A stretch of 64,000 nucleotides of DNA from Symbiodinium sp. CCMP2592 (Eukaryota; Sar; Dinophyceae; Suessiales; Symbiodiniaceae), in the NCBI GenBank assembly GCA_905221615.1, contig CAJNDT010000580.1:753511-817510 (forward strand), given 5' to 3'. The position numbers were made by a program, and so were the translations under genes. The notes below the pieces were generated by a model. The model did not search any database. It was given only the letters and a program-made list of their open reading frames with translations, and was not told where the DNA came from. Of the stretch, positions 1 to 64,000 are shown piece after piece. Position 1 is the stretch's first letter; every line of letters begins with the position of its first letter.

Positions 1-110
1 CGAGGCGGATCTTGAGGCCTAGCGCAGGCGAAGCCCTTTGCCGTCCATCTTGCAGCTGTGCCTGGGCAGCTTTGGAAACGAACCGTTCTGCCTCGGCTAG
101 AAAGCCGCAC
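1..110 (-). CDS. candidate exon cut by window edge
   Basis: The minus strand is open to the window edge and reads LAEAERFVSKAAQAQLQDGR with many G/C-ending codons and a helical, charged composition. The flanking DNA (120-700) is telomere-like or AAT-rich. No family recognised and splice sites are not fixed. Confidence 0.4.
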   Translation of the reverse strand, partial: MRLSSRGRTVRFQSCPGTAARWTAKGFACARPQDPP

Positions 111-362
111 AGGCTGCTAGTGCTATGCCACGGCACACTTGATTTAACACAAGATCACATCCTCGTGAAAATCCAGCTGTGCTCTCCTTCGCAGAAGCAG
201 TCAGCCAGGAATCAGAGCAAAACCTGAATCCTGGACATGCAACAATTTCCCCGACCCCAAACCTAACAAGTCCTGACTCGTCCCTGATAGCCCCATCTCC
301 TAAGCCTACGATTCGGGATCCCTACACTTTCAGAAGATGTATAACTAAAAAACATAAAAAAT

Positions 363-426
363 AGAAATAATAAAAACAATAACAATAACAATAACAATAA
401 TAATAATAACAATAATAATAATAATG

Positions 427-457
<31 letters not shown>
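363..457. repeat. (AAT/AAC)n microsatellite
   Basis: Near-perfect trinucleotide array. The leucine- or tyrosine-rich ORFs across it are translations of the repeat, not genes. Confidence 0.9.
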
Positions 458-458
<1 letters not shown>

Positions 459-1157
459 GAGCTCCCTTCGCACAGCCCTTTGCCCTCCATTCTGCCAGCC
501 TCAAACTCGAAACCTCGAGCCACAAACCTGAAGCCCAAGCAGCCTTGGCCTGAAGCCTTGCAACCGGAGATCCCCTAAACCCCAGTGGTACCCTGAGGCC
601 TGCGCCCTTAACCCCTGCTGAACTCTTCACCACAGCCTCTAAACCCGAACATAAAGCTCCACAAAGCCTTCCATCCCTACACAATTCCCGAGCCTAAACC
701 CTAAAACCCTAAGTCAACCCAGTGGACCTCTGATTGCTGGGGAGGAGGTCCTGGTCTCTCCATGAGGCTACGGCTTTTGGGCGTCGGCTTTTGGATTCCG
801 GGATTTGGGTCGAAGGTTTGGGGTTTAGGGCTGCGGGTTTGGGCTTTTGGGTTCGGGCTCGGGTGTTGGGTGTTTGTTGCGTGTGTTGGGATTCGAGGGT
901 TTGCGGGTGTAGAATTCGGCTCTGAGCGTTTACGGTTCATTGCTTGGTTACGTTCAGGGTTGAGGGTTTGGAGCTGGAGACAAGTAATTTCAAGAAAGAA
1001 ATCTATTGCAACGATGAGATTAAAGCAGATGCTTTATAGGGTGATGAAAAACTTTATGTTTCAGGTTTAGGGCTTGGGTTTAAGGCTCACTCAAAGGAAC
1101 ATGTTTGGAGAGCGGAGCTTGGTAGATGGCGCTAGAAGTCTAAACCTTGTGTTGCAT

Positions 1158-1188
1158 TAGGGTTTAGGGTTTAGGGTTTAGGGTTTGG
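1158..1188 (+). repeat. interstitial TTTAGGG telomere-like run
   Basis: Four consecutive TTTAGGG-type units. Similar short runs occur at 3015-3050, 3960-4008, 4243-4282, 18985-19021, 25541-25570, 29335-29358 and 45592-45610, in both orientations, so these are internal repeats and not a chromosome end. Confidence 0.8.
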
Positions 1189-1311
1189 CTCAAGGCTTCA
1201 AGTTTGTGTTCAGAGCTTAGGGGCTTCATTGCATGGTTCTGTCCGGGGTTGAGGGCTTAGGACTGTCAGATCAATGCACTGGCCTCGGGTTCAGGTTCAG
1301 GACCCGAATAA

Positions 1312-1408
1312 TTGGAAGCATGCTTCTGTTCGCATCTAAATCTAATGATCGAAGATCAATGTCTCTGCCAAGCAAAGCTAACTGACTATCGGCTTCGGAA
1401 GAACTGTT
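1312..1408 (-). CDS. candidate exon
   Basis: Open minus-strand frame with the peptide SSSEADSQLALLGRDIDLRS. It is separated from the candidate exon at 1503-1570 by about 90 bp. That interval contains an arm resembling the inverted repeat at 26694-26783 (CCTTATTCTAATCATCAAGG). Confidence 0.35.
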
Positions 1409-1502
1409 CCATAATCCCGCATGGTCCCCATTAAACACATGCCATGATATGACCCGATCCTTATTCTAATCATCAAGGCCCTCATATTACAGGGTTCAGT
1501 GC

Positions 1503-1570
1503 AACATCTGCCTCCTCCGTCGGATCCGGATCGGCTCGCGGCTCCGTGGCGCGCTGCCCTTGGGGCGAAC
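1503..1570 (-). CDS. candidate exon
   Basis: Minus strand reads SPQGQRATEPRADPDPTEEA with GC-rich third positions. The flanks change abruptly to telomere-like sequence. Acidic and disordered in character; no family recognised. Confidence 0.4.
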
Positions 1571-2251
1571 TCTCTGAAGGCGTTCGGGCTTCAGGGTTTT
1601 GGGGTTTCAGGGTTGTGGGGTTTAGGGTTGTAGGGTTCATGGTGTGAGGGTTCAGGGTTTATGCTTAAGGATGAGCTTTCGGCTGTGGGGTTTAGGCTTG
1701 GCGGCTTGGGGCTCAAGATTAAAGGCCGGGGGAATTTGGGCCGTGGACGTGTTGTTTCGACGCGCATAGGTTCTTCTGCAGGCTTTATAGGCAGCTACAT
1801 GGCCTGGGTCACTGAAGCTTAACCCAAACACTAAACCCCAAAGCCCGAAGCTGCAACCCCAAACCTGTAAAGCCGAAACCTCAGCCTCAGACGTTTACCG
1901 CTAGACCCGAAACCTTAATACAAAGCCTACGGAAGCCCACACTCTTGAACCCCAACTGCCACTGCCCAAGCAACAAGCCAAAAAGGCTTAATCCGCGAAC
2001 CCTGCAAAGGCAAAACCCGGAAGCTGCAAACCTTGAAGCCAATAAAAACCTGAACCCCAAACCGATATACCCAAAGAAACGGGAACAACCTGAAACCTGA
2101 GTTTAATCGAAAGTTGAACCCTCAACAAGAAGGGGGTTAGGGGGAAACAAACATGGAACCTTCAAGACACTAAAAGCCTGATCCTAAACCCTTAACCCTG
2201 AAGCTTGTCCAAAGACACCGCTACCCTGAACTTCGAAGAGCCCTACACCCT
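1571..2251. other. telomere-like intron-type DNA
   Basis: Degenerate GGGTTTAGGG sequence switches to CCCTAAA orientation near 1810. No convincing coding segment seen. Confidence 0.5.
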
Positions 2252-2314
2252 CTGTCTCAGCCCCATCATCGGCGCAGTCGAGCCACGCCAACCAGGTGTC
2301 TGCAGCTCCCAGAC
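2252..2314 (-). CDS. candidate exon
   Basis: Begins after a CAG acceptor (2315-2317) and reads GAADTWLAWLDCADDGAET. Other frames are also open, so the frame is chosen on codon bias. It lies about 70 nt downstream, on the minus strand, of the inverted-repeat element at 2383-2496. Confidence 0.4.
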
Positions 2315-2382
2315 CTGATCGGTTCAGGGTTTAAGGTTTAGGGCATTTCTATAGCCTTTATCTTCATAACCTCTGACATGAC

Positions 2383-2496
2383 AGACACCTGGGAGGATCT
2401 AGAAAGTAGATCCCTAATTTGGGGCCCTATACTACTAAGGGTACTTTGTAGGAACCCCCATTAAGGGATCTACTTTTTGCATCCTCCCGGGGGTCT
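2383..2496. repeat. inverted-repeat (MITE/introner-like) element
   Basis: Arms GGGAGGAT-N4-AAAGTAGATCCCTAA and its complement enclose about 45 bp. The minus-strand end reads CCTCCCAG, a usable 3' splice site. Candidate exons lie on both sides (2252-2314 and 2500-2584). Confidence 0.6.
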
Positions 2497-2499
2497 GGG

Positions 2500-2584
2500 A
2501 TGTGGGCTATTGTTATCGATATGTGTGTCCTGCTGCTGTTGGTGGTCGGCGGCGCTCTCTACCCGAACGACATTGCAAACTCCA
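2500..2584 (-). CDS. candidate exon
   Basis: Minus strand reads VRVESAADHQQQQDTHISIT before reaching the inverted-repeat element at 2496. No family recognised. Confidence 0.35.
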
Positions 2585-2927
2585 GAGCCGAAATCCTAAA
2601 TCCCCAACCCTGCGCCCTACCGTACTAGAATCAGGTGCTGGAACCCCAAATTCGAAACTCCCTAAAACCGAAACCCTGCAGCCCGCAACACTGCGCCCTA
2701 AACCCCCCAAAACAGCATCAAAACCACCAAACACGATCATTACCATGAGCACTACTACGATGCTGGTTATGTGTGTTGTTAGTGCCGCTACCAGTTGCAT
2801 TGTTGTTATTACCGTTCTGAGTACACTACTCTACAAAACAGAATCAACAGATCCAAGTTCTCAAAACCCGAAACCCTGAAGCCCTAAACCCGGAAAACCC
2901 CTGAAACCCCTAAAAACCCTACAACCC

Positions 2928-3000
2928 TGGCTCCGGGTGCCGCGCATAACCCATGACCCGGTCGCCTGGGTGAGGGGAGTCCAAGATCAGGAGGGCGACA
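2928..3000 (-). CDS. candidate exon
   Basis: Minus strand reads LLILDSPHPGDRVMGYARHP with strong codon bias, between telomere-like flanks. The composition suggests part of a folded domain; not identified. Confidence 0.45.
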
Positions 3001-3310
3001 GTTGGGGGATTTGCGGTTTGGTGTAGGGGTTTAGGGTTTAGGGTTTAGGGGTTAGAGACTAGAAGCAGATTAGACTAGGGTTGTCTGTTCTTGTGTGTAA
3101 GGGTTGTATCCGGATAGTATGACTAACCTTTCAGATTTCTATGTTTGGGGCTGAGACTTTCAGTTCAGTGCTTTAGGGTTCCAAGGCTTTTGATGTTCCA
3201 CTAAGTTAGCAGTTTGGTGTCTAGGCTTGTGGGCTCTAGGGATTCGGGCTTGTAGGGGTTTTGGGCGGGCTCCTCATGAAAGGATCCTCTGGCCTTCGGG
3301 TCCATGATAG

Positions 3311-3434
3311 CATAGACCTTAGGTACGGCCCCCTTACAGTAAGAGTCTATAGTAGGGCGACTATTAAGGTCCTAATATATCTATATTATGAATACTATTC
3401 AACTATTACTGAGTGGGGGCCGTACCCAACATAG
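3311..3434. repeat. inverted-repeat element
   Basis: Arms CATAGACCTTAGGTACGGCCCCC and an imperfect complement enclose an AT-rich centre. A second small inverted repeat (ACCCCTGGTT/AACCAGGGGT) follows at 3435-3488. Confidence 0.5.
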
Positions 3435-3689
3435 ACCCCTGGTTCAGAAGCAACGTTTTGTAGGGGCCGTTTATTATCAACCAGGGGTTCGTGCTACAAG
3501 TGGTTACTAAGGTTTCCGATCGTCGCTGCACATGGAGAAAGATTCCACTTACCAGCATCGCCATGAGAACCCAAACCTTTAAAGTCACCGGTATTTCCTA
3601 TATATACTCCCCCCCGCAAGCCCAAAATAAGCCCCATTTCACAGTCGGTGAAGCCCTAAATCTGAACCCAAGAGCAGAATCCCTAGCAT

Positions 3690-3740
3690 TCTGCCCCGCT
3701 TCGGTGCACCGTCCTCCACGAAGTGTCTTCAACCCTCCAT
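3690..3740 (-). CDS. candidate exon
   Basis: Minus strand reads RVEDTSWRTVHRSGAEC. Short; could be a chance open frame. Confidence 0.25.
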
Positions 3741-3813
3741 CCCGTAGCTACAAACCTTTGGGCTCGCTCAGGCTGCAGGTTTCAGCCCCATCATTCCTTT
3801 TCATGAAATTCAC

Positions 3814-3958
3814 TGAATATTGGAGCCTGACTTTTTCTCCTCAGTCTCTATATGCTTATACTGCTGCACGACCTGCTTTTCTAACGCATCGTACATGTCT
3901 CATTCGGCTGTTAAGGCCCCAATATTGCTCAGCACCCTCAACATCTCGCCCTCACTTC
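3814..3958 (-). CDS. candidate exon(s) with an internal TGA
   Basis: Upstream part reads SEGEMLRVLSNIGALTAE, then an in-frame TGA (3900-3902), then DMYDALEKQVVQQYKHIETE in the same frame. Either two exons with a very short intron, a mutated exon, or a chance frame. Helical, charged composition resembles other candidate exons here. Confidence 0.4.
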
Positions 3959-4089
3959 TCTAAACCCTAAACCTTAAACGAAACCCTAAACCCTAAACCC
4001 TAAACGTTAAGGCTTCCTGTGGGGACTCCTACAAGGGCTATATAGCAGGGTTCTATAGTATGGGGGCCTTCATAATGAGAGTAGGGCTT

Positions 4090-4230
4090 AGCTTCTGCAT
4101 GGTAGCTAATGGATGCCTGGATTAACTCACCCACGCCCTGGTGCTACACAACCTTCCAAGGCTTACAGCCGGGCTTAGGGCTGCCAAACGGCATTATACC
4201 GAGAACTCCAAGCGGGTACGAAATCTCCTC
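4090..4230 (-). CDS. two weak candidate exons
   Basis: Minus strand gives GVGELIQASISYHAEAK (4090-4150) and EEISYPLGVLGIMPFGSPKP (4166-4230), split by telomere-like DNA. Plausible but short. Confidence 0.3.
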
Positions 4231-4285
4231 TAAACCCTCAGCCTAAACACTAAACCCTAAACCTAAACCCTAAACCCTAAACTCC

Positions 4286-4372
4286 GGCCGTCTGTTGCAG
4301 CCGAAGTCGCTCACATCCGGTTTGCGGAACGTCGCGTAGGCAGACCCCTTGTCGGATCCCTGCACAGCGGCC
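4286..4372 (-). CDS. candidate exon
   Basis: Minus strand reads AVQGSDKGSAYATFRKPDVS and then DFGCN. It runs directly into TTTAGGG repeats, which look like the start of an intron. Strong G/C third-position bias. Confidence 0.45.
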
Positions 4373-4876
4373 CAACTCAAAACTGGGGACTGGGGGTTCA
4401 GGGGTTTAGGATGTTTAGGGGTGTGGGGGGTTTAGGGGGACTGGATGAGATGGTAGCCCGAAATAAGCCCTGCGCAAGATTGAGTTCCTAAGCTGTCGGG
4501 TGCATGGCGAGAATACCTGCAGGAATCACTATACACTACCCTGCACGGAAACGGGCATGTGAAAGGCGGGGTCTCACACAGCCTGGCGGGTTCAGTGACA
4601 ACCATCCTATCCAGGTCCCTAAAGCATCAACCGGAACGAAAGGACTGTTGCATGGATGAAGAGCGGTGGTGAGCGGCTGTTCGCCATGCCCCCCTCTCAA
4701 ACCCCAAAACGCCAAGCCGTGAACCCTAGCCCCAAAACCTTACATAAGCCCTAATGCCCTAAACCCAGAAAACCCTTCAGACCTGGCAAAAACCATGAGT
4801 CCTAGCCCTGAACCGTGAGCAAAACACACAGAACCTTAAAGCAAAAAAGACGGGGCGAGAACACAAAACCCAAAAC
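4373..4876. other. unresolved, partly open on minus strand
   Basis: Two overlapping minus-strand frames are open across about 4440-4690 and neither stands out. The remainder is telomere-like. Confidence 0.35.
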
Positions 4877-4945
4877 CATGATCCGAGCCAGCGCATACCG
4901 CAGCGACTGGTTCTTCTCGTGTCCTCGCAAGCAGATCATCCGTAG
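4877..4945 (-). CDS. candidate exon
   Basis: Minus strand reads ICLRGHEKNQSLRYALARIM with biased codons. No domain recognised. Confidence 0.45.
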
Positions 4946-5308
4946 CCCAAGAACCCCGACACACCCCGACATGATGAGCTGTCCTTGCATGGTTCTGTCA
5001 GGTTTTATGGGCCCTGAATTCATGAACATAGAAAGATTCGTAGAAATATGGCTTGAGGTGTCTTGCGTATTAAAGATGTGTGGGCAACACGTGCAAATAA
5101 TCTGCAGCTTTGGCGTAAACATAAGAACCAACCTGCAGCATGCCTAGACGTAAAGGGAACCACGTAATTGCGGCGCCTCTGTAGAACACGACATACACAG
5201 AGACATGTACATATCAGTATACATACCTATATATATATATGTACGTATGTAAAGTGTGTGTGTGTGCATGTAAATATGTATGTGTGCATGTATGCATGTG
5301 CACGCATA

Positions 5309-5751
<443 letters not shown>

Positions 5752-5804
5752 CTTACGTTTATGCGTACCGGTATGTGTATATGTGCATAGGTGCAAAAAC
5801 ACAT

Positions 5805-5875
5805 GCTGGAATCGCCCCAATCCTGCCAGCTTTGGTGCAGTTGTCCCCAAGGCCCACAGTGAGGGCAAAGAGGTG
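5805..5875 (-). CDS. weak candidate exon
   Basis: Minus strand reads FALTVGLGDNCTKAGRIGAI, just outside the TG tract. Confidence 0.3.
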
Positions 5876-6094
5876 GACTTCCTTGGATTTGCTCTTTTGC
5901 GGCTTGGGGCTTCGGGTTCGGGATTGATTTGGCTCTTGGGGTTTGGCACGTTTGGCACTAGGGGTTCCGGGTTCACCGTTAGGACCGCAAGGATTCAGGG
6001 TTCAGTTTGCAGCAAGTTGGGTGCAGTGGGGCGCAAACTTTGGGGATGGGGGCTTCGGGATGGGGAGCTCAGGATATCTCACCTCGAACTTAAA

Positions 6095-6182
6095 CCAGAA
6101 TCGGGCGAACTTTTGCAGCTCAGCCACGCCATTGGCGAGGGCGCCGCCATGTTGGGCGGACGCTGTGCGAAGCCCTCGCAGG
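6095..6182 (-). CDS. candidate exon
   Basis: Minus strand reads GLRTASAQHGGALANGVAEL then QKFARFWFKFEV, GC-rich at third positions. No family recognised. Confidence 0.4.
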
Positions 6183-6301
6183 GCGGGAGTTCAACATTCC
6201 ACTGGTGCCAGTAGCTTTAACAACTTACATTCAAACTTTAACACCATTGACAGTAGCAGTTTACCGAGTTCTGCTCGGTCATGACAGTAGCCGGTCCTTA
6301 C

Positions 6302-6465
6302 CATCACAAGAATACCGCTACGGGAGGATGTGGAAACCACCTGTGATTGACAAGGACGGAGCAGAAGGGTGTTGGATTTGAAACCACCTTCCTTCCCGCC
6401 TTCGCTCCCGGAACCATCTTTCGGCCGCTGAAGGGATTCTTGGAAACCGGTCTCACCCTTTTCCC
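6302..6465 (-). CDS. candidate exon with GTAAGG donor
   Basis: Minus strand contains ETGFQESLQRPKDGSGSEGG and ends at a GTAAGG donor (6296-6301). The gene model beyond this is unclear; a further open frame with a hydrophobic stretch lies at 6466-6740. Confidence 0.35.
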
Positions 6466-6782
6466 TGGCACATTCCCCACAAAACAATAAACAACAAGGT
6501 CAACCCGGGAACCCAAAAACCATCCACAAAGCAAATGTCCCGAGCAGCGAGCGACAAAAGCATGTTCTTTGCTAATAGTTGTAGCGTACTATCGAAAGCC
6601 ACAACTCGTGGAACCAGCGTGCGCCGCACCCTGTATCGCGACCTCCCGCAGCGGTGGAACCTCCCGCGATGCACCCCGTATCGCGATCCCCACCTATTCA
6701 ACCTCCCCACAAAACAGTGAACAAAAACCAAACACACATACACACAACTAAATTATGAAACACAACCAAACAAGTTAAAAAT

Positions 6783-6842
6783 CATGGCCATATGCCCCTT
6801 CCCTGCTCTCATCAACAACAATTCCTTCAACCTCATTTCCCG
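6783..6842 (-). CDS. candidate exon
   Basis: Minus strand reads EMRLKELLLMRAGKGHMA, amphipathic-helix-like, before an extended telomere-like region. Confidence 0.35.
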
Positions 6843-6959
6843 AAAAAACCCTACAACCCGAAAACTCCAAACACTGAACCCCTTTGAAACCCTAAAACCC
6901 AAAAAAACGGAAACCCAAAACCCTAAAACCCTCAACCCTAGACAGTAAAACCTCAAAAC

Positions 6960-8045
6960 CCTAAAACAATAAAACCCTAAACCCTAAAACCCCAAACCCT
7001 TAAAACCCCAAAGCCCAGAACAGTAAAACCCTAAAACCCCAAACCCTTAAAACCCCAAAGCCCATAACAGCAAGACCCTAAAACCCCAAAACCCTTAAAC
7101 CCCCAAAAAAACCCAGAACAGTAAAACCCAAAAACCCCAAACCCCTAAACCGCAAAGCCTAAAACAGTAAAACCCTAAAACCCCAAACCCCTAAACCGCA
7201 AAGCCTAAAACAGTAAAACCCTAAAACCCCAAACCCTTAAAACCCCAAAGCCCATTAACAGCAAGACCCTAAAACCCCAAAACCCTTAAACCCCCAAAAA
7301 AGCCCAGAACAGTAAAACCCTAAAACCCCAAACCCCTAAACCGCAAAGCCTAAAACAGCAAAACCCTAAAACCCCAAACCCTTAAAACCCCAAAGCCCAT
7401 AACAGCAAGACCCTAAAACCCCAAAACCCTTAAACCCCCAAAAAAGCCCAGAACAGTAAAACCCTAAAACCCCAAACCCCTAAACCGCAAAGCCTAAAAC
7501 AGCAAAACCCTAAAACCCCAAACCCTTAAAACCCCAAAGCCCATAACAGCAAGACCCTAAAACCCCAAAACCCTTAAACCCCCAAAAAAGCCCAGAACAG
7601 TAAAACCCTAAAACCCCAAACCCCTAAACCGCAAAGCCTAAAACAGCAAAACCCTAAAACCCCAAACCCTTAAAACCCCAAAGCCCATAACAGCAAGACC
7701 CTAAAACCCCAAAACCCTTAAACCCCCAAAAAAGCCCAGAACAGTAAAACCCTAAAACCCCAAACCCCTAAACCGCAAAGCCTAAAACAGCAAAACCCTA
7801 AAACCCCAAACCCTTAAAACCCCAAAGCCCATAACAGCAAGACCCTAAGACCCCAAAACCCTTAAACCCCCAAAAAAGCCCAGAACAGTAAAACCCTAAA
7901 ACCCCAAACCCCTAAAACCCCAAAGCCCATAACAGCAAGACCCTAAAACCCCAAAACCCTTAAAAACCCAAAAACCCCAAACCCCTAAACCGCAAAGCCT
8001 AAAACAGCAAAACCCTAAAACCCCAAAACCCTAAACCCTCAAAGC
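6960..8045. repeat. 144-bp-period minisatellite built from CCCTAAA variants
   Basis: AGCCCAGAAC recurs at 7301, 7445, 7589, 7733 and 7877, exactly 144 bp apart. Each unit holds three sub-blocks of AAACCCTAAAACCCCAAACCC with different linkers (CAGTAAAA, CAGCAAAA, CAGCAAGA). A higher-order repeat evolved from telomere-like DNA. Confidence 0.9.
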
Positions 8046-8051
8046 CCCAAA

Positions 8052-8118
8052 GCCCAGGGGCCTTGGACTTCCCAGGCTTCCCTTCGCTGGCCCGTTTGGG
8101 CCAGTGACTGCAGATGGC
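8052..8118 (-). CDS. candidate exon
   Basis: Minus strand reads AICSHWPKRASEGKPGKSKA, directly beside the minisatellite. Confidence 0.4.
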
Positions 8119-8124
8119 GCCCTA

Positions 8125-8310
8125 TGATGTATCGTGATATAACATAGCATAGCATAGTAGAACAGATTAGAATATAGCAGAATATGATGTATTGTGATAT
8201 AACATAGAATAGTGTGATAGAATGGATTATTTTATAACAGAATATAACAGAGTATCATATAACTTAATGTAACAGAACACAGCATAACACTACATCACGT
8301 AACGTGAATG
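8125..8310. repeat. degenerate ATAGC/ATATAACATAG low-complexity tract
   Basis: AT-rich imperfect repeats such as GATATAACATAGAATAG recur at about 10-55-bp intervals. Confidence 0.6.
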
Positions 8311-8419
8311 AGAGACTTGAAGTTTGGGGGGGTCCGAGCTTCAGGGTTTCAGAGTTTAAGGTTTGAAGCTAGGGTTCAAGGACATTTGAGCTCAAGTGTT
8401 AAGAGATCACGGTTTCAGA

Positions 8420-8615
8420 GACTAGGCGCAAGACAAGGGATCGAGTTTCGATCAGGAGCCTCACGAATTAGTAGCAGTCTTCCTACAATCCTTGTATGGT
8501 CACAGGCGAACCTGCGCACAACCCTATTCGACAACTTTTTGGGTGAATTAACCTGGTTACAGTAGCCTTTGCGGAGCATTCCATGCTCCGCCGCCCATCC
8601 CGGCCCCACCTGCGC
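8420..8615 (-). CDS. weak candidate exon
   Basis: Open minus frame with AEHGMLRKGYCNQVNSPKKL. No splice sites assigned. Confidence 0.28.
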
Positions 8616-8957
8616 CAACCCTGTAGGATTTCGGGTTGAAGCGGCTTTATGGGTTTAGGGTTTAGGATTTGGGGGTTTAGGGTTTAGGATTTAGGGGTTT
8701 AGGGTTTTGGGTTTAAGGGTTTCGGACTTCGCTTATTTAAATTTCGTGTGCGCTACGCAGTACAGCCACACAGGTCTCCCAGAAGCCCTAAAGCCCAGGA
8801 CCCCGCAGCCCTAGAAGCCTGTCCCCCTCAAAACCGTCCCCATTCTCAAGGCCCTAAACCCTACTCCCCCATCCCTTATCCCCGAAGCCTGGAGGCCCTG
8901 AACCCTACACCCTATATACCCTAATCCCTGAAAACTGGACCCGGAGCCCTAAACCCA

Positions 8958-9240
8958 AACTCCGTGCACCAGGGTGCCCCTTGTTTCTCCTCTGTGGGTT
9001 CGATTGGTACCGACTGAAGCCATTAAGTTTGTGCTGATCATTGCCAAGCATGGGAACTGTACTTATGGAGACACCGACGTTCGCATGCAAAACCCTCGGT
9101 AGGACAGGAAGTTTCGAGATTTTGGGATTTCTGCGGCGAGGGGTCCTGTACGACAGTTGTAGTAAGGAGCCCTCAGGAATACTGTTACTAACTCTCCCAG
9201 CCCCTCAATTTCGTTTCTGCTCATGCAGCCTGCAGGAATC
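8958..9240 (-). CDS. weak candidate exons
   Basis: Two open minus frames: ISTVPMLGNDQHKLNGFSRY at about 8960-9085 and SRNEIEGLGELV at about 9180-9240. Non-repetitive, but chance open frames cannot be excluded. Confidence 0.3.
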
Positions 9241-9424
9241 CGATTCATTTTAGGGTCTACGGTTCAGGAGTTTTAAGGTTTAGGGCTTTAGGACTGCTTT
9301 AGACTTAAGCTCAAGGCTTCAGGGAAAGCGGAGAGAGTTGAGGCGGGATTGTATTACCAAACTCTCAAGTAATCACGACCAAAGTTCTGAGCCCTTGACC
9401 CCAAACCTCAAGCCCTGATCCAAG

Positions 9425-9650
9425 AAGAAAAGGGAACCCGCCCTGCCTGAATCATAACGTTCAGAGACCTCGCCCATAAACTTCTGAAACTTTGGAACCC
9501 TTTCAACAACCCCTAAACCCTTTCGACCGCAAGTGCTTAACCGTAGCTCTAGCTTCTTATCGATGTCCCCATCATTGGAACCCTGGCCGGGATTGTACAG
9601 ATTGGCCACGGGACCCTGCTTTTCTACAGGTGTGGGCAGTGGCACACGAA
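9425..9650 (-). CDS. candidate exon
   Basis: Continuous minus frame of about 70 codons, including VEKQGPVANLYNPGQGSNDG and VERVPKFQKFMGEVSERYDS. One of the longer open frames in this half; no domain recognised. Confidence 0.38.
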
Positions 9651-9767
9651 CGGAGCGGGTGCGGCCGTAGGTTTCGTCTAAGCCCGGGGCTCTTAGCCTG
9701 AAGCCACAGCCTTAGACCTTAGGGCTAGGCTTTGGGGTTTAGGGTTTAGGGTATGGAACCGACTCCG

Positions 9768-10165
9768 GGACCCGCTGCGTTTGAAAGGCACAACCACGAA
9801 ACTATCTTCTTCGGGAGCAAAGCTTCCAGCCAAGAAGCGTGGATTCAAAAGGACTTCATGAGTTGCAGGTAAGTTGATTAGTGTGTAAACGCCTCCATAC
9901 TCCAAAGCCTCGTCTCCCGGCGTGCTCTGCAAAGGTCCCCCCACCTGTATAACCTCAAAGCTGTCAATACAGATCAAAGACCCCAGAATCATAGACCCTC
10001 TGAGAAAAGGCTGCCCTTCGCCCCCAAGAGCTTTGGAGCATCCAGATATCTGCACTACGTCCCGGCGACTGCTGACCGATTGCGCTCGCAACCCTCGAAA
10101 CAAGGCTCCTGTTAGCCAAGGCGACTTGGCTGAAGCTGCTCGTAATCCGGCGCCGGATTGAAACT
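9768..10165 (-). CDS. candidate coding segment
   Basis: Minus frame open for about 130 codons, including ICIDSFEVIQVGGPLQSTPG and LINLPATHEVLLNPRFLAGS. Probably more than one exon; not identified. Confidence 0.35.
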
Positions 10166-10569
10166 GGCGCACATATTGAAATGAATCGGAAACAAATGCC
10201 ACGGGGCTCCACCCAAGGTGCCGACAGTGAGGTGCTAACTGCCTGGATGGGGGTGTTGGGACGTATAGGGGTTGCATCAATGCCCTGTTCATTTACGCAT
10301 GGAAATACCCACTCTAGAATCCTATCTGCAGAGCTCTGTTGCGAAGTGGTCACAGGACCCTCGGTCATCGATGCTGCCCCCATTCTGTCCTGTACCCATG
10401 AACCAGAAATCCTGGCCATAGTCACTTAGACTCCCAAGTCCTAATTCGAAACTGACGGTTTAGGATACACTCTGCAACATCCACTAAACCCCTCCCCCAT
10501 CCTCAAGGCCAAACCTAGACAAAGATATGCAACTCGAAACCCCAAAAACCTACTGAAGTGTCTAACTCA

Positions 10570-10905
10570 TGAGGGGTGAGAGCCTCGCAAGGTATTTATT
10601 TGGCAACACAGGCCGGACTTCCTCTAAGAAAAGCCCCGCGCCGCCGGACGAAGAGCTGCTTGAACAAACGAGACGTATAGGATTTCACACATTGGGTTTT
10701 TGGGTTTGGGGTCTAGGGTTTGGGGTTTTGGGTTTCGGGTATTAAGGAGGGCACTTCCCAAGGACCTCGGGGCATAACAGTCTTGGTAGAGTGGTGGTTT
10801 GGTAGTCGAGAAGTGCGAGTCTGTGTCCGGAACTTACGGGAATTGCTTACTCGTAATCCTCCTGTACCTGTAACCATGATACTTCCGGTACTTTTAGTGG
10901 CGTTG
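10570..10905 (-). CDS. weak candidate exons
   Basis: Minus strand carries TPLKVPEVSWLQVQEDY ending at a GTAAGC donor (about 10855), then SGHRLALLDYQTTTLPRLL. GLFLEEVRPVLPNKYLARLS lies at 10570-10660. Confidence 0.3.
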
Positions 10906-11074
10906 GGGTGTCATAACTGCTGATCGCGCAACAACCCCAAACACTGAGTCAGGACCGCACACTTTTGTCAACACAACACTCTACAATCATGGACAGGGCT
11001 TTGACTCAGGCTTGGTGCGGTGGAGGGAAGAAGGGGGGGTTGAGGACAGGTAGGTTTTAGGGTATGCGGCTTGG

Positions 11075-11425
11075 CAGTACGATTTTGTTTCTCAGATATT
11101 AGGCTACTGCGTTGGCATCGCGCAGCTAGCTCAATCGCCCATGCGCGGGGCCAAAAGACTCTGCCTGTATTGTGGCGTCGACGACCAGCTCGTTCTACCA
11201 TAGGGATCCGATACAAAGCCCGCACCCCTAAAGCTTCAACCCGAAGAGACTCATGAAGCCTTTGGCCCATATGGTACGACAGAGTAGCGGTTTACACGAG
11301 TCTGTATAAGTATGTCAAGATTGTACGGGCATACAACTACTGGTGTCTCCCCGCTATTGACCCGCGTAGTACTGGTACAAGACAGATACATCCGAAGAGC
11401 TACCCCCAAGGAAAACAACAACATA
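11075..11425 (-). CDS. weak candidate exons
   Basis: PEYVVVFLGGSSSDVSVLYQ (11340-11425), SGETPVVVCPYNLDILIQTR (11285-11345) and RVFWPRAWAIELAARCQRSS (11075-11245) are open on the minus strand in non-repetitive DNA. Confidence 0.3.
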
Positions 11426-11702
11426 CTCGGGCCTGGGGTTGAGAGTCTCGGGTTTAGCGTTCGGGTTAAGGGTGTAGGGCTGCGGGCTTCTGGTGTTTAA
11501 GGCTTGGTTTAAGGTTTACAGTTTGAGAAACTTCAGGATGTTAGGAAGTAGGGCAAGTAGGGGTTCAACAGCCTTGAAACAATACATACACCTCCCCCCA
11601 ACCCACCCCCGACAAAAGACAAACAACTACTCAGCACCATAAACACTGCACCTTGAAACCCGCTTCCAGAATCTGGACTCCTGAACTTGAAGACTGCTAT
11701 TC

Positions 11703-11788
11703 GGGTAGTTGTCAAAAATTAACTTCCCTTTTTGGGTACCCTCAATATTAGGTGACCCAAAAAGGGAGCACAACTTTGACAACCACCC
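11703..11788. repeat. inverted-repeat element
   Basis: Arms of about 38 nt, GGGTAGTTGTCAAA... and its near-complement ending ...TTTGACAACCACCC, with inner CCCTTTTTGGGT/ACCCAAAAAGGG. The whole 86-bp unit folds as one hairpin. Confidence 0.7.
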
Positions 11789-11888
11789 ATTCATTTCGAG
11801 GCAAGCCCTCAACTCAGAACTGCACGATCTGGCCCTGAACATGCATGCCTGGAACATATATGGTCTAAAGCCGCGACGCCAGACTCAC

Positions 11889-11935
11889 CTTCTTTGCGTC
11901 AGCATGGAATGCTCCTCCGAAAACACTTCACATCT
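11889..11935 (-). CDS. candidate exon with GTGAGT donor
   Basis: VFSEEHSMLTQR ends at GTGAGT (11883-11888) on the minus strand. Confidence 0.3.
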
Positions 11936-12282
11936 GCGGTGTGGTGAAAGAGGAACTCATGCGGCTTCAGGGAGCGCGTTCCAATGTGGAGCATGCGGCT
12001 GTTCGTTTTCTTTTGCCGGGTAGCCCTACTGAACCCTTAACTCCCCAGACTCTCTAAAACCCTACTCTTTCTTCGTGTAAAATGTTAGCCTCCATGAACA
12101 AAGCTGGCATTGCTGCCCTCAACCGTGCAAAGACTCAAACCGAACCATATCAACCCTGTACCAGGCATGATGATCCTGGCCCCTAAGCCCTAAAGTCTCT
12201 AGTCTCAACCTGATTACCAACGCCCTAGGGCTTACACCAAAACCGCGCGACTGGCCACCGGCTGATGCGCCTTAAGCTCCCC

Positions 12283-12319
12283 CCGAGATGCCGAACTTCT
12301 TCAGTACGTGGAGCCTTTC
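12283..12319 (-). CDS. candidate exon abutting a hairpin element
   Basis: After CAG (12320-12322) the minus strand reads ERLHVLKKFGISGG. The acceptor lies only 4 nt from the end of the inverted-repeat element at 12327-12424. Confidence 0.45.
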
Positions 12320-12326
12320 CTGGCGG

Positions 12327-12424
12327 TTTACTTACCTTTGGTTGGTAGGGAATGGAGGACTGGGGTACAAGTATAACTACTATTACTACCCTTCTTCCAT
12401 TCCCTACTAACCAAAGGTAAGTTT
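12327..12424. repeat. inverted-repeat element, family C copy 1
   Basis: 98-bp unit with arms TTTACTTACCTTTGGTTGGT and near-complement. It is homologous along its length to 45207-45304, sharing the core TGGGGTACAA.TATAACTACT. Each end reads GGTAAGT outward. Confidence 0.75.
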
Positions 12425-12427
12425 AAG

Positions 12428-12826
12428 GTTGTGCATTCTTGGGGGTTTGTCTTGGGAGCCCCAGCTGCTACACAGTAATGCAGCTGCAGAGGAGAAGCAA
12501 TTAGATACATAGGATTTCTTCACCGTGCAGCATCCGAAGCCCGAAGAACCCCAAAAGCCAAACTGTGTTTACCTTCGGCTGGGAGCTTCAGACGCGATTT
12601 AGCGAGATGAGGGCATGGCGCTCGTTCCCTGCGAGTTTAGGGATCAGGGCTTCCTGGGTGTAGAGGGCCTGAGCTGTTTGGAGCTTTGCTTCGGGCGGAG
12701 CTATGAAGGCCTTTGCCCGTGTGCTAAACTCCACTCAATGCCAGAGGCTCCAAGAAACGTCCAACCCTGAAAAAACAACGAGCCTCGAGCTCGAGTACCG
12801 CAGGGTCATGCTTCAAGCCCTGTCAG
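12428..12826 (-). CDS. weak candidate exons
   Basis: HYCVAAGAPKTNPQECTT (12428-12505), NERHALISLNR (12590-12635), WTFLGASGIEWSLAHGQRPS (12705-12765) and, after a CAG acceptor, GLKHDPAVLELEAR (12782-12826). Confidence 0.3.
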
Positions 12827-13049
12827 ACAAGCTTGTGGTTTAGGGTTTGGGAGGGTGGAAGGCTTTATGATTCAAGGTTGGGTCAGGGTCTCTGCTTCAG
12901 GTTTTGAGTTCAGGGATAGTGGTCTAAGGCTTTAGATGGATTTGGGGTTTTTGACGGTTCAGGAGATTCAGAATCAAGGGTGTTTGCAGTTTTGCAGATC
13001 GGGGTTTCTGGTAGACCTGGTAGACGGTACGGATGTCAGGATCTAGGTC

Positions 13050-13235
13050 GTTGAGGCTTTAGGTCGTAAGGTGCAGCTCGAGGCATCTGACTCCAAGCAC
13101 ACGCAACGGCAAGCTCCAAACCTTGAAAACCGAGGCGGACCGGACCATTAACGAACTTGCAAACCCGGACTCGCATAAACTGGTTTACGAACCCGTAAGA
13201 CCTGATATACGCAGGGTTCGGAATCTAGACAGCTC
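13050..13235 (-). CDS. weak candidate exon
   Basis: Open minus frame of about 60 codons, with YIRSYGFVNQFMRVRVCKFV and LELAVACAWSQMPRAAP. No motif. Confidence 0.3.
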
Positions 13236-13328
13236 CCTAGTGTAACAAGAGCATCATCTGGCCCAAATTTCTGTGCCAGATATTTCGGCCCCCATTTTCA
13301 GCAGCAAAACCCCGCTGGTTGCTGGAAC

Positions 13329-13390
13329 CTTGTTGCTGCAGTGGCGCTCGTCGCGCATCTCGCGCTTCAGGGCCTGAAGATCCTCCAGAA
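13329..13390 (-). CDS. candidate exon
   Basis: Minus strand reads LLEDLQALKREMRDERHCSN then K, ending at AAG|GTTCCA. Coiled-coil-like with strong codon bias. Upstream DNA (13440-13500) is GA-rich. Confidence 0.5.
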
Positions 13391-13437
13391 GCGGCGACGC
13401 ACATATGCGAAAGCACATATATGAATGGTAATGTGTG

Positions 13438-13560
13438 AAACACAGAGAGACAGAGAGAGAGATAGAGAGAGAGAGAGGGAGAGAGAGGGATAGAGAGACG
13501 GACAGCTAGGGAGATGGAGAGATGAAAAGAGAATAGAGAGATAAAGAGACAGAGAGGTAC
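13438..13560. repeat. GA-rich purine tract
   Basis: Repeated GAGAGA/GATAGA on the plus strand, a polypyrimidine tract on the minus strand upstream of the exon at 13329-13390. Confidence 0.7.
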
Positions 13561-13649
13561 ATGCATAGAGACATGCAGATCGCGAGATACACGGTTTGAG
13601 ATGCGAGGTTGAGGGTGCCGGGCGTAGGGCAAGGATTTAAGATTGGAGC

Positions 13650-13691
13650 CTCCTGCAGCTGATTGAGCTCCTCGATGTCGGCTTCCATGTC
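13650..13691 (-). CDS. candidate 42-nt exon
   Basis: Fourteen codons, DMEADIEELNQLQE, after TAG, ending at GAG|GCTCC (possible GC donor). Heptad-like. Confidence 0.5.
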
Positions 13692-13974
13692 CTACGCCAC
13701 CAGGGGGCGAGTGGGTTCAAGGATTCTCGGGCAGAGTGTTAGGAGCTTGGGGGGTGCTTGGGGCTTTGTTTCACCTAGACTTCGTCCCTCAGTGACCCTC
13801 ACCCCCCACTTGGAACCCCAGACTCGGACTCAGCCAAACCACAAGACACTGGACGTACCCAAACCCTTAAAAGATAAGCTTCTGCAACACTCAGGAGTGA
13901 AGGGTTCAGGCTTTAGGGTTTCGGATTGGGGTTTGGGGCTTGGAGTTCGAGGTTAAGGTATACTTGGCTGCGCT

Positions 13975-14075
13975 TCTTTCCTGGGCTCCGAAAACACTTG
14001 CTAAAGAGTCCTTGTTCATGTTCTTCGTGCGCTTCCTTGGGCAGCACATCACACGTAGTGGCAAGAACCCCAAGA
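13975..14075 (-). CDS. candidate exon
   Basis: Minus strand reads LPKEAHEEHEQGLFSKCFRS, charged and helical, preceded by CCCAAG. Confidence 0.42.
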
Positions 14076-14284
14076 CTCCAGGCCCCTGCTAAGCGCGCAG
14101 TCCCGCGCCGAACATACCGAAGTGCTCCTCAAGTCATAAGCTACTGAAGACCTGCCAATGAAGCAATCAAGCCAACTCTTCATTCTGCCGCACCCAAACA
14201 GTCTTCAACCCCATAGCCCCTCCAAGAAATCAGTGGCCTCCGTGGAGTATATTTGGGTTCGGGGGTTCAAATCCTAGGAGTGTT

Positions 14285-14495
14285 CGATTTTAGTGGCTTC
14301 GGCGTGGCTACCCATATGGCGCCCTTCAGGGTAGTTCTTGCCGAAAGTAAACACCCAAGAGGACCCAAAAACAGTTCTTGACATGAAGGGAGAGGCAAAC
14401 ATCGAATACCCTGGCACCGGGAACCCACCCACAGCACAGACCCCTGCATAAAGAAAACACATCACATGAGGAAGACACGCTCTGGGGTACTTCAT
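14285..14495 (-). CDS. candidate exon
   Basis: Open minus frame of about 70 codons with FPVPGYSMFASPFMSRTVFG and FTFGKNYPEGRHMGSHAEAT. No domain recognised. Confidence 0.35.
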
Positions 14496-14704
14496 TCTCT
14501 CAAGGCATCCGTTATGGCATCCGTAGGCCCCGAAGAAAAAGCATCTTGAATGCTCCCCCCTAAATTTCTAAGATACAGGTTGAGGGGTCTTGGGCTTCCC
14601 TAAGATCAGAAGGACCTGAATCCAACCCAAACTGGCTGGACTACAGCTGAACCCAGCCCTAAAGCCTAAATCCTGAACCTTGAGCAGACCCCGTACTCTA
14701 CATT

Positions 14705-14765
14705 CGGCCAGGTTTCTTATCGTGCAGCTCCTTGCCCCGCAGCTCCTGCGCGAGTGTCGGGTGTG
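14705..14765 (-). CDS. candidate exon
   Basis: Minus strand reads PTLAQELRGKELHDKK, with CAG|GAG inside as a possible acceptor. Helical, like neighbouring candidates. Confidence 0.42.
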
Positions 14766-14859
14766 GTTTTCTTGGGGAGGGCTTTTCCGTGCTTGTTAAT
14801 TAAGGTTCAAGCTCTTGTTCTGGAACTGTCAGGAGTTGGAGGCCAGCGGCAGTCAGATT

Positions 14860-15684
14860 TCAAGACTCTTGACGGCATGACCCACATTCGCTTGATGCGA
14901 AGACTGTGTAGTACTGTGTAGTAGGGCTTCCCCACCTAAACCAAGCTGCTGAAACATCAGTGTTTCGCGTCGCAGACGACGGCAAGCTCAGGATGCCGCT
15001 CTGGTGGCTGCTCTGGCAGAGGAAGCTAAAAGCAATCACCCCGCAGAGGCAGCAAAAGAGAAAGACAACCTCAAAATAGCTCAGGACGATCATGGCAATC
15101 CTCGTTTCAACCGCTGTGTTCTCAGCCATGACTTGCTTCTGACATGGCTGCGCCGACCATCCCTCGCTGCCTGTCGCTGCCCCTAAATCTGCCAAGCACG
15201 GGTCCATCGGACCCTTGCATGGGACCAGGGTAGTGCAAGAATCAGCAAGCAAACGTTCGCAACAGAACCAATAGATTCGCACTTAAGCTGCGATAAGACG
15301 ATCTTGCACACGCAACTCTCTACTGGCGTGGGCCAATCAGGCAGTCAGGTATAGCGCAGCCTATAGGGCCTATAGGATCCTGCGAACCTCACAAACAAAC
15401 GAGGACAAGCTTCCCACTGAATATTTGCGCGCTGGCATGATGAAGTTTAGCTACACTCTTTGGCTGCAGAATCCAATTCCAGACAGTCCGCAGCCACTGC
15501 CATGCCATTGCCGCGCATACCCGTGGAGGAAGCTAAAAGCAGTCACTCCAAGGTACTGCGGCAACCGCAACTGTACAATGAACAGGCCTACAAAAATTGT
15601 TTGGGCAATTGAGGTGGCTGTGCTGAGCACCATGCATGGATGTTGCCAGCGCATTGTAGCAAGCAGAGTGAAATAGGTCTTCAC
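14860..15684. other. ambiguous region, open on both strands
   Basis: Plus frame ALAEEAKSNHPAEAAKEKDN (15004 onward) and a minus frame with a hydrophobic stretch overlap. The 21-mer GAGGAAGCTAAAAGCARTCAC occurs at about 15020 and 15527, a local duplication. Strand and frame not decided. Confidence 0.3.
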
Positions 15685-17412
15685 TCACTGCACTTGGAAT
15701 CTGCGCGGGTTTGTGCCGCGGTAGGACCGGTGATATCCCTGTCGTGTTCGCGCCTCGGTGGTGGACTGCGCGACGGAGGCCGGATTGCGGAGTGTCGTCG
15801 CTGGAATGTTCAGGAAGGAGCGGCTGACTAAAACCGCTTCCCCGTCAGAGTCAGTGAAGGCGATGTCCCGGGAGCTTCTTGGGACCACGCCAAGGCTGTA
15901 GGGCAGTGACCAGATCACGCGCATGACCTCTTCCTCCAGGCATTCTGCGACAAAGATGTCACATGGCCTGAGCCGCATGGTGGACAGATGACTGCGGATG
16001 GCTCGGAAGCAGAAAGGCTCCATGAAGATCTTGGCGCCGGACGGCTGCAAGCGCCAGTCCAATCCCTCCTCCTGCAAGGTCTGTCGACATGGCTGCAAGG
16101 TGAGCGAATGCTGCAGATCTGTGTCCAGCTGGCGATGTGTGCGGCTCAATGTCAAATGCACCACCCGAGTGAGTCCAGCGGGCACATGCGACTGCAAGTG
16201 TTGACTGTTGCCGTGCCAGCCGGATCCGATGTTGTATTCGATCCAAGAGGCCTCCTGTTCTGCCACGATTGCGGCACCCTCCTCCTCCAGGATTTCAGCT
16301 GGAGGCTCGCTGTGATGCACCGGCTGCAGCACCTCCTGCATCGGATCGGGGGTGGGTGCGCTGGTAGACTGTGAGGCAAGCCGAACCGTGAAGACTGGCG
16401 GCACATGGCGCCGCAAACACCCCCCGAAACACACCAACTCGCCACTCGCCTTCACGGCACAAGTGTGACGGTGTCCGGCAGCAACGGCCACCACCGGGTC
16501 GGCAGGCACATCGCACTGACCACAGCGATTATCTCCGAAGCAGACCAGCTCGCCACTCGCCTTCACGGCACAGGTGTGAAAATGTCTCGCAGCCACGGCC
16601 ACCACCGCACCGAGGTCGGGAAGCACGTCGCACTGACCACAGCGATTGTCTCCGAAGCAAACCAGCTCGCCACTCGCCTTCACGGCACAGGTGTGATGTG
16701 CTCCGGCAGCCACGGCAACCACCGGACCGAGGTCGGGAGGCACATCGCGCTGACCATACTCATTGCTTCCGAAGCAAACCAGCTCGCCATTCGCCTTCAC
16801 GGCACAGGTGTGAGCAGATCCGGCAGCCACGGCCAGCACCGGACCAAGGTCGGGAGGCACATCGCACTGACCAAAGCGATTGTCTCCGAAGCAAACCAGC
16901 TCGCCACTCGCCTTCACGGCACAGGTGTGATAAGATCCGGCAGCCACTGCCACCACCAGACCGAGGTCGGGAGGCACATCGCTCTGACCGAAGGATACAT
17001 AGGGATCATTTTCCGCGAAGCAAACCAGCTCGCCACTCGCCTTAATGGCACAGATGTGAAGATATCCGGCAGCCAAGGCCACCACCGGACCGAGGTCTGG
17101 TGGCAAATCAATCCCGTTTCTGCCGAAGCAGCAAACAAGCTGTCCGGTCTCACTGATGGCATACGTTGCTTCCCAAGAGGCAACGGGGCAGTTGGGGGGC
17201 TGCATGCGCCATCCCAAATACGGTAAAACGTGCTTGAAGATATCTGTCCGGCCAGCATGGCATCCGAGCAACAGTAGGTTGTAAACGTCTTGGGTGGTGA
17301 CGTGATGGTTCCTGTCCTCCAGCAATCGTAGAGCCATAAGGCCAGGAGCCCTCGGACGACCTCTTGCCCCAAAAAGGCTTGAGCCGAACACATGGTTACG
17401 GGATGGTCCCAT
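15685..17412 (-). CDS. RCC1-repeat (regulator of chromosome condensation-like) protein
   Basis: The first ATG is at 17412 (576 codons to the stop); the frame is open to 17442. After an N-terminal region with an ankyrin-like patch (NLLLLGCHAGRTDIFKHVLP), six near-identical units of about 39 residues follow a partial one. The consensus is VVAVAAGxxHTCAVKASGEL-VCFGDNRxGQCDVPPDLG. This matches RCC1 blades; six or seven would make a beta-propeller. About 190 residues of unassigned tail follow the last repeat. RCC1 propellers serve as GEFs, ubiquitin-ligase modules or chromatin-binding domains; which applies is unknown. The units are about 117 bp and highly alike in DNA, suggesting recent tandem expansion. 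Both ends may join further exons. Confidence 0.8.
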   Translation of the reverse strand: MGPSRNHVFGSSLFGARGRPRAPGLMALRLLEDRNHHVTTQDVYNLLLLGCHAGRTDIFKHVLPYLGWRMQPPNCPVASWEATYAISETGQLVCCFGRNGIDLPPDLGPVVALAAGYLHICAIKASGELVCFAENDPYVSFGQSDVPPDLGLVVAVAAGSYHTCAVKASGELVCFGDNRFGQCDVPPDLGPVLAVAAGSAHTCAVKANGELVCFGSNEYGQRDVPPDLGPVVAVAAGAHHTCAVKASGELVCFGDNRCGQCDVLPDLGAVVAVAARHFHTCAVKASGELVCFGDNRCGQCDVPADPVVAVAAGHRHTCAVKASGELVCFGGCLRRHVPPVFTVRLASQSTSAPTPDPMQEVLQPVHHSEPPAEILEEEGAAIVAEQEASWIEYNIGSGWHGNSQHLQSHVPAGLTRVVHLTLSRTHRQLDTDLQHSLTLQPCRQTLQEEGLDWRLQPSGAKIFMEPFCFRAIRSHLSTMRLRPCDIFVAECLEEEVMRVIWSLPYSLGVVPRSSRDIAFTDSDGEAVLVSRSFLNIPATTLRNPASVAQSTTEARTRQGYHRSYRGTNPRRFQVQ

Positions 17413-18396
17413 CCATCTTGCATATCTGTGCCGCACGGCCACAAAATAGAGGCGTCACTACTCCTACTTCGGTTCAGGTTGGAGTTTGGTACTGTTTGGC
17501 ATGTAACCGACAGTCAGAGAGATCAGTATCCCTGCTCTTGCTGATGCTGCTTAAGCAACATACTTGAAAACCTCCCCTTTCATGCGGTCTTGCTTCTTCA
17601 CAGAGATAGGTTTAAAGCTTCTTCAGAACACGAACTTCTCAGAGCCCGAGATACAAAAGTTCGGTGTTGGCTGCAGGGTGTTTCTTTGCGGGTGTTCGAT
17701 CTTCGGTCTTCAAGACTATGAGGCAGAGGATTTGAAGTGCTTCGGATCGTGGCAGGAGCTTAAGACCTCTGGAGTCAGGTTGGGAGACCGGAAAGGAAAG
17801 AGGCTCGCGCCTATGCAACTGTGTGAGGGAATTCTTCAAAGGAGGATCCCTTCAGCGATCCTTACCACAAGGATCCGACAACTGAGTGTGTCTGAAGCTC
17901 TCTTCTGGGGACTGGTTCGGAGTAGTGGCCGGAATAACTGGAAAATGGTATAGGGGCACTTGACAGTGTACCTGCGTAGGGACGACAGGGGAGTTTCATT
18001 ATCGACTGTTCAAACTCTTATCCCATCGGGATGGTCTGCTGAGCCTCCACAAGTCGTCCAGGAACCAGAAGGGTTAAGGTGGTGGGGGGGGGGGGGGTCT
18101 CAGGGTTCTGATTTAGGATCCACATCTGTGGTGTAGGGTTTGGGGTTGAGGCTTCAGGCTCTCCCGGAACCCCACACACCCGAGTAGCTCACACAGATGT
18201 GGGTTTTGGCACCTTCGGGGCTTAAGGCTTCTAGTCTCCCCCAAGCTGTGCTGATTCAGAGGTTTCGCTGGCAGCTCAGCGGCTCCAGTAGGGTTTAGGG
18301 ATCTTTGCGAGGAGTTCTTCGACAACCCAACAACCATTCGCTGTCACCAACTTGGCCTCCTATGGCAACACCCACTAAACCATAAAGCGTTGGCGC
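17413..18396. other. no clear gene
   Basis: Non-repetitive to about 18050, with open frames on both strands (17564-17953 plus, 17639-17839 minus) that do not stand out. A poly-G run lies at 18083-18097, then telomere-like DNA with a weak minus frame at 18240-18337. Confidence 0.4.
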
Positions 18397-18432
18397 CTGC
18401 AGGCGCATCAGCCACTTCATCACTTCTTCGTC
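18397..18432 (-). CDS. candidate 36-nt exon
   Basis: After CAG, twelve codons read DEEVMKWLMRLQ, ending at CAG|GC. Small, but both boundaries fit a CAG acceptor and a GC donor. Confidence 0.45.
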
Positions 18433-18599
18433 CTGCTCAGCAACGCAACTTATGGCTCACGGTGTTTCGGGTTGAGGACGTCGATCGGATTTGGGTTTGA
18501 AAGCCTAAGGCCGCGAGTCGTATGAGGCTTCCGAGGTTCAGGTCTGGCGGGTTTGGTTTTTGGGTCGTCGCCGGGTGCAGGCTTGGGGCTGGGGTTCGA

Positions 18600-18890
18600 C
18601 ACAGTTGCGATCGCCCAGAGTTCAGGTGCTCAGTTCTTGTGATTGCAAACGGGGGGAATGCCTTCGAAGCCCTGTCTGGATCCCCCATCACTACAATTAC
18701 AAGCTGACAGCTGAACAAGGTCATGACTCACATGGTACGAAGAATGCCCGGTTTTGGCGGGGCACGGTCAGCGCCCGTCCTTCTCTGACAAGACTCCTCT
18801 AACAGACCACCTCGACACGAAAACCTCGCTAAGCGATACCATGAGGACCCCAAGGAACTGAAGGTTTTGCATGGATGTAGCCTAAGTGGA
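18600..18890 (-). CDS. weak candidate exons
   Basis: VMGDPDRASKAFPPFAITRT (18600-18720) and LARFSCRGGLLEESCQRRTG (18735-18890) are open on the minus strand. Confidence 0.28.
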
Positions 18891-19036
18891 GGTACCAAAT
18901 GACACCCAAAAAGAAAAAACATATTTAGAGAGCCTACCCAGACCCTGAACCCTAAACCTCAACCAAAGCAACGGAAAAGTCGTAAGATCCTAAACCCTAA
19001 ACCCTAAACCCTAAACCCTATCTGGAGGTTCAGCTT

Positions 19037-19105
19037 CTTGGGCCTTGTCTTGCTCATGCTCTGTGAGGCCCTCAGCCTCCCAGCACACAGCAGTTGCAGG
19101 GAAGC
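19037..19105 (-). CDS. candidate exon
   Basis: Minus strand reads FPATAVCWEAEGLTEHEQDK. It is followed on the other side by an intact TTTAGGG-type array (18985-19021). Confidence 0.4.
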
Positions 19106-19699
19106 TGAAGGAGTTCTAGTTCATAGTTGGGATAGGATGAAAAAGGTACATTTGTATTCCTTATTGGGTTTAAGTACCCATAAACATGTAGAATGCTACT
19201 CAACTATGACAAAGAGTTGAGGTTGAGGGTTCAGTGGCATGTAGCGTGCCGGGTTGAAGAACTAAACTCTGTACTTCCGATCCATCAGTTTCAGTATTTA
19301 GGACAGCCGAGGCATTCGGAGACAGCATATATTGGTTCTGCTGTGATGTTAGAGCTTCAAGAAAGACTTATACCTGCACCCCGCATCCGCAATCTGAGCG
19401 TGAGCCGAAGCTGCAGAGGTTTTCGGGTGCCATCACGGTTCCGCGAAGTTTCAGGGAACAGGGCGGGTGTCGTGTGCTGAGTTTAGTAGACCTCACGAAA
19501 TCTTCAGAGCGCCACAGCGGTTTGGAATCCATTGGAGTTCTTGAGGCTCAGGTTTCAGCTGAGCGAACAACTGGTCAGCTGGATTGGTATTTCAGCCACT
19601 GTGCTTGCAAGTTTCTTTTTTCTCCGCCAACTACAGACAAGTTTGTTCACAGCAGCTCGAGCAAGCCCCGAGCTGTGCCCGTAGAAACGGCCAGCAAAA

Positions 19700-20278
19700 T
19701 TAAACGCTTCCATCAGCCCTGGTTTCAGAGCGCACTACGAGTCGATAACCCCCTCTTTCTCTGCCCTCGATCAGGAAGCTCAAGTTGCTTGCGTGCCCTC
19801 GAAAGTGTCCGTTGAGATCTTTCAGGACCAGGGCAAATGCTCGGGACCTTGCACATTCCCAGTACAACGACAAGAACAGGAAAAGAACAGGCGATGTTAG
19901 TGCCCCCACTTCGGCTGACTGATACACCCAGACATTGTCTGACAGCATAATGAACAGACATAGCGGGAAGAGGAGAAGCGATGCCGTCGCCCCAATCGAG
20001 AGGCATCTCGGCAATTGAAAGCCCCTTTCAACGATATCGCTAAGGGCATCGAATGCGCTTTCCGACAAGCTGCATGCTCCCTTCATTTCCTCGAGTTGCT
20101 TCTTGCTCAATGCTGAGACCACTGAGTCAGACCAGAGGACGGTGCTAAACCATTCTGGGGGATCTGGAGCCGGAGCCAGAACCAACTGCTGCGACTGCAG
20201 GTTTTGGAGAACATCCTCCACCTGCGCCTCCGAGACACCGGCCTGGAGCAGGGCCTCTCTCGAGTTGACTTCGGCCAT
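19700..20278 (-). CDS. predicted two-pass membrane protein, family unknown
   Basis: ATG at 20278 opens a 192-codon frame. The first 95 residues are soluble and helical (REALLQAGVSEAQVEDVLQN). Two hydrophobic segments follow: LSIGATASLLLFPLCLFIML and GALTSPVLFLFLSLYW. A basic tail ends the frame. Codon use resembles the RCC1 ORF. The stop may lie in an intron, so the protein may be longer. No family recognised. Confidence 0.5.
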   Translation of the reverse strand: MAEVNSREALLQAGVSEAQVEDVLQNLQSQQLVLAPAPDPPEWFSTVLWSDSVVSALSKKQLEEMKGACSLSESAFDALSDIVERGFQLPRCLSIGATASLLLFPLCLFIMLSDNVWVYQSAEVGALTSPVLFLFLSLYWECARSRAFALVLKDLNGHFRGHASNLSFLIEGRERGGYRLVVRSETRADGSV

Positions 20279-20409
20279 TGCTTCGGTGCTAAGCTTGGCG
20301 CTGCACTCTCAACTTGAGCCACCTTCACGGATTCAGGGTTCTAGAACTGCAGATATTTTCAGTGAGATTGGCAAACAGGCATAGCAATGGATACATACTC
20401 ACAAATAGG

Positions 20410-20800
20410 TTGAAGGAGTACTATGCGCGCTCAGCCGTAAACCCTATGTCATATACATTCGAAAGACCGGCATGCTTGTCAACGCATGCATCACTTAGGC
20501 CCTGTCTCTGCGCCACTTGCCCTTCCCATTATAAACCTTAATAGCCTCAAATCTCTAAACTTAAGTCTTCAGCCCACACCTTGAGACTGGATGTGGCGGT
20601 GGCAAGGCTGTTATAAACCCCGAAGCTCCAAACCGTATACTGCTCGGACTTTTATGGCGTTGTGGTTCAGGATTAAAGCCAGAAGCCGGCCAAAGACACC
20701 TCTTCGTACGGAGGAATGGAGAGATGCTCTCGGAAGGCGTCAACGACGAGCTGTGTTGCTTTCTTTGTCTAAACCTCCTTCCGCTTCGGCAGACATCCAC
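20410..20800 (-). CDS. weak candidate exons
   Basis: ACVDKHAGLSNVYDIGFTAE (20410-20490) and RFRQRKQHSSSLTPSESISP (20640-20800) on the minus strand. Confidence 0.25.
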
Positions 20801-20899
20801 CCAACCACTTCTCCAGTTTCAGGCAACCCCCTCTCCCTTATCGAGGAGCCTGTTTGGGCCGGCGGGGTATGGACTACGATTTCGAGGTTTCGGATACGA

Positions 20900-21721
20900 G
20901 CCTTGATGCCGTGATTGTGCCAAGGGCTAGCATCGGGAAGTCGAAACAGTCATCCCCAATTCCCGAATCGTGTGCCGAATCCTAGACCAAATGCCCTGAA
21001 TCTTGGAGCTCACACTCTCCACTTTACAACCTTCATTCCCAACAACAACAACAACAACCACAACAACAACAACCACAACAACAACAACAACAACCACAAC
21101 CACAGTCCTCCACCGTCAACCAGCACTAGAACCCAAAACCCGAAAGCCCCAAAAAGGCCTTGAGAAAAGCCTTGCGCTCGGCAACTTGCACGAGAAGCCT
21201 CAGACAACTCTGCAAGATTGGGGCTTGTTTCAGGTCTAGGGTTCGGTCGTACAGTTTCACAAGACTGTAACTTAGAAGTAATTTCATGGGGGTTGTAATC
21301 ATCTATACACGTCATTGCCTCAGCTTTGCCTCAACTAGACTTTTCACTTTCGAGGCTACGTCACACTCGAGGCTACGGTGTCGGGAGTGGAGGTTGGGGG
21401 TTGAAGCGTCCTTGCTTCGACACGCATAAAAAGAGTCTATGTTGGGCTTCCTACCGCCTCGAGAACTCTCGTAAAGAACTGCGGGCTACAAAAAAGTTTA
21501 TAAGGTGCCAGTGGAGTCGCTCCAACACTTATGACGGCATGAAAGCTGCTAAACATCAACGTTGTCAGCTTCAGGTCCTGGATGAACAAGCTTTGTGGCT
21601 TCACGGAAACATAGTGATACCATGTCTTCCAGACAAACAATCTGACGTACGTACTTAAACACGCATGACGGAATGAATCTATCGTGGCTATATCAAACCC
21701 CCGCAATGATCAGCTAATTCT
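20900..21721. other. no clear gene; (CAA)n tract
   Basis: CAA/CAC trinucleotide tract at 21041-21105. A plus frame (KKSLCWASYRLENSRKELRA, 21430-21650) and its minus shadow are both open; undecided. Confidence 0.4.
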
Positions 21722-21840
21722 TTCCGCCCCGCGTTACCTCGCACGTTGGCAAGGCAGCCCTCGGAGATTCACATGCTGCAGCCGTAACATGGGACAACCC
21801 TACTAGACGTTCTGGCTCCTCCATTTGCAGATGCGTGCCT
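21722..21840 (-). CDS. candidate exon
   Basis: Minus strand reads HLQMEEPERLVGLSHVTAAA and ESPRAALPTCEVTR. Non-repetitive and codon-biased. Confidence 0.38.
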
Positions 21841-22170
21841 TCAAAAAGCCAACATCACTGGCCAAGCGGTATGTTTGGGCCACTCGAAAAGCTGGCTCCT
21901 GTCGGTTTAGGCTCAAAGTAGCTTGAGGTGTACAGGAGCATGCCAAACCATCATGCATTCACTTTGGCAACAATTCATCTATCAGGTTTAGCCAGCCGAG
22001 CAAAGCAAGAGGTCCTGTTACCGTGTCGTGCTTGGTGATTTAGAAGCAACTCTTGGGGACTGTTCCATGGAGCAGGTAACTGTACCAATAGATTGTCCTA
22101 GACATGGAGGTCCGGTATGACGAATACACGGAAACAAACCGGAGTCCGGCCCCTACGACAATGACAACGG

Positions 22171-22172
22171 CA

Positions 22173-22253
<81 letters not shown>

Positions 22254-22254
22254 G

Positions 22255-22310
<56 letters not shown>

Positions 22311-22318
22311 GCTACTAG

Positions 22319-22374
<56 letters not shown>

Positions 22375-22550
22375 CTACTGCTACTGCTACTGCTAATGCT
22401 ACTGCTACTGCTACTGCTACTGCTACTGCTACTGCTACTGCTACTGCTACTGCTACTGCTACTGCTACTGCTACTGCTACTGCTACTGCTACTGCTACTG
22501 CTACTGCTACTGCTACTGCTACTGCTACTGCTACGACTACTGCTACTACT
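22171..22550. repeat. compound (CTA)n and (GCTACT)n microsatellite
   Basis: The trinucleotide CTA array to about 22374 has three interruptions and turns into a hexanucleotide GCTACT array to about 22532. Poly-Thr and poly-Val ORFs across it are artefacts. Confidence 0.95.
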
Positions 22551-22604
22551 ACTACGACTGCGACGACGACTCCTGCTGCTCCTCCCCCTCCTACCACCAC
22601 CACT

Positions 22605-22730
22605 GCTGCCCAGCTGACGACGACGAGATCGCTGCTACTTCTTCTTTGCAGCTGTAGATCAAGTTGCAAAACAAACAAACGTCTTCGCCGATGCCCGAGA
22701 TGGAAGAGTCCCAGGTGGACTTGAATCACA
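22605..22730 (-). CDS. candidate exon next to the microsatellite
   Basis: Minus strand reads STWDSSISGIGEDVCLFCNL and IYSCKEEVAAISSSSAGQQ, then runs into the repeat. Confidence 0.38.
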
Positions 22731-23579
22731 AAGCCTGGAGGCCCTGCATGCCCAAGAGTTAAGGGTTTAGGGCCTAGACTAGTTTGGGATAACCTGAATC
22801 AGCCGAGGCGAAGCCCGGAACCCGAACGTCAACACCTAAATGCGAAAAGTCCTAGAGACCAGAGCTAGGAGGGCTGAAATACTCCAAATCCATCACTGCT
22901 TAAGCTCTGCCCGAAATCGGACATGCCAATATCTCAAACCCCAGAATACCAAGCCCAAAACCCTAAAGAATCAAACTTAAGTGTGCTATGCGAGGGTGTT
23001 TTGAGCTGACGGCATAAAGGTTTCGGGGGTTGCTGCAGCACTTTGACAAGACTCTAGGACATGGCTTTGCATACACATTTCGGGGAGATTCGGGTTTTAG
23101 GTTGCACATACGTGGGGTCTAGGGCTGCTTCGCGCTGCGGGAATTTGGAGCTAATGGTGTGAGCTTGGAGTATGTTGGAGTTTCAGGCAATTCAACACTA
23201 CAGCACGACACACACACACACACGCACACGCACAGTTTCGATTTCTGGATTGAGTAAGTGGGTTTTGAGGCTCATGTACAAGGACTAGAAGGGGATTTCC
23301 TGGCGAATTCTTCAAACCTCTAGACTGAGGGTGCAGGGTTTCGAGCGTGGGAAGGCGGGTGGAAGTCTGGAAAACCCTCAAGTCCTCCTGGAACCGGCTG
23401 CAATGCGAGCAAGTTGCTTCTCCTTGGAGCACGGCTCTACTTCAGAGTTTAGAGGTGCAAGCTCTGGGGTTTGGGGTCCGGAGCTTGAGGGTGCAGGGCG
23501 CACAAGGGCGAGGTTCCGAATAATATGGCCACTTATGATTATGTAGATCAAGAGATCATGCTTACAATCTGACTGAATC
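22731..23579. other. telomere-like and (CA)n DNA, no clear gene
   Basis: A short CA tract at about 23207-23234 sits in degenerate repeat DNA. No convincing exon. Confidence 0.45.
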
Positions 23580-23885
23580 AACTCGGGATCGTGAGTCTCG
23601 GCCAGTCGCGCCTCTGCAGAGATACAACCGCTCCGATTGGCACGAAAGCTCCTTGCTCTTAGCCCTACCCTAGCTAACCCTTAAACCCCAACCTCCCCTA
23701 CTCTCTGAATCTTAAGCGCTATGACCAGGTAACGCGCCACTACCACGGCTGGCTTGTGCACCGGATCTCCTTTAATACTTCTGCACGGAGGTAGCATGTG
23801 ACGTTCTGGGTCATGGGTCTCTCTATGCCCTGCCATCTGGCTGCGGCACCACCTGCCCAAGATAGGTTAGCGTCGACCCCAGATA
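23580..23885 (-). CDS. candidate exons
   Basis: GAFVPIGAVVSLQRRDWPRL (23580-23648) and, over 46 codons, DANLSWAGGAAARWQGIERP and QNVTCYLRAEVLKEIRC (23742-23885) on the minus strand. Confidence 0.35.
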
Positions 23886-23903
23886 GGTGTAGGGTTTAGG
23901 GGA

Positions 23904-23957
23904 TTGTTTGTTCTCCACATCTCTTCATGTTTGTTTGTTCTCCACACCTCTTCATGC
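23904..23957 (+). repeat. 27-bp tandem duplication
   Basis: TTGTTTGTTCTCCACAYCTC followed by TTCATG occurs twice, head to tail. Confidence 0.8.
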
Positions 23958-24294
23958 ATGGTTGCAAGCATAGTCCTAAGTGGCTTTCAAAACAGTAGCC
24001 CTAATGATGACCGACCCTACTTACCAGTTCTCTGGGCACCCTGAGCCCTCCGGCTCCAGAGTATCCAAAGCCCCAACCCAGCCTGCAGTCCAAAACCTTT
24101 TGCACGGCAGGGTGAACCCTACCTTAGCAGGTAACCCATAAGGCCCTCAACCCCGACACTCCAAAGGCACAAAGTCCCGAACTCAAACTTAAGTGGTCCA
24201 TACTGGTCTGAGTAGTAATTAGCAAATATTTCCAGTAGAGAGCCCTAAGGAATAGTATCACAGTGGTTTAAGCTTCTACGTTAGACATCACGAG

Positions 24295-24412
24295 CTGCAA
24301 ACCTGAAATCCCATGCTGCAAGGATCCCTCCCGAAGAACACTTGCCGACAGGAGTCGACCTCGCGCGACTGGGACGGGGAAAGTCCCAAGCAGGCCTGGT
24401 GCGGGCTTTCGT
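24295..24412 (-). CDS. weak candidate exon
   Basis: Minus strand reads HQACLGLSPSQSREVDSCRQ then VFFGRDPCSMGF. A GTAAGT donor also lies at about 24029-24034 on the minus strand, after a separate short open frame. Confidence 0.3.
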
Positions 24413-24840
24413 TTGCGGGTGTAAGGTTTCGAATTCAGAGCTTAGGATTCAGGCGTGGGCGTGAGAGCTTCAGGTGTTTGAGTGTCAACTGGCTGTTTAA
24501 GATTAAGGTTTCACTAAACGCGGCCTCTGGGAGCTTAAGGTCCAGGGTTGGGTTCAAGGGATTTGGCGTCTGCATGACATCCCCGCGGCTCATCCTGACC
24601 TGGGAAAGCTTTCAAAGCTCGAAGCTCCTCCTAAACACAGCACTGACGGAAACGACTAAACTCGAAATCATTGCAAGTACTGGCAACACAGGATACGAAT
24701 AAACAGAATGAGTTTAGCAACTTAGTTGCAACTTGTTTTTGTTTCAGGCTTCGGGGTGTAGGGACAGCTAAGTCGGTCATCTTTGCCGTTGTAACCAGCC
24801 CCTTATCATGCGACGGTTAAACCCTAAACCCGAAACCCTC

Positions 24841-24925
24841 TTTTCCAGCTCGATTGGCTGGTTCGATCGCATGCCGCTCTTGTACTGCGTGTCATCCAGG
24901 CGGTATGGGGAGAGGTAATTGCGTG
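24841..24925 (-). CDS. candidate exon
   Basis: Minus strand reads NYLSPYRLDDTQYKSGMRSN then QPIELEK, ending G|GTTTCGGGTTTAGGG. The putative donor leads straight into telomere-like sequence. Confidence 0.52.
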
Positions 24926-25263
24926 CACGGTTAGACCGTGCAGAACCGGGTACCATCCCATCGCGAAGGATCCCGAATCCTCTGCAAGCCTGTAATTCTG
25001 GAAGCCTGAAGATCCCCAAGCCCGAAACCCTCATTTCCGGTTTAGGGGTTTGGGCTTCAGAGCTCCACGTTCAGAGATTGAGATTTTGGGGTTTTGAGCT
25101 TAGGTTTGAGGGTTCAGGGTTTACGGCTTATGCGTGTATGCTATGTACCTATCATAAGGAACCCCCAAATTGTGTTGGTAGCTATCTAAGCCCTAAGCCC
25201 TAAACCCACAAACCCTTAAACCATGAACCCTAAATCCTAAACCCTATGTTGCAGCCAGCCCCC

Positions 25264-25347
25264 TATCCGGCCTCTCGGTGCCTTGCCAGGCGCACAGCCA
25301 GGCGTCTTTCCCGCTCAGCGAGCTGCGCTATGACCTGAGGTTTCCCG
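25264..25347 (-). CDS. candidate exon
   Basis: Minus strand reads QVIAQLAERERRLAVRLARH then REAG, strongly helical and codon-biased. Confidence 0.52.
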
Positions 25348-25617
25348 GGTTCCGGGTTCAGAGTTTAGGTGTTCCTTCGTAATTCGAGTCTGGGGGTTTA
25401 GGGTTTCTTGGCTTTTCGATGGAGAGGCGTAGGGCTTTACAGAGACCCTACAGCAGCCGTGCGACCCGATATCACGCTGCAGGAGCATGTCGCCGTTGCG
25501 GCGGCCCGAACCCTGAAATCACAGCCTCTGGCCCAACATACAGTTTAGGGTTTAGGGTTTAGGGTTTAGGAACCGATGCAAATTTGCTAAACCAACCTAG
25601 TTCTTGCAGCACTCAAC

Positions 25618-25925
25618 ACAGCATGGCAGAATCTAGAGGAACGGTTACCACGTGGCGGTACTGCAAATCAGTGACTTGGAAAGCCTGCACCTCAAAGCTC
25701 TGAAACTCAACCCGGACGCACTCACCCGAACCGTCGTATTAACACAGGCGCCTAAATACTTAGACTACGGGTCGGGGATGTATTCAGGCATACTTCTACT
25801 AGGTTTATAGGGACTACAGAAAAAGCAGTGTTACTAATCTCCGAGTCGAGCACCAGCTTTGTCGAGGGTGGCCCCACAACAGCCTACAGCTACAGGGCCC
25901 ACGGGATCAGGGACCGTTGTGTAGG
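25618..25925 (-). CDS. weak candidate exons
   Basis: EVQAFQVTDLQYRHVVTVPL (25618-25697) and TTVPDPVGPVAVGCCGATLD (25838-25925) on the minus strand. Confidence 0.35.
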
Positions 25926-25966
25926 CTTTGAAGCACAAGGTTTCAAGGGTCCGGGTGTTAGAGCAC

Positions 25967-26001
25967 GCATACCAACTTTCTGTTGGTACGCGTGTGCTGA
26001 T
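25967..26001. repeat. short near-perfect palindrome
   Basis: AGCACGCATACCAAC-TTTCT-GTTGGTACGCGTGTGCT can form a 15-bp stem with one or two mismatches. Confidence 0.75.
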
Positions 26002-26261
26002 AGCAACGTTCGTATGTACCCTTGTCTACATTCAACTATAGCTTGTGCATCTTTGCATGCACACATATCAAAAACGCCTGTTTGCTCCGTGTATCTATCA
26101 TCTACACATTGCTCTTTGAATGTGTGAGGTCAAAAAGCTTACTCGCGGTTAACAAGCTTACTCGGGTGTATGCGTTCCGGGCTGTGAGTGTTGCATGCAT
26201 ATGCATGTATGTATACACGTATGCGTCTATGTGCAGATGCTTGGATATAAATGTATACATT

Positions 26262-26310
26262 TGATATATATATATATATATATATACATATATGTATATA
26301 TATATGTATT
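26262..26310. repeat. (TA)n tract
   Basis: TATATA/TATGTATA microsatellite. Confidence 0.85.
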
Positions 26311-26334
26311 CATAGATGTGCATGAGAGTGGCTT

Positions 26335-26672
26335 CTGGGTTGCTGCCGCGGCACATGTATGTGCATGGTGTCTGTTATTCTTGGCCGACCTATGTATCCG
26401 AGCTGCCTAGTTTTTATGGTCACACACGGATGCAATCCACAGTCCTCCACATTGTAGACGTGGCTTGGTGTGTCAGAACTGCAGTTTTCACAGGCAAGCT
26501 TCCGAGGTTCGGGGCGCACCTATCAGTGCAACCTCAAAACATCGAAGAAGTCTGTGATGTACCTTATTTCGACATGTCGGCTTGGACTACAATGCAAGAA
26601 AATGACCTACTGCGTCCCCAACACCGCACCTCACCCTCGTGCTCCAAGTTCAGCAGACGTGTGGGCCTGTGA
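26335..26672 (-). CDS. candidate exons
   Basis: KLACENCSSDTPSHVYNVED within 26335-26519, and RPTRLLNLEHEGEVRCWGRS (26568-26672), ending near a GTACAT donor. The second lies just downstream (minus) of the inverted-repeat element at 26694-26783. Confidence 0.38.
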
Positions 26673-26693
26673 GGGTACTATAAGGGTATTGTG

Positions 26694-26783
26694 AGGCCTT
26701 AATAATAAGAATAGGATTTGAGTGTAAATTATACTATAATTGTAACAAGGAGCCAGAACCCTATTCTAATTATTAAGGCGCCT
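26694..26783. repeat. inverted-repeat element F1
   Basis: Arms AGGCCTTAATAATAAGAATAGG and near-complement. A related arm occurs at about 1460-1485. Confidence 0.65.
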
Positions 26784-26796
26784 GTATTGCTACTGT

Positions 26797-26896
26797 AGGA
26801 ACCTGACTAAGAAACCTTGGGCCTTTATTGGGGTCCCTTATATGAATCCTACTATGTTTGGGGTTATAGGCCCGGGGTTTGTTAATCAGGTTCCTA
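26797..26896. repeat. inverted-repeat element F2
   Basis: Arms TAGGAACCTGACTAAGAAAC and near-complement GTTTGTTAATCAGGTTCCTA. It lies directly beside F1. Confidence 0.65.
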
Positions 26897-27015
26897 CATT
26901 GCTATTCTGTGGCAGTTCCTATAACGTGAACTGCGTTCCTTTTGCGGCTTAGCCAACTTCATACCTATGATCTTATAAGATGACCAAAACGGAACTACAA
27001 TGGAGACTATAGGTA
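26897..27015 (-). CDS. weak candidate exon
   Basis: Minus strand reads IVVPFWSSYKIIGMKLAKPQ then KERSSRYRNC. Confidence 0.3.
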
Positions 27016-27285
27016 AAGCCTGAAACCCGAAGCCATAAAGCGCTATACCCGAAACCCCAACCCCCCAAACCCGCAACATTAACATTAAAGCCCCCAAAAA
27101 ACAAAAGCAACCTATGTCTGGTGGGAACCTGCGGGATTCAGTGCTTCACAAGTGTCTTTGGGCAGGGGGGATAGGGTGTGCAAAAGGCTTCGGGGGATTG
27201 CAGAAATTTGGCGAGTTGGGCATTTGCCAGTTTGGGGCTTTGAGGGTTTGGCCTTTTAGGCTTGCAGCTGCTTGCTACCCGGCCT

Positions 27286-27320
27286 GAGAAGCGTCTCGGA
27301 GAGCCTGTCCAGCCTCTCCT
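27286..27320 (-). CDS. candidate exon
   Basis: ERLDRLSETLL follows GCGAG and ends CTCAG|GC. The frame extends as RPGSKQLQA, so the 3' limit could be 27245. Heptad-like. Confidence 0.48.
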
Positions 27321-27434
27321 CGCCATTTGGCGTTGTTGGTATTTTTTTGTTTTTGGAGTGTTGGCAGTTTGGGTATTGAACCCTGAATCCGCCCCAACAT
27401 CCTCAACCCCGACGCGAATCCCCAAACCGCGCTT

Positions 27435-27478
27435 GGAAAGGCTCGGGGCTCCTCGATCTGCGCAAGCTCCGTGTCCTC
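27435..27478 (-). CDS. candidate exon
   Basis: After CCCCAG the minus strand reads EDTELAQIEEPRAFP. The acceptor is about 35 nt from the inverted repeat at 27513-27595. Confidence 0.42.
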
Positions 27479-27512
27479 CTGGGGCGCAGGCAGTCTGAAT
27501 AGAGAGCCCTTC

Positions 27513-27595
27513 CTGGGTTGTGCTTTAAACCCATGGAAATTATTTATGCATAGGTTCCCTTTATAAAGAAATAAAGGAAATTAAGCACAACCCAG
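27513..27595. repeat. inverted-repeat element D
   Basis: Perfect 16-nt arms CTGGGTTGTGCTTTAA / TTAAGCACAACCCAG around an AT-rich centre. Confidence 0.75.
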
Positions 27596-27648
27596 CCTAT
27601 TCTTCTACAAATTAAGGGTACCTTCCAGGATCCCAGGTTTATACTCAC

Positions 27649-27697
27649 GCCCCTCCTTTGCCGAAGCTCCCCGGCAAAGATACCTCCTTTGGAGCGC
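27649..27697 (-). CDS. candidate exon with GTGAGT donor
   Basis: LRSKGGIFAGELRQRRG ends at GTGAGT (27643-27648). Confidence 0.48.
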
Positions 27698-27914
27698 AGG
27701 GCTCAGGATTTACTGCAAGCTCGATCTCTGAAACCCCCCAAACTCTGACTCTGCATCCGAAACTCCCTAAACCCTACCCTTAAAGCCCGGCATCCAAAAT
27801 CCGAAACTCCGATGCAAAGGGCAAGTCCCCTTCTTCTCGACACCCAAAGCTCTCCTGCGAAGCCCTGAGATCCTGAACCCGGAGCCTGAATCCCAGACCC
27901 CAAAGTAAGCAGAC

Positions 27915-27962
27915 CCGGACCCCTCGAGCTTTTTTTTGTTTTTGTTGAGCTCCTTCTCTGAG
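27915..27962 (-). CDS. candidate exon, Lys-rich
   Basis: Minus strand reads SEKELNKNKKKLEG. The minus-strand flank is telomere-like. Confidence 0.38.
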
Positions 27963-28190
27963 GGTTTAGGGCTTAGGGCCCTAAACCCTAAACCCTAAGA
28001 GCTACAACTCTAGATCCTCAGCCCTCAACCCTGCCACCCCCAAACCTGCCAGGCTTCTCGCAAGACGAGTGTCAAAGACGACGAAGGATCCAGCAGACAG
28101 ACTCGGTTTCCCCAAAACCCTGAACCCCAAACTCTGAAGCCCGAAGACCTAAGAAGCCTGAGCCTAAACCCTGAAGCCCAAAGTGTACAC

Positions 28191-28252
28191 CTCTTCCCAA
28201 TCTTGGCCTTGAGAGCCTTGTTGGTGTAGCCCGAAGTCTTTCGGAGCTTTTC
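28191..28252 (-). CDS. candidate exon
   Basis: After GGCAG the frame reads EKLRKTSGYTNKALKAKIGK, ending AG|GTGTAC. 62 nt, codon-biased. Confidence 0.52.
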
Positions 28253-28734
28253 CTGCCAGCTCAAGGTCCGAGGAGGGTTTTTTTGAGGGCCTTTTTGAGT
28301 CTGCATGACAGAATCTGACAGCCTCCTCAGCCCATATTGGGCAGGCATGTTAACAAAGCCTTCCGAGGAGGGTTTAAGGCTTAGGGTTTAGGGAGGGATC
28401 AACAAATTTCTGGGCCCCCAAAAGTGTCGAACCACGTCCCAAAGCCCCCACAAAGCAGACAGAGAACCCTCAGGAACTCAAGTAACACCCCGTACAACCC
28501 TGACAAAATCCGAAACACCCTAGAAGACCTCAAGAAAACCGAAAACCCCCTGCCATCCGAAGGAACCAAGAGCCCGAAGTTGGGGGTTCAGACTCGGGAT
28601 TTGGGGTTTGGAGTTTAGGGCTGTTGGGGTTTAACTGTTTTTGGGCTTGGGGTTTAGGGTTTAGGGCCGTTTAGGGTAGAGTTTCAGGTTGAGAGTGCCC
28701 AAACGCTCATACCAACGGAACTCTGATGAGACTC

Positions 28735-28980
28735 TAAGCTCCCCCCAGCGGCTGTAAAAGCCAGGGAACCCGAAGCACTAATTGCTGCCTGGACCCGAAA
28801 GAACCTACATTTAAAAATGATTGCAGGTACTGCTTGTTCAGGCTTTTAGTTTGCAGAACATATCCTGACCAGAACTTTCTAGACTCGACAACGAAGGGTT
28901 GAAGCTGCAATTGCAACACTGACATCTGGGATTCAGGCTTCCAACCCGAAGACCTCCTCCTCCCCGCCCTCTTCCGAAAC
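28735..28980 (-). CDS. weak candidate exon
   Basis: Open minus frame with QLQPFVVESRKFWSGYVLQT and KSLNKQYLQSFLNVGSFGS. Confidence 0.3.
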
Positions 28981-29028
28981 AACCGAAAGACTGGGTTTAG
29001 AGCGACTACACTGCGTGCCCGCGGCGCA

Positions 29029-29077
29029 CCCGGTACTCGACGACCTCCTGCGCGATGGCCTCCAAGTCATCAATGTC
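29029..29077 (-). CDS. candidate exon
   Basis: After TTTCCCAG the frame reads DIDDLEAIAQEVVEYR, ending CG|GGTGCG. The frame stays open another eight codons (VRRGHAV). Strong acidic-helix character. Confidence 0.52.
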
Positions 29078-29092
29078 CTGGGAAATTCTAAG

Positions 29093-29768
29093 TTAAGCCG
29101 CAAGGTCCAGGCATGTGAGGTTTTGGGGTTTAGGGTTTTAGGGTTTAGGATTTAGTGGCTTTCGGGATTGGCGGTTTTCAGGATTGGCATGATTAAGGCT
29201 TCCCGAAAGGCCTAAAACACACATCCTTCAACCTGAACGCCTGAACGCTGGGGACTAAACCTGCATCCAAAACCCAAAACCCAAAGCCCCAAAACTCGAA
29301 CTCGAATGTAGAATATACCCTCCAAGCCCCACGACCTAAACCCTAAACCCTAAACCGTCAAGGTACCCAAGGCCTCAGGATCAGGGTCGTGAGCTTCAAG
29401 GCTTCAGACCATCAGGCTCTCTGGCTTCAGGCGACGGAGGGTCGAAGCTTGCAGGGCCCAAAATTCAAGAAACCTTTAGCCCCAAGATCTGAACCCTGAG
29501 CCCTAAACCTGGAACCCTAAACCCTGAGCCAAAAACCCCTGAAACCCCAGAACCCCCCTCCCCAAACCCCACACAGCCCTCAAGCCTGAAACCCTACAAC
29601 CAGAATCCGAAGCCCAAAGCTTCCCCAACCCCCAAACCCCAAAACCCGAACTCAAAACCCCAAAACCCTAAAACCCGAACCCTCCCTTTTGGGTGAAGGG
29701 TTTAGGGTATAGGGTTCTCAACCCTAAAACCCGAAGCCTCAACCCCTGAAACCCCTAAAACCCCTAAA
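29093..29768. other. telomere-like DNA hosting retroelement A
   Basis: Degenerate CCCTAAA/CCCGAA sequence. No coding signal. Confidence 0.55.
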
Positions 29769-29773
29769 CCCCG

Positions 29774-30009
29774 AGTGTGAATCTGCCCAGGTGCGCCGCT
29801 CAGACGCCGCTACCGGCGGCACTGGGAGTAGTTTGCTTGTACACACCACCCATCACTCCTACCGCTTTTGGGCTCAAGCCTCAGAGCAAGAGGGTGACAC
29901 ACACAAATCAAGAAGTGTACAACTGCACCTGGCAATACTTTTCTCTTGCTGTTGTGGCTGTAAAAGAGTTCGCTGCGTACTCCGTGCGAGGGCTTGTTGT
30001 TCTCACACG
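29774..30009 (+). repeat. 5' LTR of retroelement A
   Basis: Matches 40096-40332 except A/G near 29847 and a missing base in GGGCTCAAGCC. The gag-pol frame is open through the LTR, but that part is not needed for the protein. Confidence 0.9.
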
Positions 30010-30021
30010 GGTCATGAGCCC
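30009..30021 (+). promoter_or_regulatory. primer-binding site, tRNA-Met anticodon-arm type
   Basis: GGGTCATGAGCCC directly follows the 5' LTR. Its complement, GGGCTCATGACCC, looks like a Met-tRNA anticodon arm with a CAT anticodon. Drosophila copia is primed by an internal initiator-Met-tRNA fragment. The first ATG of gag-pol (30014) lies inside the site. Confidence 0.6.
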
Positions 30022-33000
30022 AAGCGACGCAATGGCTTCACCCGCCTCGCGTAGTCAAGAGCCCAACCCTTTCTGGAGTGAGGCAGCTCAAGAAGCCCAC
30101 CGTAGGATGCAAAACCCCAGACCCAGCCGTGCGGCGAGTGAGTTGTCTGCTTTCTCTGTAGAACCAGATTATGCCACCATGGAAGATGTACAAGATCCAG
30201 CCCCAGGCGATGTTTCTGGTGCCACTCAGCCTGTCATTCCGATTGAGTCTGAACTGGTAGCGGAACAAGTCTTGGACCAACCAGCTGCTTCTTCGGGTGA
30301 GCTTCGAGCGGTTCAATTCCGGGATGGGGATCACTCTTCCAATGAGGAGTTGGTACCGGACTATGAGAGACTCGAGAGCGCACAACAGTCCCAACCAGTG
30401 GATGCTGACGGGGGTATAAGGGGATCTGTGGAGTGGACACGGGAGTTATCGCAAACTGCTTCGGGTGAGCCGATGTCCGATAACGTGGGTAGTGTGGCCC
30501 CAGGGCCCGGAAACCTCGCGCCGGAAGCTCTCAGCGCCATGATGGCGCAATTGTTGCAGCAGCAGATGGCCCCTATGCTCCAACAGATGATTCAAACTAC
30601 CGCGAATTTGGAGAGACGGCTCCAAGCGGTGGAGACCTCGAGGACCTCCAGTGCACGGACCTCCCATGATGGTCGGGATTGGACTGCCTCGCCAGGTGAG
30701 CCGTTTGGCCCCCTGGGTGCCCGTGAGCCTTCGGGTAGAGTCTCAGTGAGTCAGGGTAGGGATGCAGGGAGTGTTCATCGGAGCCCGGGTGGGACACGAG
30801 ATACTGCTCTCACTGGCGATGCTCGTTTGGAACCTCTGTCGGATGTTGCGGGGGGTGGGGACGGGCATGAACAAGGGTCACGACTAGGCATGTCGACTCT
30901 GAACGCTCCAGCCCAGCAGGCTTCGGAGGTGATTCGTGAAAGTGCGAGTCGTTGGCCTACGGTGAGTGGTGTCCTTAGTGCAGGGGCTCGTGCATTCTCT
31001 CCTTTTCAACGCGTAGTGGAAGTAGCTCGAACTCGAACCCCCAGCCCTACTCGCAACAGCGACTCGGCTCTCAGGCAACCGAGGCGAGAGGTACGAGAGA
31101 CAAGGCATCATCCGAGTTCAGAACCCAGACCTCGTAGACCTTCGGAGCCGATTCCCCATGCCCTGTCAAGCCCTGCATCGGCACCGGCCAGGACCCAGAA
31201 GGCTATTGAAGATCACTCTAGAGCTGAGGTGCCTAGTCTTCCGCGACGGTCCGAACCTTCAGTGAGCAGGGAGTTGGTGAAGGGGTCCGAGTGTTTGGGG
31301 TATCCTCCTGGTTTAGAGGTTGGTTTTCGGGCGAACGTTGGGTCGCAGCCGGTTGAGCGTTGGACCCCACCTCGCCGTCCTACCATCGTCTATCCTCGGA
31401 CTCCAGGTGGAACGGAAATTCGCCCCCCTGCCTCCACACCTCCCCTGTCGCCGAACAGGCCTCAATCATCTCAGGTTCCCGAGGCTCCGCATCATGATCC
31501 TCAAACTGCCCATCCTTGCCCGCCTGTCTTCCCATCCTTCTCTCATCATGCCTCGGCCGTGGCGTCTCAACCGGTTATGTTGGAAGGAGGGTTCGGAACT
31601 CGGGACAAATACTCACCAGGAGACAGGGTTTTCTGGACACTACCGGTGTTGGGCCCCTGTGATGAAACGGCAGCCCTTAGAGCTTCGGATTGGATGGTGC
31701 AGATAAAACCGATGATGTGTGACCTTTGTTCGGGTTCCGGCGAGTGGTGGTCATTGGTGGTGAGGGCTGCAGAGGATTGGTACACTTGTTGGCAGACAGC
31801 CACTGCACTTCAACGCGGTGCATTAGTACCGTCTTTGCCGGAGAACCTTGCAGATGCACGTTTTATCCGGTTGGAGGCTCGGGCGTTTGGTATGTTAAGG
31901 GACGCGGTTACAGATCGTGTTAGGGAAGAGCTGATTAGCAAACGAACGCTCACCTGCTATGCTCTTCTTTGCACGATTTTGAAGACCTACCAGCCCGGTG
32001 GGGCCCAGGAGCGTGCAAGACTTCTCGATGCACTTCAGTATCCGGGTAAGGCCTCCTCTCCCCAAGATGCCGTATCAAAGCTACAACTCTGGCATCGCTG
32101 GTTAGGTCGAGCAGGCTCCCTTGGGGTTCAGAGACCAGACGCTTCTCTACTTCTGAAGGGATTGGATGCTCTTTCGGCCCCTTTGCTTGGCCAACACTAT
32201 GAACTTCGTTTCAGAGTTAGCTCAGCGAGACAACAGTTGCAACTCGATCATATACCTTCTGAAGCTGGGGTCCTTGAGTTTGCAAGGGTGTTGCAGTCTG
32301 AGTTCGAGGTTTTAAGTTTGGCAATTCCAGAGAAGGCATCACGAGTCGCAAGGCTTGGGGAAGGCGATGGTAAGGAGAAGGGGAAGGGTGCCGGTAAGGG
32401 CAAGGACGAGGTTAAGGGTGATGGTAAGAAGAAGGGTAAGCCTTGCAAAAACTGGATGACGGCAGGTGGTTGTAGATTTGCGGCTAAATGCACGTTCGCG
32501 CATGAGCCTGCGGTTACGATCCAGAGTGGTCGTTGTTTCCGGTGTTCCGCTGAAGGACATCGGAAGGATGCGTGTCCATACAGGGACACCGGAGCGGAAA
32601 GCTCCAACAAACAGGGCACAGGGGCGGAAGCTAAAGCGAAGGCCAAGGCGGCTCCTGGTGTCCGAAAGGCTGGTGTAGGCCAAGGTTCGGGGGACCCGTC
32701 CGGGGCTGCAGACCAGGGCGAGTCTGGGAACCTCAGCGGAGGACAAGCGCAAGCGGAGCTCCTTCGCGAAGCCACTGAGGCGCTTAAGGCCCTCGCATTG
32801 AAGGCGATGCGGGATGTGGCACCTGCTCCATCCAGTCCGGTTGACGGTATGCCGCGGTGTACTGGTCGTTGGTTGGGTGGTGGAAGTTTGGAGTTGATTG
32901 AGGGTGGCGGTGAGCCAAAGGTTTGTACTGTTGTGCGTTCCACTTCTCCGGTAGGATTGCTGGACAGTGGGGCCACTTGCTGCATGAGGCAAGCACTTCC

Positions 33001-36000
33001 GGGGGAGCTGGAAGGCTGCACGAAGCGCACGGTGGCTTTGGCGGTCGGCTCGACGGATCTACATGTAAACTCTTGCGGCACGATTTTGACGAGGGAAGAG
33101 GTCATGCCAATAGTGTCGTTGTCTCTGTTGGTTCGGATTGGCTACAAGATTCGTTGGAAGTCTGAGGGCAATCTGGAGTTGCGAAGCAAAAAGGGGCTGC
33201 GCGTTCCGGTTTCCACCCAGTCTGGTTGTCCTGAGGTTGGCAAGAGTTGCGCGCTACGCATGATCGGTGAGATTGAGGGTTACTTGCGGCGTGTGGAAGG
33301 AGTTCGCCGGGTGGCTCCAGTGGTACAGGGTGACTTGACCACTGATCCTTTGGTTGTGTTGGATCAGATCCGTTGCCAGAGGGATGCGGGTGAAGATACG
33401 TTGGGTTTGGTCAGATGCTGGCTTGCTTTAGCGTTTCCAGAAGCCCCAGCAGATCTACTCGACCGTGCAGCGGTGTCCGCTACCGTCATGGGCATAGACT
33501 CACCTTGGAATCGGCGGCGACGCAGACAGCTGTCACTTGCCAAGGGGGGCATTCTTCTGAACTTGTTTGGGAGTGTTGCTAGTGGTGAACTTCGTCAGGT
33601 TGCTCAGGCTCAAAACCTTGAGTTGTTGGACGTTGATGTTGATGAGGATCCTTCTCTAGAATCTACTTTTGCTGGAATCTTGGGACTTGCTCTTGAGGGT
33701 CGGATACGGATTGTGCTTGGAGAACCACCATGCCGTACTTTCGGCGCCCTTCGCACACAACCAGGTGGTCCTCCAGTCGCGCGTGATCGGTCCGGACCGG
33801 GACGATGGGGAAAAGTGTACCTCTCAGAGGCTGAGTCGGCGAAGGTTCAGCATGACAACATCATGGTCATCAGACTCATGTCCATTCTTCGTGTGGCACA
33901 TGCTGCTAATCAGGCCTTAGGCCGGGGTCCCGTAGGCGTAATGATTGCACAACCACGTGATCCCATGACATATGTAGCATGTGACGCTCCAGACTTGTAC
34001 CCGTGTTTGTTTGCGACCTTGGAGTGGCATGAGTTGCAAAAAGAATTGGGGTTGAGCTTGATTGCTTGTGACCAGGGAGTTTTAGGTTGTGGAGGCGTGA
34101 AGCTCACTCACCTGGCGACAAATCTCAACTTGAGTTGGCTTACTCCTGTCACCGCGGGAGTCTCGCAGCCACTTGGTGATGAAGCCGGTTCGTGCGTCTC
34201 GGTTGCATGGTCGCCTTGGCCTCCGGGTCTTGTGTATGCAGTCCAAGTTGCCGTTCGAGAGTTTTTTGCTGAAACAGCGGTGAGGGCCATGAGTGAAACG
34301 GACAGGGCTGCCATGAAGCGGCACGTTGAACGCGGTCACTTGCCGTATTGGAAGCGTTGCAGAAGTTGCGTCGAGGGGCGTTCCAAGGATCGTCGCCACG
34401 TGCGTGCTGCGGTTCCCGAGGCAAATGTGTTATGCGCGGATCTGGTTGGGCCGTATGCCGCCGGAGAGGACGAAAAGATCGCTCGGGTCCGTTATGCGTT
34501 GGTGTGTGTGCTTGTACTTCCGGATTTAGAGCGCCTGCAAAAGCAGGAACATCAAAAGCAGGACTCGCTGGTCGGTGAAGGTGAAGGGTGTCTGGAGGCT
34601 GCGGGTGCCGGGTTAAGCGACCTAGATGATGGTGATTCTACCGAACCTGGCCCAATAGAGCCTGCCGACCCTCTACTCAGCCCAGAGTCCGAGGAACCTG
34701 GGCCTGACGGATGGGAGTCGCCAGGTGTGGGTTTCCGGGAAGTCGTTGAGGATTCATGCGCAGGTGAGCTTGAAGCTTTGGACGCCGTTGGCCGCAACCT
34801 GTTGGAGAGGCTGCCTACTGTGGAACTGACATTCACTGAGGTTCTGGGATCAAAAAGGGGGCGGGAAGTCCTCACAGCTCTCCGGCGAGTGGTCGCTAGG
34901 ATTTCAGCTCTCGGATACCCGATCGTCCGCCTAATGACGGATAGTGGAGCAGAGTTCGTGAACCGTGATTTGTTGGCTTGGGCAGCGTCGCGCGAGATTC
35001 AGGTTAGCAACACAGGTGCTGACGACTTTCGCCGCAATGGTAGGGCTGAGAGGTGTGTTGGTATTCTAAAAGGAATTGCTCGTACACTACTTCGCTCAAT
35101 CGAGCTGCCTGACAAGGCTTGGCCCTTTGCTTTCAGATATGCTGCGGAGCTTAGGCTTCGGTCTGCATTGCAATATCTAGGACATCCGGGAACTCTTCCT
35201 TTGGTGCCTTTTGGCACTTCGGTTTTTGCTCGGCAGCGCTCCTGGAAGGTATCGTTGTGGGAGGCAAAGGTGGTTCAAGCCATGGTGTTAGCTCCTGCGC
35301 GTGATGTGGCTAATGCTTATTTGGTTCAGACGGTGAACGGTGAGTATTTCGTTACTTCAGTCTTGTTCCGGGATGTGCTGACATGTCCGAATCCACCTGC
35401 TGTAGTGAACGAGGACACATTGCATGATCTCGAGCCACCCCTTCGAGCCCCTCAGCGTCGAGTTCGTCGTAAAGTACCCGAAGCTGCCCCCATCCCTCAG
35501 CCTGCCCCGATTATCCCTCGAAAGCGGCTTCGTGAGAAGACCACCCTTGCTGCTTTGAGAAAGCACTTCTTCACGGAAGATGAGCATGCAGCCATGCTGG
35601 CAGATACTGTGCCGTTTCAGCTACATCGTGCGATTGAGTTTTTGCTCACATCGTCCTGGGTGCAGTCGGTGCCTGCGGCATCGCAAGGATCTACGAGACC
35701 GGGTATGCATAGTGTTTGGGGGTTGTATAGGCACGGGGGAGTGATAGGGGTGACGAGGGCTTGTCAGGAACTTCCTGGGTTCGGACGGTTGTTGGTGACA
35801 TTGGCCCGCTTTATTTGCGCTGAGCAATCCTTCACTACTGTAGCTCTCACTCATGACGGCAATGTTCCACCCCATAGGGATGTGAGCAATCTCCCCCACT
35901 CCAACCTGCTGTATCCTTTGAGTCTTCCGAAGGGGGGTATGTGCTTATGGTCACAGCTTGGGTTTGGGGATGTAGTAGAAGGACCGATTGAGGTGAGGAC

Positions 36001-39000
36001 AGTTCCTCACGGTAGCTCTGAGGCAGGGCAGTTGAGATGGCTTTTCGTGCAGAAGCCGATGCTTCTGGATGCGCGTAGATGGCACTCAGCTCAGGCATTT
36101 CAGGGCAGTCCGCTGTTGCTTGTTGCCTATTCTCTTCAAGCCATAAACCGGGCAAGTGACGCAATCTGTGATGACCTTCGTAAGCTCGGCTTTCCGTTGC
36201 CCCGCCTTGATCCTGCTTCGTTGCATGTTCGCGGTCCTGAAATCCCCACTACTGATGCTGATGATGCTCATCAGGGGGGAGGGTGTGGGATTGATGCTGG
36301 AGGGAATCTTGATGCTGATTTGACGGCAGCATTGCGAGTGAGTCGCCAACCTAGCTCGAGAGCTGGCTCGTCGACCTCAGGGCTTTCAGGCTCCAAACGA
36401 GTCTCCTTCGGGGTTCCACTCGACGAAACCATAGGTTTTGCTGAGGGCAGTTGTACATCAGAGGCTTTGAAGAGTTTGGGTTCCAGACACTCTCTTCGGA
36501 TGTGCTGGTGTTGCGACAGGGCTTGTGCTGAGTGCGGTGAGTTCTTTACCACTGAGGAGAGTCCAGAAGGGATGACTGCATCAAGCTATCACGGTCATGT
36601 TGAGCTCTTGGATGGTGTGAGGGCGGTAAGTGACCTCGAGGATTGGATCGAGTGTGGCGATCTGTTTCATAGGGTCTTCAGGGTTGAGGGTAGGCTTCAT
36701 GCTGCTTCCGCCTGTTCAGCTGACGATCGCATCGTTGATTACACGTTGTGTGCGATTGAGCTTCCGTGCACGGGTTCGTTTAGCGAACTGTCTGGGTATC
36801 GTAAACAGTGGTTTGGAAAGGGAGTAGAAGAGCTTGATCAACATCAGTTGGTTTTGAAGGCGTTGATGCGTGATGAGCGGAAACTGCTAAGGCATGAGAC
36901 CGAGGATGATGCAGGAATGCGCGCGGCGCCCGCTACGGCTGCGTTGCTCACTGACATTGCATCGGAGGTTCACTGCCTGGAGCGCGAGCTTGTGTCGTTG
37001 CGGGCAGGTTGGTCGGAGCCAGAGTGCGATGCCTTGCGAGCTTGTCATGTTGGGGGTGAGCTTGAGTCGTTGAGTGCGCGTGGTGTCGAGCGTGAGCTTG
37101 AGTCGTTGAGTGCGCGTGGTGTCGAGCGTGAGCTTGTGGCATTGAGAGCTTGTCTTGCAGAGCATGAGCTTGTTGGTTGGAGAGCGTGCCCCGCGGAGCA
37201 TGAGCATGCTGTGTTGAAGGCTTGTCGTGTCGCTGCGGTCGCCGAGGCATCTGACCACCATAGGGTTTCCGATGAGGTTCCAGCTCCGTTGCAAACGCAG
37301 ACCTACAGCAACGAAGAGGTGTTTGCCGAGTGGTCGGAGCCTTGGATCGAGTGCACTCGCAAGGAGTTGTCGTCGCTGCTAGATGTTAAAGGTGCTTTGG
37401 CCAGGACTACCGAGGAAGAAATCCAACGTTGGGTTGAGGAGGGGGCAGAAATCACCCGAATCCCATCAAAGACGGTGTACACGCGGAAAGCGGTAAGTGG
37501 ACGCCGCAAATGCCGCATCGTGTTATGCGGTAACGCTTTACCCGCCAACCTTGATGAATCCTCCTTGGACCGTCGACTGGCTACTTACGCCGGGGGTGTT
37601 GACATCAGTTTGTTGAGAGTCCTCCTAGCCGAAGCTGTGGAGCACCGCTATCATCTGGCGGTTTGGGATATTTCCACGGCGTTCTTGAACGCCCCGTCCC
37701 GTCCCAGAGATCTGAAAGCAGCTCACCGGGGAAAGAAGCAAATTGTGATCGCAACACCGCCAAGACAACTGGTGCGTCGAAAGCTGATCCCCTCCCACGA
37801 ACTGTGGAGGGTATTGTTGGCCGTTTACGGGTTGGACACAAGTCCTCGTGACTGGACGCTGTTTCGCAACGAAACCTTGCGCGACTTGACGGTGCTGGTG
37901 GAAGGCGAGGTTCTTCGGTTGAAGGTATGTGCTGCTGATAGCAATATCTGGTTTGTCGTGCGGCTGGAAAGTGTTGACGCGCCCCTGAATGTCGGTGTGG
38001 TGTGTGGCTGGCTAGCCATATACGTTGACGATTTCTTAGGTGCTGCTCGGCGAGTCTATGTCGAAGCGATTTACCACAAGATCAAGGGCATTTGGGACAG
38101 TGGTGAGTTGGAGCACGTTGTGTGCCGGGGGCAAGGCGATTCAGTTCGATTCAATGGGCTCGAGCTGCAATGGGACAGCGACGGAAGCGGGTTGTACGTC
38201 CATCAGTCATCCTACATCAAAGATCTGGTTGGGCGATACCCGGAAGTCAAGTGTCAAGCTGTGCCCCTGTTGCGTCCGCTTTTGAGTGAAACGGCCGAGG
38301 ATGACATTGAGGGCCACCTCAAAGCTTGCCAAAAGGTCTGTGGCGAGCTCCTTTGGCTGGCCGTGAGAACACGACCAGACCTGGTGTTTGCATGCTCTCG
38401 CATTGCATCTGCGATGTGCAAACGTCCACAAGAGGCCTACGGGGCTGCGCTTGGTGTTGTTGGATACTTGAAGACTACACCTGTGCTTGGCTTGTTCTTT
38501 ACCACGAAGCCGAGTGCTCATTGGGGGGAGGCCCGCCGTGCCGTCCAAGCCTCTGGGCTACTTGAAGTGCATACCGATGCGGGCTTCGCGCCCGAGGGCC
38601 TCCGTAGTCAAGAGTGTGTTTGCATTTATTGGCGCGGTTGTTGCGTATGTTGGGTTTCGACAAGACAAAGCTTTCTCGCCCAGTCGACTTGTGAGGCGGA
38701 GTTGGTCTCTACCATCTCCGGCTGCAATCTCGGCGACTCCTTGGCCGTCCTCTTGAACGAGTTGTATTCCAGCCAGGGTTTTCGAAAGATTCTCCTGAAC
38801 GACAATGCTGCTGCCATCGGCATCCTAGCTGCGGACACCAACAGCTGGCGCACGCGTCACCTCAAGATCCGTGCAGGGGCATTGCGGGAGAAGGTTGCTT
38901 TGTTTGAGTGGGAGGTGCTGCACCTCGATGGTCAGCATAACACGGCTGACATCGGGACCAAGATCCTCCAACAGCCTCGAGTTGAACGCCTGCGGGACCT

Positions 39001-40036
39001 GATCGGCATGAGTGCTGTAGAACCTGCGGTCAGCACCCCTGCATCTGCAGGGGTTGCTAGAGTTGCAAAAGTGTTGGGCGCGCTTGTCTTTAGCCTTTGC
39101 GTTGAACCTTCGGCTGGGGTGCGTGATCAAGCTGAGTTTTCGGAAGGCCCGTCTTCATGGATAGACTGGATCCTGTTTGCATTGCTGGTGGTGTGGACAA
39201 TCGCAGTAATTGCAGTGTGGGAAGTGTTGAAGGGTCTCTTTGGGCAGGCCACCAGACGGCCGTTTGAGCCTGAACCTCACGAGGAACCGGAAGGACCTGA
39301 AGAAGCGGATCCTGAAGATGAGCCTCCGCCGCTTGAGCCGCTGCATCTTCCCGAGCCCCCACAGACGCCCCACGATCTGATTCACGCTAGTAGGGTTGAA
39401 CGACCTGCTGTAGCGCCTCATGCTCCTAATAGGCCCCCTCTGCCTGTTCGAAATCCTGAGCCCGACCCTGAACAGGTTGCTCAAGAGATCGTTCATGAAC
39501 TGCATTACATCGATGACACTGCCCAGTTTCGAGTTTCGTTGGACCCTCAACCTGCCTCTTGGTTGTATCCGGCACCGCCGTTGCGCCTGAGAGTGGGTTG
39601 GCCTGACCCAGTCCAGCTCACTTTTGAGGACCTTGCTAGAAGCAGTTCGGTTTGGGGTGGGGATGAAAGCGCGTTGTTTCTGTTGCCGCCCGCTGACCAA
39701 GCAGACTTTTTTGAGTCTCCCTCTGCTGGAAGGGCGGTTGTGGTGACTAGGTGGCACTCCACTCCGAGGGTCCGAATGTTCACGCCAGTGCACACGACCA
39801 CACCTTTCCGTCTTGAAGTGTTCACCGGGCTCCGACGAACGCTGGTGCAGTATCTTGATGGTCGAAGATCAGTCATCGATGATGACTGGCGCGTCAGAGG
39901 CGCTGGACAGGCGTATCTGCAGAGCCGCTGGCGGGGTCGCACTGAGTTACAGATTGATGTTGATCTGCTTAGCCCCCGGGAGGCTGCTCAGATCCGTCGT
40001 TTAGCGATTGATCAGAGAAACCTGCTACGCAGGTAG
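30014..40036 (+). CDS. gag-pol polyprotein of retroelement A with methyltransferase-like and dioxygenase-like domains
   Basis: 3,340 codons from the first ATG after the LTR. Order, with approximate residues: disordered Gag; CCCH finger 811-830; CCHC knuckle 841-854; protease LLDSGAT (Asp 984); a domain at about 1177-1380 with ILLNLFGSV and EPPCRTFG (Cys 1240), resembling motifs I and IV of cytosine methyltransferases; integrase zinc site His1437-Cys1452; catalytic Asp1476, Asp1643, Glu1679 (DD35E), with an acidic insert of about 100 residues between the first two; dioxygenase-like HRD (His1954, Asp1956) and His2024; duplicated ELESLSARGVER units; RT Asp2552 and YVDD 2670-2673; RNase H Asp2855; membrane segment 3049-3075; unknown tail. 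All core catalytic residues are present, so it looks functional. The usual 2OG-binding Arg is not evident after His2024. Methyltransferase and dioxygenase identities are inferred from motifs. Confidence 0.88.
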   Translation: MSPSDAMASPASRSQEPNPFWSEAAQEAHRRMQNPRPSRAASELSAFSVEPDYATMEDVQDPAPGDVSGATQPVIPIESELVAEQVLDQPAASSGELRAVQFRDGDHSSNEELVPDYERLESAQQSQPVDADGGIRGSVEWTRELSQTASGEPMSDNVGSVAPGPGNLAPEALSAMMAQLLQQQMAPMLQQMIQTTANLERRLQAVETSRTSSARTSHDGRDWTASPGEPFGPLGAREPSGRVSVSQGRDAGSVHRSPGGTRDTALTGDARLEPLSDVAGGGDGHEQGSRLGMSTLNAPAQQASEVIRESASRWPTVSGVLSAGARAFSPFQRVVEVARTRTPSPTRNSDSALRQPRREVRETRHHPSSEPRPRRPSEPIPHALSSPASAPARTQKAIEDHSRAEVPSLPRRSEPSVSRELVKGSECLGYPPGLEVGFRANVGSQPVERWTPPRRPTIVYPRTPGGTEIRPPASTPPLSPNRPQSSQVPEAPHHDPQTAHPCPPVFPSFSHHASAVASQPVMLEGGFGTRDKYSPGDRVFWTLPVLGPCDETAALRASDWMVQIKPMMCDLCSGSGEWWSLVVRAAEDWYTCWQTATALQRGALVPSLPENLADARFIRLEARAFGMLRDAVTDRVREELISKRTLTCYALLCTILKTYQPGGAQERARLLDALQYPGKASSPQDAVSKLQLWHRWLGRAGSLGVQRPDASLLLKGLDALSAPLLGQHYELRFRVSSARQQLQLDHIPSEAGVLEFARVLQSEFEVLSLAIPEKASRVARLGEGDGKEKGKGAGKGKDEVKGDGKKKGKPCKNWMTAGGCRFAAKCTFAHEPAVTIQSGRCFRCSAEGHRKDACPYRDTGAESSNKQGTGAEAKAKAKAAPGVRKAGVGQGSGDPSGAADQGESGNLSGGQAQAELLREATEALKALALKAMRDVAPAPSSPVDGMPRCTGRWLGGGSLELIEGGGEPKVCTVVRSTSPVGLLDSGATCCMRQALPGELEGCTKRTVALAVGSTDLHVNSCGTILTREEVMPIVSLSLLVRIGYKIRWKSEGNLELRSKKGLRVPVSTQSGCPEVGKSCALRMIGEIEGYLRRVEGVRRVAPVVQGDLTTDPLVVLDQIRCQRDAGEDTLGLVRCWLALAFPEAPADLLDRAAVSATVMGIDSPWNRRRRRQLSLAKGGILLNLFGSVASGELRQVAQAQNLELLDVDVDEDPSLESTFAGILGLALEGRIRIVLGEPPCRTFGALRTQPGGPPVARDRSGPGRWGKVYLSEAESAKVQHDNIMVIRLMSILRVAHAANQALGRGPVGVMIAQPRDPMTYVACDAPDLYPCLFATLEWHELQKELGLSLIACDQGVLGCGGVKLTHLATNLNLSWLTPVTAGVSQPLGDEAGSCVSVAWSPWPPGLVYAVQVAVREFFAETAVRAMSETDRAAMKRHVERGHLPYWKRCRSCVEGRSKDRRHVRAAVPEANVLCADLVGPYAAGEDEKIARVRYALVCVLVLPDLERLQKQEHQKQDSLVGEGEGCLEAAGAGLSDLDDGDSTEPGPIEPADPLLSPESEEPGPDGWESPGVGFREVVEDSCAGELEALDAVGRNLLERLPTVELTFTEVLGSKRGREVLTALRRVVARISALGYPIVRLMTDSGAEFVNRDLLAWAASREIQVSNTGADDFRRNGRAERCVGILKGIARTLLRSIELPDKAWPFAFRYAAELRLRSALQYLGHPGTLPLVPFGTSVFARQRSWKVSLWEAKVVQAMVLAPARDVANAYLVQTVNGEYFVTSVLFRDVLTCPNPPAVVNEDTLHDLEPPLRAPQRRVRRKVPEAAPIPQPAPIIPRKRLREKTTLAALRKHFFTEDEHAAMLADTVPFQLHRAIEFLLTSSWVQSVPAASQGSTRPGMHSVWGLYRHGGVIGVTRACQELPGFGRLLVTLARFICAEQSFTTVALTHDGNVPPHRDVSNLPHSNLLYPLSLPKGGMCLWSQLGFGDVVEGPIEVRTVPHGSSEAGQLRWLFVQKPMLLDARRWHSAQAFQGSPLLLVAYSLQAINRASDAICDDLRKLGFPLPRLDPASLHVRGPEIPTTDADDAHQGGGCGIDAGGNLDADLTAALRVSRQPSSRAGSSTSGLSGSKRVSFGVPLDETIGFAEGSCTSEALKSLGSRHSLRMCWCCDRACAECGEFFTTEESPEGMTASSYHGHVELLDGVRAVSDLEDWIECGDLFHRVFRVEGRLHAASACSADDRIVDYTLCAIELPCTGSFSELSGYRKQWFGKGVEELDQHQLVLKALMRDERKLLRHETEDDAGMRAAPATAALLTDIASEVHCLERELVSLRAGWSEPECDALRACHVGGELESLSARGVERELESLSARGVERELVALRACLAEHELVGWRACPAEHEHAVLKACRVAAVAEASDHHRVSDEVPAPLQTQTYSNEEVFAEWSEPWIECTRKELSSLLDVKGALARTTEEEIQRWVEEGAEITRIPSKTVYTRKAVSGRRKCRIVLCGNALPANLDESSLDRRLATYAGGVDISLLRVLLAEAVEHRYHLAVWDISTAFLNAPSRPRDLKAAHRGKKQIVIATPPRQLVRRKLIPSHELWRVLLAVYGLDTSPRDWTLFRNETLRDLTVLVEGEVLRLKVCAADSNIWFVVRLESVDAPLNVGVVCGWLAIYVDDFLGAARRVYVEAIYHKIKGIWDSGELEHVVCRGQGDSVRFNGLELQWDSDGSGLYVHQSSYIKDLVGRYPEVKCQAVPLLRPLLSETAEDDIEGHLKACQKVCGELLWLAVRTRPDLVFACSRIASAMCKRPQEAYGAALGVVGYLKTTPVLGLFFTTKPSAHWGEARRAVQASGLLEVHTDAGFAPEGLRSQECVCIYWRGCCVCWVSTRQSFLAQSTCEAELVSTISGCNLGDSLAVLLNELYSSQGFRKILLNDNAAAIGILAADTNSWRTRHLKIRAGALREKVALFEWEVLHLDGQHNTADIGTKILQQPRVERLRDLIGMSAVEPAVSTPASAGVARVAKVLGALVFSLCVEPSAGVRDQAEFSEGPSSWIDWILFALLVVWTIAVIAVWEVLKGLFGQATRRPFEPEPHEEPEGPEEADPEDEPPPLEPLHLPEPPQTPHDLIHASRVERPAVAPHAPNRPPLPVRNPEPDPEQVAQEIVHELHYIDDTAQFRVSLDPQPASWLYPAPPLRLRVGWPDPVQLTFEDLARSSSVWGGDESALFLLPPADQADFFESPSAGRAVVVTRWHSTPRVRMFTPVHTTTPFRLEVFTGLRRTLVQYLDGRRSVIDDDWRVRGAGQAYLQSRWRGRTELQIDVDLLSPREAAQIRRLAIDQRNLLRR
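37056..37127 (+). repeat. 36-bp tandem duplication inside gag-pol
   Basis: Two direct copies encode ELESLSARGVER. Weaker copies (ELVALRACLAEH, ELVGWRACPAEH) follow, giving a helical spacer before RT. Confidence 0.85.
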
Positions 40037-40082
40037 TTTTTGTGCCGCCATTTTGGCGAAGTTTTTCGATCGAAGACCGGTC

Positions 40083-40095
40083 GAAAAAGGGGGAG
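40083..40095 (+). promoter_or_regulatory. polypurine tract of retroelement A
   Basis: GAAAAAGGGGGAG directly before the 3' LTR, the expected plus-strand priming site. Confidence 0.75.
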
Positions 40096-40332
40096 AGTGT
40101 GAATCTGCCCAGGTGCGCCGCTCAGACGCCGCTACCGGCGGCACTGGGAGTAGTTTGCTTGTGCACACCACCCATCACTCCTACCGCTTTTGGGCTACAA
40201 GCCTCAGAGCAAGAGGGTGACACACACAAATCAAGAAGTGTACAACTGCACCTGGCAATACTTTTCTCTTGCTGTTGTGGCTGTAAAAGAGTTCGCTGCG
40301 TACTCCGTGCGAGGGCTTGTTGTTCTCACACG
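40096..40332 (+). repeat. 3' LTR of retroelement A
   Basis: 237 bp, followed by CCCCG. Confidence 0.9.
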
Positions 40333-40346
40333 CCCCGAACCCGGAA

Positions 40347-40412
40347 GCCGCCTCGTGTACCACTGCGCCGACTTTGGTCATGGCCTGGTGCTTAGACTCC
40401 GAGGCGACCTCA
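40347..40412 (-). CDS. candidate host exon beside retroelement A
   Basis: Minus strand reads VASESKHQAMTKVGAVVHEA then ASG, strongly codon-biased. The retroelement lies immediately downstream, in what would be the following intron, and the inverted repeat at 40414-40625 immediately upstream. Confidence 0.5.
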
Positions 40413-40413
40413 T

Positions 40414-40625
40414 GCTTCAAGGATCATAGGACTTAGTAACTAGGCTTCCTTAAAGGGTTCCTTAAAGGGGATCTATGAGGGCTCTATAAGAGGGGTTTTA
40501 TAAGGTTACTTAAAGGATCATGGGACTTAGAAACTAGGGCTATAATTACAGTAACTATACTTATGACCCCAATTCAGGTACTGATAACTTATAACCTTAC
40601 TTACTAAGTCCCATGATCCTCCAAG
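40414..40625. repeat. nested inverted-repeat element E
   Basis: Outer arms CTTCAAGGATCATAGGACTT and near-complement. An inner direct copy AAAGGATCATGGGACTTAG lies at 40511-40530. TATAAGGTTACTTAA and its complement form a second pair, suggesting one element inserted in another. Confidence 0.65.
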
Positions 40626-40796
40626 CGGCCGGGTTCAGGAGGATCTCATTGGCTTTAAAAGCTTTCGGGTGTAGAGCTTGGGGCTTATAGGGCTTATGGG
40701 GCTTATGGGGCTTATAGGACTAGAACTTACGGGCTTTGGGGATTCATAGGATTGAGGGTTTAGGGCTTGAGGGCTATTTGGGCGTCGGGGCTTTCG

Positions 40797-40978
40797 AGGC
40801 GATGTTGGCTTCGGAGAATCCGGAGCTGCTAGAGCTCCGAAGTTTTGGCTCTAAGTCAAAACACGAAGCCAGGCCTAAAGCCCCACCCCTCTCCCCGTAG
40901 AGCTTTACCCCTCTAGGTGCCTGTATCCCCAAGGCGGCTCAGGGAATCGAAAAGCATGTTCTCAGAATACGTTGGGTT
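40797..40978 (-). CDS. candidate exons
   Basis: YSENMLFDSLSRLGDTG (40918-40978, well supported by codon bias) and CFDLEPKLRSSSSSGFSEAN (40797-40870, weaker). Confidence 0.42.
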
Positions 40979-41342
40979 CTGAACCTGGAGCATTAAAACC
41001 CCGGCGAGGTTGCGGTTCCAAGCCATTGGGACCCGGAAAGTTAAGGGCTCAGGGGTGGAGAGAAAGACCAGGGTTTGGGTGGCTTTGTACTACAAGTACA
41101 CGAGGAACCCTATGGAATAGTACCACTTGTTCAAGGCCGTATACTAGGAGTTTAGGACTTCGGAGCTCTTATGGACCATGGGCTACAGTATGCCTGTTGG
41201 AACAGCGGTTCTACTGCTTACTACGAGTTCCTCGCTCCTGAACCCTTACCCTGAACCATGAAACCCAAGCGTTCGAGGTACCAGGCATTCTGCAATCGAA
41301 GCCCCATAAACCCACAAGCTCTGCAAACTCTCACATCGAAGC

Positions 41343-41392
41343 CTTCTCTTCCAGCTTCGCGATGCGCTCCTTCCACTGTCTCCTTTCAATTG
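41343..41392 (-). CDS. candidate exon
   Basis: Acceptor TTTCTGTCAG, then IERRQWKERIAKLEEK, ending AAG|GC. Coiled-coil-like. Confidence 0.55.
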
Positions 41393-41617
41393 CTGACAGA
41401 AAGCGGCACTCAGAGCGCCCAGTTAGAATGTCGGAGTTGTGGCTAAGGGTCGAAGGCATTTAGGGCTTCGGGCCGAGGGTATAACTAAAGGTTCCTATGT
41501 TACAGGGGGTTCTATAAGGTTGTTAAAACCTGCTATACCCTGCTCTAAGACTGCCCCAGCTTGGTCGGTTTAGGGTTTAACTTAGGAACCCCATACTAAA
41601 GAAACTTCAACCCTCAC

Positions 41618-41690
41618 ATTGCTCCTCTGAGCTGCGTCGTCCAGGGCCTTGGGCGTGGCAGTCGGTGGCGGCAGCAGCTCTTTGAGGGCC
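41618..41690 (-). CDS. candidate exon with GTGAGG donor
   Basis: After TTTTTTCGAG the frame reads ALKELLPPPTATPKALDDAA then QRSN, ending at GTGAGG (41612-41617). Confidence 0.58.
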
Positions 41691-41886
41691 TCGAAAAAAG
41701 GGTTCCTTTACGGGTTGCTTACGGGATCCGTAAAGGAGCAACAAGAATGTTGCAACAAGCATGCAGTGAGGGGGCCAAGGGCCTAGGGATGTTAGGGTTA
41801 AGCGGCTAATCCTAAAACCCAGACCCCCTAAATCCCTGCACCCCAGTTTGAACTTACAAAGGGAGCCCTGACTTTCCCCACTGAAC

Positions 41887-41919
41887 CTCCTCGGCTTCGG
41901 CTGCGATGCGCTTGGCCTC
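41887..41919 (-). CDS. candidate 33-nt exon
   Basis: CAG, then EAKRIAAEAEE, then GTTCAG. The frame is also open upstream (QAGRCWQ), so the exon may reach about 41942. Confidence 0.5.
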
Positions 41920-42163
41920 CTGCCAGCAGCGTCCGGCTTGACAGGGCATGGCGTTCTCGGTTTCGGGTGTCTTCAGTTCAGGATTCAAGGTTGTTTGCGG
42001 CTTTGGGGGTTTTGTGGTTGTGGGGTTTTGGAGTTTGAGCTTCGAGGTTAGGGTCTGGGGTATTATGGGTTGGGGTGTTATGGCTTTGGGGTGTTCGGTT
42101 GGGCCTGTATTTCTGGGGATTCAATACAAACCCACTTCCCATGCTTGCATCATAAATCTTATT

Positions 42164-42315
42164 AAATCTCTTTATGGACGAGTCAGATGGGAGTTTCCGA
42201 AAATTGGGCTACCCTATTTTGGGGGTCCTTATAACAAGGACCCTACTATTTAAGGTATTATATTAGGGTTCCCTGTTTTTGGAAACTCCCCAATCTCTTT
42301 AGGGACGAGTGAGAT
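42164..42315. repeat. inverted-repeat element G with 24-bp flanking direct repeats
   Basis: Hairpin 42189-42290 (arms GGGAGTTTCC.AAAA and complement, plus an inner GGGTCCTT/AAGGACCC). It is flanked by AATCTCTTTANGGACGAGTN-AGAT at 42164-42187 and 42292-42315. The direct repeats look like a duplicated target. Confidence 0.7.
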
Positions 42316-42574
42316 ATCATTGGTGCCAGCGCATTTTGCACCTCCACATGTGTGCCTTTGGTTCTGGGTTGGATCGAACTGCTGGGCTCCCGTAGGGGTT
42401 CCTGTAAAAGGGCTGGTGAAAGCTTGTCTATAAGCATTCCCTTCAAGGGTTCGGTGTTTCAGGTTGTGGGGAACAAGGCCTCAGACATACAAAAGCTGAG
42501 GGCAGAAAGTATCCAAAATCGGGCTTCGGGTCTCAAACTTGGGGTGTAGGGCTTCAGCGTTTTGGGCCATGAGA

Positions 42575-42625
42575 GCGCTCGGGAATATCTCGGTCACCTC
42601 CCTCCTTCTCGGCATGCTTTAAGAT
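42575..42625 (-). CDS. candidate exon
   Basis: Minus strand reads LKHAEKEGGDRDIPERSHG. Boundaries approximate. Confidence 0.45.
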
Positions 42626-42865
42626 GTGTACTTCAGGGTCGTGGGCTGTTTAGGTGGTCAGGGGTTATACTTGTCATTGAAGGCTTCGGATTAAGGACTT
42701 AGGGTTGCAGGTTTACGGCTTGGGGTTTAGGTTCAAAGTTCTTAACCACTGCTGGTATCATGCAACGACAGAGCTAGGCAGGGACACGAATACGAAACGA
42801 ACAAAAGAAGCATGAAACATCCCCGGATGAGCAGGAAGAAAGGGAAGGGCTGTGGGTTTAGGGCT

Positions 42866-42950
42866 TCAGGGATCAATGTCTCTCTGAAACCTTTCTTGAA
42901 CGTCAGACTCCGGCGCTAAGCAAAGCATAGACTGTAAAGCCAGAACCATG
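42866..42950 (-). CDS. candidate exon
   Basis: Minus strand reads MVLALQSMLCLAPESDVQER then FQRDIDP. Confidence 0.38.
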
Positions 42951-43149
42951 GTTTGGTTGTGTGGGCTGAGACTGGGGGCGTTAGGCCTAGGGTTTTGGAT
43001 GATCCTATCTTTTATCTGAACCGTAAACCCCAAACACCCATCCTTGAGCCCTAAACCCTGAGCCCTCAACCTCGATATCTGAGCCTTCACCTCTAAACCC
43101 TAAGCCTCGGTATCTGAGCCCTAAACCCGAAACCCCAACCCTCCAGAAT

Positions 43150-43313
43150 AGGGCTTTGAGCGATAGTGTGATATCTTTTATGCAAAGACTGTGCGGGGGT
43201 AGTATTCCTATTGGCAAAACACTGAGATTGAACGAAACCCCACATGCGATCAGTGATTTTGCATCATCTCCATGCTCTCCTCCAGAGATCGTAGTGGCAA
43301 CGAGTTTACGCAA
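43150..43313 (-). CDS. weak candidate exon
   Basis: Frame TTISGGEHGDDAKSLIACGV is open for about 54 codons. An alternative frame reads SLEESMEMMQNH over 43255-43290; the choice is uncertain. Confidence 0.33.
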
Positions 43314-43645
43314 TCAGAGAAGTCATCTCCCGAGATGTATATAAGGTCGGGGACTTTGGAGTCGGGCCTAAGAGTTAGAGGCTTCCCTGGCTTTAGCGGT
43401 TTAGGGTTTAGGGGGTTTAGCGGGTTTAGGGGGTTTAGGGTTTAAGGGTAGTTCCCGTTGTCTCTACTGGGGTTTTGTGGGGGGATTAGCCTGCTCCTGG
43501 GTCCATATTGGACGTCAGCAGGAGCCGGTAAGCGGGACGAAAGTGCTACAACAGCAGGGATCCCTGCTGAAGGCTCTTGAACAAAACGCTCCTGCTTAAG
43601 GAGAGCCTAGCAGGACTCTTTCATTCCTCACTTTTTTAGGGCAAG

Positions 43646-43860
43646 ATGTTAACAATAACCAACCTCCAGAAGCAAGAGCTTGCAGACCAGGGTCTCAGGA
43701 TCAAGAGCAATCGTGCACTGTGCAGTGAGGCAGCAATTGGCTTTGACAGATTACTGCTACTCATCGACGGGGCCGAGACCGTTAAAGCCGCCCTGAAATT
43801 CTGTCCAGTGTATCAGCAGTGCACTATGGCTCCGGAATTCCTTCTAAACCTCGGCCCCTT
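43646..43860 (+). CDS. ambiguous plus-strand open frame
   Basis: ELADQGLRIKSNRALCSEAA and FDRLLLLIDGAETVKAALKF. The only fairly convincing plus-strand segment outside element A; may be chance. Confidence 0.22.
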
Positions 43861-43920
43861 ATCTGCTGGAGCCCGTCAGAAATGGCAGGGTCCACCTCTG
43901 CGTCGCTGTGCCGTCCTCAC

Positions 43921-43998
43921 GGCCTTTCTGTGCATGGCAAACCCCAGAAGCGTCTCCGAGAACTCGTTGATGGCGTCGGTGAAATACTGCTCCTTGAC
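43921..43998 (-). CDS. candidate 78-nt phase-0 exon
   Basis: Acceptor TTATCAG, exactly 26 codons (VKEQYFTDAINEFSETLLGF then AMHRKA), donor GTGAGG at 43915-43920. Consistent boundaries and codon bias. Confidence 0.6.
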
Positions 43999-44849
43999 CT
44001 GATAAGAAGATTCTGGGCATCGGTTTTTGCCTGCTCATTTTTCAAACGATTTCAGAGGGCGGTTTGCGTCTTGTGTATAAGGAGAACTCTAACTGAAGAG
44101 CAGCTTTCCCTTCGGTGCCTTTATACTGAAATAAGAGCCTACATATACTGTTCGAGATCTATCGTAGAAACTCTTGTTTTCTGAAACCCATTTTAAACTT
44201 CACTTGAGCCCACGCATCTACATTTTCAGGATCATATTCTCTATGTCAATATCTCAACAAAGCGGGAGGCTGTGCAGAAGCCAGCTCAACCCGTAGTGGC
44301 ACAGGGTGTTGACTGTGCGGGGGTCATGACATTCAGTTCTTGTGGACCATTAATGACAGAAACTCTGGGAATCCAACGACAGTCTTTCGAGATTTGGCTT
44401 TGACTGTAATGTGAACGCAGCTTGCGGCAAGATCCACGGAAGCAGAACAAGAAATCCCAAACCTCTCAACCCATGGTGTTGTTTGGTTCGCGTACTAAAT
44501 CGCCAGTCACGTAACACCTCGCACATAACGAAGGCAAGGCAAGGACACCGCACGATGTGTTCAGGGTTGACACTTGGAGATCGGAATTAGGGACCCGATC
44601 CTGTTGGAGCCCTTTATTTAAAGGGTGCCGTATAATTTTGGGGCCCAAAAAGACCCTAATCTGGAGAACTACCCATACCGAGTACCGAGGGTGGGCTAAC
44701 CCACCGGCCGAAGTCTCCAGGCGAGTGGCATCCACACCGTCAGTTTCGAGGATCCAATTGCCACCAGCAGCAGAGTTCCTGCCGAAATTAGGGTTTAGGG
44801 TTCGGTTTAGGGTTTTGGGTTTCGGGTTTAGGGTTTAGGGTATAGGGTT
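43999..44849. other. no clear gene; inverted repeat 44586-44660
   Basis: Hairpin with ends ATTAGGG/CCCTAAT and inner CCCTTTATTTAAAGGG. The rest is non-repetitive, with no frame that stands out. Confidence 0.4.
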
Positions 44850-45164
44850 TAAGGCTTCCGAAACGGCGGAGGTGCTTCGCTTTGGTGTGCTTCTGCTCAG
44901 GAGGCCTTGACGCGAAGCCTCTAAGCCGCACAAGATGGCTTCCCGGTGCGCGGGCCAGCAGAAGAAACTCTGAGATGTTGAATCTCTGCCTACCGAGCTC
45001 CGACGACCCCCAGATAGAAAATCGAACACAACAACAGTATCTCTCCCAAACCCCGCCGTTTCGGGGTTCCTTGGGGGGACTTACTCTGTGTCTGTCGGTC
45101 CCTGTCAGATCGGTGGAGGCCGCGAGGTTGATGCCAGACTCTTTCTCCAACTCTTTGAAGATCT
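44850..45164 (-). CDS. candidate exons
   Basis: After CCCCTGAG the frame reads IFKELEKESGINLAASTDLT (about 45105-45164). A second segment, HREAILCGLEASRQGLLSRS, is open at 44870-44965 in another frame. The first is the stronger. Confidence 0.45.
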
Positions 45165-45206
45165 CAGGGGAAGACGGTCTTGGGCTGAACGTTTAGAGCT
45201 TGAGGG

Positions 45207-45304
45207 TTTACTTACCATTCCTTAGTAGGGAAGGGAGGAATGGGGTACAATTATAACTACTATTACTACTGTTGTTCCATTCCCTACTAACCAAAGGTAA
45301 GTTT
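45207..45304. repeat. inverted-repeat element, family C copy 2
   Basis: Homologous to 12327-12424, sharing arms, the core ATAACTACTATTACTAC and GGTAAGT ends. It lies about 43 nt upstream (minus) of the candidate exon at 45164. Confidence 0.75.
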
Positions 45305-45502
45305 AGGAGGCTCTGGTGGGCTTCTAGCTTATGGTCCTTGCACGCTTGTTCTCAAAGTCTGCGGAAGCTTGCACAGCTTGGGGTTGCAAGTCGCCCTCAG
45401 CCCTCAACCGCCCCAAACTAGAACAAATCAATATCACTACACTCAAACGCCCTAAACTCCAACACCCAACCGACATAAACCCTAAACCTCACCCCTGAAT
45501 CC

Positions 45503-45570
45503 AATGGCCCGTGCCTTCAGCCCGGTGGGTCCCGCTACCATCTCGCATGCGAGGATGTCCACACGAGCCC
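45503..45570 (-). CDS. candidate exon
   Basis: Minus strand reads ARVDILACEMVAGPTGLKAR then AI, ending G|GATTC (possible GA donor). Confidence 0.5.
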
Positions 45571-46089
45571 CCTTGAGTCAGGGTGAGAAGGGTTTAGGGT
45601 TTAGGGTTTGAGAAGTGTAGGTTCGGGGTTCAGAGTGTAAGGGTTTCAAGTGTAGCCTCAGGGCTTGCAGCGTGGAGTTTGGATTAAGGTTGGGACTTTT
45701 GTGAAGTGTACTTGGCTTGCGCTAGATTTTCAAGTGTTGGAGGATGTCGGCTTTGGAGTTTAGGGTTCCGAGGGCTTGGGGTTCAAGAAGGTGACGGGGT
45801 AAAGTATGACCTTTCAAAAATAAAGGCTTCTTTTGGAACGCCTTTATCCCTAGCAGTTCGGGTTGGCAGAATCCACATTGCAGAAGGCAGCAACCAAACC
45901 CTCGCTCACGCAAAGGGTTAAGGGTTTGGGGCTTCGGGTTTATGATGTAAGATAAACCAACCAATGAAAGGGGCATGTGGCTTTCAGATTTTACGGCTCG
46001 GCTCGCAACATGACACCATAAACCCTGAATCCTGACCCGCAACCCTCCTCCTTCCAGTGCGAGGCTTAAGGTTGGGCTTCAGGGCCAGC

Positions 46090-46184
46090 CTCCGCAAGGT
46101 ATGGTTTCAATGCTGCCAAGAACTTGAGGTTCTGCTCCTGGCGCAGAGTGGCACTTTCAAGGTTTGGGAGCTCGGCCCGACACC
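46090..46184 (-). CDS. candidate exon
   Basis: Acceptor TTTTTGTCAG, then CRAELPNLESATLRQEQNLK and FLAALKPYLAE, ending GAG|GC. Strong codon bias and polypyrimidine acceptor. Confidence 0.58.
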
Positions 46185-46489
46185 CTGACAAAAACAACAA
46201 ACTAAATCAAAAAAATAAGCCTGCATACCCAAGCATGAAACTCCAAGCCCAAAGCCCAAAGCGCGGAACCGAGAAAAGACGGGAAAAATGAGATCCACAA
46301 AAACTAGGTTGATAGAATGGGACAGGAAGACTTTGAGAGCATGGGTTCAATACTTTAGCGGTATGATATATATTAAGCAACTCCCAGTATGAGATCACCC
46401 ACTGGCTACCCATACCCCATACCGGGTTTGGGCTTCAGGGTTTCGGGTTTAGGCCCTAACCCCTAGATTCAGACTCCCTGTGACAAATC

Positions 46490-46564
46490 CTTGTACTCGC
46501 CCGTCATCTCGGAGCCATGGAACATCCAGCCAACATGCGTAAAGGAGCCTTCGGGAACCTCGGG
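46490..46564 (-). CDS. candidate 75-nt phase-0 exon
   Basis: Acceptor CCTCAG, 25 codons (PEVPEGSFTHVGWMFHGSEM then TGEYK), then AAG|GATTTG, an apparent GA donor. Composition suggests a globular domain. Confidence 0.58.
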
Positions 46565-46969
46565 CTGAGGAAGCGGGGTGGGGGTTTAGGGCTTTCTCAG
46601 CCCCTAAACCCTAAACCCAGGCTTTCATGAACTTTGAGAAAGTTCCGTAAAGCTTGAAGGGTTTGGTCGAGGGTTCAGGCTTCAGTTTGTAGTTAAACTT
46701 AGGGTTTGGCGATCAGATTGCAGTTTAGGGTTCACATAAGGGAAGTTTCTTGGTGCTAAGACAATACGGAAAAATTTCCCCTAAGACCCTAAAGGCCCAC
46801 CAAACTCTAAATCCAGATCTTCATTCAGAACCCTAAACAAAGCCCTGAACCCAAAGTCTTCCACTAAACATCAAAACCAGACCCCGTCAACCCCCAAAAA
46901 TCTTAAACTTCCAACCCAAAGTCCAAAGTCGCGACCTTGTACCCAAAACCCCTGATCCTTGAGTCTCAC

Positions 46970-47040
46970 GGAGTTGCCGCCGCGGCACCTCTGCGGCCTT
47001 CATGGCGGCCACGATGTCATCCCAGAGCTCATGCTGCTCC
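46970..47040 (-). CDS. candidate exon with GTGAGA donor
   Basis: After ATCCAG the frame reads EQHELWDDIVAAMKAAEVPR then RQL, ending at GTGAGA (46964-46969). Confidence 0.6.
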
Positions 47041-47499
47041 TGGATCCCAGGGATCGGTCTTCTGTGGAATTCCACAGGGTGGGTTCCTTTTGGGCTCCTC
47101 TGGCTGTCGGTGTTGGTTTTTGGGGGCTCAGGGTACCGGGTATGGGAGTCTTAATTCCGCCGAGTTTGGCATCCCATCTTTTTGGGATTCAGGGCTTGGC
47201 CATGCGCTTTGACCTTTGGAGGCGCGGAGTTAGGGATGTCAGGCTGTTGGGGGTGGAGACTAGACAGAAACCTGGGAAAGGCTTGAATCAAGTTTACCGC
47301 TTGGGTTCAGGGTCTAGGGTCCAATATCCTACAGCTCAGGGTACTACGCCCCAGACTTTAGGCTTGCTTCTGTGCCAGCACAGCTCTGAACCATGAACCC
47401 AAAGCCCCACGCAATCCTAAACCTTACTAAACCTTACGGCCCCAAAAACCTCAAAGCCCATGAATTCCCAGACCCTTAAATCCTAAGTTTTCGATCCTT

Positions 47500-47550
47500 G
47501 GCTGCGTACCACATTTGCAGCACTCCATCCTGCAAGTCTGTGAAGACATA
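47500..47550 (-). CDS. candidate 51-nt phase-0 exon
   Basis: Acceptor CCTCAG, then YVFTDLQDGVLQMWYAAK, then AAG|GATCG. Same apparent GA donor as 46490. Confidence 0.55.
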
Positions 47551-47623
47551 CTGAGGCTTGGGGGGGCGTGGGAATGGGTTGAGTGTGTGTGGCTTTGGGT
47601 TCGCGGCTTTTGAGAAGCCTGAA

Positions 47624-47967
47624 GGACGTCAGGGTCGACATTCTTTTTTGTGTCGAGATGACAGAAGGCTCGTAACAGGTGGAACAGGACCGTTTTCCTG
47701 TGCAGCAGCCCTGACTAAACGAGATGAGCTGCCCGCATCCAGAGGTGTCGATGAAGGTCGAAGATGGTTTCAGGTCTTGAGTCTCTTGTCGGTTGAGGGT
47801 TCACGTCTGGGCCTGAGGCTTAGATTAAAAGGCTTGAGGCTTTCTTGGTGAAAATTTGGGGCATACTTTCGGGTAGGAAGAGTCAGTATCGAGGTTCTGT
47901 TCCGAAGAGCTACTGGTCGCTGGGGAGTGGGGCCTAATACAAATCCGGACTGACAACTATTATACAT
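47624..47967 (-). CDS. weak candidate exons
   Basis: TFIDTSGCGQLISFSQGCCT (47624-47775) and GFVLGPTPQRPVALRNRTSI (47850-47967). Confidence 0.3.
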
Positions 47968-48104
47968 AACGAACTCGATTCAGGTACACAGACGGACAAG
48001 TTATCAAACCCCTGAAAGACCCTACGGAACCTGAGAAACTAAAGCCTATGAAGCCCCTAATTTAAGAACACTCCGTCCAACTTCATCCGTCTTGCTGGCC
48101 CCAC

Positions 48105-48193
48105 CTTCGCAGCAGAAGCAGCCACCGGCCAAGAGAGGATGCCATCGCTGATCCAAAGCAAAGTCTTCTCCTTCGCATCAAAATAGATAAGGT
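48105..48193 (-). CDS. candidate exon
   Basis: Acceptor TTTCCTCCAG, then LIYFDAKEKTLLWISDGILS and WPVAASAAK, donor GTGGGG (48099-48104). Good polypyrimidine acceptor. Confidence 0.58.
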
Positions 48194-48679
48194 CTGGAGG
48201 AAAGCTGTTGGGGCTTTGTAGGGTGTTGTACAGGGTCTTGTTGTCTTAGGAATGCCTGGTGCCCTGCGTAAATTCTGTGGTTTCGGTGTCAACCCTCACG
48301 AAATCTCATATCGGAAGCTTCTTAAAGGCATGGGTCGGAGGGGATTACTAGAAGGATCCTGCCACCCAAGAAGAAGAGCCTGACAACGAAACCCCCAGAA
48401 ATCCCAAACCCCAGAAGCCCTAAAGCCTAAACCCTCATCGAAGCCCCCCGGCCCCTGGATCTCAGTTTCCATCAAACAAAGCTGCTCCCCAGGCCTAAAC
48501 AAAAACCCCCACCCCCCAAAACCTTAAATCGCTGGACCGTGATGGACCCCAAAGCCGCCTCAACCCTTGAACCCCATCCCGAAAACCCTAAAACTCCAAA
48601 AGAACCCTTAAAAAAAAAAAAAACTAAAAAATAACAACACCGAAACGCCCCCCTAGACCCATCCCAGAAATCTCTCGAC

Positions 48680-48748
48680 GAAGGCTCCCCCGCGTGCTTC
48701 TTCGCCGACAGCTTGGGCTTCAGCTCATCGGAGGCCGCCTTCCACTTC
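48680..48748 (-). CDS. candidate exon
   Basis: After ATCTCAG the frame reads KWKAASDELKPKLSAKKHAG then EPS. Basic, helical. Confidence 0.57.
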
Positions 48749-48868
48749 CTGAGATGCCCGTGGAGTGCATTGCTTTGAGGGGGTGCGTTTTGGGTTTAGG
48801 GCTTGGGTTTAAGGTTTAGGGTGTAGGGTGTAGGGTTTGATGAGAATTCAACCGAAACCCTTACTTAC

Positions 48869-48968
48869 AGAAGCCGGTGCAGCTGCAGCCGAAGTTCTTC
48901 TCCTTCTGGATGGTTGCCACGGCTTCGGCGATAGCTTCGTTGGCGGCATCCAAGACACGGGCCTTGTC
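48869..48968 (-). CDS. candidate 100-nt exon, best splice signals
   Basis: Acceptor CCTCAG, then DKARVLDAANEAIAEAVATI and QKEKNFGCSCTGF, donor GTAAGT at 48863-48868. Canonical at both ends with strong G/C third positions. Confidence 0.65.
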
Positions 48969-49009
48969 CTGAGGCCATGGATGTTGGAGTTTGGGACGCC
49001 GAGTGTAGG

Positions 49010-49221
49010 GCAGCGAGTTTCGTCCTGCCGGTGCTTAGAAACGAGCCATGCAGCTTCTGTAACCTATGACACGAAACCTTTACCATCCTCCCAAATGCCA
49101 TGTTGAAAGTTAGCCCCCTCGCCGCGACAAACGTCAGATCCGGGCTCCCAGTCCCTGTAAAAACCGACCCTAGATCCGTTTCTGTTGCTGGACAAACTCC
49201 TGCTTTCTCTTTGGGCTGCAT
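49010..49221 (-). CDS. candidate coding segment
   Basis: About 70 open codons on the minus strand, including VCPATETDLGSVFTGTGSPD and FGRMVKVSCHRLQKLHGSFL. Confidence 0.33.
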
Positions 49222-49548
49222 CCTTTAGTCACTTTAGTCTCAGGTTCAGGTCTTAGGGGTTGGAGCTTGGGGCTTCGGGTTTGTGGATTACGTCCTGGTC
49301 ATGGGTGTGCAGGTCATTCTGAGGCTGATCATGCTGCCTCAACTTAACCGTAAACCTCCCATCCTCAAAAGAATCCGCAGCCCTACACACCGAGCCCTGA
49401 TATCCTAAATCCTCAAAACCTAAAGCCCGAAACCCCTGGTCGCCCGTAACTCGAGCTCAAGGCTTCCGGCTTTGGGGCTGCCATTAGGAAAATTCGAAGC
49501 CCCTGCCACAAAAGAAGCAACAACACCGTTCACGCTGAACCCCCAACC
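49222..49548. other. telomere-like intron-type DNA
   Basis: No coding signal; host sequence up to retroelement B. Confidence 0.5.
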
Positions 49549-49553
49549 CTGAA

Positions 49554-49716
49554 TATAGTTGTTGTAAACCACTGCACACACGCACTGATAATAACCCGTC
49601 CAAGTGTTAGCAAGTAGCGCACGATACCATTAGGTAGCTACACCTTTTTCCTGCTAGAGCACTTGTGCCACAATGCCGTACACACAACATGATACTTCAC
49701 ACGTGCACAAATTACA
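49554..49716 (-). repeat. 3' LTR of retroelement B
   Basis: 163 bp, identical by eye to 62975-63137. On the minus strand it runs from TGTAATTTG to AACTATA. Confidence 0.9.
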
Positions 49717-49727
49717 CCCCCCTCGCC
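49717..49727 (-). promoter_or_regulatory. polypurine tract of retroelement B
   Basis: Minus strand GGCGAGGGGG directly before the 3' LTR. Confidence 0.6.
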
Positions 49728-50142
49728 GAAGCGTCAGTCTGAGGCGCAAACATGCACGGAAGCTTGGTGCTGTGTGGCCTGCCGTAAAGGCGGCTGGATT
49801 GTGGCTCGGGGCTCATAGGCTTTCTACTACCGTAAAGCGGAAGATACGGAAGCAGATTAATTCTTTTAGCGCGCAGTTTAAAGTCGCGACATGCATTATA
49901 AAGTGGCGACGATCCAGCAAGCCTTGAATGTTGGCGTGGATACGAGTCGCAAGAACATGTGCAGCGTAGGACGAATACATCATCCACTGGAGCTGCTGGC
50001 TGTTCGGATTTGTCACAAAGTGACTGCCAGGAAATGAAGCATGAAATTTTTCTGGTCTTAAGGAAATTCGGCCACCTCTAAGAGGGGCTGTATTTCGGAG
50101 TACCGGTTAACGTGACGGAACCACGAAATGTCGATCAGGTAC

Positions 50143-50868
50143 TTAGTACCATCCTCCGGAACCCGAGGAGCGTCCATAGGGGTGGGATCCTCGCTGGTAG
50201 CCGCGATCCCATCCCTGCTCCTGGTAGCGCTGTTGCTCTGCTCTGCGTGCATCAGCTTTGGCTTGAGCAATGCGAGAGCGTTCAGCGTTGCGTTGGCGCT
50301 CTTCGTATGCACGGCGTGCAATTCCGACCTGTACCGCGAATTTCCCACGGAGCCACTCAGTCCAGTCCTCAGCAGAATAGCCGAGTCGTGGATCAACGTA
50401 GAGTGCCTCTTCTGAGAAAGTAACAATCATTTTCACGATTTTGTGCTGGAGGAAAACATCTACGAATTTACGCAAACTGTATGCCCCTCCCAGCCACATG
50501 ATGCAAAACGGATCGTCACTCACTGCGGAGATCAGGCCTGCCCTAAGGGCGGCTGGATTGCACTCGTGCAAATAGAGCAACCGAGCAATCTCCTGGTTCC
50601 TCGGCCCTTCGGAGCTTCCACCGTAGGTGCCGACAGCTAACTGTCGTTGCTCCTTCGAACGGCCATGGTTCGGCAGTGCAGCATGCGTAAGCACGTCTTC
50701 GATGGCCAGAAACTCTCGATCGTACCCATTGCCGATGGAACTCATAGTGTAGTCCACATCATTGTCGAAGCGGTGTACGATGCTTGTGTAGCCTCCTTTT
50801 GTCGCCATCTTTAACTGCTGCCGGGCCTTGTCCAACGCCTCTGCGTCAAGCGACGTAGTTCCACGCTG
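50143..50868 (-). CDS. last ORF of retroelement B, function unknown
   Basis: At least 230 codons; the frame is open upstream to about 50890, overlapping the end of the zinc-ribbon ORF in the -1 frame. Contains YTSIVHRFDNDVDYTMSSIG, a helical middle, a coiled-coil (RRAYEERQRNAERSRIAQAK) and an Arg/Gly/Tyr-rich end like an RNA-binding tail. Contains one stem-loop copy (50535). May be expressed by frameshifting or splicing. Confidence 0.55.
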   Translation of the reverse strand, partial: QRGTTSLDAEALDKARQQLKMATKGGYTSIVHRFDNDVDYTMSSIGNGYDREFLAIEDVLTHAALPNHGRSKEQRQLAVGTYGGSSEGPRNQEIARLLYLHECNPAALRAGLISAVSDDPFCIMWLGGAYSLRKFVDVFLQHKIVKMIVTFSEEALYVDPRLGYSAEDWTEWLRGKFAVQVGIARRAYEERQRNAERSRIAQAKADARRAEQQRYQEQGWDRGYQRGSHPYGRSSGSGGWY

Positions 50869-50882
50869 CGTTGAGGAGTCTC

Positions 50883-51317
50883 TCAGTCTCTGGTCATTTC
50901 ATGGATGACCTCCTCCGGCGTCAGCTGGGAACGTGGCTTGCCCGCGGTGGCTGCGGCGGCCTCTTCAGCGAACCATCGGGCCGTACGCACTTTCTTGCGT
51001 GCGTTTTGCTGGGAAGGCTTCACTATGTGAACGCCACAGCTCAGGCAGATCATCTGTCCCACAAGATGCTGCGCACCGCAGTGGGGACATGCCCTGTGGC
51101 GGCCACCCGTAACGGGGGCTGGAGGGAGAGCCAACGGAGTCGATTCCGGCTGAGGCGGTGCCTGCTCGAACATCGGCTCTACTTTGACTTCTTCCTCCTT
51201 TTTCACATCGCCTTCCTCTGGCTCGATCTCAATGTCGATCTCGACTGGTTCCTCCGGCTCAAGGAAACGCACTCGCTTTCTGGACTCAGTCGGTGCCTCC
51301 GGTGGTGAAGCGCCCCC
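50883..51317 (-). CDS. zinc-ribbon extension behind the pol stop codon
   Basis: In the same frame as pol and separated from it only by TAG at 51318-51320. Acidic stretch (EIDIEIEPEEGDVKKEEEVK), then a four-Cys zinc ribbon CPHCGAQHLVGQMICLSCG, then a basic segment. No good ATG near the start, so it is probably made by readthrough or was joined before a point mutation. Confidence 0.6.
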   Translation of the reverse strand, partial: GGASPPEAPTESRKRVRFLEPEEPVEIDIEIEPEEGDVKKEEEVKVEPMFEQAPPQPESTPLALPPAPVTGGRHRACPHCGAQHLVGQMICLSCGVHIVKPSQQNARKKVRTARWFAEEAAAATAGKPRSQLTPEEVIHEMTRD

Positions 51318-54300
51318 CTAGTCCAATGTTGTGGTTTCCTCCGGAAGGAAGTCGGATGCTGTAGCGTCGTTGAGTGCAAGAGGTGCTGGTGATGATGCTG
51401 GTGGCGCAACCTCAACCTCAACTTCGACTTCAACCATAGGCTCGTCTGCGGGAGCAGACGCTGCTGCTTCAACTTCTTCATGGCCACCACTAAGTGGGGC
51501 TGAAGGTTCCTCCGGAACATCGGGGAACTGCTCCGGCTCAGCTGCTCCAGGATCGACGATGGGATCCTGGGCAGTCTCCGGGATGATTGTATCCTCCTCT
51601 TCGCTGGATTGACGAGACCACAGGACGATGCCTTTGATCGTGTCGCGGATGTAGAGCACACAAGTCCCTGGCACCGGATCGCGAGTGAGTATACCTTCGG
51701 AAGTTGTCTCGAAGAGGTACGCATAGCGGTTGACCTCCTGAGTGTCGAGTACAATTTCATAAGGAAGGTTCGCTCGGCTGCCAGCTTTATTCTCAAGCTC
51801 GCTCAGGGTGGCTTTCGCGAAGTAGTTGTGAAACTTGCCGCTCCTGTTGAACCCTGGCGTGAAGCCAGTAGAGAGAATATTGAATGCTGCATCATGCGTC
51901 GTCCTGTGGTAGAGACGCGGGGGAAACTCCCCAAGAGCAAGGAATGGCCTGCCTTGATAGGCGGCTGTAGGACCAAGCTCCTCTCGCGTATCGTTCGTGA
52001 ACCAATGCAGCGCAATAGAGGAATCGGTCACTTGGTCCTTGATGCGTTCGCTGTGACCATGCGAAGCACAAATCCAAGAGGGCCAAATGTCCGTCTCAAT
52101 GAAGTCAGCACGCGGATCGGTGGGGAGGCCTGCCAAGTTAAACCTCGATTTGTTATCGTAGGCGACTATGGACAAGATACCTCGTGTTCCCAGATCCACA
52201 CGGTGCTTCTTCCACATATGCTGAATGAGTTCTTGGATGCGAATCCATTTCCCGCGCCGTGAGCTGAGCTTCACGTTCGATCCTCGGACAGCACCTGTGA
52301 GGTAGCGCTCAACGTAAGGTTTGAGGCCCAACTCAGGGAGGTGGTCCTTCGGGATCGAATCGGGGAGGATCTGAACGATCTCGCTCCCCTCCGGATCCTC
52401 TGGGCACACATCCTCGTCGACGAAGCCACACATTTCCATCAGGTCCAAGTCGTCTTGGTACTTTACCCCAATGTAGTCGTGTGGGCGAGCCCTTAATAGG
52501 CCGCTGGAAGGGTCCCGGTCCTTCTTGGTCATGCCCTCTTTTGCCGCTGACAGAGTACGGTGAGACTCCGTGCGGTAAGGGATGGCCTCGATGACATCGT
52601 CAAAGGACACCTCCGGTACGTCGCGAGATGATGCACTGCCAGATGGGCCACCACTAAGTGGGGCTGGATCCTTCCGCTCAGCACGGGCACGTGCTTCCGC
52701 CTGCTCTTTCGCGCGCTTTTGCGCCTGTTCGCGAGCTGTGGCCCATTCCCAATTCAGGACATCCTGAGGGACCTCACGCATTCCAGTGACCGGAAGATCA
52801 GGTGGAGGAACATAAGGGGATTCCCATGGATCAGGGCATTCGTTCGCAGCTTCGCGAATCTCGGCCTGCCTTAAAAGGCGGCGGGAGAGCTGGGACCGAT
52901 ACAGTGCCTTATCGAAGACATACTGCATGGAATACACCCGCGTTCCTTCTGGATCAATAGGAAAACGGCGGGCCAGCTCGTCCAGCGTCTCTGCGGGCAT
53001 CTTCGCGAATAAGTGGTCAGCTTGACACACTTTAATCCGCTGTCCGATCACAGAGGCCAAGGCTGCGCGATGTGTTGAGTCTTCGCGGAAGTGGTAGTGG
53101 TCGTGCTTCGGGATCTGGCATACGCTTTCTTTGAGAGAGGCGGTGTATAACCCCCTACTCCTTGCGTATCCGAGGAATTTTCGGATAGCTGTGCGGTACT
53201 CTGCTGGCAGCCCGTAGTCCAGTGGGTCGGCATCCGAGAGGATTTGCACTGAGCCCACCGTTGGCCTGCCCTGAAGGGCGGCTAGACGGCCAATCTCACC
53301 GCACACACGTGCGGCAATGTCCGCCCAGATCCCTTCTGCGGCAACGCCTTCAGGACCAATCTGCCAGTGTGGCGTCCCTGGGTCGACGAAAACTCCTCTG
53401 CGACCGCACAGTTCGTTGCCCATCCAAACAACAACGATATCGACCTCGAGATGCAAGGGGTTTAACGATTCGTTGATGATCTGCGGCAAGAGCGTGTGAA
53501 CTGCCTCAACGATCGAGTGGAGGTTGCCTCCCCAAATCGCCTTTTGCCGGACATTCGTGTATTGCTGAAGGATATGACCAGGCCCCGTCAGAGCTTTAAA
53601 GTCGTCCGCCATCTCAACGAATGTTCTCGCCCCAGCCTTGAAAATGAGGGTAGAGTCGGAAACAATGATGCAGGCTTTTTCACGGCCTCGGCTATCGCCG
53701 GGCTGGAAACGCGACAACCCCTCGTCGTTGATCCGTGCCACCTTAGGGAGGGCCTTATAGCCATGATCAACATCTCCCAGACACGTAGACAGAGCGGTTT
53801 GCGCGATTGCGCCTGTGTAGAGCTGTTTCACGCTCTCTTCCCAGTCACGGTCTGGGTTGAGTCCGAGCTCGTGTCCGAAGACACCGGCCCACATATGGTA
53901 GTGAGCCCACTCCCGCTTGATTGAGTCACCCGATGCGGCAATCGTCGCTGGCGCCGACGGCTTGTTCTCGCCTTCTGCTCGCACTCGGGGATCACTGATC
54001 ATCTCTGGCGTGCTCTGATGAGCCGCTGCACAGGGGCAGGCAAGCACCTTCCTAAAGTTCGCAAGATTAGCAAGATGTGAAGATGTGATATCCTCTAAAT
54101 CATCATGATCTGCGACTTCGTGCTTGTAAGATGCCTTAGCGATCGGATGCTGGTTTCCTGAGCGGAAGCTTTCCTTAGCACGGTTCGCAAGTGGCAATGC
54201 CTGGAGCCCTGCGCACACCAGATATGCGTTTTCAAGTCGTGCAATTTCGGCATTAATTCCGTCGAACATGAATTCGTCGACGGGCCCACACAAGAGAACA

Positions 54301-57300
54301 CAGAAGTTACTGGAAAACAAGTGAGCCATTTCAACAATCTCAACAATGCTCCTTTGTAACCTCCTCAAGTCACCCTTTGAGAGCGATGTCATGACCACCG
54401 TGACAAACGAAAGTGAAGTGATAATGAATGCTCCCCCCTCATCGCGAACAGAAGTGATGAGGCGGGTCAAAGGTAACCATTGTGATGGAGTTTCATGGCG
54501 AACCGCAATCCACCACCGTTGAAGACTCAGTCCCCCCTGATCGGTGCATGCAATTGGCCTCGGCAAAAGCCGGGCTGGAGCAGCGACCGCAGCTGGTTGG
54601 GGCAGCCTGAACTTCAATATCTCCAATTGTTCTCTTACTTCGTTGTTAATACTACCTACCTGGGAAGAAGTGAAAGCGATCAATCCAAAGCGGGTGCCCT
54701 TCCAGGGCATCACGCAGTGGTGTAGGTCGGGGGCAAAGTACAATGGAGAGTGCTTTGTGTTGTGAGTTCCACCAGTAACAACGCTTCCATTGTCCTTAGT
54801 CTGGGTGGCCGGACCTTGTCCCGGCATCCCTTCAACCCACAACAGACCTCCAGAAAAATCCCCGAAACTAATCGCGAAGTTCTCACTTCCCTTAAGGTTC
54901 CGTGAATCCGCATGCAACAAGGATTTGGCGTCACGATTCACTGCGATCGAAGTCCATGTGAAGTCGCGACGTGCATGTTTGCTGATCCACTCGTTCATGT
55001 ATCTACACGCTAAAGGGTACCGTTTAGTAATGTTGGTAATCCCTTGCATGGCACTGAACGAAAAGAAACCCCAATTGTGATAGTACGAATTGTCGTTCGT
55101 GGTAAGGCGAGACCTGCGTCTCTTGCTCACCTTCACTGGAAATTGTGATGCAACTGATTGCAAACCCTCAAAACTGAAATCCTTAGCCTGAAGTAGAACC
55201 TCAGCAGTGGCTTCGAGCTCTGGCCGGCCATGGCTGGCGGCTGCAATCTGAGGTTTCGCAACCAAATGACTGTCTGAGTCCTTGCCACCTTTGTTGGCAA
55301 CAGTAGGGCACAGATTGTGGTTGATCAACCTGAGAGCGTGAAGCCACTTAGTCTTCTCGGCGACAGGTTTTGTAAAGATATCGGCAACCTGTTCGAGCGT
55401 ATCAACATTGACCATATCGAAATGTTCCACCTCGAACTGCTGCTTCAACCATCCAAAACTGATGTTCTGAGTGCGATCAGTGTGTCGCATCTTTTCACTG
55501 TCACCTTTGTGAACGATCGTGATCGTCGCTTGGTTGTCCTCAAGGAACTGAACGCGAAACTTATCGCTCAAGCCCACATTCAAACCCTGAAGATTGGCTA
55601 CCGATCGTCCACCTGGGATTCCCCCGTACCTGATCTCGTCAAGTTCGGGGTCAACTCTTGCTAGAACACCATCGATCTTGATGGGTGGAGGTCTCTTTGG
55701 CCTAACCTGATGGTTGGCTGAATTGATCTCAACCTGTTGCCATAGGAAAATCCAAAGGCTGAGGCTGGGCAATCCCTGAGCGCGAACACCATGGTTAGCA
55801 CTGATGACCTCGCTTTCGGTGCTTGACATCGTGATACTGGTCTGCTTCTTGGAAAAGGCATTCAATGGGTAGTAGGTGTTTGGCCCCACGAGATACAGTG
55901 CACAGCCTGAGGTTGATTTGCGGTCATGTTCCCCAGACCAATCTGCATCGCAGAACAGCCAAAGCTTACACTCACTGATGCGATCCCCGATAAATCCCTG
56001 CATCCGAACATCAAGTGAAGAGTTGATGTAGCAGACAAGCCTGTGAAGTGCTGCATCGCAGTCCCTGCTCCACTTCGTCACCCTACTGGCGAGGCTTTGA
56101 GTAGCCCGCAGGAGATCCCATCGTGCCATCCTAGCGGCAAACAGGATTTTCATGAGAACCTTGCTAGCAATTGGTTGGAGGCGACCAGATGGCTCTTCCC
56201 CCTCAGTAGGCTTAGCGATTCTGTTCTCTGAAAACGGAGTTGGAACATTAGTGAGGGACTGCTTCGAAACCTTAGCAAGATCACAGTACCTGTCCACACA
56301 AGAAATCAGGAAGTCTTTCATGTCATATGTCATGACGTTCACGAGCTTATCCATAGAAGGAATAGCGTCTTTGCAAATCGTGTCTGTTCCCTTGAACTTC
56401 TGTTCCTTGGCTTCCCTTTTGGCCTCGGCCTTAGATCTAGACGGCTTGCCTTTGGAGGCAGCTAGAGCGTGTCTGATCTTTTCGGCATCGTGACCTGGTA
56501 ACGGGAACAAGGATCGGCCGGTCCACCACTCCTCGCGCTTAAGGTTGGGGTCAAGATTGACATCGTGTTCCTCAATCGGACCTTCATCGAAAGCGGTTAC
56601 CCTGGTTGTTGACAAGTTTGGGAAAACCTCAATGTCCCTGTTGGTGGGAACATACAACCTCTTCCTAGGATACACGTGATGACGAACAACTGCACCTAGC
56701 TCGGTATCGACTTCCCAGAAGTCTTCTCGAACTTGTGGCCTCGGGTCACCCCGGGCTGGAGCAGCCGTCTTTTTGTCGAACACGTATGCAAACGGATGTG
56801 CTGACCTGGGAAGTTGTACCTGGGTTTTCTCAAAATGATTACAACCAAAGTACCTGCCAAAAGGCTCAGGAGGATCCATGTCAATGACACTCTCAACTGT
56901 CGCCCATCCCTTAGCGAGATTCTTAGTTGGCCCAGCCATCTTGAAATCATCGACGTAGATGACCAAAAGAAGATCAAGTTCAGCGTGATAGAAAATGGAC
57001 TGCCAGATCTCGGGCAATACCGGGGTCCACCCTACGGTCTTCAGCTGGTCTTCACAGTGTTTTTCCCAGATTCCGCCGGAATCCGGGTGTCCGTAGAGGG
57101 CTAACATTAAGGGCACGACTGGGTCGGAAAACCCTCGCCATTCCTTAGGCCACCGGTTGCGCGGGAGTCTGACCCAAGTTTCTACCCCTTTAAATAATGC
57201 TTGCGTGTAAGCCTGCTTCGCGTCAGCTTGTTGCTTCGAGTACCCTGGCTGGCTACCGAAGACGTCGATGACTTTAGCGGCCTCCATTGAAGCGGGGCTG

Positions 57301-59657
57301 GATCCGAGCTCAGAGAAGATCGCACGATCGTTATGTTCATCTGAAACCCGATTCCCCTGGAACACGCTACCTCCCTTCCACTTCCTGTCAGGGTGTCCTT
57401 CTGGAAGTTCGTCGCCCTTGATGCTGCAGATTTCGAAGATTCTTCCGAAGTGCGTTTTGATGCCTTTCCTGATTGCTTCAGCGGAAACATCACGAAACTC
57501 ACGAACCTTCGAATGCAACCAACAAGACTTATCGACTAGCTTCTGCCACTCTTTGTCCATAGCTGCCTTGGCTGCTGGGGTGCGATCAATCTCGGCTTGG
57601 TTGACGACCCTGGCTACCAACGCATACTCAAGAGCAGACAGTTCCCCTAACTTTTCCCAGTAGAGGGTTGCCATCCTGACACGATGAGGCTCATTTTCAC
57701 ATGTCATTACGGGCATAGCTGGAGAAGCATCCCTTTCGACCTCTGCTCGGGCGGCTTCCTCGCGACGGCATTTAGACTGATACCTTTCGATGTCAGCCTC
57801 GCGCTGATTGCGGGACATCATGTGCCATTCCTCGCTAGAGGTGTCTGGGGGTCGCTTCGAGCCCTTCTTGTTTCGAACAAGTCTGATCCCATCCCAGTTG
57901 TATCCTTCAGGCACAGGTTTGCCGTCGGGCATGGTGTAGGGATCATGTCTCTTTGGGGGCGGTTTCGGTTTGGAGCTATCTGACGGTTTGTCAGTCGATG
58001 ATCCACGGCCATCCCCTTCCGGGGGGCTAGAACCACTACCTGACTTGCCATCAGCCTCAGGGAGTTTGTCCTCATCGGGAACAGAGATGGGTTCGGAAGC
58101 TCTCTGCCTAAGCTTATCAAGCTCTCCCTCCACGTCTCTGCCCTCTGGGTTCCAAGGGTCAAGTTCTTTAGGACCAAAGATGTCGTCGATACCACCTGAA
58201 GGAGGAAGTGTTGTCTCCTTAGCTGGGAAAACACAGTCTTGATCCTGAAGCTTGGGTGGATCACCCCCCTGATCCTCGGAAACCGCGAGAGGAAAAACCA
58301 TATCCCCTATCGGAAGTTCCATGCGCTTGACCCGAATGATTCTCAGGTCGTCATTGTCAATTGCATCTTGGCTACCCTTTAAGGGAGCTACGAGGTATTC
58401 CTGTCTCCAAATGAAGCCAGGTTGAATGTGGTACCCTAAGAAGATACCGTCTTCGGCCTTTGGGTCGAACTTAGATGCATTTGTAATGTTCTCTTTGGGA
58501 TTGTTCCAATAGAGAACCTTGGCACCAAAAGGAATGAGCTTACCGCTAAACCCTTCACCGAACCTTTCGTCCCATGGGATCTTCGCGGTGTCCATCCTTT
58601 TGGACAAGTTTAGAGCCATAGTGTGATGTTGAGCAGCTAAGGGCCAGAGCTTCGTTGGAAGTCCTGCCTGCAGCAAGTTCGCCCGTGTGCCCTCGAGCAC
58701 AGTTCGGATCTCTCTCTCAACAACAGACTTGCTCTCATCGACGTAAGGTCGTGAGGTGTTGTGACGAACTTTGTATTTTCCAGTAGCATTCTTGAGTTCG
58801 GGGGCGTTGTCAGAGTAAATGATACCTGGTTCATCATCTACGGTGAAGTAGTGCAACAGGCAATCATAAACCTCTTCCGACTCCTTCGTACCTGCAGGGT
58901 ACACATAACGAAAGTTAGTGAACACGTCCTTAACCACAAGAGCAACTTTCTCACCTTCGATCCCAAAATCACGCAAGTCCTTGGTCACAATGTGATCAAT
59001 TGTCACGTGGTCTCCGAACTTCTTCGAAAAGATAGTGGAGCTCCCCCCTCGCTTTCTGGCATGTGGCGCTAGCATTTTGGCCTTTTGGCATACCTTGCAG
59101 AAAGGGTTCTTAGGACGGTGGGTGAATTTGTGCTCCGGGCTATTGGCCTGCAGCTTGAGCTGGGCTGAACGTTTTTCGTCCTTTGGGTCAGCTTCAGCTT
59201 CTCTTTCGCTGTCAGGCTCCGGCTCGGGGTCATCAACAGGTCTTTTAAAGATCGTTACACTGAGAATGCAGGCATCAGAAGGGAGCTTGGCTACCCGATT
59301 GTCCAACGTCCTTACATCCACGTCTTTTTCGATCTCCTGCCATTTCTTGACATAAGTCCAAGTACTCCGGATGACGTGCTTTGGAAACCTTGTAGCAGGC
59401 GTTCTAAAGGTTTTGGGAAAGTGCCCCACGATCATCTGTGGAAAGGAAGGATGCGAAACCCAACCTGGTTTGTTCAAGTACTCCGCCTTTATGCCTAACG
59501 GAGCAGCCTCTTTCAGTGCTTTTTCGATCCTGGGGTCGAGGCCATTGCCCGAGGATTCGCCTTCCGGCTCGGATTCTGCTGCATTGGCGTGCCTTAGTAG
59601 GCCGCTGAACGGGGAAAACCCGATGTTGCCTGGATGACTGGCGAATGAGCCGCCTTC
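51318..59657 (-). CDS. pol polyprotein of retroelement B: IN-RT-RNase H plus dioxygenase-, SGNH- and Tpt1-like domains
   Basis: Open from 59657; the first listed start (59477) is a TTG, so entry is probably by -1 frameshift. Residues counted from 59477. Integrase: HKFTH...FCKVC zinc site, Asp161, Asp223, Glu254. RT: Asp752, YVDD (Asp843, Asp844). RNase H: Asp1177/Asp1179, ending near 1389. Dioxygenase-like: HAD (His1522, Asp1524), GGLLWVEG, His1586 or 1587, Arg1596, the 2OG-Fe(II) pattern. SGNH-like: VSDST (Ser1942), WMGNE (Asn2021), DHYH (Asp2126, His2129). Tpt1/KptA-like: WIRIQELIQ, ASHGHS (His2475), LYHRT (His2524). Core RT, IN and RNase H motifs are intact. Accessory identities rest on motifs and spacing: fairly sure for the dioxygenase and Tpt1, less so for SGNH. 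Confidence 0.88.
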   Translation of the reverse strand, partial: EGGSFASHPGNIGFSPFSGLLRHANAAESEPEGESSGNGLDPRIEKALKEAAPLGIKAEYLNKPGWVSHPSFPQMIVGHFPKTFRTPATRFPKHVIRSTWTYVKKWQEIEKDVDVRTLDNRVAKLPSDACILSVTIFKRPVDDPEPEPDSEREAEADPKDEKRSAQLKLQANSPEHKFTHRPKNPFCKVCQKAKMLAPHARKRGGSSTIFSKKFGDHVTIDHIVTKDLRDFGIEGEKVALVVKDVFTNFRYVYPAGTKESEEVYDCLLHYFTVDDEPGIIYSDNAPELKNATGKYKVRHNTSRPYVDESKSVVEREIRTVLEGTRANLLQAGLPTKLWPLAAQHHTMALNLSKRMDTAKIPWDERFGEGFSGKLIPFGAKVLYWNNPKENITNASKFDPKAEDGIFLGYHIQPGFIWRQEYLVAPLKGSQDAIDNDDLRIIRVKRMELPIGDMVFPLAVSEDQGGDPPKLQDQDCVFPAKETTLPPSGGIDDIFGPKELDPWNPEGRDVEGELDKLRQRASEPISVPDEDKLPEADGKSGSGSSPPEGDGRGSSTDKPSDSSKPKPPPKRHDPYTMPDGKPVPEGYNWDGIRLVRNKKGSKRPPDTSSEEWHMMSRNQREADIERYQSKCRREEAARAEVERDASPAMPVMTCENEPHRVRMATLYWEKLGELSALEYALVARVVNQAEIDRTPAAKAAMDKEWQKLVDKSCWLHSKVREFRDVSAEAIRKGIKTHFGRIFEICSIKGDELPEGHPDRKWKGGSVFQGNRVSDEHNDRAIFSELGSSPASMEAAKVIDVFGSQPGYSKQQADAKQAYTQALFKGVETWVRLPRNRWPKEWRGFSDPVVPLMLALYGHPDSGGIWEKHCEDQLKTVGWTPVLPEIWQSIFYHAELDLLLVIYVDDFKMAGPTKNLAKGWATVESVIDMDPPEPFGRYFGCNHFEKTQVQLPRSAHPFAYVFDKKTAAPARGDPRPQVREDFWEVDTELGAVVRHHVYPRKRLYVPTNRDIEVFPNLSTTRVTAFDEGPIEEHDVNLDPNLKREEWWTGRSLFPLPGHDAEKIRHALAASKGKPSRSKAEAKREAKEQKFKGTDTICKDAIPSMDKLVNVMTYDMKDFLISCVDRYCDLAKVSKQSLTNVPTPFSENRIAKPTEGEEPSGRLQPIASKVLMKILFAARMARWDLLRATQSLASRVTKWSRDCDAALHRLVCYINSSLDVRMQGFIGDRISECKLWLFCDADWSGEHDRKSTSGCALYLVGPNTYYPLNAFSKKQTSITMSSTESEVISANHGVRAQGLPSLSLWIFLWQQVEINSANHQVRPKRPPPIKIDGVLARVDPELDEIRYGGIPGGRSVANLQGLNVGLSDKFRVQFLEDNQATITIVHKGDSEKMRHTDRTQNISFGWLKQQFEVEHFDMVNVDTLEQVADIFTKPVAEKTKWLHALRLINHNLCPTVANKGGKDSDSHLVAKPQIAAASHGRPELEATAEVLLQAKDFSFEGLQSVASQFPVKVSKRRRSRLTTNDNSYYHNWGFFSFSAMQGITNITKRYPLACRYMNEWISKHARRDFTWTSIAVNRDAKSLLHADSRNLKGSENFAISFGDFSGGLLWVEGMPGQGPATQTKDNGSVVTGGTHNTKHSPLYFAPDLHHCVMPWKGTRFGLIAFTSSQVGSINNEVREQLEILKFRLPQPAAVAAPARLLPRPIACTDQGGLSLQRWWIAVRHETPSQWLPLTRLITSVRDEGGAFIITSLSFVTVVMTSLSKGDLRRLQRSIVEIVEMAHLFSSNFCVLLCGPVDEFMFDGINAEIARLENAYLVCAGLQALPLANRAKESFRSGNQHPIAKASYKHEVADHDDLEDITSSHLANLANFRKVLACPCAAAHQSTPEMISDPRVRAEGENKPSAPATIAASGDSIKREWAHYHMWAGVFGHELGLNPDRDWEESVKQLYTGAIAQTALSTCLGDVDHGYKALPKVARINDEGLSRFQPGDSRGREKACIIVSDSTLIFKAGARTFVEMADDFKALTGPGHILQQYTNVRQKAIWGGNLHSIVEAVHTLLPQIINESLNPLHLEVDIVVVWMGNELCGRRGVFVDPGTPHWQIGPEGVAAEGIWADIAARVCGEIGRLAALQGRPTVGSVQILSDADPLDYGLPAEYRTAIRKFLGYARSRGLYTASLKESVCQIPKHDHYHFREDSTHRAALASVIGQRIKVCQADHLFAKMPAETLDELARRFPIDPEGTRVYSMQYVFDKALYRSQLSRRLLRQAEIREAANECPDPWESPYVPPPDLPVTGMREVPQDVLNWEWATAREQAQKRAKEQAEARARAERKDPAPLSGGPSGSASSRDVPEVSFDDVIEAIPYRTESHRTLSAAKEGMTKKDRDPSSGLLRARPHDYIGVKYQDDLDLMEMCGFVDEDVCPEDPEGSEIVQILPDSIPKDHLPELGLKPYVERYLTGAVRGSNVKLSSRRGKWIRIQELIQHMWKKHRVDLGTRGILSIVAYDNKSRFNLAGLPTDPRADFIETDIWPSWICASHGHSERIKDQVTDSSIALHWFTNDTREELGPTAAYQGRPFLALGEFPPRLYHRTTHDAAFNILSTGFTPGFNRSGKFHNYFAKATLSELENKAGSRANLPYEIVLDTQEVNRYAYLFETTSEGILTRDPVPGTCVLYIRDTIKGIVLWSRQSSEEEDTIIPETAQDPIVDPGAAEPEQFPDVPEEPSAPLSGGHEEVEAAASAPADEPMVEVEVEVEVAPPASSPAPLALNDATASDFLPEETTTLD
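59586..59621 (-). promoter_or_regulatory. -1 ribosomal frameshift signal (protease to pol)
   Basis: Heptamer G_GGT_TTT (59621-59615) is in phase with the protease frame. A 9-nt spacer follows, then stem GCG-GCCT / AGGC-A-CGC with loop ACTA (59605-59587). Slipping gives GGG TTT TCC CCG, in the pol frame. The protease stop TAA (59594-59596) lies within the stem-loop. Confidence 0.65.
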
Positions 59658-60304
59658 TCATCCTTGGCGGGAACAGCGATTGTACCATCCCCAATTACCG
59701 GGACTCGCCCGCGCAGCTTGCAGTAAAGTTTCCGGCCTTCGGGTGTCACGAAGTAAGGCGTCTTCCCTGCGTACCAGTGGAAATCAAAACCCTCATCCAT
59801 ACATCTCCTACCAACAGAGCACACCGGCGGCGTTGAATCTAGCACGTAGCATTCGAGGATTTTGTTGATTTCAGGGACCTCAAGCTTAACGCCTTCATTA
59901 CCTTTTACCGGCCCATTGGCGGTGATCAGAGAGACAGGACGTGAGGCGGGTTCTATGGGTACGTCAGGGAAGTGAGTTCTGCAGTCCGACTTGCTGATGA
60001 GGTCCTCTTCACTTCCGGTATCCGCTAGGAATTCTAAGCCGGGGACCAGACCTGCACATGACGGACGTGCAAGTCGCTCGCACTCCTCGCAGAGGAAGCC
60101 TTCCTCCATGCATTCATACCCGCATCCCGCAGGCGTGTCGTGAACCATGCATTCGATCATGGTGGCAAACTGCTTTGCCCACACAAGAGCCCTCTTCAGA
60201 TCCTTAGGATTCGAGCGTGGGCATTTCTCGACAGTGGGATAGACTTCGTCATAAACCCTGGGAAGGTAGGCACTTTCTCTGCTTTCCTTCCGGTTCGATG
60301 GCAA
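59594..60304 (-). CDS. protease ORF of retroelement B
   Basis: About 236 codons, open from just after a TGA at 60305-60307, beginning with TTG. Carries the retroviral-type aspartic protease motif LEFLADTGSEEDLIS (Asp95). It is +1 relative to Gag, overlapping its last 56 nt, and pol is -1 relative to it. A Cys-rich segment (CGYECMEEGFLCEECERLA) precedes the active site. Must be made by frameshifting or splicing. Confidence 0.8.
   Translation of the reverse strand: MPSNRKESRESAYLPRVYDEVYPTVEKCPRSNPKDLKRALVWAKQFATMIECMVHDTPAGCGYECMEEGFLCEECERLARPSCAGLVPGLEFLADTGSEEDLISKSDCRTHFPDVPIEPASRPVSLITANGPVKGNEGVKLEVPEINKILECYVLDSTPPVCSVGRRCMDEGFDFHWYAGKTPYFVTPEGRKLYCKLRGRVPVIGDGTIAVPAKDEKAAHSPVIQATSGFPRSAAY
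60249..60304 (-). promoter_or_regulatory. Gag/protease overlap needing a +1 shift
   Basis: The shift must occur within these 56 nt, because the protease frame is closed above 60304. Candidate: GGT TTA TGA at the Gag stop, where a +1 slip gives TAT GAC GAA, the protease frame. Ty1 also uses a +1 shift. Site not proven. Confidence 0.4.
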
Positions 60305-62909
60305 TCATTTCTACTGTGCTGTCGAAACTCACCTTAGGGAGTTCTTGCATGTAGAAGATCGTCTTTCCTACCCATGTGCTGCCGGGTCCTTTGGTTGGGG
60401 TCTTCCTCCAGTTGTAGATCTTGTTTCCAACAAAAGGGGAGACCGGCAAAACGTGCTCGAGCTTAGCTTGGCTCCTAAGCTTCTTGGGGTTCACAGGACA
60501 TGAATTGTCAGGAACATACCAATCCGTTCGGTACTTCTTGTGATGGCGGATGATTTTGTTGCCGGTGAAGTCTACCTCCCAGTAGTCCTCGTCATGTGAC
60601 GCTGCCATAGCGAGCTTTGGCGAGATCTCAAGATCCGCTGTATTCTCGCACGCGATGGCGCATGCGGCCGTCTTTGGAGCCTTGTCACTTGACTTAGCCC
60701 TGGGGCTTCTCCCTCTGCGCGGAGCAGGGGAGTTGGCCCTGGGTGACCCTGGCTTTGGAGCTGCCGGGGCGGCTTCGGACTTGGGTGCGGGAGCTGACGG
60801 CTTCTCTATGTCCTTATGTTGGAACCGACATTTATCACCCTTGTTGCAGTTGCCTTCTTTCCAGAACTTGCATGTCACGTTGATTTTTTTCTTTTGTTTG
60901 TCGCCTTTGGGGGACAATGATCTCTTTTTGTGAAGGAAAGGACAGTTATTGCCTCGCTTGCAAGTTCCTTTGAGGAAATCGTAGCATACTCCCTTTGGGC
61001 TAGGTGTCCTAGGCTTGCTGGGAGACTGGGATCTACCTTTGCTGGGTGATCTTGGCCTTGGGCTCTGCGATCTGCCACGGCCTCCTCTTGAAGAGGGGCT
61101 GGAAGTTCGGCCAGGAGACTTTGAGGCAGGGGCACCGTACTTATCTCCGTGAGATCTTGCAATGCGGTCACGGTTCTTGCGTTTGCGCTCTCGGGTCAAA
61201 AGATCCTTAAGTGACTTCACAAGAAACCTGTACGTGTGCTGATCCGTGCCCTCTGATGCCCTGTCGTAAATCTCAAGATCGTACTTTAGCCTCTTGGACT
61301 GCCTGAGTTCACGAAGGAAAATGTCTCTTAGGGTCGTTTCGTCCGGTGTGTGGCTAAGTCCAGACATGACAGATTCCCAGTTGCTAATGAACACTGAAAG
61401 GTCGTCATTGATTAACCTTACTTTCAGCAGGTCCTCCACGGAGTACAGTGAGCCAACCTCCTCGTTCGTCTTGAAGTACTGATCGAAGAGGTAGAGCACC
61501 TGTCGTCCTCGTACCGCCCTGAATTTCGCCGCTTCTGTCTCCTTAAAAATGAGGATTTCTCGGGAGAGTTCTCCCCTAGCGACTTTGGTGAGTGCAGCAA
61601 GAAGTTTCGTGTCAAGGGTGAGGAATTTCTCAGGGTCTCGAAGGGATTCCTGCGATGCGTCTTTGTCGTAGGCCTTCATCACCCATTTAAACGCCTCATC
61701 AGGAGAATCTGATGCTGCCCTGACCGCTTCCCTAGCTGCCGTTTTCCATGAACGATACGACTCTGGACTTGGGAAATCCGGAAGGTTGATGGACTCTGCT
61801 TCTTTCGCTTTGGGTTTGTCAGCATCGACTTTGCTCTCACCCCTTAAGGTTTTTATGCTTTGAAGAATTGCCATTTGGGTCTCTAGGAGACCTGTGTTGA
61901 AAGCGTCCGTCCCTGGCGTGCCGGAATCGGCCGCTGGAGGGGCCGCTGTTCCTGGCGCTGCCTGGGAAGGTCCTGCCTTGGGGATTGAAGATGCTGTTGC
62001 AGACGGAATGGACTGAGCATTCAAACCTCCTGGATTCATTGACTCGAACAGACATCTAGCACCCTGGGGGATTATGTTCGGCATTGAGAACATGGGCGCT
62101 TGAGGAGCTTTGGGGACAACAGAGGGACCTGCAGGGGTGCTTGGAGCAGGCACTGGCTGACTCTTTGGAGTAGCTGGGTTGTACTGATCCAAGACCTTCT
62201 CTAGTGCAGTTTCCGCAGAATCCAACCTGTCCTGAAGCTCTTCGTTCTGTTCCCTACATACAGCAAGGGACGCCTCATACTCTTCTTTCTGCCTGTTCCT
62301 AAACAACTCAAAGTGTGCTTGGAACTGTTCAACCATGACTTCCTGGGAATTCTCGACGTGCCGTCTCGCCTGTTCTTCGAGGTTCTGTGCAAAGCGTGAT
62401 TCCGCCAGATGTTGATCCAATGCGTCTGTGATTCGGCTTTGTTGAAGTTCCGCTAGCTCTTGACGCAACCTTTGATCTTCGTCATAGGAATGCGCCTGAC
62501 TTAAAGTCATTTCCGACAACAGGAGCCTTTCGCGATTTGCCGCCTTGAACTCGCTTTGTGCCAAGGCTGCTTGCAATTCTGCCACCACTTCAAGGTGGTT
62601 TCGTTCTGCTCTGTGCTCCAAGTCAGCTGTGTGAATTGCGGATGCTTCTTGATAGGTCAGCATGTGTTGCCTGTGTCTAGCTTCTGCCTGAGCCTCTAGT
62701 TCTCCGACTTCCAGTCTGATCTGGTTAACGTGTACTTCGACACTATACTGTGGTGCGAAGACGTTGAATTGTTGGACTGAGGCTGGTGCCGGGAAAACTA
62801 AGCCGGGGGCGCCGCTCCCTGTATGGCCACCCGTGACCGGGGGCTGTAAAGGGTTCACGGTGCTTGTAACTGTATCCATACTTGCAGGAATAAGTTCCGG
62901 TTCGCTCAT
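60249..62909 (-). CDS. Gag-like protein of retroelement B
   Basis: 886 codons from ATG 62909, just inside the 5' LTR. Residues 55-260 form a long coiled-coil (LEVGELEAQAEARHRQHMLT...). A helical capsid-like domain follows at about 370-580. Then come an Arg/Ser/Pro-rich segment and two CCCH zinc fingers (C642-H660, C680-H698) instead of CCHC knuckles. Near the end, EDYWEVDFTGNKIIRHH...WYVP resembles EDFWEVDTELGAVVRHH...LYVP in pol (about 56650-56735). The in-frame stop is TGA at 60249-60251; the protease frame overlaps. Confidence 0.85.
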   Translation of the reverse strand: MSEPELIPASMDTVTSTVNPLQPPVTGGHTGSGAPGLVFPAPASVQQFNVFAPQYSVEVHVNQIRLEVGELEAQAEARHRQHMLTYQEASAIHTADLEHRAERNHLEVVAELQAALAQSEFKAANRERLLLSEMTLSQAHSYDEDQRLRQELAELQQSRITDALDQHLAESRFAQNLEEQARRHVENSQEVMVEQFQAHFELFRNRQKEEYEASLAVCREQNEELQDRLDSAETALEKVLDQYNPATPKSQPVPAPSTPAGPSVVPKAPQAPMFSMPNIIPQGARCLFESMNPGGLNAQSIPSATASSIPKAGPSQAAPGTAAPPAADSGTPGTDAFNTGLLETQMAILQSIKTLRGESKVDADKPKAKEAESINLPDFPSPESYRSWKTAAREAVRAASDSPDEAFKWVMKAYDKDASQESLRDPEKFLTLDTKLLAALTKVARGELSREILIFKETEAAKFRAVRGRQVLYLFDQYFKTNEEVGSLYSVEDLLKVRLINDDLSVFISNWESVMSGLSHTPDETTLRDIFLRELRQSKRLKYDLEIYDRASEGTDQHTYRFLVKSLKDLLTRERKRKNRDRIARSHGDKYGAPASKSPGRTSSPSSRGGRGRSQSPRPRSPSKGRSQSPSKPRTPSPKGVCYDFLKGTCKRGNNCPFLHKKRSLSPKGDKQKKKINVTCKFWKEGNCNKGDKCRFQHKDIEKPSAPAPKSEAAPAAPKPGSPRANSPAPRRGRSPRAKSSDKAPKTAACAIACENTADLEISPKLAMAASHDEDYWEVDFTGNKIIRHHKKYRTDWYVPDNSCPVNPKKLRSQAKLEHVLPVSPFVGNKIYNWRKTPTKGPGSTWVGKTIFYMQELPKVSFDSTVEMIAIEPEGKQRKCLPSQGL

Positions 62910-62963
62910 GCGCTGATTGATTGTATTGTAACCAACCAGTTGTGACCAGGCCGTAGGCTATAC

Positions 62964-62974
62964 GGCTGATAACC
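62964..62974 (-). promoter_or_regulatory. primer-binding site of retroelement B
   Basis: Minus strand GGTTATCAGCC directly after the 5' LTR. It is one mismatch from GGTTATGAGCC, the complement of a yeast-type initiator-Met anticodon arm, and resembles element A's site at the same position. Confidence 0.55.
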
Positions 62975-63137
62975 TATAGTTGTTGTAAACCACTGCACAC
63001 ACGCACTGATAATAACCCGTCCAAGTGTTAGCAAGTAGCGCACGATACCATTAGGTAGCTACACCTTTTTCCTGCTAGAGCACTTGTGCCACAATGCCGT
63101 ACACACAACATGATACTTCACACGTGCACAAATTACA
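62975..63137 (-). repeat. 5' LTR of retroelement B
   Basis: 163 bp, identical to the 3' copy, followed by the CTGAA duplication. Confidence 0.9.
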
Positions 63138-63232
63138 CTGAACCCTAAACTGACTCTGAACCCCAAGCCGTCTGACCCTCAAGACTGAAAACACCACACC
63201 CCGAGCCCCCCCACCCACGGTAAACCCCCACC

Positions 63233-63310
63233 TCCGCGGAGAGTTCAGCAAGGGCAGGGAGAGGCACGGCGTCCGCACCGGCCGTGGGAGCAGAGGCACC
63301 CGAGCCCATT
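63233..63310 (-). CDS. candidate first exon with N-myristoylation motif
   Basis: ATG at 63310, then MGSGASAPTAGADAVPLPAL and AELSAE, ending near GAG|GTGGGG. MGxGxS at a start suggests N-myristoylation. Retroelement B would then lie in the first intron, in the same orientation. The downstream gene is not identified. Confidence 0.45.
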
Positions 63311-64000
63311 TTTGCAAACTTCGGACTTCGAGAGCAACAACCCGAGCGGGAGTCTATTTAGAGCCTGAGAGCCAAACTGCGGTTTTCGCGTTATAAGGGC
63401 TTTTGTGGTTTAAGGGCGAGGGTTTGGAATGTTGAATTGCGGAACTTGGGTTGGAGTTTTCGGGCTCGTGAAGACTGGGATCTACTGCTTTCGGGTTGGG
63501 CTGGAGCTCGTGGGATCTTGCTGACAAAAAGCAATAGGGTAGAGGTTCAAAAGGAAGGCCAGGCAAGATGGAGCGAACCGGAACCACCGGTGAAGATCTC
63601 CTAACAAAATAGTAAAACTTATATGTGTATATACATATGTACTAAACATATGTACATGCATATATGCATATGCAAACACCGTGAATAGTGGCATGCTTTA
63701 GGTTAAGTACTGATATGAGTGCAGCAAATCCACATATTGCTTATAGCAGGATTGCCAGCATGGTCTGGCAGGGTATTTTAGGTTGTACACTCTGTTGCAA
63801 CAGCGCCCATCCCCATAAACCCTTAGCCCTAGACCTGGAACCGAAATATCTCTGTTCCGTCGAACCTCTGCAGAGGGTGCCGTCCCCTGCTCTTGGCTGA
63901 CCTCAAGGAGCTTGATTTACGGTGAGAAAGGTTTGGCAATCGGGTCCTTAGGGCATCAATTTCGTAAATTGGGGCGTAGGGCTTTGGTGTGTTTGGAATT
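63311..64000. other. mixed region with weak minus-strand frames
   Basis: An ATATGT-rich tract lies at 63615-63675. CCNRVYNLKYPARPCWQSCY (63700-63815) and SAKSRGRHPLQRFDGTE (63845-63905) are open on the minus strand, but unsupported. Confidence 0.3.

Follow-up and report, generated by a model that had tools for sequence, protein, structure and literature searches.

What is a short stem-loop repeat, with fixed flanks and with stems that differ in sequence and stay complementary, doing in numerous copies along a retrotransposon? The question is raised by a 64-kb stretch of DNA from Symbiodinium sp. CCMP2592, which was analysed as a whole and is called the window here. The first-pass annotation had suggested a small mobile unit, comparable to Rickettsia palindromic elements, or an RNA-structural unit. 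The carrier is a copia-like retrotransposon on the minus strand (element sense = minus), with the following features.

62975..63138, minus strand: 5′ LTR, 164-nt direct repeat, 100% identical
60249..62909, minus strand: gag ORF, 886 aa, two CCCH zinc fingers
59594..60304, minus strand: protease-like ORF, weak gag-asp_proteas match below cut-off
51318..59477, minus strand: pol ORF, 2719 aa, copia-like, SH3_retrovirus and RVT_2 below cut-off
50143..50835, minus strand: C-terminal ORF, without Pfam match
49554..49717, minus strand: 3′ LTR, 164-nt direct repeat, 100% identical

The array had been attributed to this one retrotransposon; the element does carry it, but the unit recurs in two related families of the same genome (families 2 and 3; the window copy belongs to family 1). 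The Pfam values below the cut-offs in the window copy are 0.029 (protease), 0.0036 (SH3_retrovirus) and 0.1 (RVT_2), and no Pfam model for the integrase core matched in this copy. RVT_2 is above the cut-off in the pol of family 3, and PF07727 is found in many relatives. A Tpt1/KptA domain is above the cut-off near the C-terminus of the window pol ORF; the same holds in all three hairpin families, so that the domain cannot single out a reader of the hairpins and was ruled out as a discriminating feature.

In sense RNA, the unit is a 7-bp stem (GC-x-N4 / N4′-x′-GC) with a one-base bulge on the 3′ side and a loop of 3-5 bases, followed by C. Units found by a mechanical scan span 49776 to 62848, every one on the plus strand, to which the element runs antisense; elsewhere in the window and on the opposite strand there are some two dozen matches, all partial, weak and with lower scores. 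Scanned over the whole window at E<=10, a covariance model trained on 20 copies from the element gave 25 matches, of which 24 are in the element on a single strand; the sole match outside is at 39888 (E=5.4). Twenty of these 24 are training rows, and 57279, 52484, 59145 and 58007 are outside the training set. By scan and model, nothing comparable to the array is found outside the element within the window. The hairpins number 22 by the strict rule, including two doubtful ones (62155, 58370), and about 25 when the looser model matches are added to the strict set and the doubtful two are removed; the repeat annotated earlier is confirmed, and its count of 18 was too low. As annotated, copies lie in gag, protease/pol and non-coding 3′ sequence, and all three reading-frame phases are used. 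Two corrections to the earlier list concern the strand of the element (minus) and 57279-57302, which is a degenerate copy.

The hairpins of the window copy are given in element order. Scan, mechanical scan; model, covariance model; strict, strict rule; flank, flank selection; column, position shared with a hairpin of the family named.

62949..62970, minus: leader hairpin without bulge, adjoins 5′ LTR, overlaps PBS-like GGTTATCAGCCGTA
62825..62848, minus: gag; scan, model, strict
62155..62178, minus: doubtful; strict pattern present, no model match
61915..61938, minus: gag, outer pair GCG/CGC; flank, model, strict
61079..61103, minus: gag; scan, model, strict
60619..60642, minus: gag, outer GCG/CGC; flank, model, strict
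59586..59609, minus: protease/pol junction, outer GCG/CGC; flank, model, strict
59145..59169, minus: pol residue ~105, 2-nt bulge; column, family 2
58370..58392, minus: doubtful; strict pattern present, no model match
58007..58031, minus: pol residue ~484, loop GGAA, 2-nt bulge; column, family 2 only without masking
57279..57302, minus: degenerate, flanks intact, incomplete pairing of the inner stem; under conserved SSPASMEA motif
56737..56760, minus: pol residue ~908; one residue off family-2 hairpin
56443..56466, minus: pol residue ~1006, outer GCT/AGC; strict, no model match; column, family 2 (1027) and family 3 (875)
55699..55722, minus: pol residue ~1254; column, families 2 and 3
55222..55245, minus: pol; model, strict
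54556..54579, minus: pol residue ~1635; column, family 2
54007..54030, minus: pol, outer GCG/CGC; flank, model, strict
53684..53707, minus: pol residue ~1925; column, families 2 and 3
53263..53286, minus: pol residue ~2066; column, family 3
52863..52886, minus: pol; model, strict
52646..52668, minus: pol; model, strict
52484..52508, minus: pol, weaker, outer GCG/CGC, 3/4 inner pairs; flank, model
51946..51969, minus: pol residue ~2505; column, family 2
51482..51504, minus: pol; model, strict
51101..51123, minus: past the pol stop of the window copy; model, strict
50535..50557, minus: C-terminal ORF; model, strict
50070..50092, minus: 3′ part, outside the listed ORFs of the window copy; model, strict
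49776..49798, minus: near 3′ LTR, outside the listed ORFs, 3/4 inner pairs; scan, model

Complementarity is also seen where copies were chosen without regard to it. When places were selected by the flanks GCC..GGCC only, with the inside unconstrained, the four inner positions were complementary at 15 of 23 places in element sense, versus 0/1 in element antisense, 0/6 (sense) and 0/2 (antisense) in retroelement A of the same genome, and 0/8 over the two strands together of window positions 1-29000. For the outer form GCG..CGCC, the counts are 4/5 in element sense, 0/3 in antisense and 1/6 in element A sense. The strand bias is marked: at its own bulge position, family 1 has 22 sense units with the final C and two antisense units, neither with it; at the family-3 bulge position, it has one unit on each strand. 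Dinucleotide shuffles yield 0.05 units versus 15 observed, and codon shuffles 0.3 versus 11. In a class scan without sequence condition, the top class reaches 11 versus 0.3 in family 1 pol and 8 versus 0.3 in family 3 pol, while the best class of element A reaches 4 versus 0.7 and noise classes get as high as 4 versus 0.2. Element A, which had been named as a control together with shuffled sequence, has no comparable density of matches: scan and class scan found no array, only single chance units (strict rule: one at each bulge position, with a bulged C). A looser scan of window positions 1-29000 gave one unit per strand. At the family-3 bulge position, the GC-rich locus L068 (partly outside the element) has 7 strict units, 2 of them with the final C.

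The hairpins are kept in place by selection. Between families 2 and 2b (17 hairpins), third codon positions changed at 3/112 inside and 803/2197 outside hairpins (p=1.8e-17), first positions at 3/114 and 221/2194 (p=0.005) and second positions at 3/116 and 120/2196 (p=0.28, not significant). Nine changes fall within hairpins: four form two compensatory double changes, one breaks a pair, two convert a GNRA loop into another GNRA loop, and two occur together in one 5-base loop. A further compensatory-type double change is common to two family-3b copies; the rate difference in family 3b is not significant (p=0.24 and 0.77). When L072 was scanned, its changed hairpin was not listed again and one antisense unit came up. 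Among the diverged family-2 copies, five in number, significance is lacking in L064 (p=0.52) and L054 (p=0.72); the five share one change, at 11445, and so are not independent. Raw counts for the window copy and the C180 copy of family 1 are 4/415 changes inside hairpins and 292/12827 outside. Pair counts on the covariance alignment are partly circular, the rows having been chosen for complementarity, and no conclusion rests on them; covariation is established by the flank-only selection, families 2 and 2b, the masked alignment described below and the family-3b double change. Together with the synonymous constraint, these results bear out the RNA-structural unit that had been suggested.

Positions are partly conserved between families; those with column-sharing hairpins are 60-68% identical in the RT-RNase H block. 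Without masking, 7/15 family-1 pol hairpins have a family-2 hairpin no more than 1.4 residues away (randomisation: mean 0.23, maximum 3 in 20,000). When all hairpin residues were masked before alignment, 6/15 were at a family-2 column, five in exact register (expected mean 0.21, maximum 3 in 5,000); the coincidence at site 484 was lost. Stems are different yet still complementary in 5/6 masked shared hairpins. In the seven shared hairpins, 10/28 inner pairs (9/24 in the six) are changed on both sides, and no pair is changed on a single side; since both members were chosen for complementary stems, this absence is partly built in. Roughly half of the pol sites of family 1 have no counterpart in family 2. 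One site common to all three families encodes a KGRP/KGKP motif that is also found in relatives. AALAGRP peptides are repeated in P0012 and P0015, for which similar arrays are therefore predicted.

Each family has its own dialect. Family 1 (22 strict units) has flank T in 20, C in 19 and A in 21, a bulged A or U in 20/22 and an (x)xYA loop in 14/22, the other 8/22 loops being outside this motif. Family 2 has G after GCC in 22/22, a bulged A in 19/22, and GNRA (11) or UNAC (4) loops among 22. Family 3 has a GCRA loop in 10/11 and a bulge one pair lower. A copy carries 11-22 strict units across gag, pol and 3′ sequence. In families 1 and 2 the mean interval is 500-600 nt and the spacing is more even than random (P=0.003 and P=0.001); that of family 3 is not (P=0.33). 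The family-1 covariance model finds 14 places in families 2/2b; every one is in sense orientation, and four have E below 0.01. Genome-wide, the family-1 pattern occurs at 608 places (control, 34) and the family-2 pattern at 173 (control, 4), each pattern covering one loop type. Among 100 family-1-pattern places listed, judged by stem and clustering, 94 have family-1 stems and 6 have unpaired stems (by eye). Of 30 loci fetched by the family-2 pattern, 27 are family 2 and three have unpaired stems. An initial genome pattern was of a length unlike that of most units, so that its 3 places, among them L002 (a copy of family 1, 96%), are uninformative on abundance. No DNA relatives were confirmed in viral_contigs or genome_contigs.

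Two origins of the array that involve no reader are both improbable. Rickettsia palindromic elements are palindromic inserts inside protein genes, and the hairpins resemble them as palindromic units within such genes. Numerous fixed-flank copies at scattered sites in differing frames, and the absence from family 2 of about half of the family-1 pol sites, would fit a small mobile palindrome. The hairpins nevertheless appear to be retained at their sites and go with particular retrotransposons. Among the relatives listed (up to 14 per site), proteins show no consistent gap of 7-8 residues at hairpin sites; gaps of other lengths occur at sites 483, 906, 1411, 2270, 2324 and 2658, in poorly conserved parts. 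At five sites in 30 family-1 loci including the window copy (0-13% diverged), the presence/absence polymorphism that mobility predicted was nowhere clean: where rows differ, the cause is point changes, an insertion of a single base, or copies that are truncated or fail to align, and no relative cleanly lacks the unit. Deep families share hairpin columns, synonymous constraint is strong, and, as far as listed, genome-wide places track the elements and are not dispersed into unrelated genes. Mobility is thus disfavoured and very improbable. That the hairpins are a by-product of protein sequence or base composition could be argued from the KGRP/KGKP site, but constraint peaks at third codon positions, all phases are used, and the shuffles give far fewer units; in our judgement such an artefact is refuted, and its probability is close to nil.

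The reading preferred here, to which about an even chance is given, is that the family-typical hairpins under selection act in sense RNA as putative sites for an element protein, with Gag as the first candidate, in packaging. In the element's genomic RNA, the hairpins would display the loop, flank and bulge position by which each family is marked. Each hairpin would be a candidate binding site for an element-encoded protein, most likely Gag with its CCCH fingers, and some twenty such sites could let it select its own RNA over other RNAs. By analogy with the dispersed packaging signals of some single-stranded RNA viruses, the same sites might help to fold this RNA into a virus-like particle. 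Traits of such signals found here are multiple stem-loops with a common motif along the genomic RNA sequence and, at third positions between families 2 and 2b, constraint independent of protein coding. The coexistence of three dialects within a single genome speaks for a reader that the element itself encodes. More tentatively, the hairpins may form a code of family-specific tags along the whole RNA, read by each family's own protein, which would keep the RNAs of co-resident families apart. Against Gag packaging, element A has a CCCH finger yet no array; the family-3 spacing, no more even than random, the off-motif family-1 loops, the nearly equal predicted stability of the antisense fold and the mainly 5′ location of known LTR-element packaging signals also count against packaging.

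Other readers would act differently. Reverse transcriptase or the C-terminal part of Pol might bind the hairpins for template choice, cis-preference or strand transfer in cDNA synthesis; constraint, dialects and strand data fit equally, and Pol has extra C-terminal sequence with the Tpt1/KptA domain, but nothing ties the sites to RT and the even spacing in families 1 and 2 suits coating or packaging at least as well, which makes this reading unlikely. A host RNA-binding protein controlling export, stability, translation or silencing of the element is somewhat less likely still: cellular proteins commonly bind small bulged GNRA-loop hairpins, but a single host reader should favour one dialect where the genome holds three, and element A has no array. 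The working form could also be single-stranded cDNA, with hairpins serving integrase or strand transfer. The antisense strand is predicted to fold almost as stably (mean pair probability 0.80 versus 0.85 in sense, where 2/19 units are near 0), and family 1 has an antisense G.T pair opposite a sense A.C. The loops of families 2 and 3 are, however, GNRA, UNAC or GCRA in the sense strand, and changes in 4-base loops between families 2 and 2b remain GNRA, so that cDNA has a slight probability.

Iron-responsive elements and the histone stem-loop are short stems with a bulge or a specific loop, bound by one protein, and occur once or a few times per mRNA, in UTRs. The present hairpins are similarly built but form an array with family dialects at coding and non-coding positions. 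How co-resident LTR retrotransposons choose their own RNA is little understood. In Ty1, packaging relies on a cis-acting RNA structure read by Gag. Retroviral and Ty1 signals consist mainly of a single structured leader region, and the packaging signals known for LTR elements lie mostly towards the 5′ end of the RNA. Debate surrounds the dispersed packaging-signal model, viral motifs being degenerate. Retroviral psi/leader packaging is likewise described as resting on a cis-acting RNA structure read by Gag (PMC8096270, PMC3362945). Unlike such leader signals, 11-22 strict units are spread here over gag, pol and 3′ sequence. In MS2, the many packaging stem-loops are described as having an (x)xYA loop and, bulged on the 5′ side, an A (PMC6281560). 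The array is similar in having many small stem-loops along an RNA with a common recognition motif, and family 1 in its (x)xYA loops and bulged A or U. It differs in belonging to an LTR retrotransposon, in its 3′-side bulge, in its three dialects per genome, and in its reader, which is a candidate protein; the motif is, in our judgement, stricter here.

A strict, covarying and synonymously constrained motif present in dozens, in three dialects, makes protein-RNA specificity readable from sequence. If the proposed code of family tags is real, it would amount to a system by which retrotransposon RNA is recognised as self or non-self. The hairpins would also serve as a cheap marker of element families in large dinoflagellate genomes. 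The PBS-like sequence at 62961-62974, which the leader hairpin overlaps, is common to the three families.

The hairpin array lies in a copia-like LTR retrotransposon (family 1) whose coding strand is the minus strand. The element is organised as follows.

49554-49717 and 62975-63138: LTRs, identical repeats of 164 nt
Minus strand: gag, with two CCCH fingers
Minus strand: protease, weak match only
51318-59477, minus strand: copia-like pol, with a Tpt1/KptA domain near the C-terminus

The family-1 unit is given as sense RNA: U-N-C-A-GC-x-N4-loop-N4'-bulge-x'-GC-C. Applied at the family-1 bulge position, the strict rule (the stem and bulge pattern that defines the unit) finds 22 units with the final C on the sense strand and two on the antisense strand, neither with it; at the family-3 bulge position, it finds one unit on each strand. 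The covarying stem-loop claimed by the first-pass annotation is upheld. When places were selected by their flanks only, 15 of 23 were fully complementary inside (expected for four random pairs: about 0.4%, our own estimate), and dinucleotide shuffles, a version of the shuffled-sequence control then proposed, gave 0.05 units versus 15 in the real sequence. A covariance model trained on 20 family-1 copies recovers those 20 and four more in the element, 24 matches all on a single strand, plus one match outside the element (E=5.4). Nineteen units were folded in a 60-nt context: the mean pair probability is 0.85 in sense (at least 0.8 in 16, near 0 in two) and 0.80 in antisense. At 57279-57302, under the conserved SSPASMEA motif, the hairpin flanks are retained and the inner stem is lost, as if protein constraint prevented a full hairpin.

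Element A, another copia-like element of the window and the second control proposed (29777-40036; ORF of 3419 aa, one CCCH finger), has no hairpin array. The structural scan found 0 units on either strand; the best class of the class scan has 4 members versus 0.7, with unrelated sequences; the strict rule gives one unit per bulge position, with a bulged C in both.

The genome scanned (1.098 Gb) contains at least 131 scored matches to the family-1 RT part: at least 93 at 96-100% identity (window copy counted) and at least 38 at 69%. Five of the 77 protein relatives carry names, all Symbiodinium, on which ground the genome is taken to be that of a dinoflagellate. Two related families also bear arrays. 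One copy of family 2 (L034, L035) has 22 strict units. In 15 the loop is GNRA or UNAC, 19 have a bulged A, and all 22 have a G after GCC. Family 3 (L069, L070; 50 places, identity 94-100%) appears to lack an array in the unshifted scan because its bulge is one pair lower; the shifted scan finds 11 units inside the element, 10 with a GCRA loop. Scanned at its own bulge position, neither family 2 nor either family-3 piece has a unit on the antisense strand.

The array is almost certainly a selected nucleic-acid structure. Sub-family 2b (L068), reached through one listed family-2-pattern place, is 82.6% identical to family 2 across 7.5 kb. Over 17 hairpins, each detected in at least one of the pair, differences number 9/342 inside versus 1144/6587 outside (narrower set of 10 hairpins: 5/221 versus 1148/6708). 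The contrast is strongest at third codon positions (3/112 versus 803/2197, p=1.8e-17), present at first positions (p=0.005) and not significant at second positions (p=0.28). The nine inside changes comprise two compensatory double changes (four sites), two that convert one GNRA loop into another, two within a single 5-base loop (GGAGA to GTAAA) and one that disrupts a pair. Diverged family-2 copies, counted with the fetching hairpin excluded and non-independent (one change is common to them), give 3/123 versus 275/2875 (L046, p=0.004), 1/123 versus 237/2878 (L059, p=0.0009) and 2/123 versus 166/2880 (L050, p=0.045); the contrast is not significant in L064 and L054. One more compensatory pair is common to two family-3b copies; their sites are too few for rates to be compared. 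In family 1, the window copy and the C180 copy differ at 4/415 sites inside and 292/12827 outside (raw counts).

The first-pass annotation also proposed a small mobile unit, a claim that the comparison between families speaks against. The family-1 and family-2 pols share 1261/2618 identical residues. In the unmasked alignment, 7 of 15 family-1 hairpins have one of the 20 family-2 hairpins no more than 1.4 residues away; random trials average 0.23 such coincidences, with no more than 3 in any of 20,000. All hairpin residues were then masked and the pols realigned, which guards against attraction of the aligner to similar hairpin-encoded peptides: six of 15 still coincide (random mean 0.21, maximum 3 in 5,000), five in exact register and one offset by one residue; the coincidence at site 484 is lost. 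At the seven common sites, 10/28 inner pairs are changed on both sides (nine/24 in the six) and 0/28 on one side only, a zero partly built in, both members of each site having been chosen as hairpins. In the wider unmasked alignment, all three families have a hairpin at sites 1006/1027/875, 1254/1275/1120 and 1925/1959/1677. Protein relatives have no consistent gap of 7-8 residues at hairpin sites; other gaps fall in variable parts. Given matching columns, differing stems and no such gap, the units therefore look retained, acquired and lost at their sites, not inserted.

As far as the matches listed go, units track their elements genome-wide. The family-2 pattern occurs at 173 places versus 4 for the reversed control; 27 of 30 fetched loci are family 2 and the remaining three have unpaired stems; among the matches listed, inspection by eye shows 11 whose stems do not pair and one with a single mismatch. 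The family-1 pattern with UUA loop occurs at 608 places versus 34 for the control; among 100 places listed, 94 have family-1 stems, mostly clustered, and 6 unpaired stems. Two family-1-pattern clusters of genome G000 (C79:217135-218790, C192:189384-192199) differ in spacing or carry variants (A in place of T in the bulge; a stem ending TGGC) and are perhaps a sub-family.

Synonymous constraint and covariation together require a reader of the folded strand. Recognisable sense-strand loop classes (GNRA, UNAC and GCRA) point to the sense RNA as the probable working strand, and three dialects (family-typical loop, flank or bulge position) in one genome point to readers that may be encoded by the elements themselves. 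Hairpins are spaced by about 607 nt in family 1 and 528 nt in family 2, more evenly than random (CV 0.55 and 0.53; P 0.003 and 0.001), which fits a protein coating or folding the entire RNA; spacing in family 3 is not more even than random (P 0.33). Among described systems, the closest is that of dispersed packaging signals in single-stranded RNA viruses. The MS2 motif, as given in PMC6281560, has an (x)xYA loop and an A in a 5′ bulge; family 1 is alike in 14/22 loops, whereas its bulge is on the opposite side. From constraint, loops, dialects, spacing and this viral parallel, it is proposed, with an even chance of being right, that the hairpins are sites bound by Gag along the element RNA and would serve as its packaging signals and identity tags. 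A limited search of partial texts on dinoflagellate/Symbiodiniaceae retrotransposons, RNA structure and packaging found no such array described.

Two hairpins of the family-3 gag (L070 5083 and 5149), 66 nt apart with identical stem, loop and bulge, are possibly a local duplication. Protein relatives P0012 and P0015 (other contigs) carry dispersed repeats of AALAGRP, the type of peptide encoded by a family-1-like hairpin, partly at family-1 hairpin columns; this predicts that further families may have arrays. Tpt1/KptA (RNA 2'-phosphotransferase), which we judge to be unusual as cargo of an LTR element, exceeds the Pfam cut-off in all three families, within a long C-terminal pol extension (51318-59477; L035; L069). 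GGTTATCAGCCGTA lies at or shortly past the 5′ LTR end in all three (62961-62974; L034 ~1859; L070 ~4326). It would pair with a sequence resembling an anticodon arm whose loop is CTGATAA, which we take to be tRNA-Ile GAU; this suggests possible copia-style priming by a tRNA half. Elsewhere in the window, 5168-6214 and 22040-22729 are long ORFs of mostly simple repeats (VC/HT and AV/TT types).
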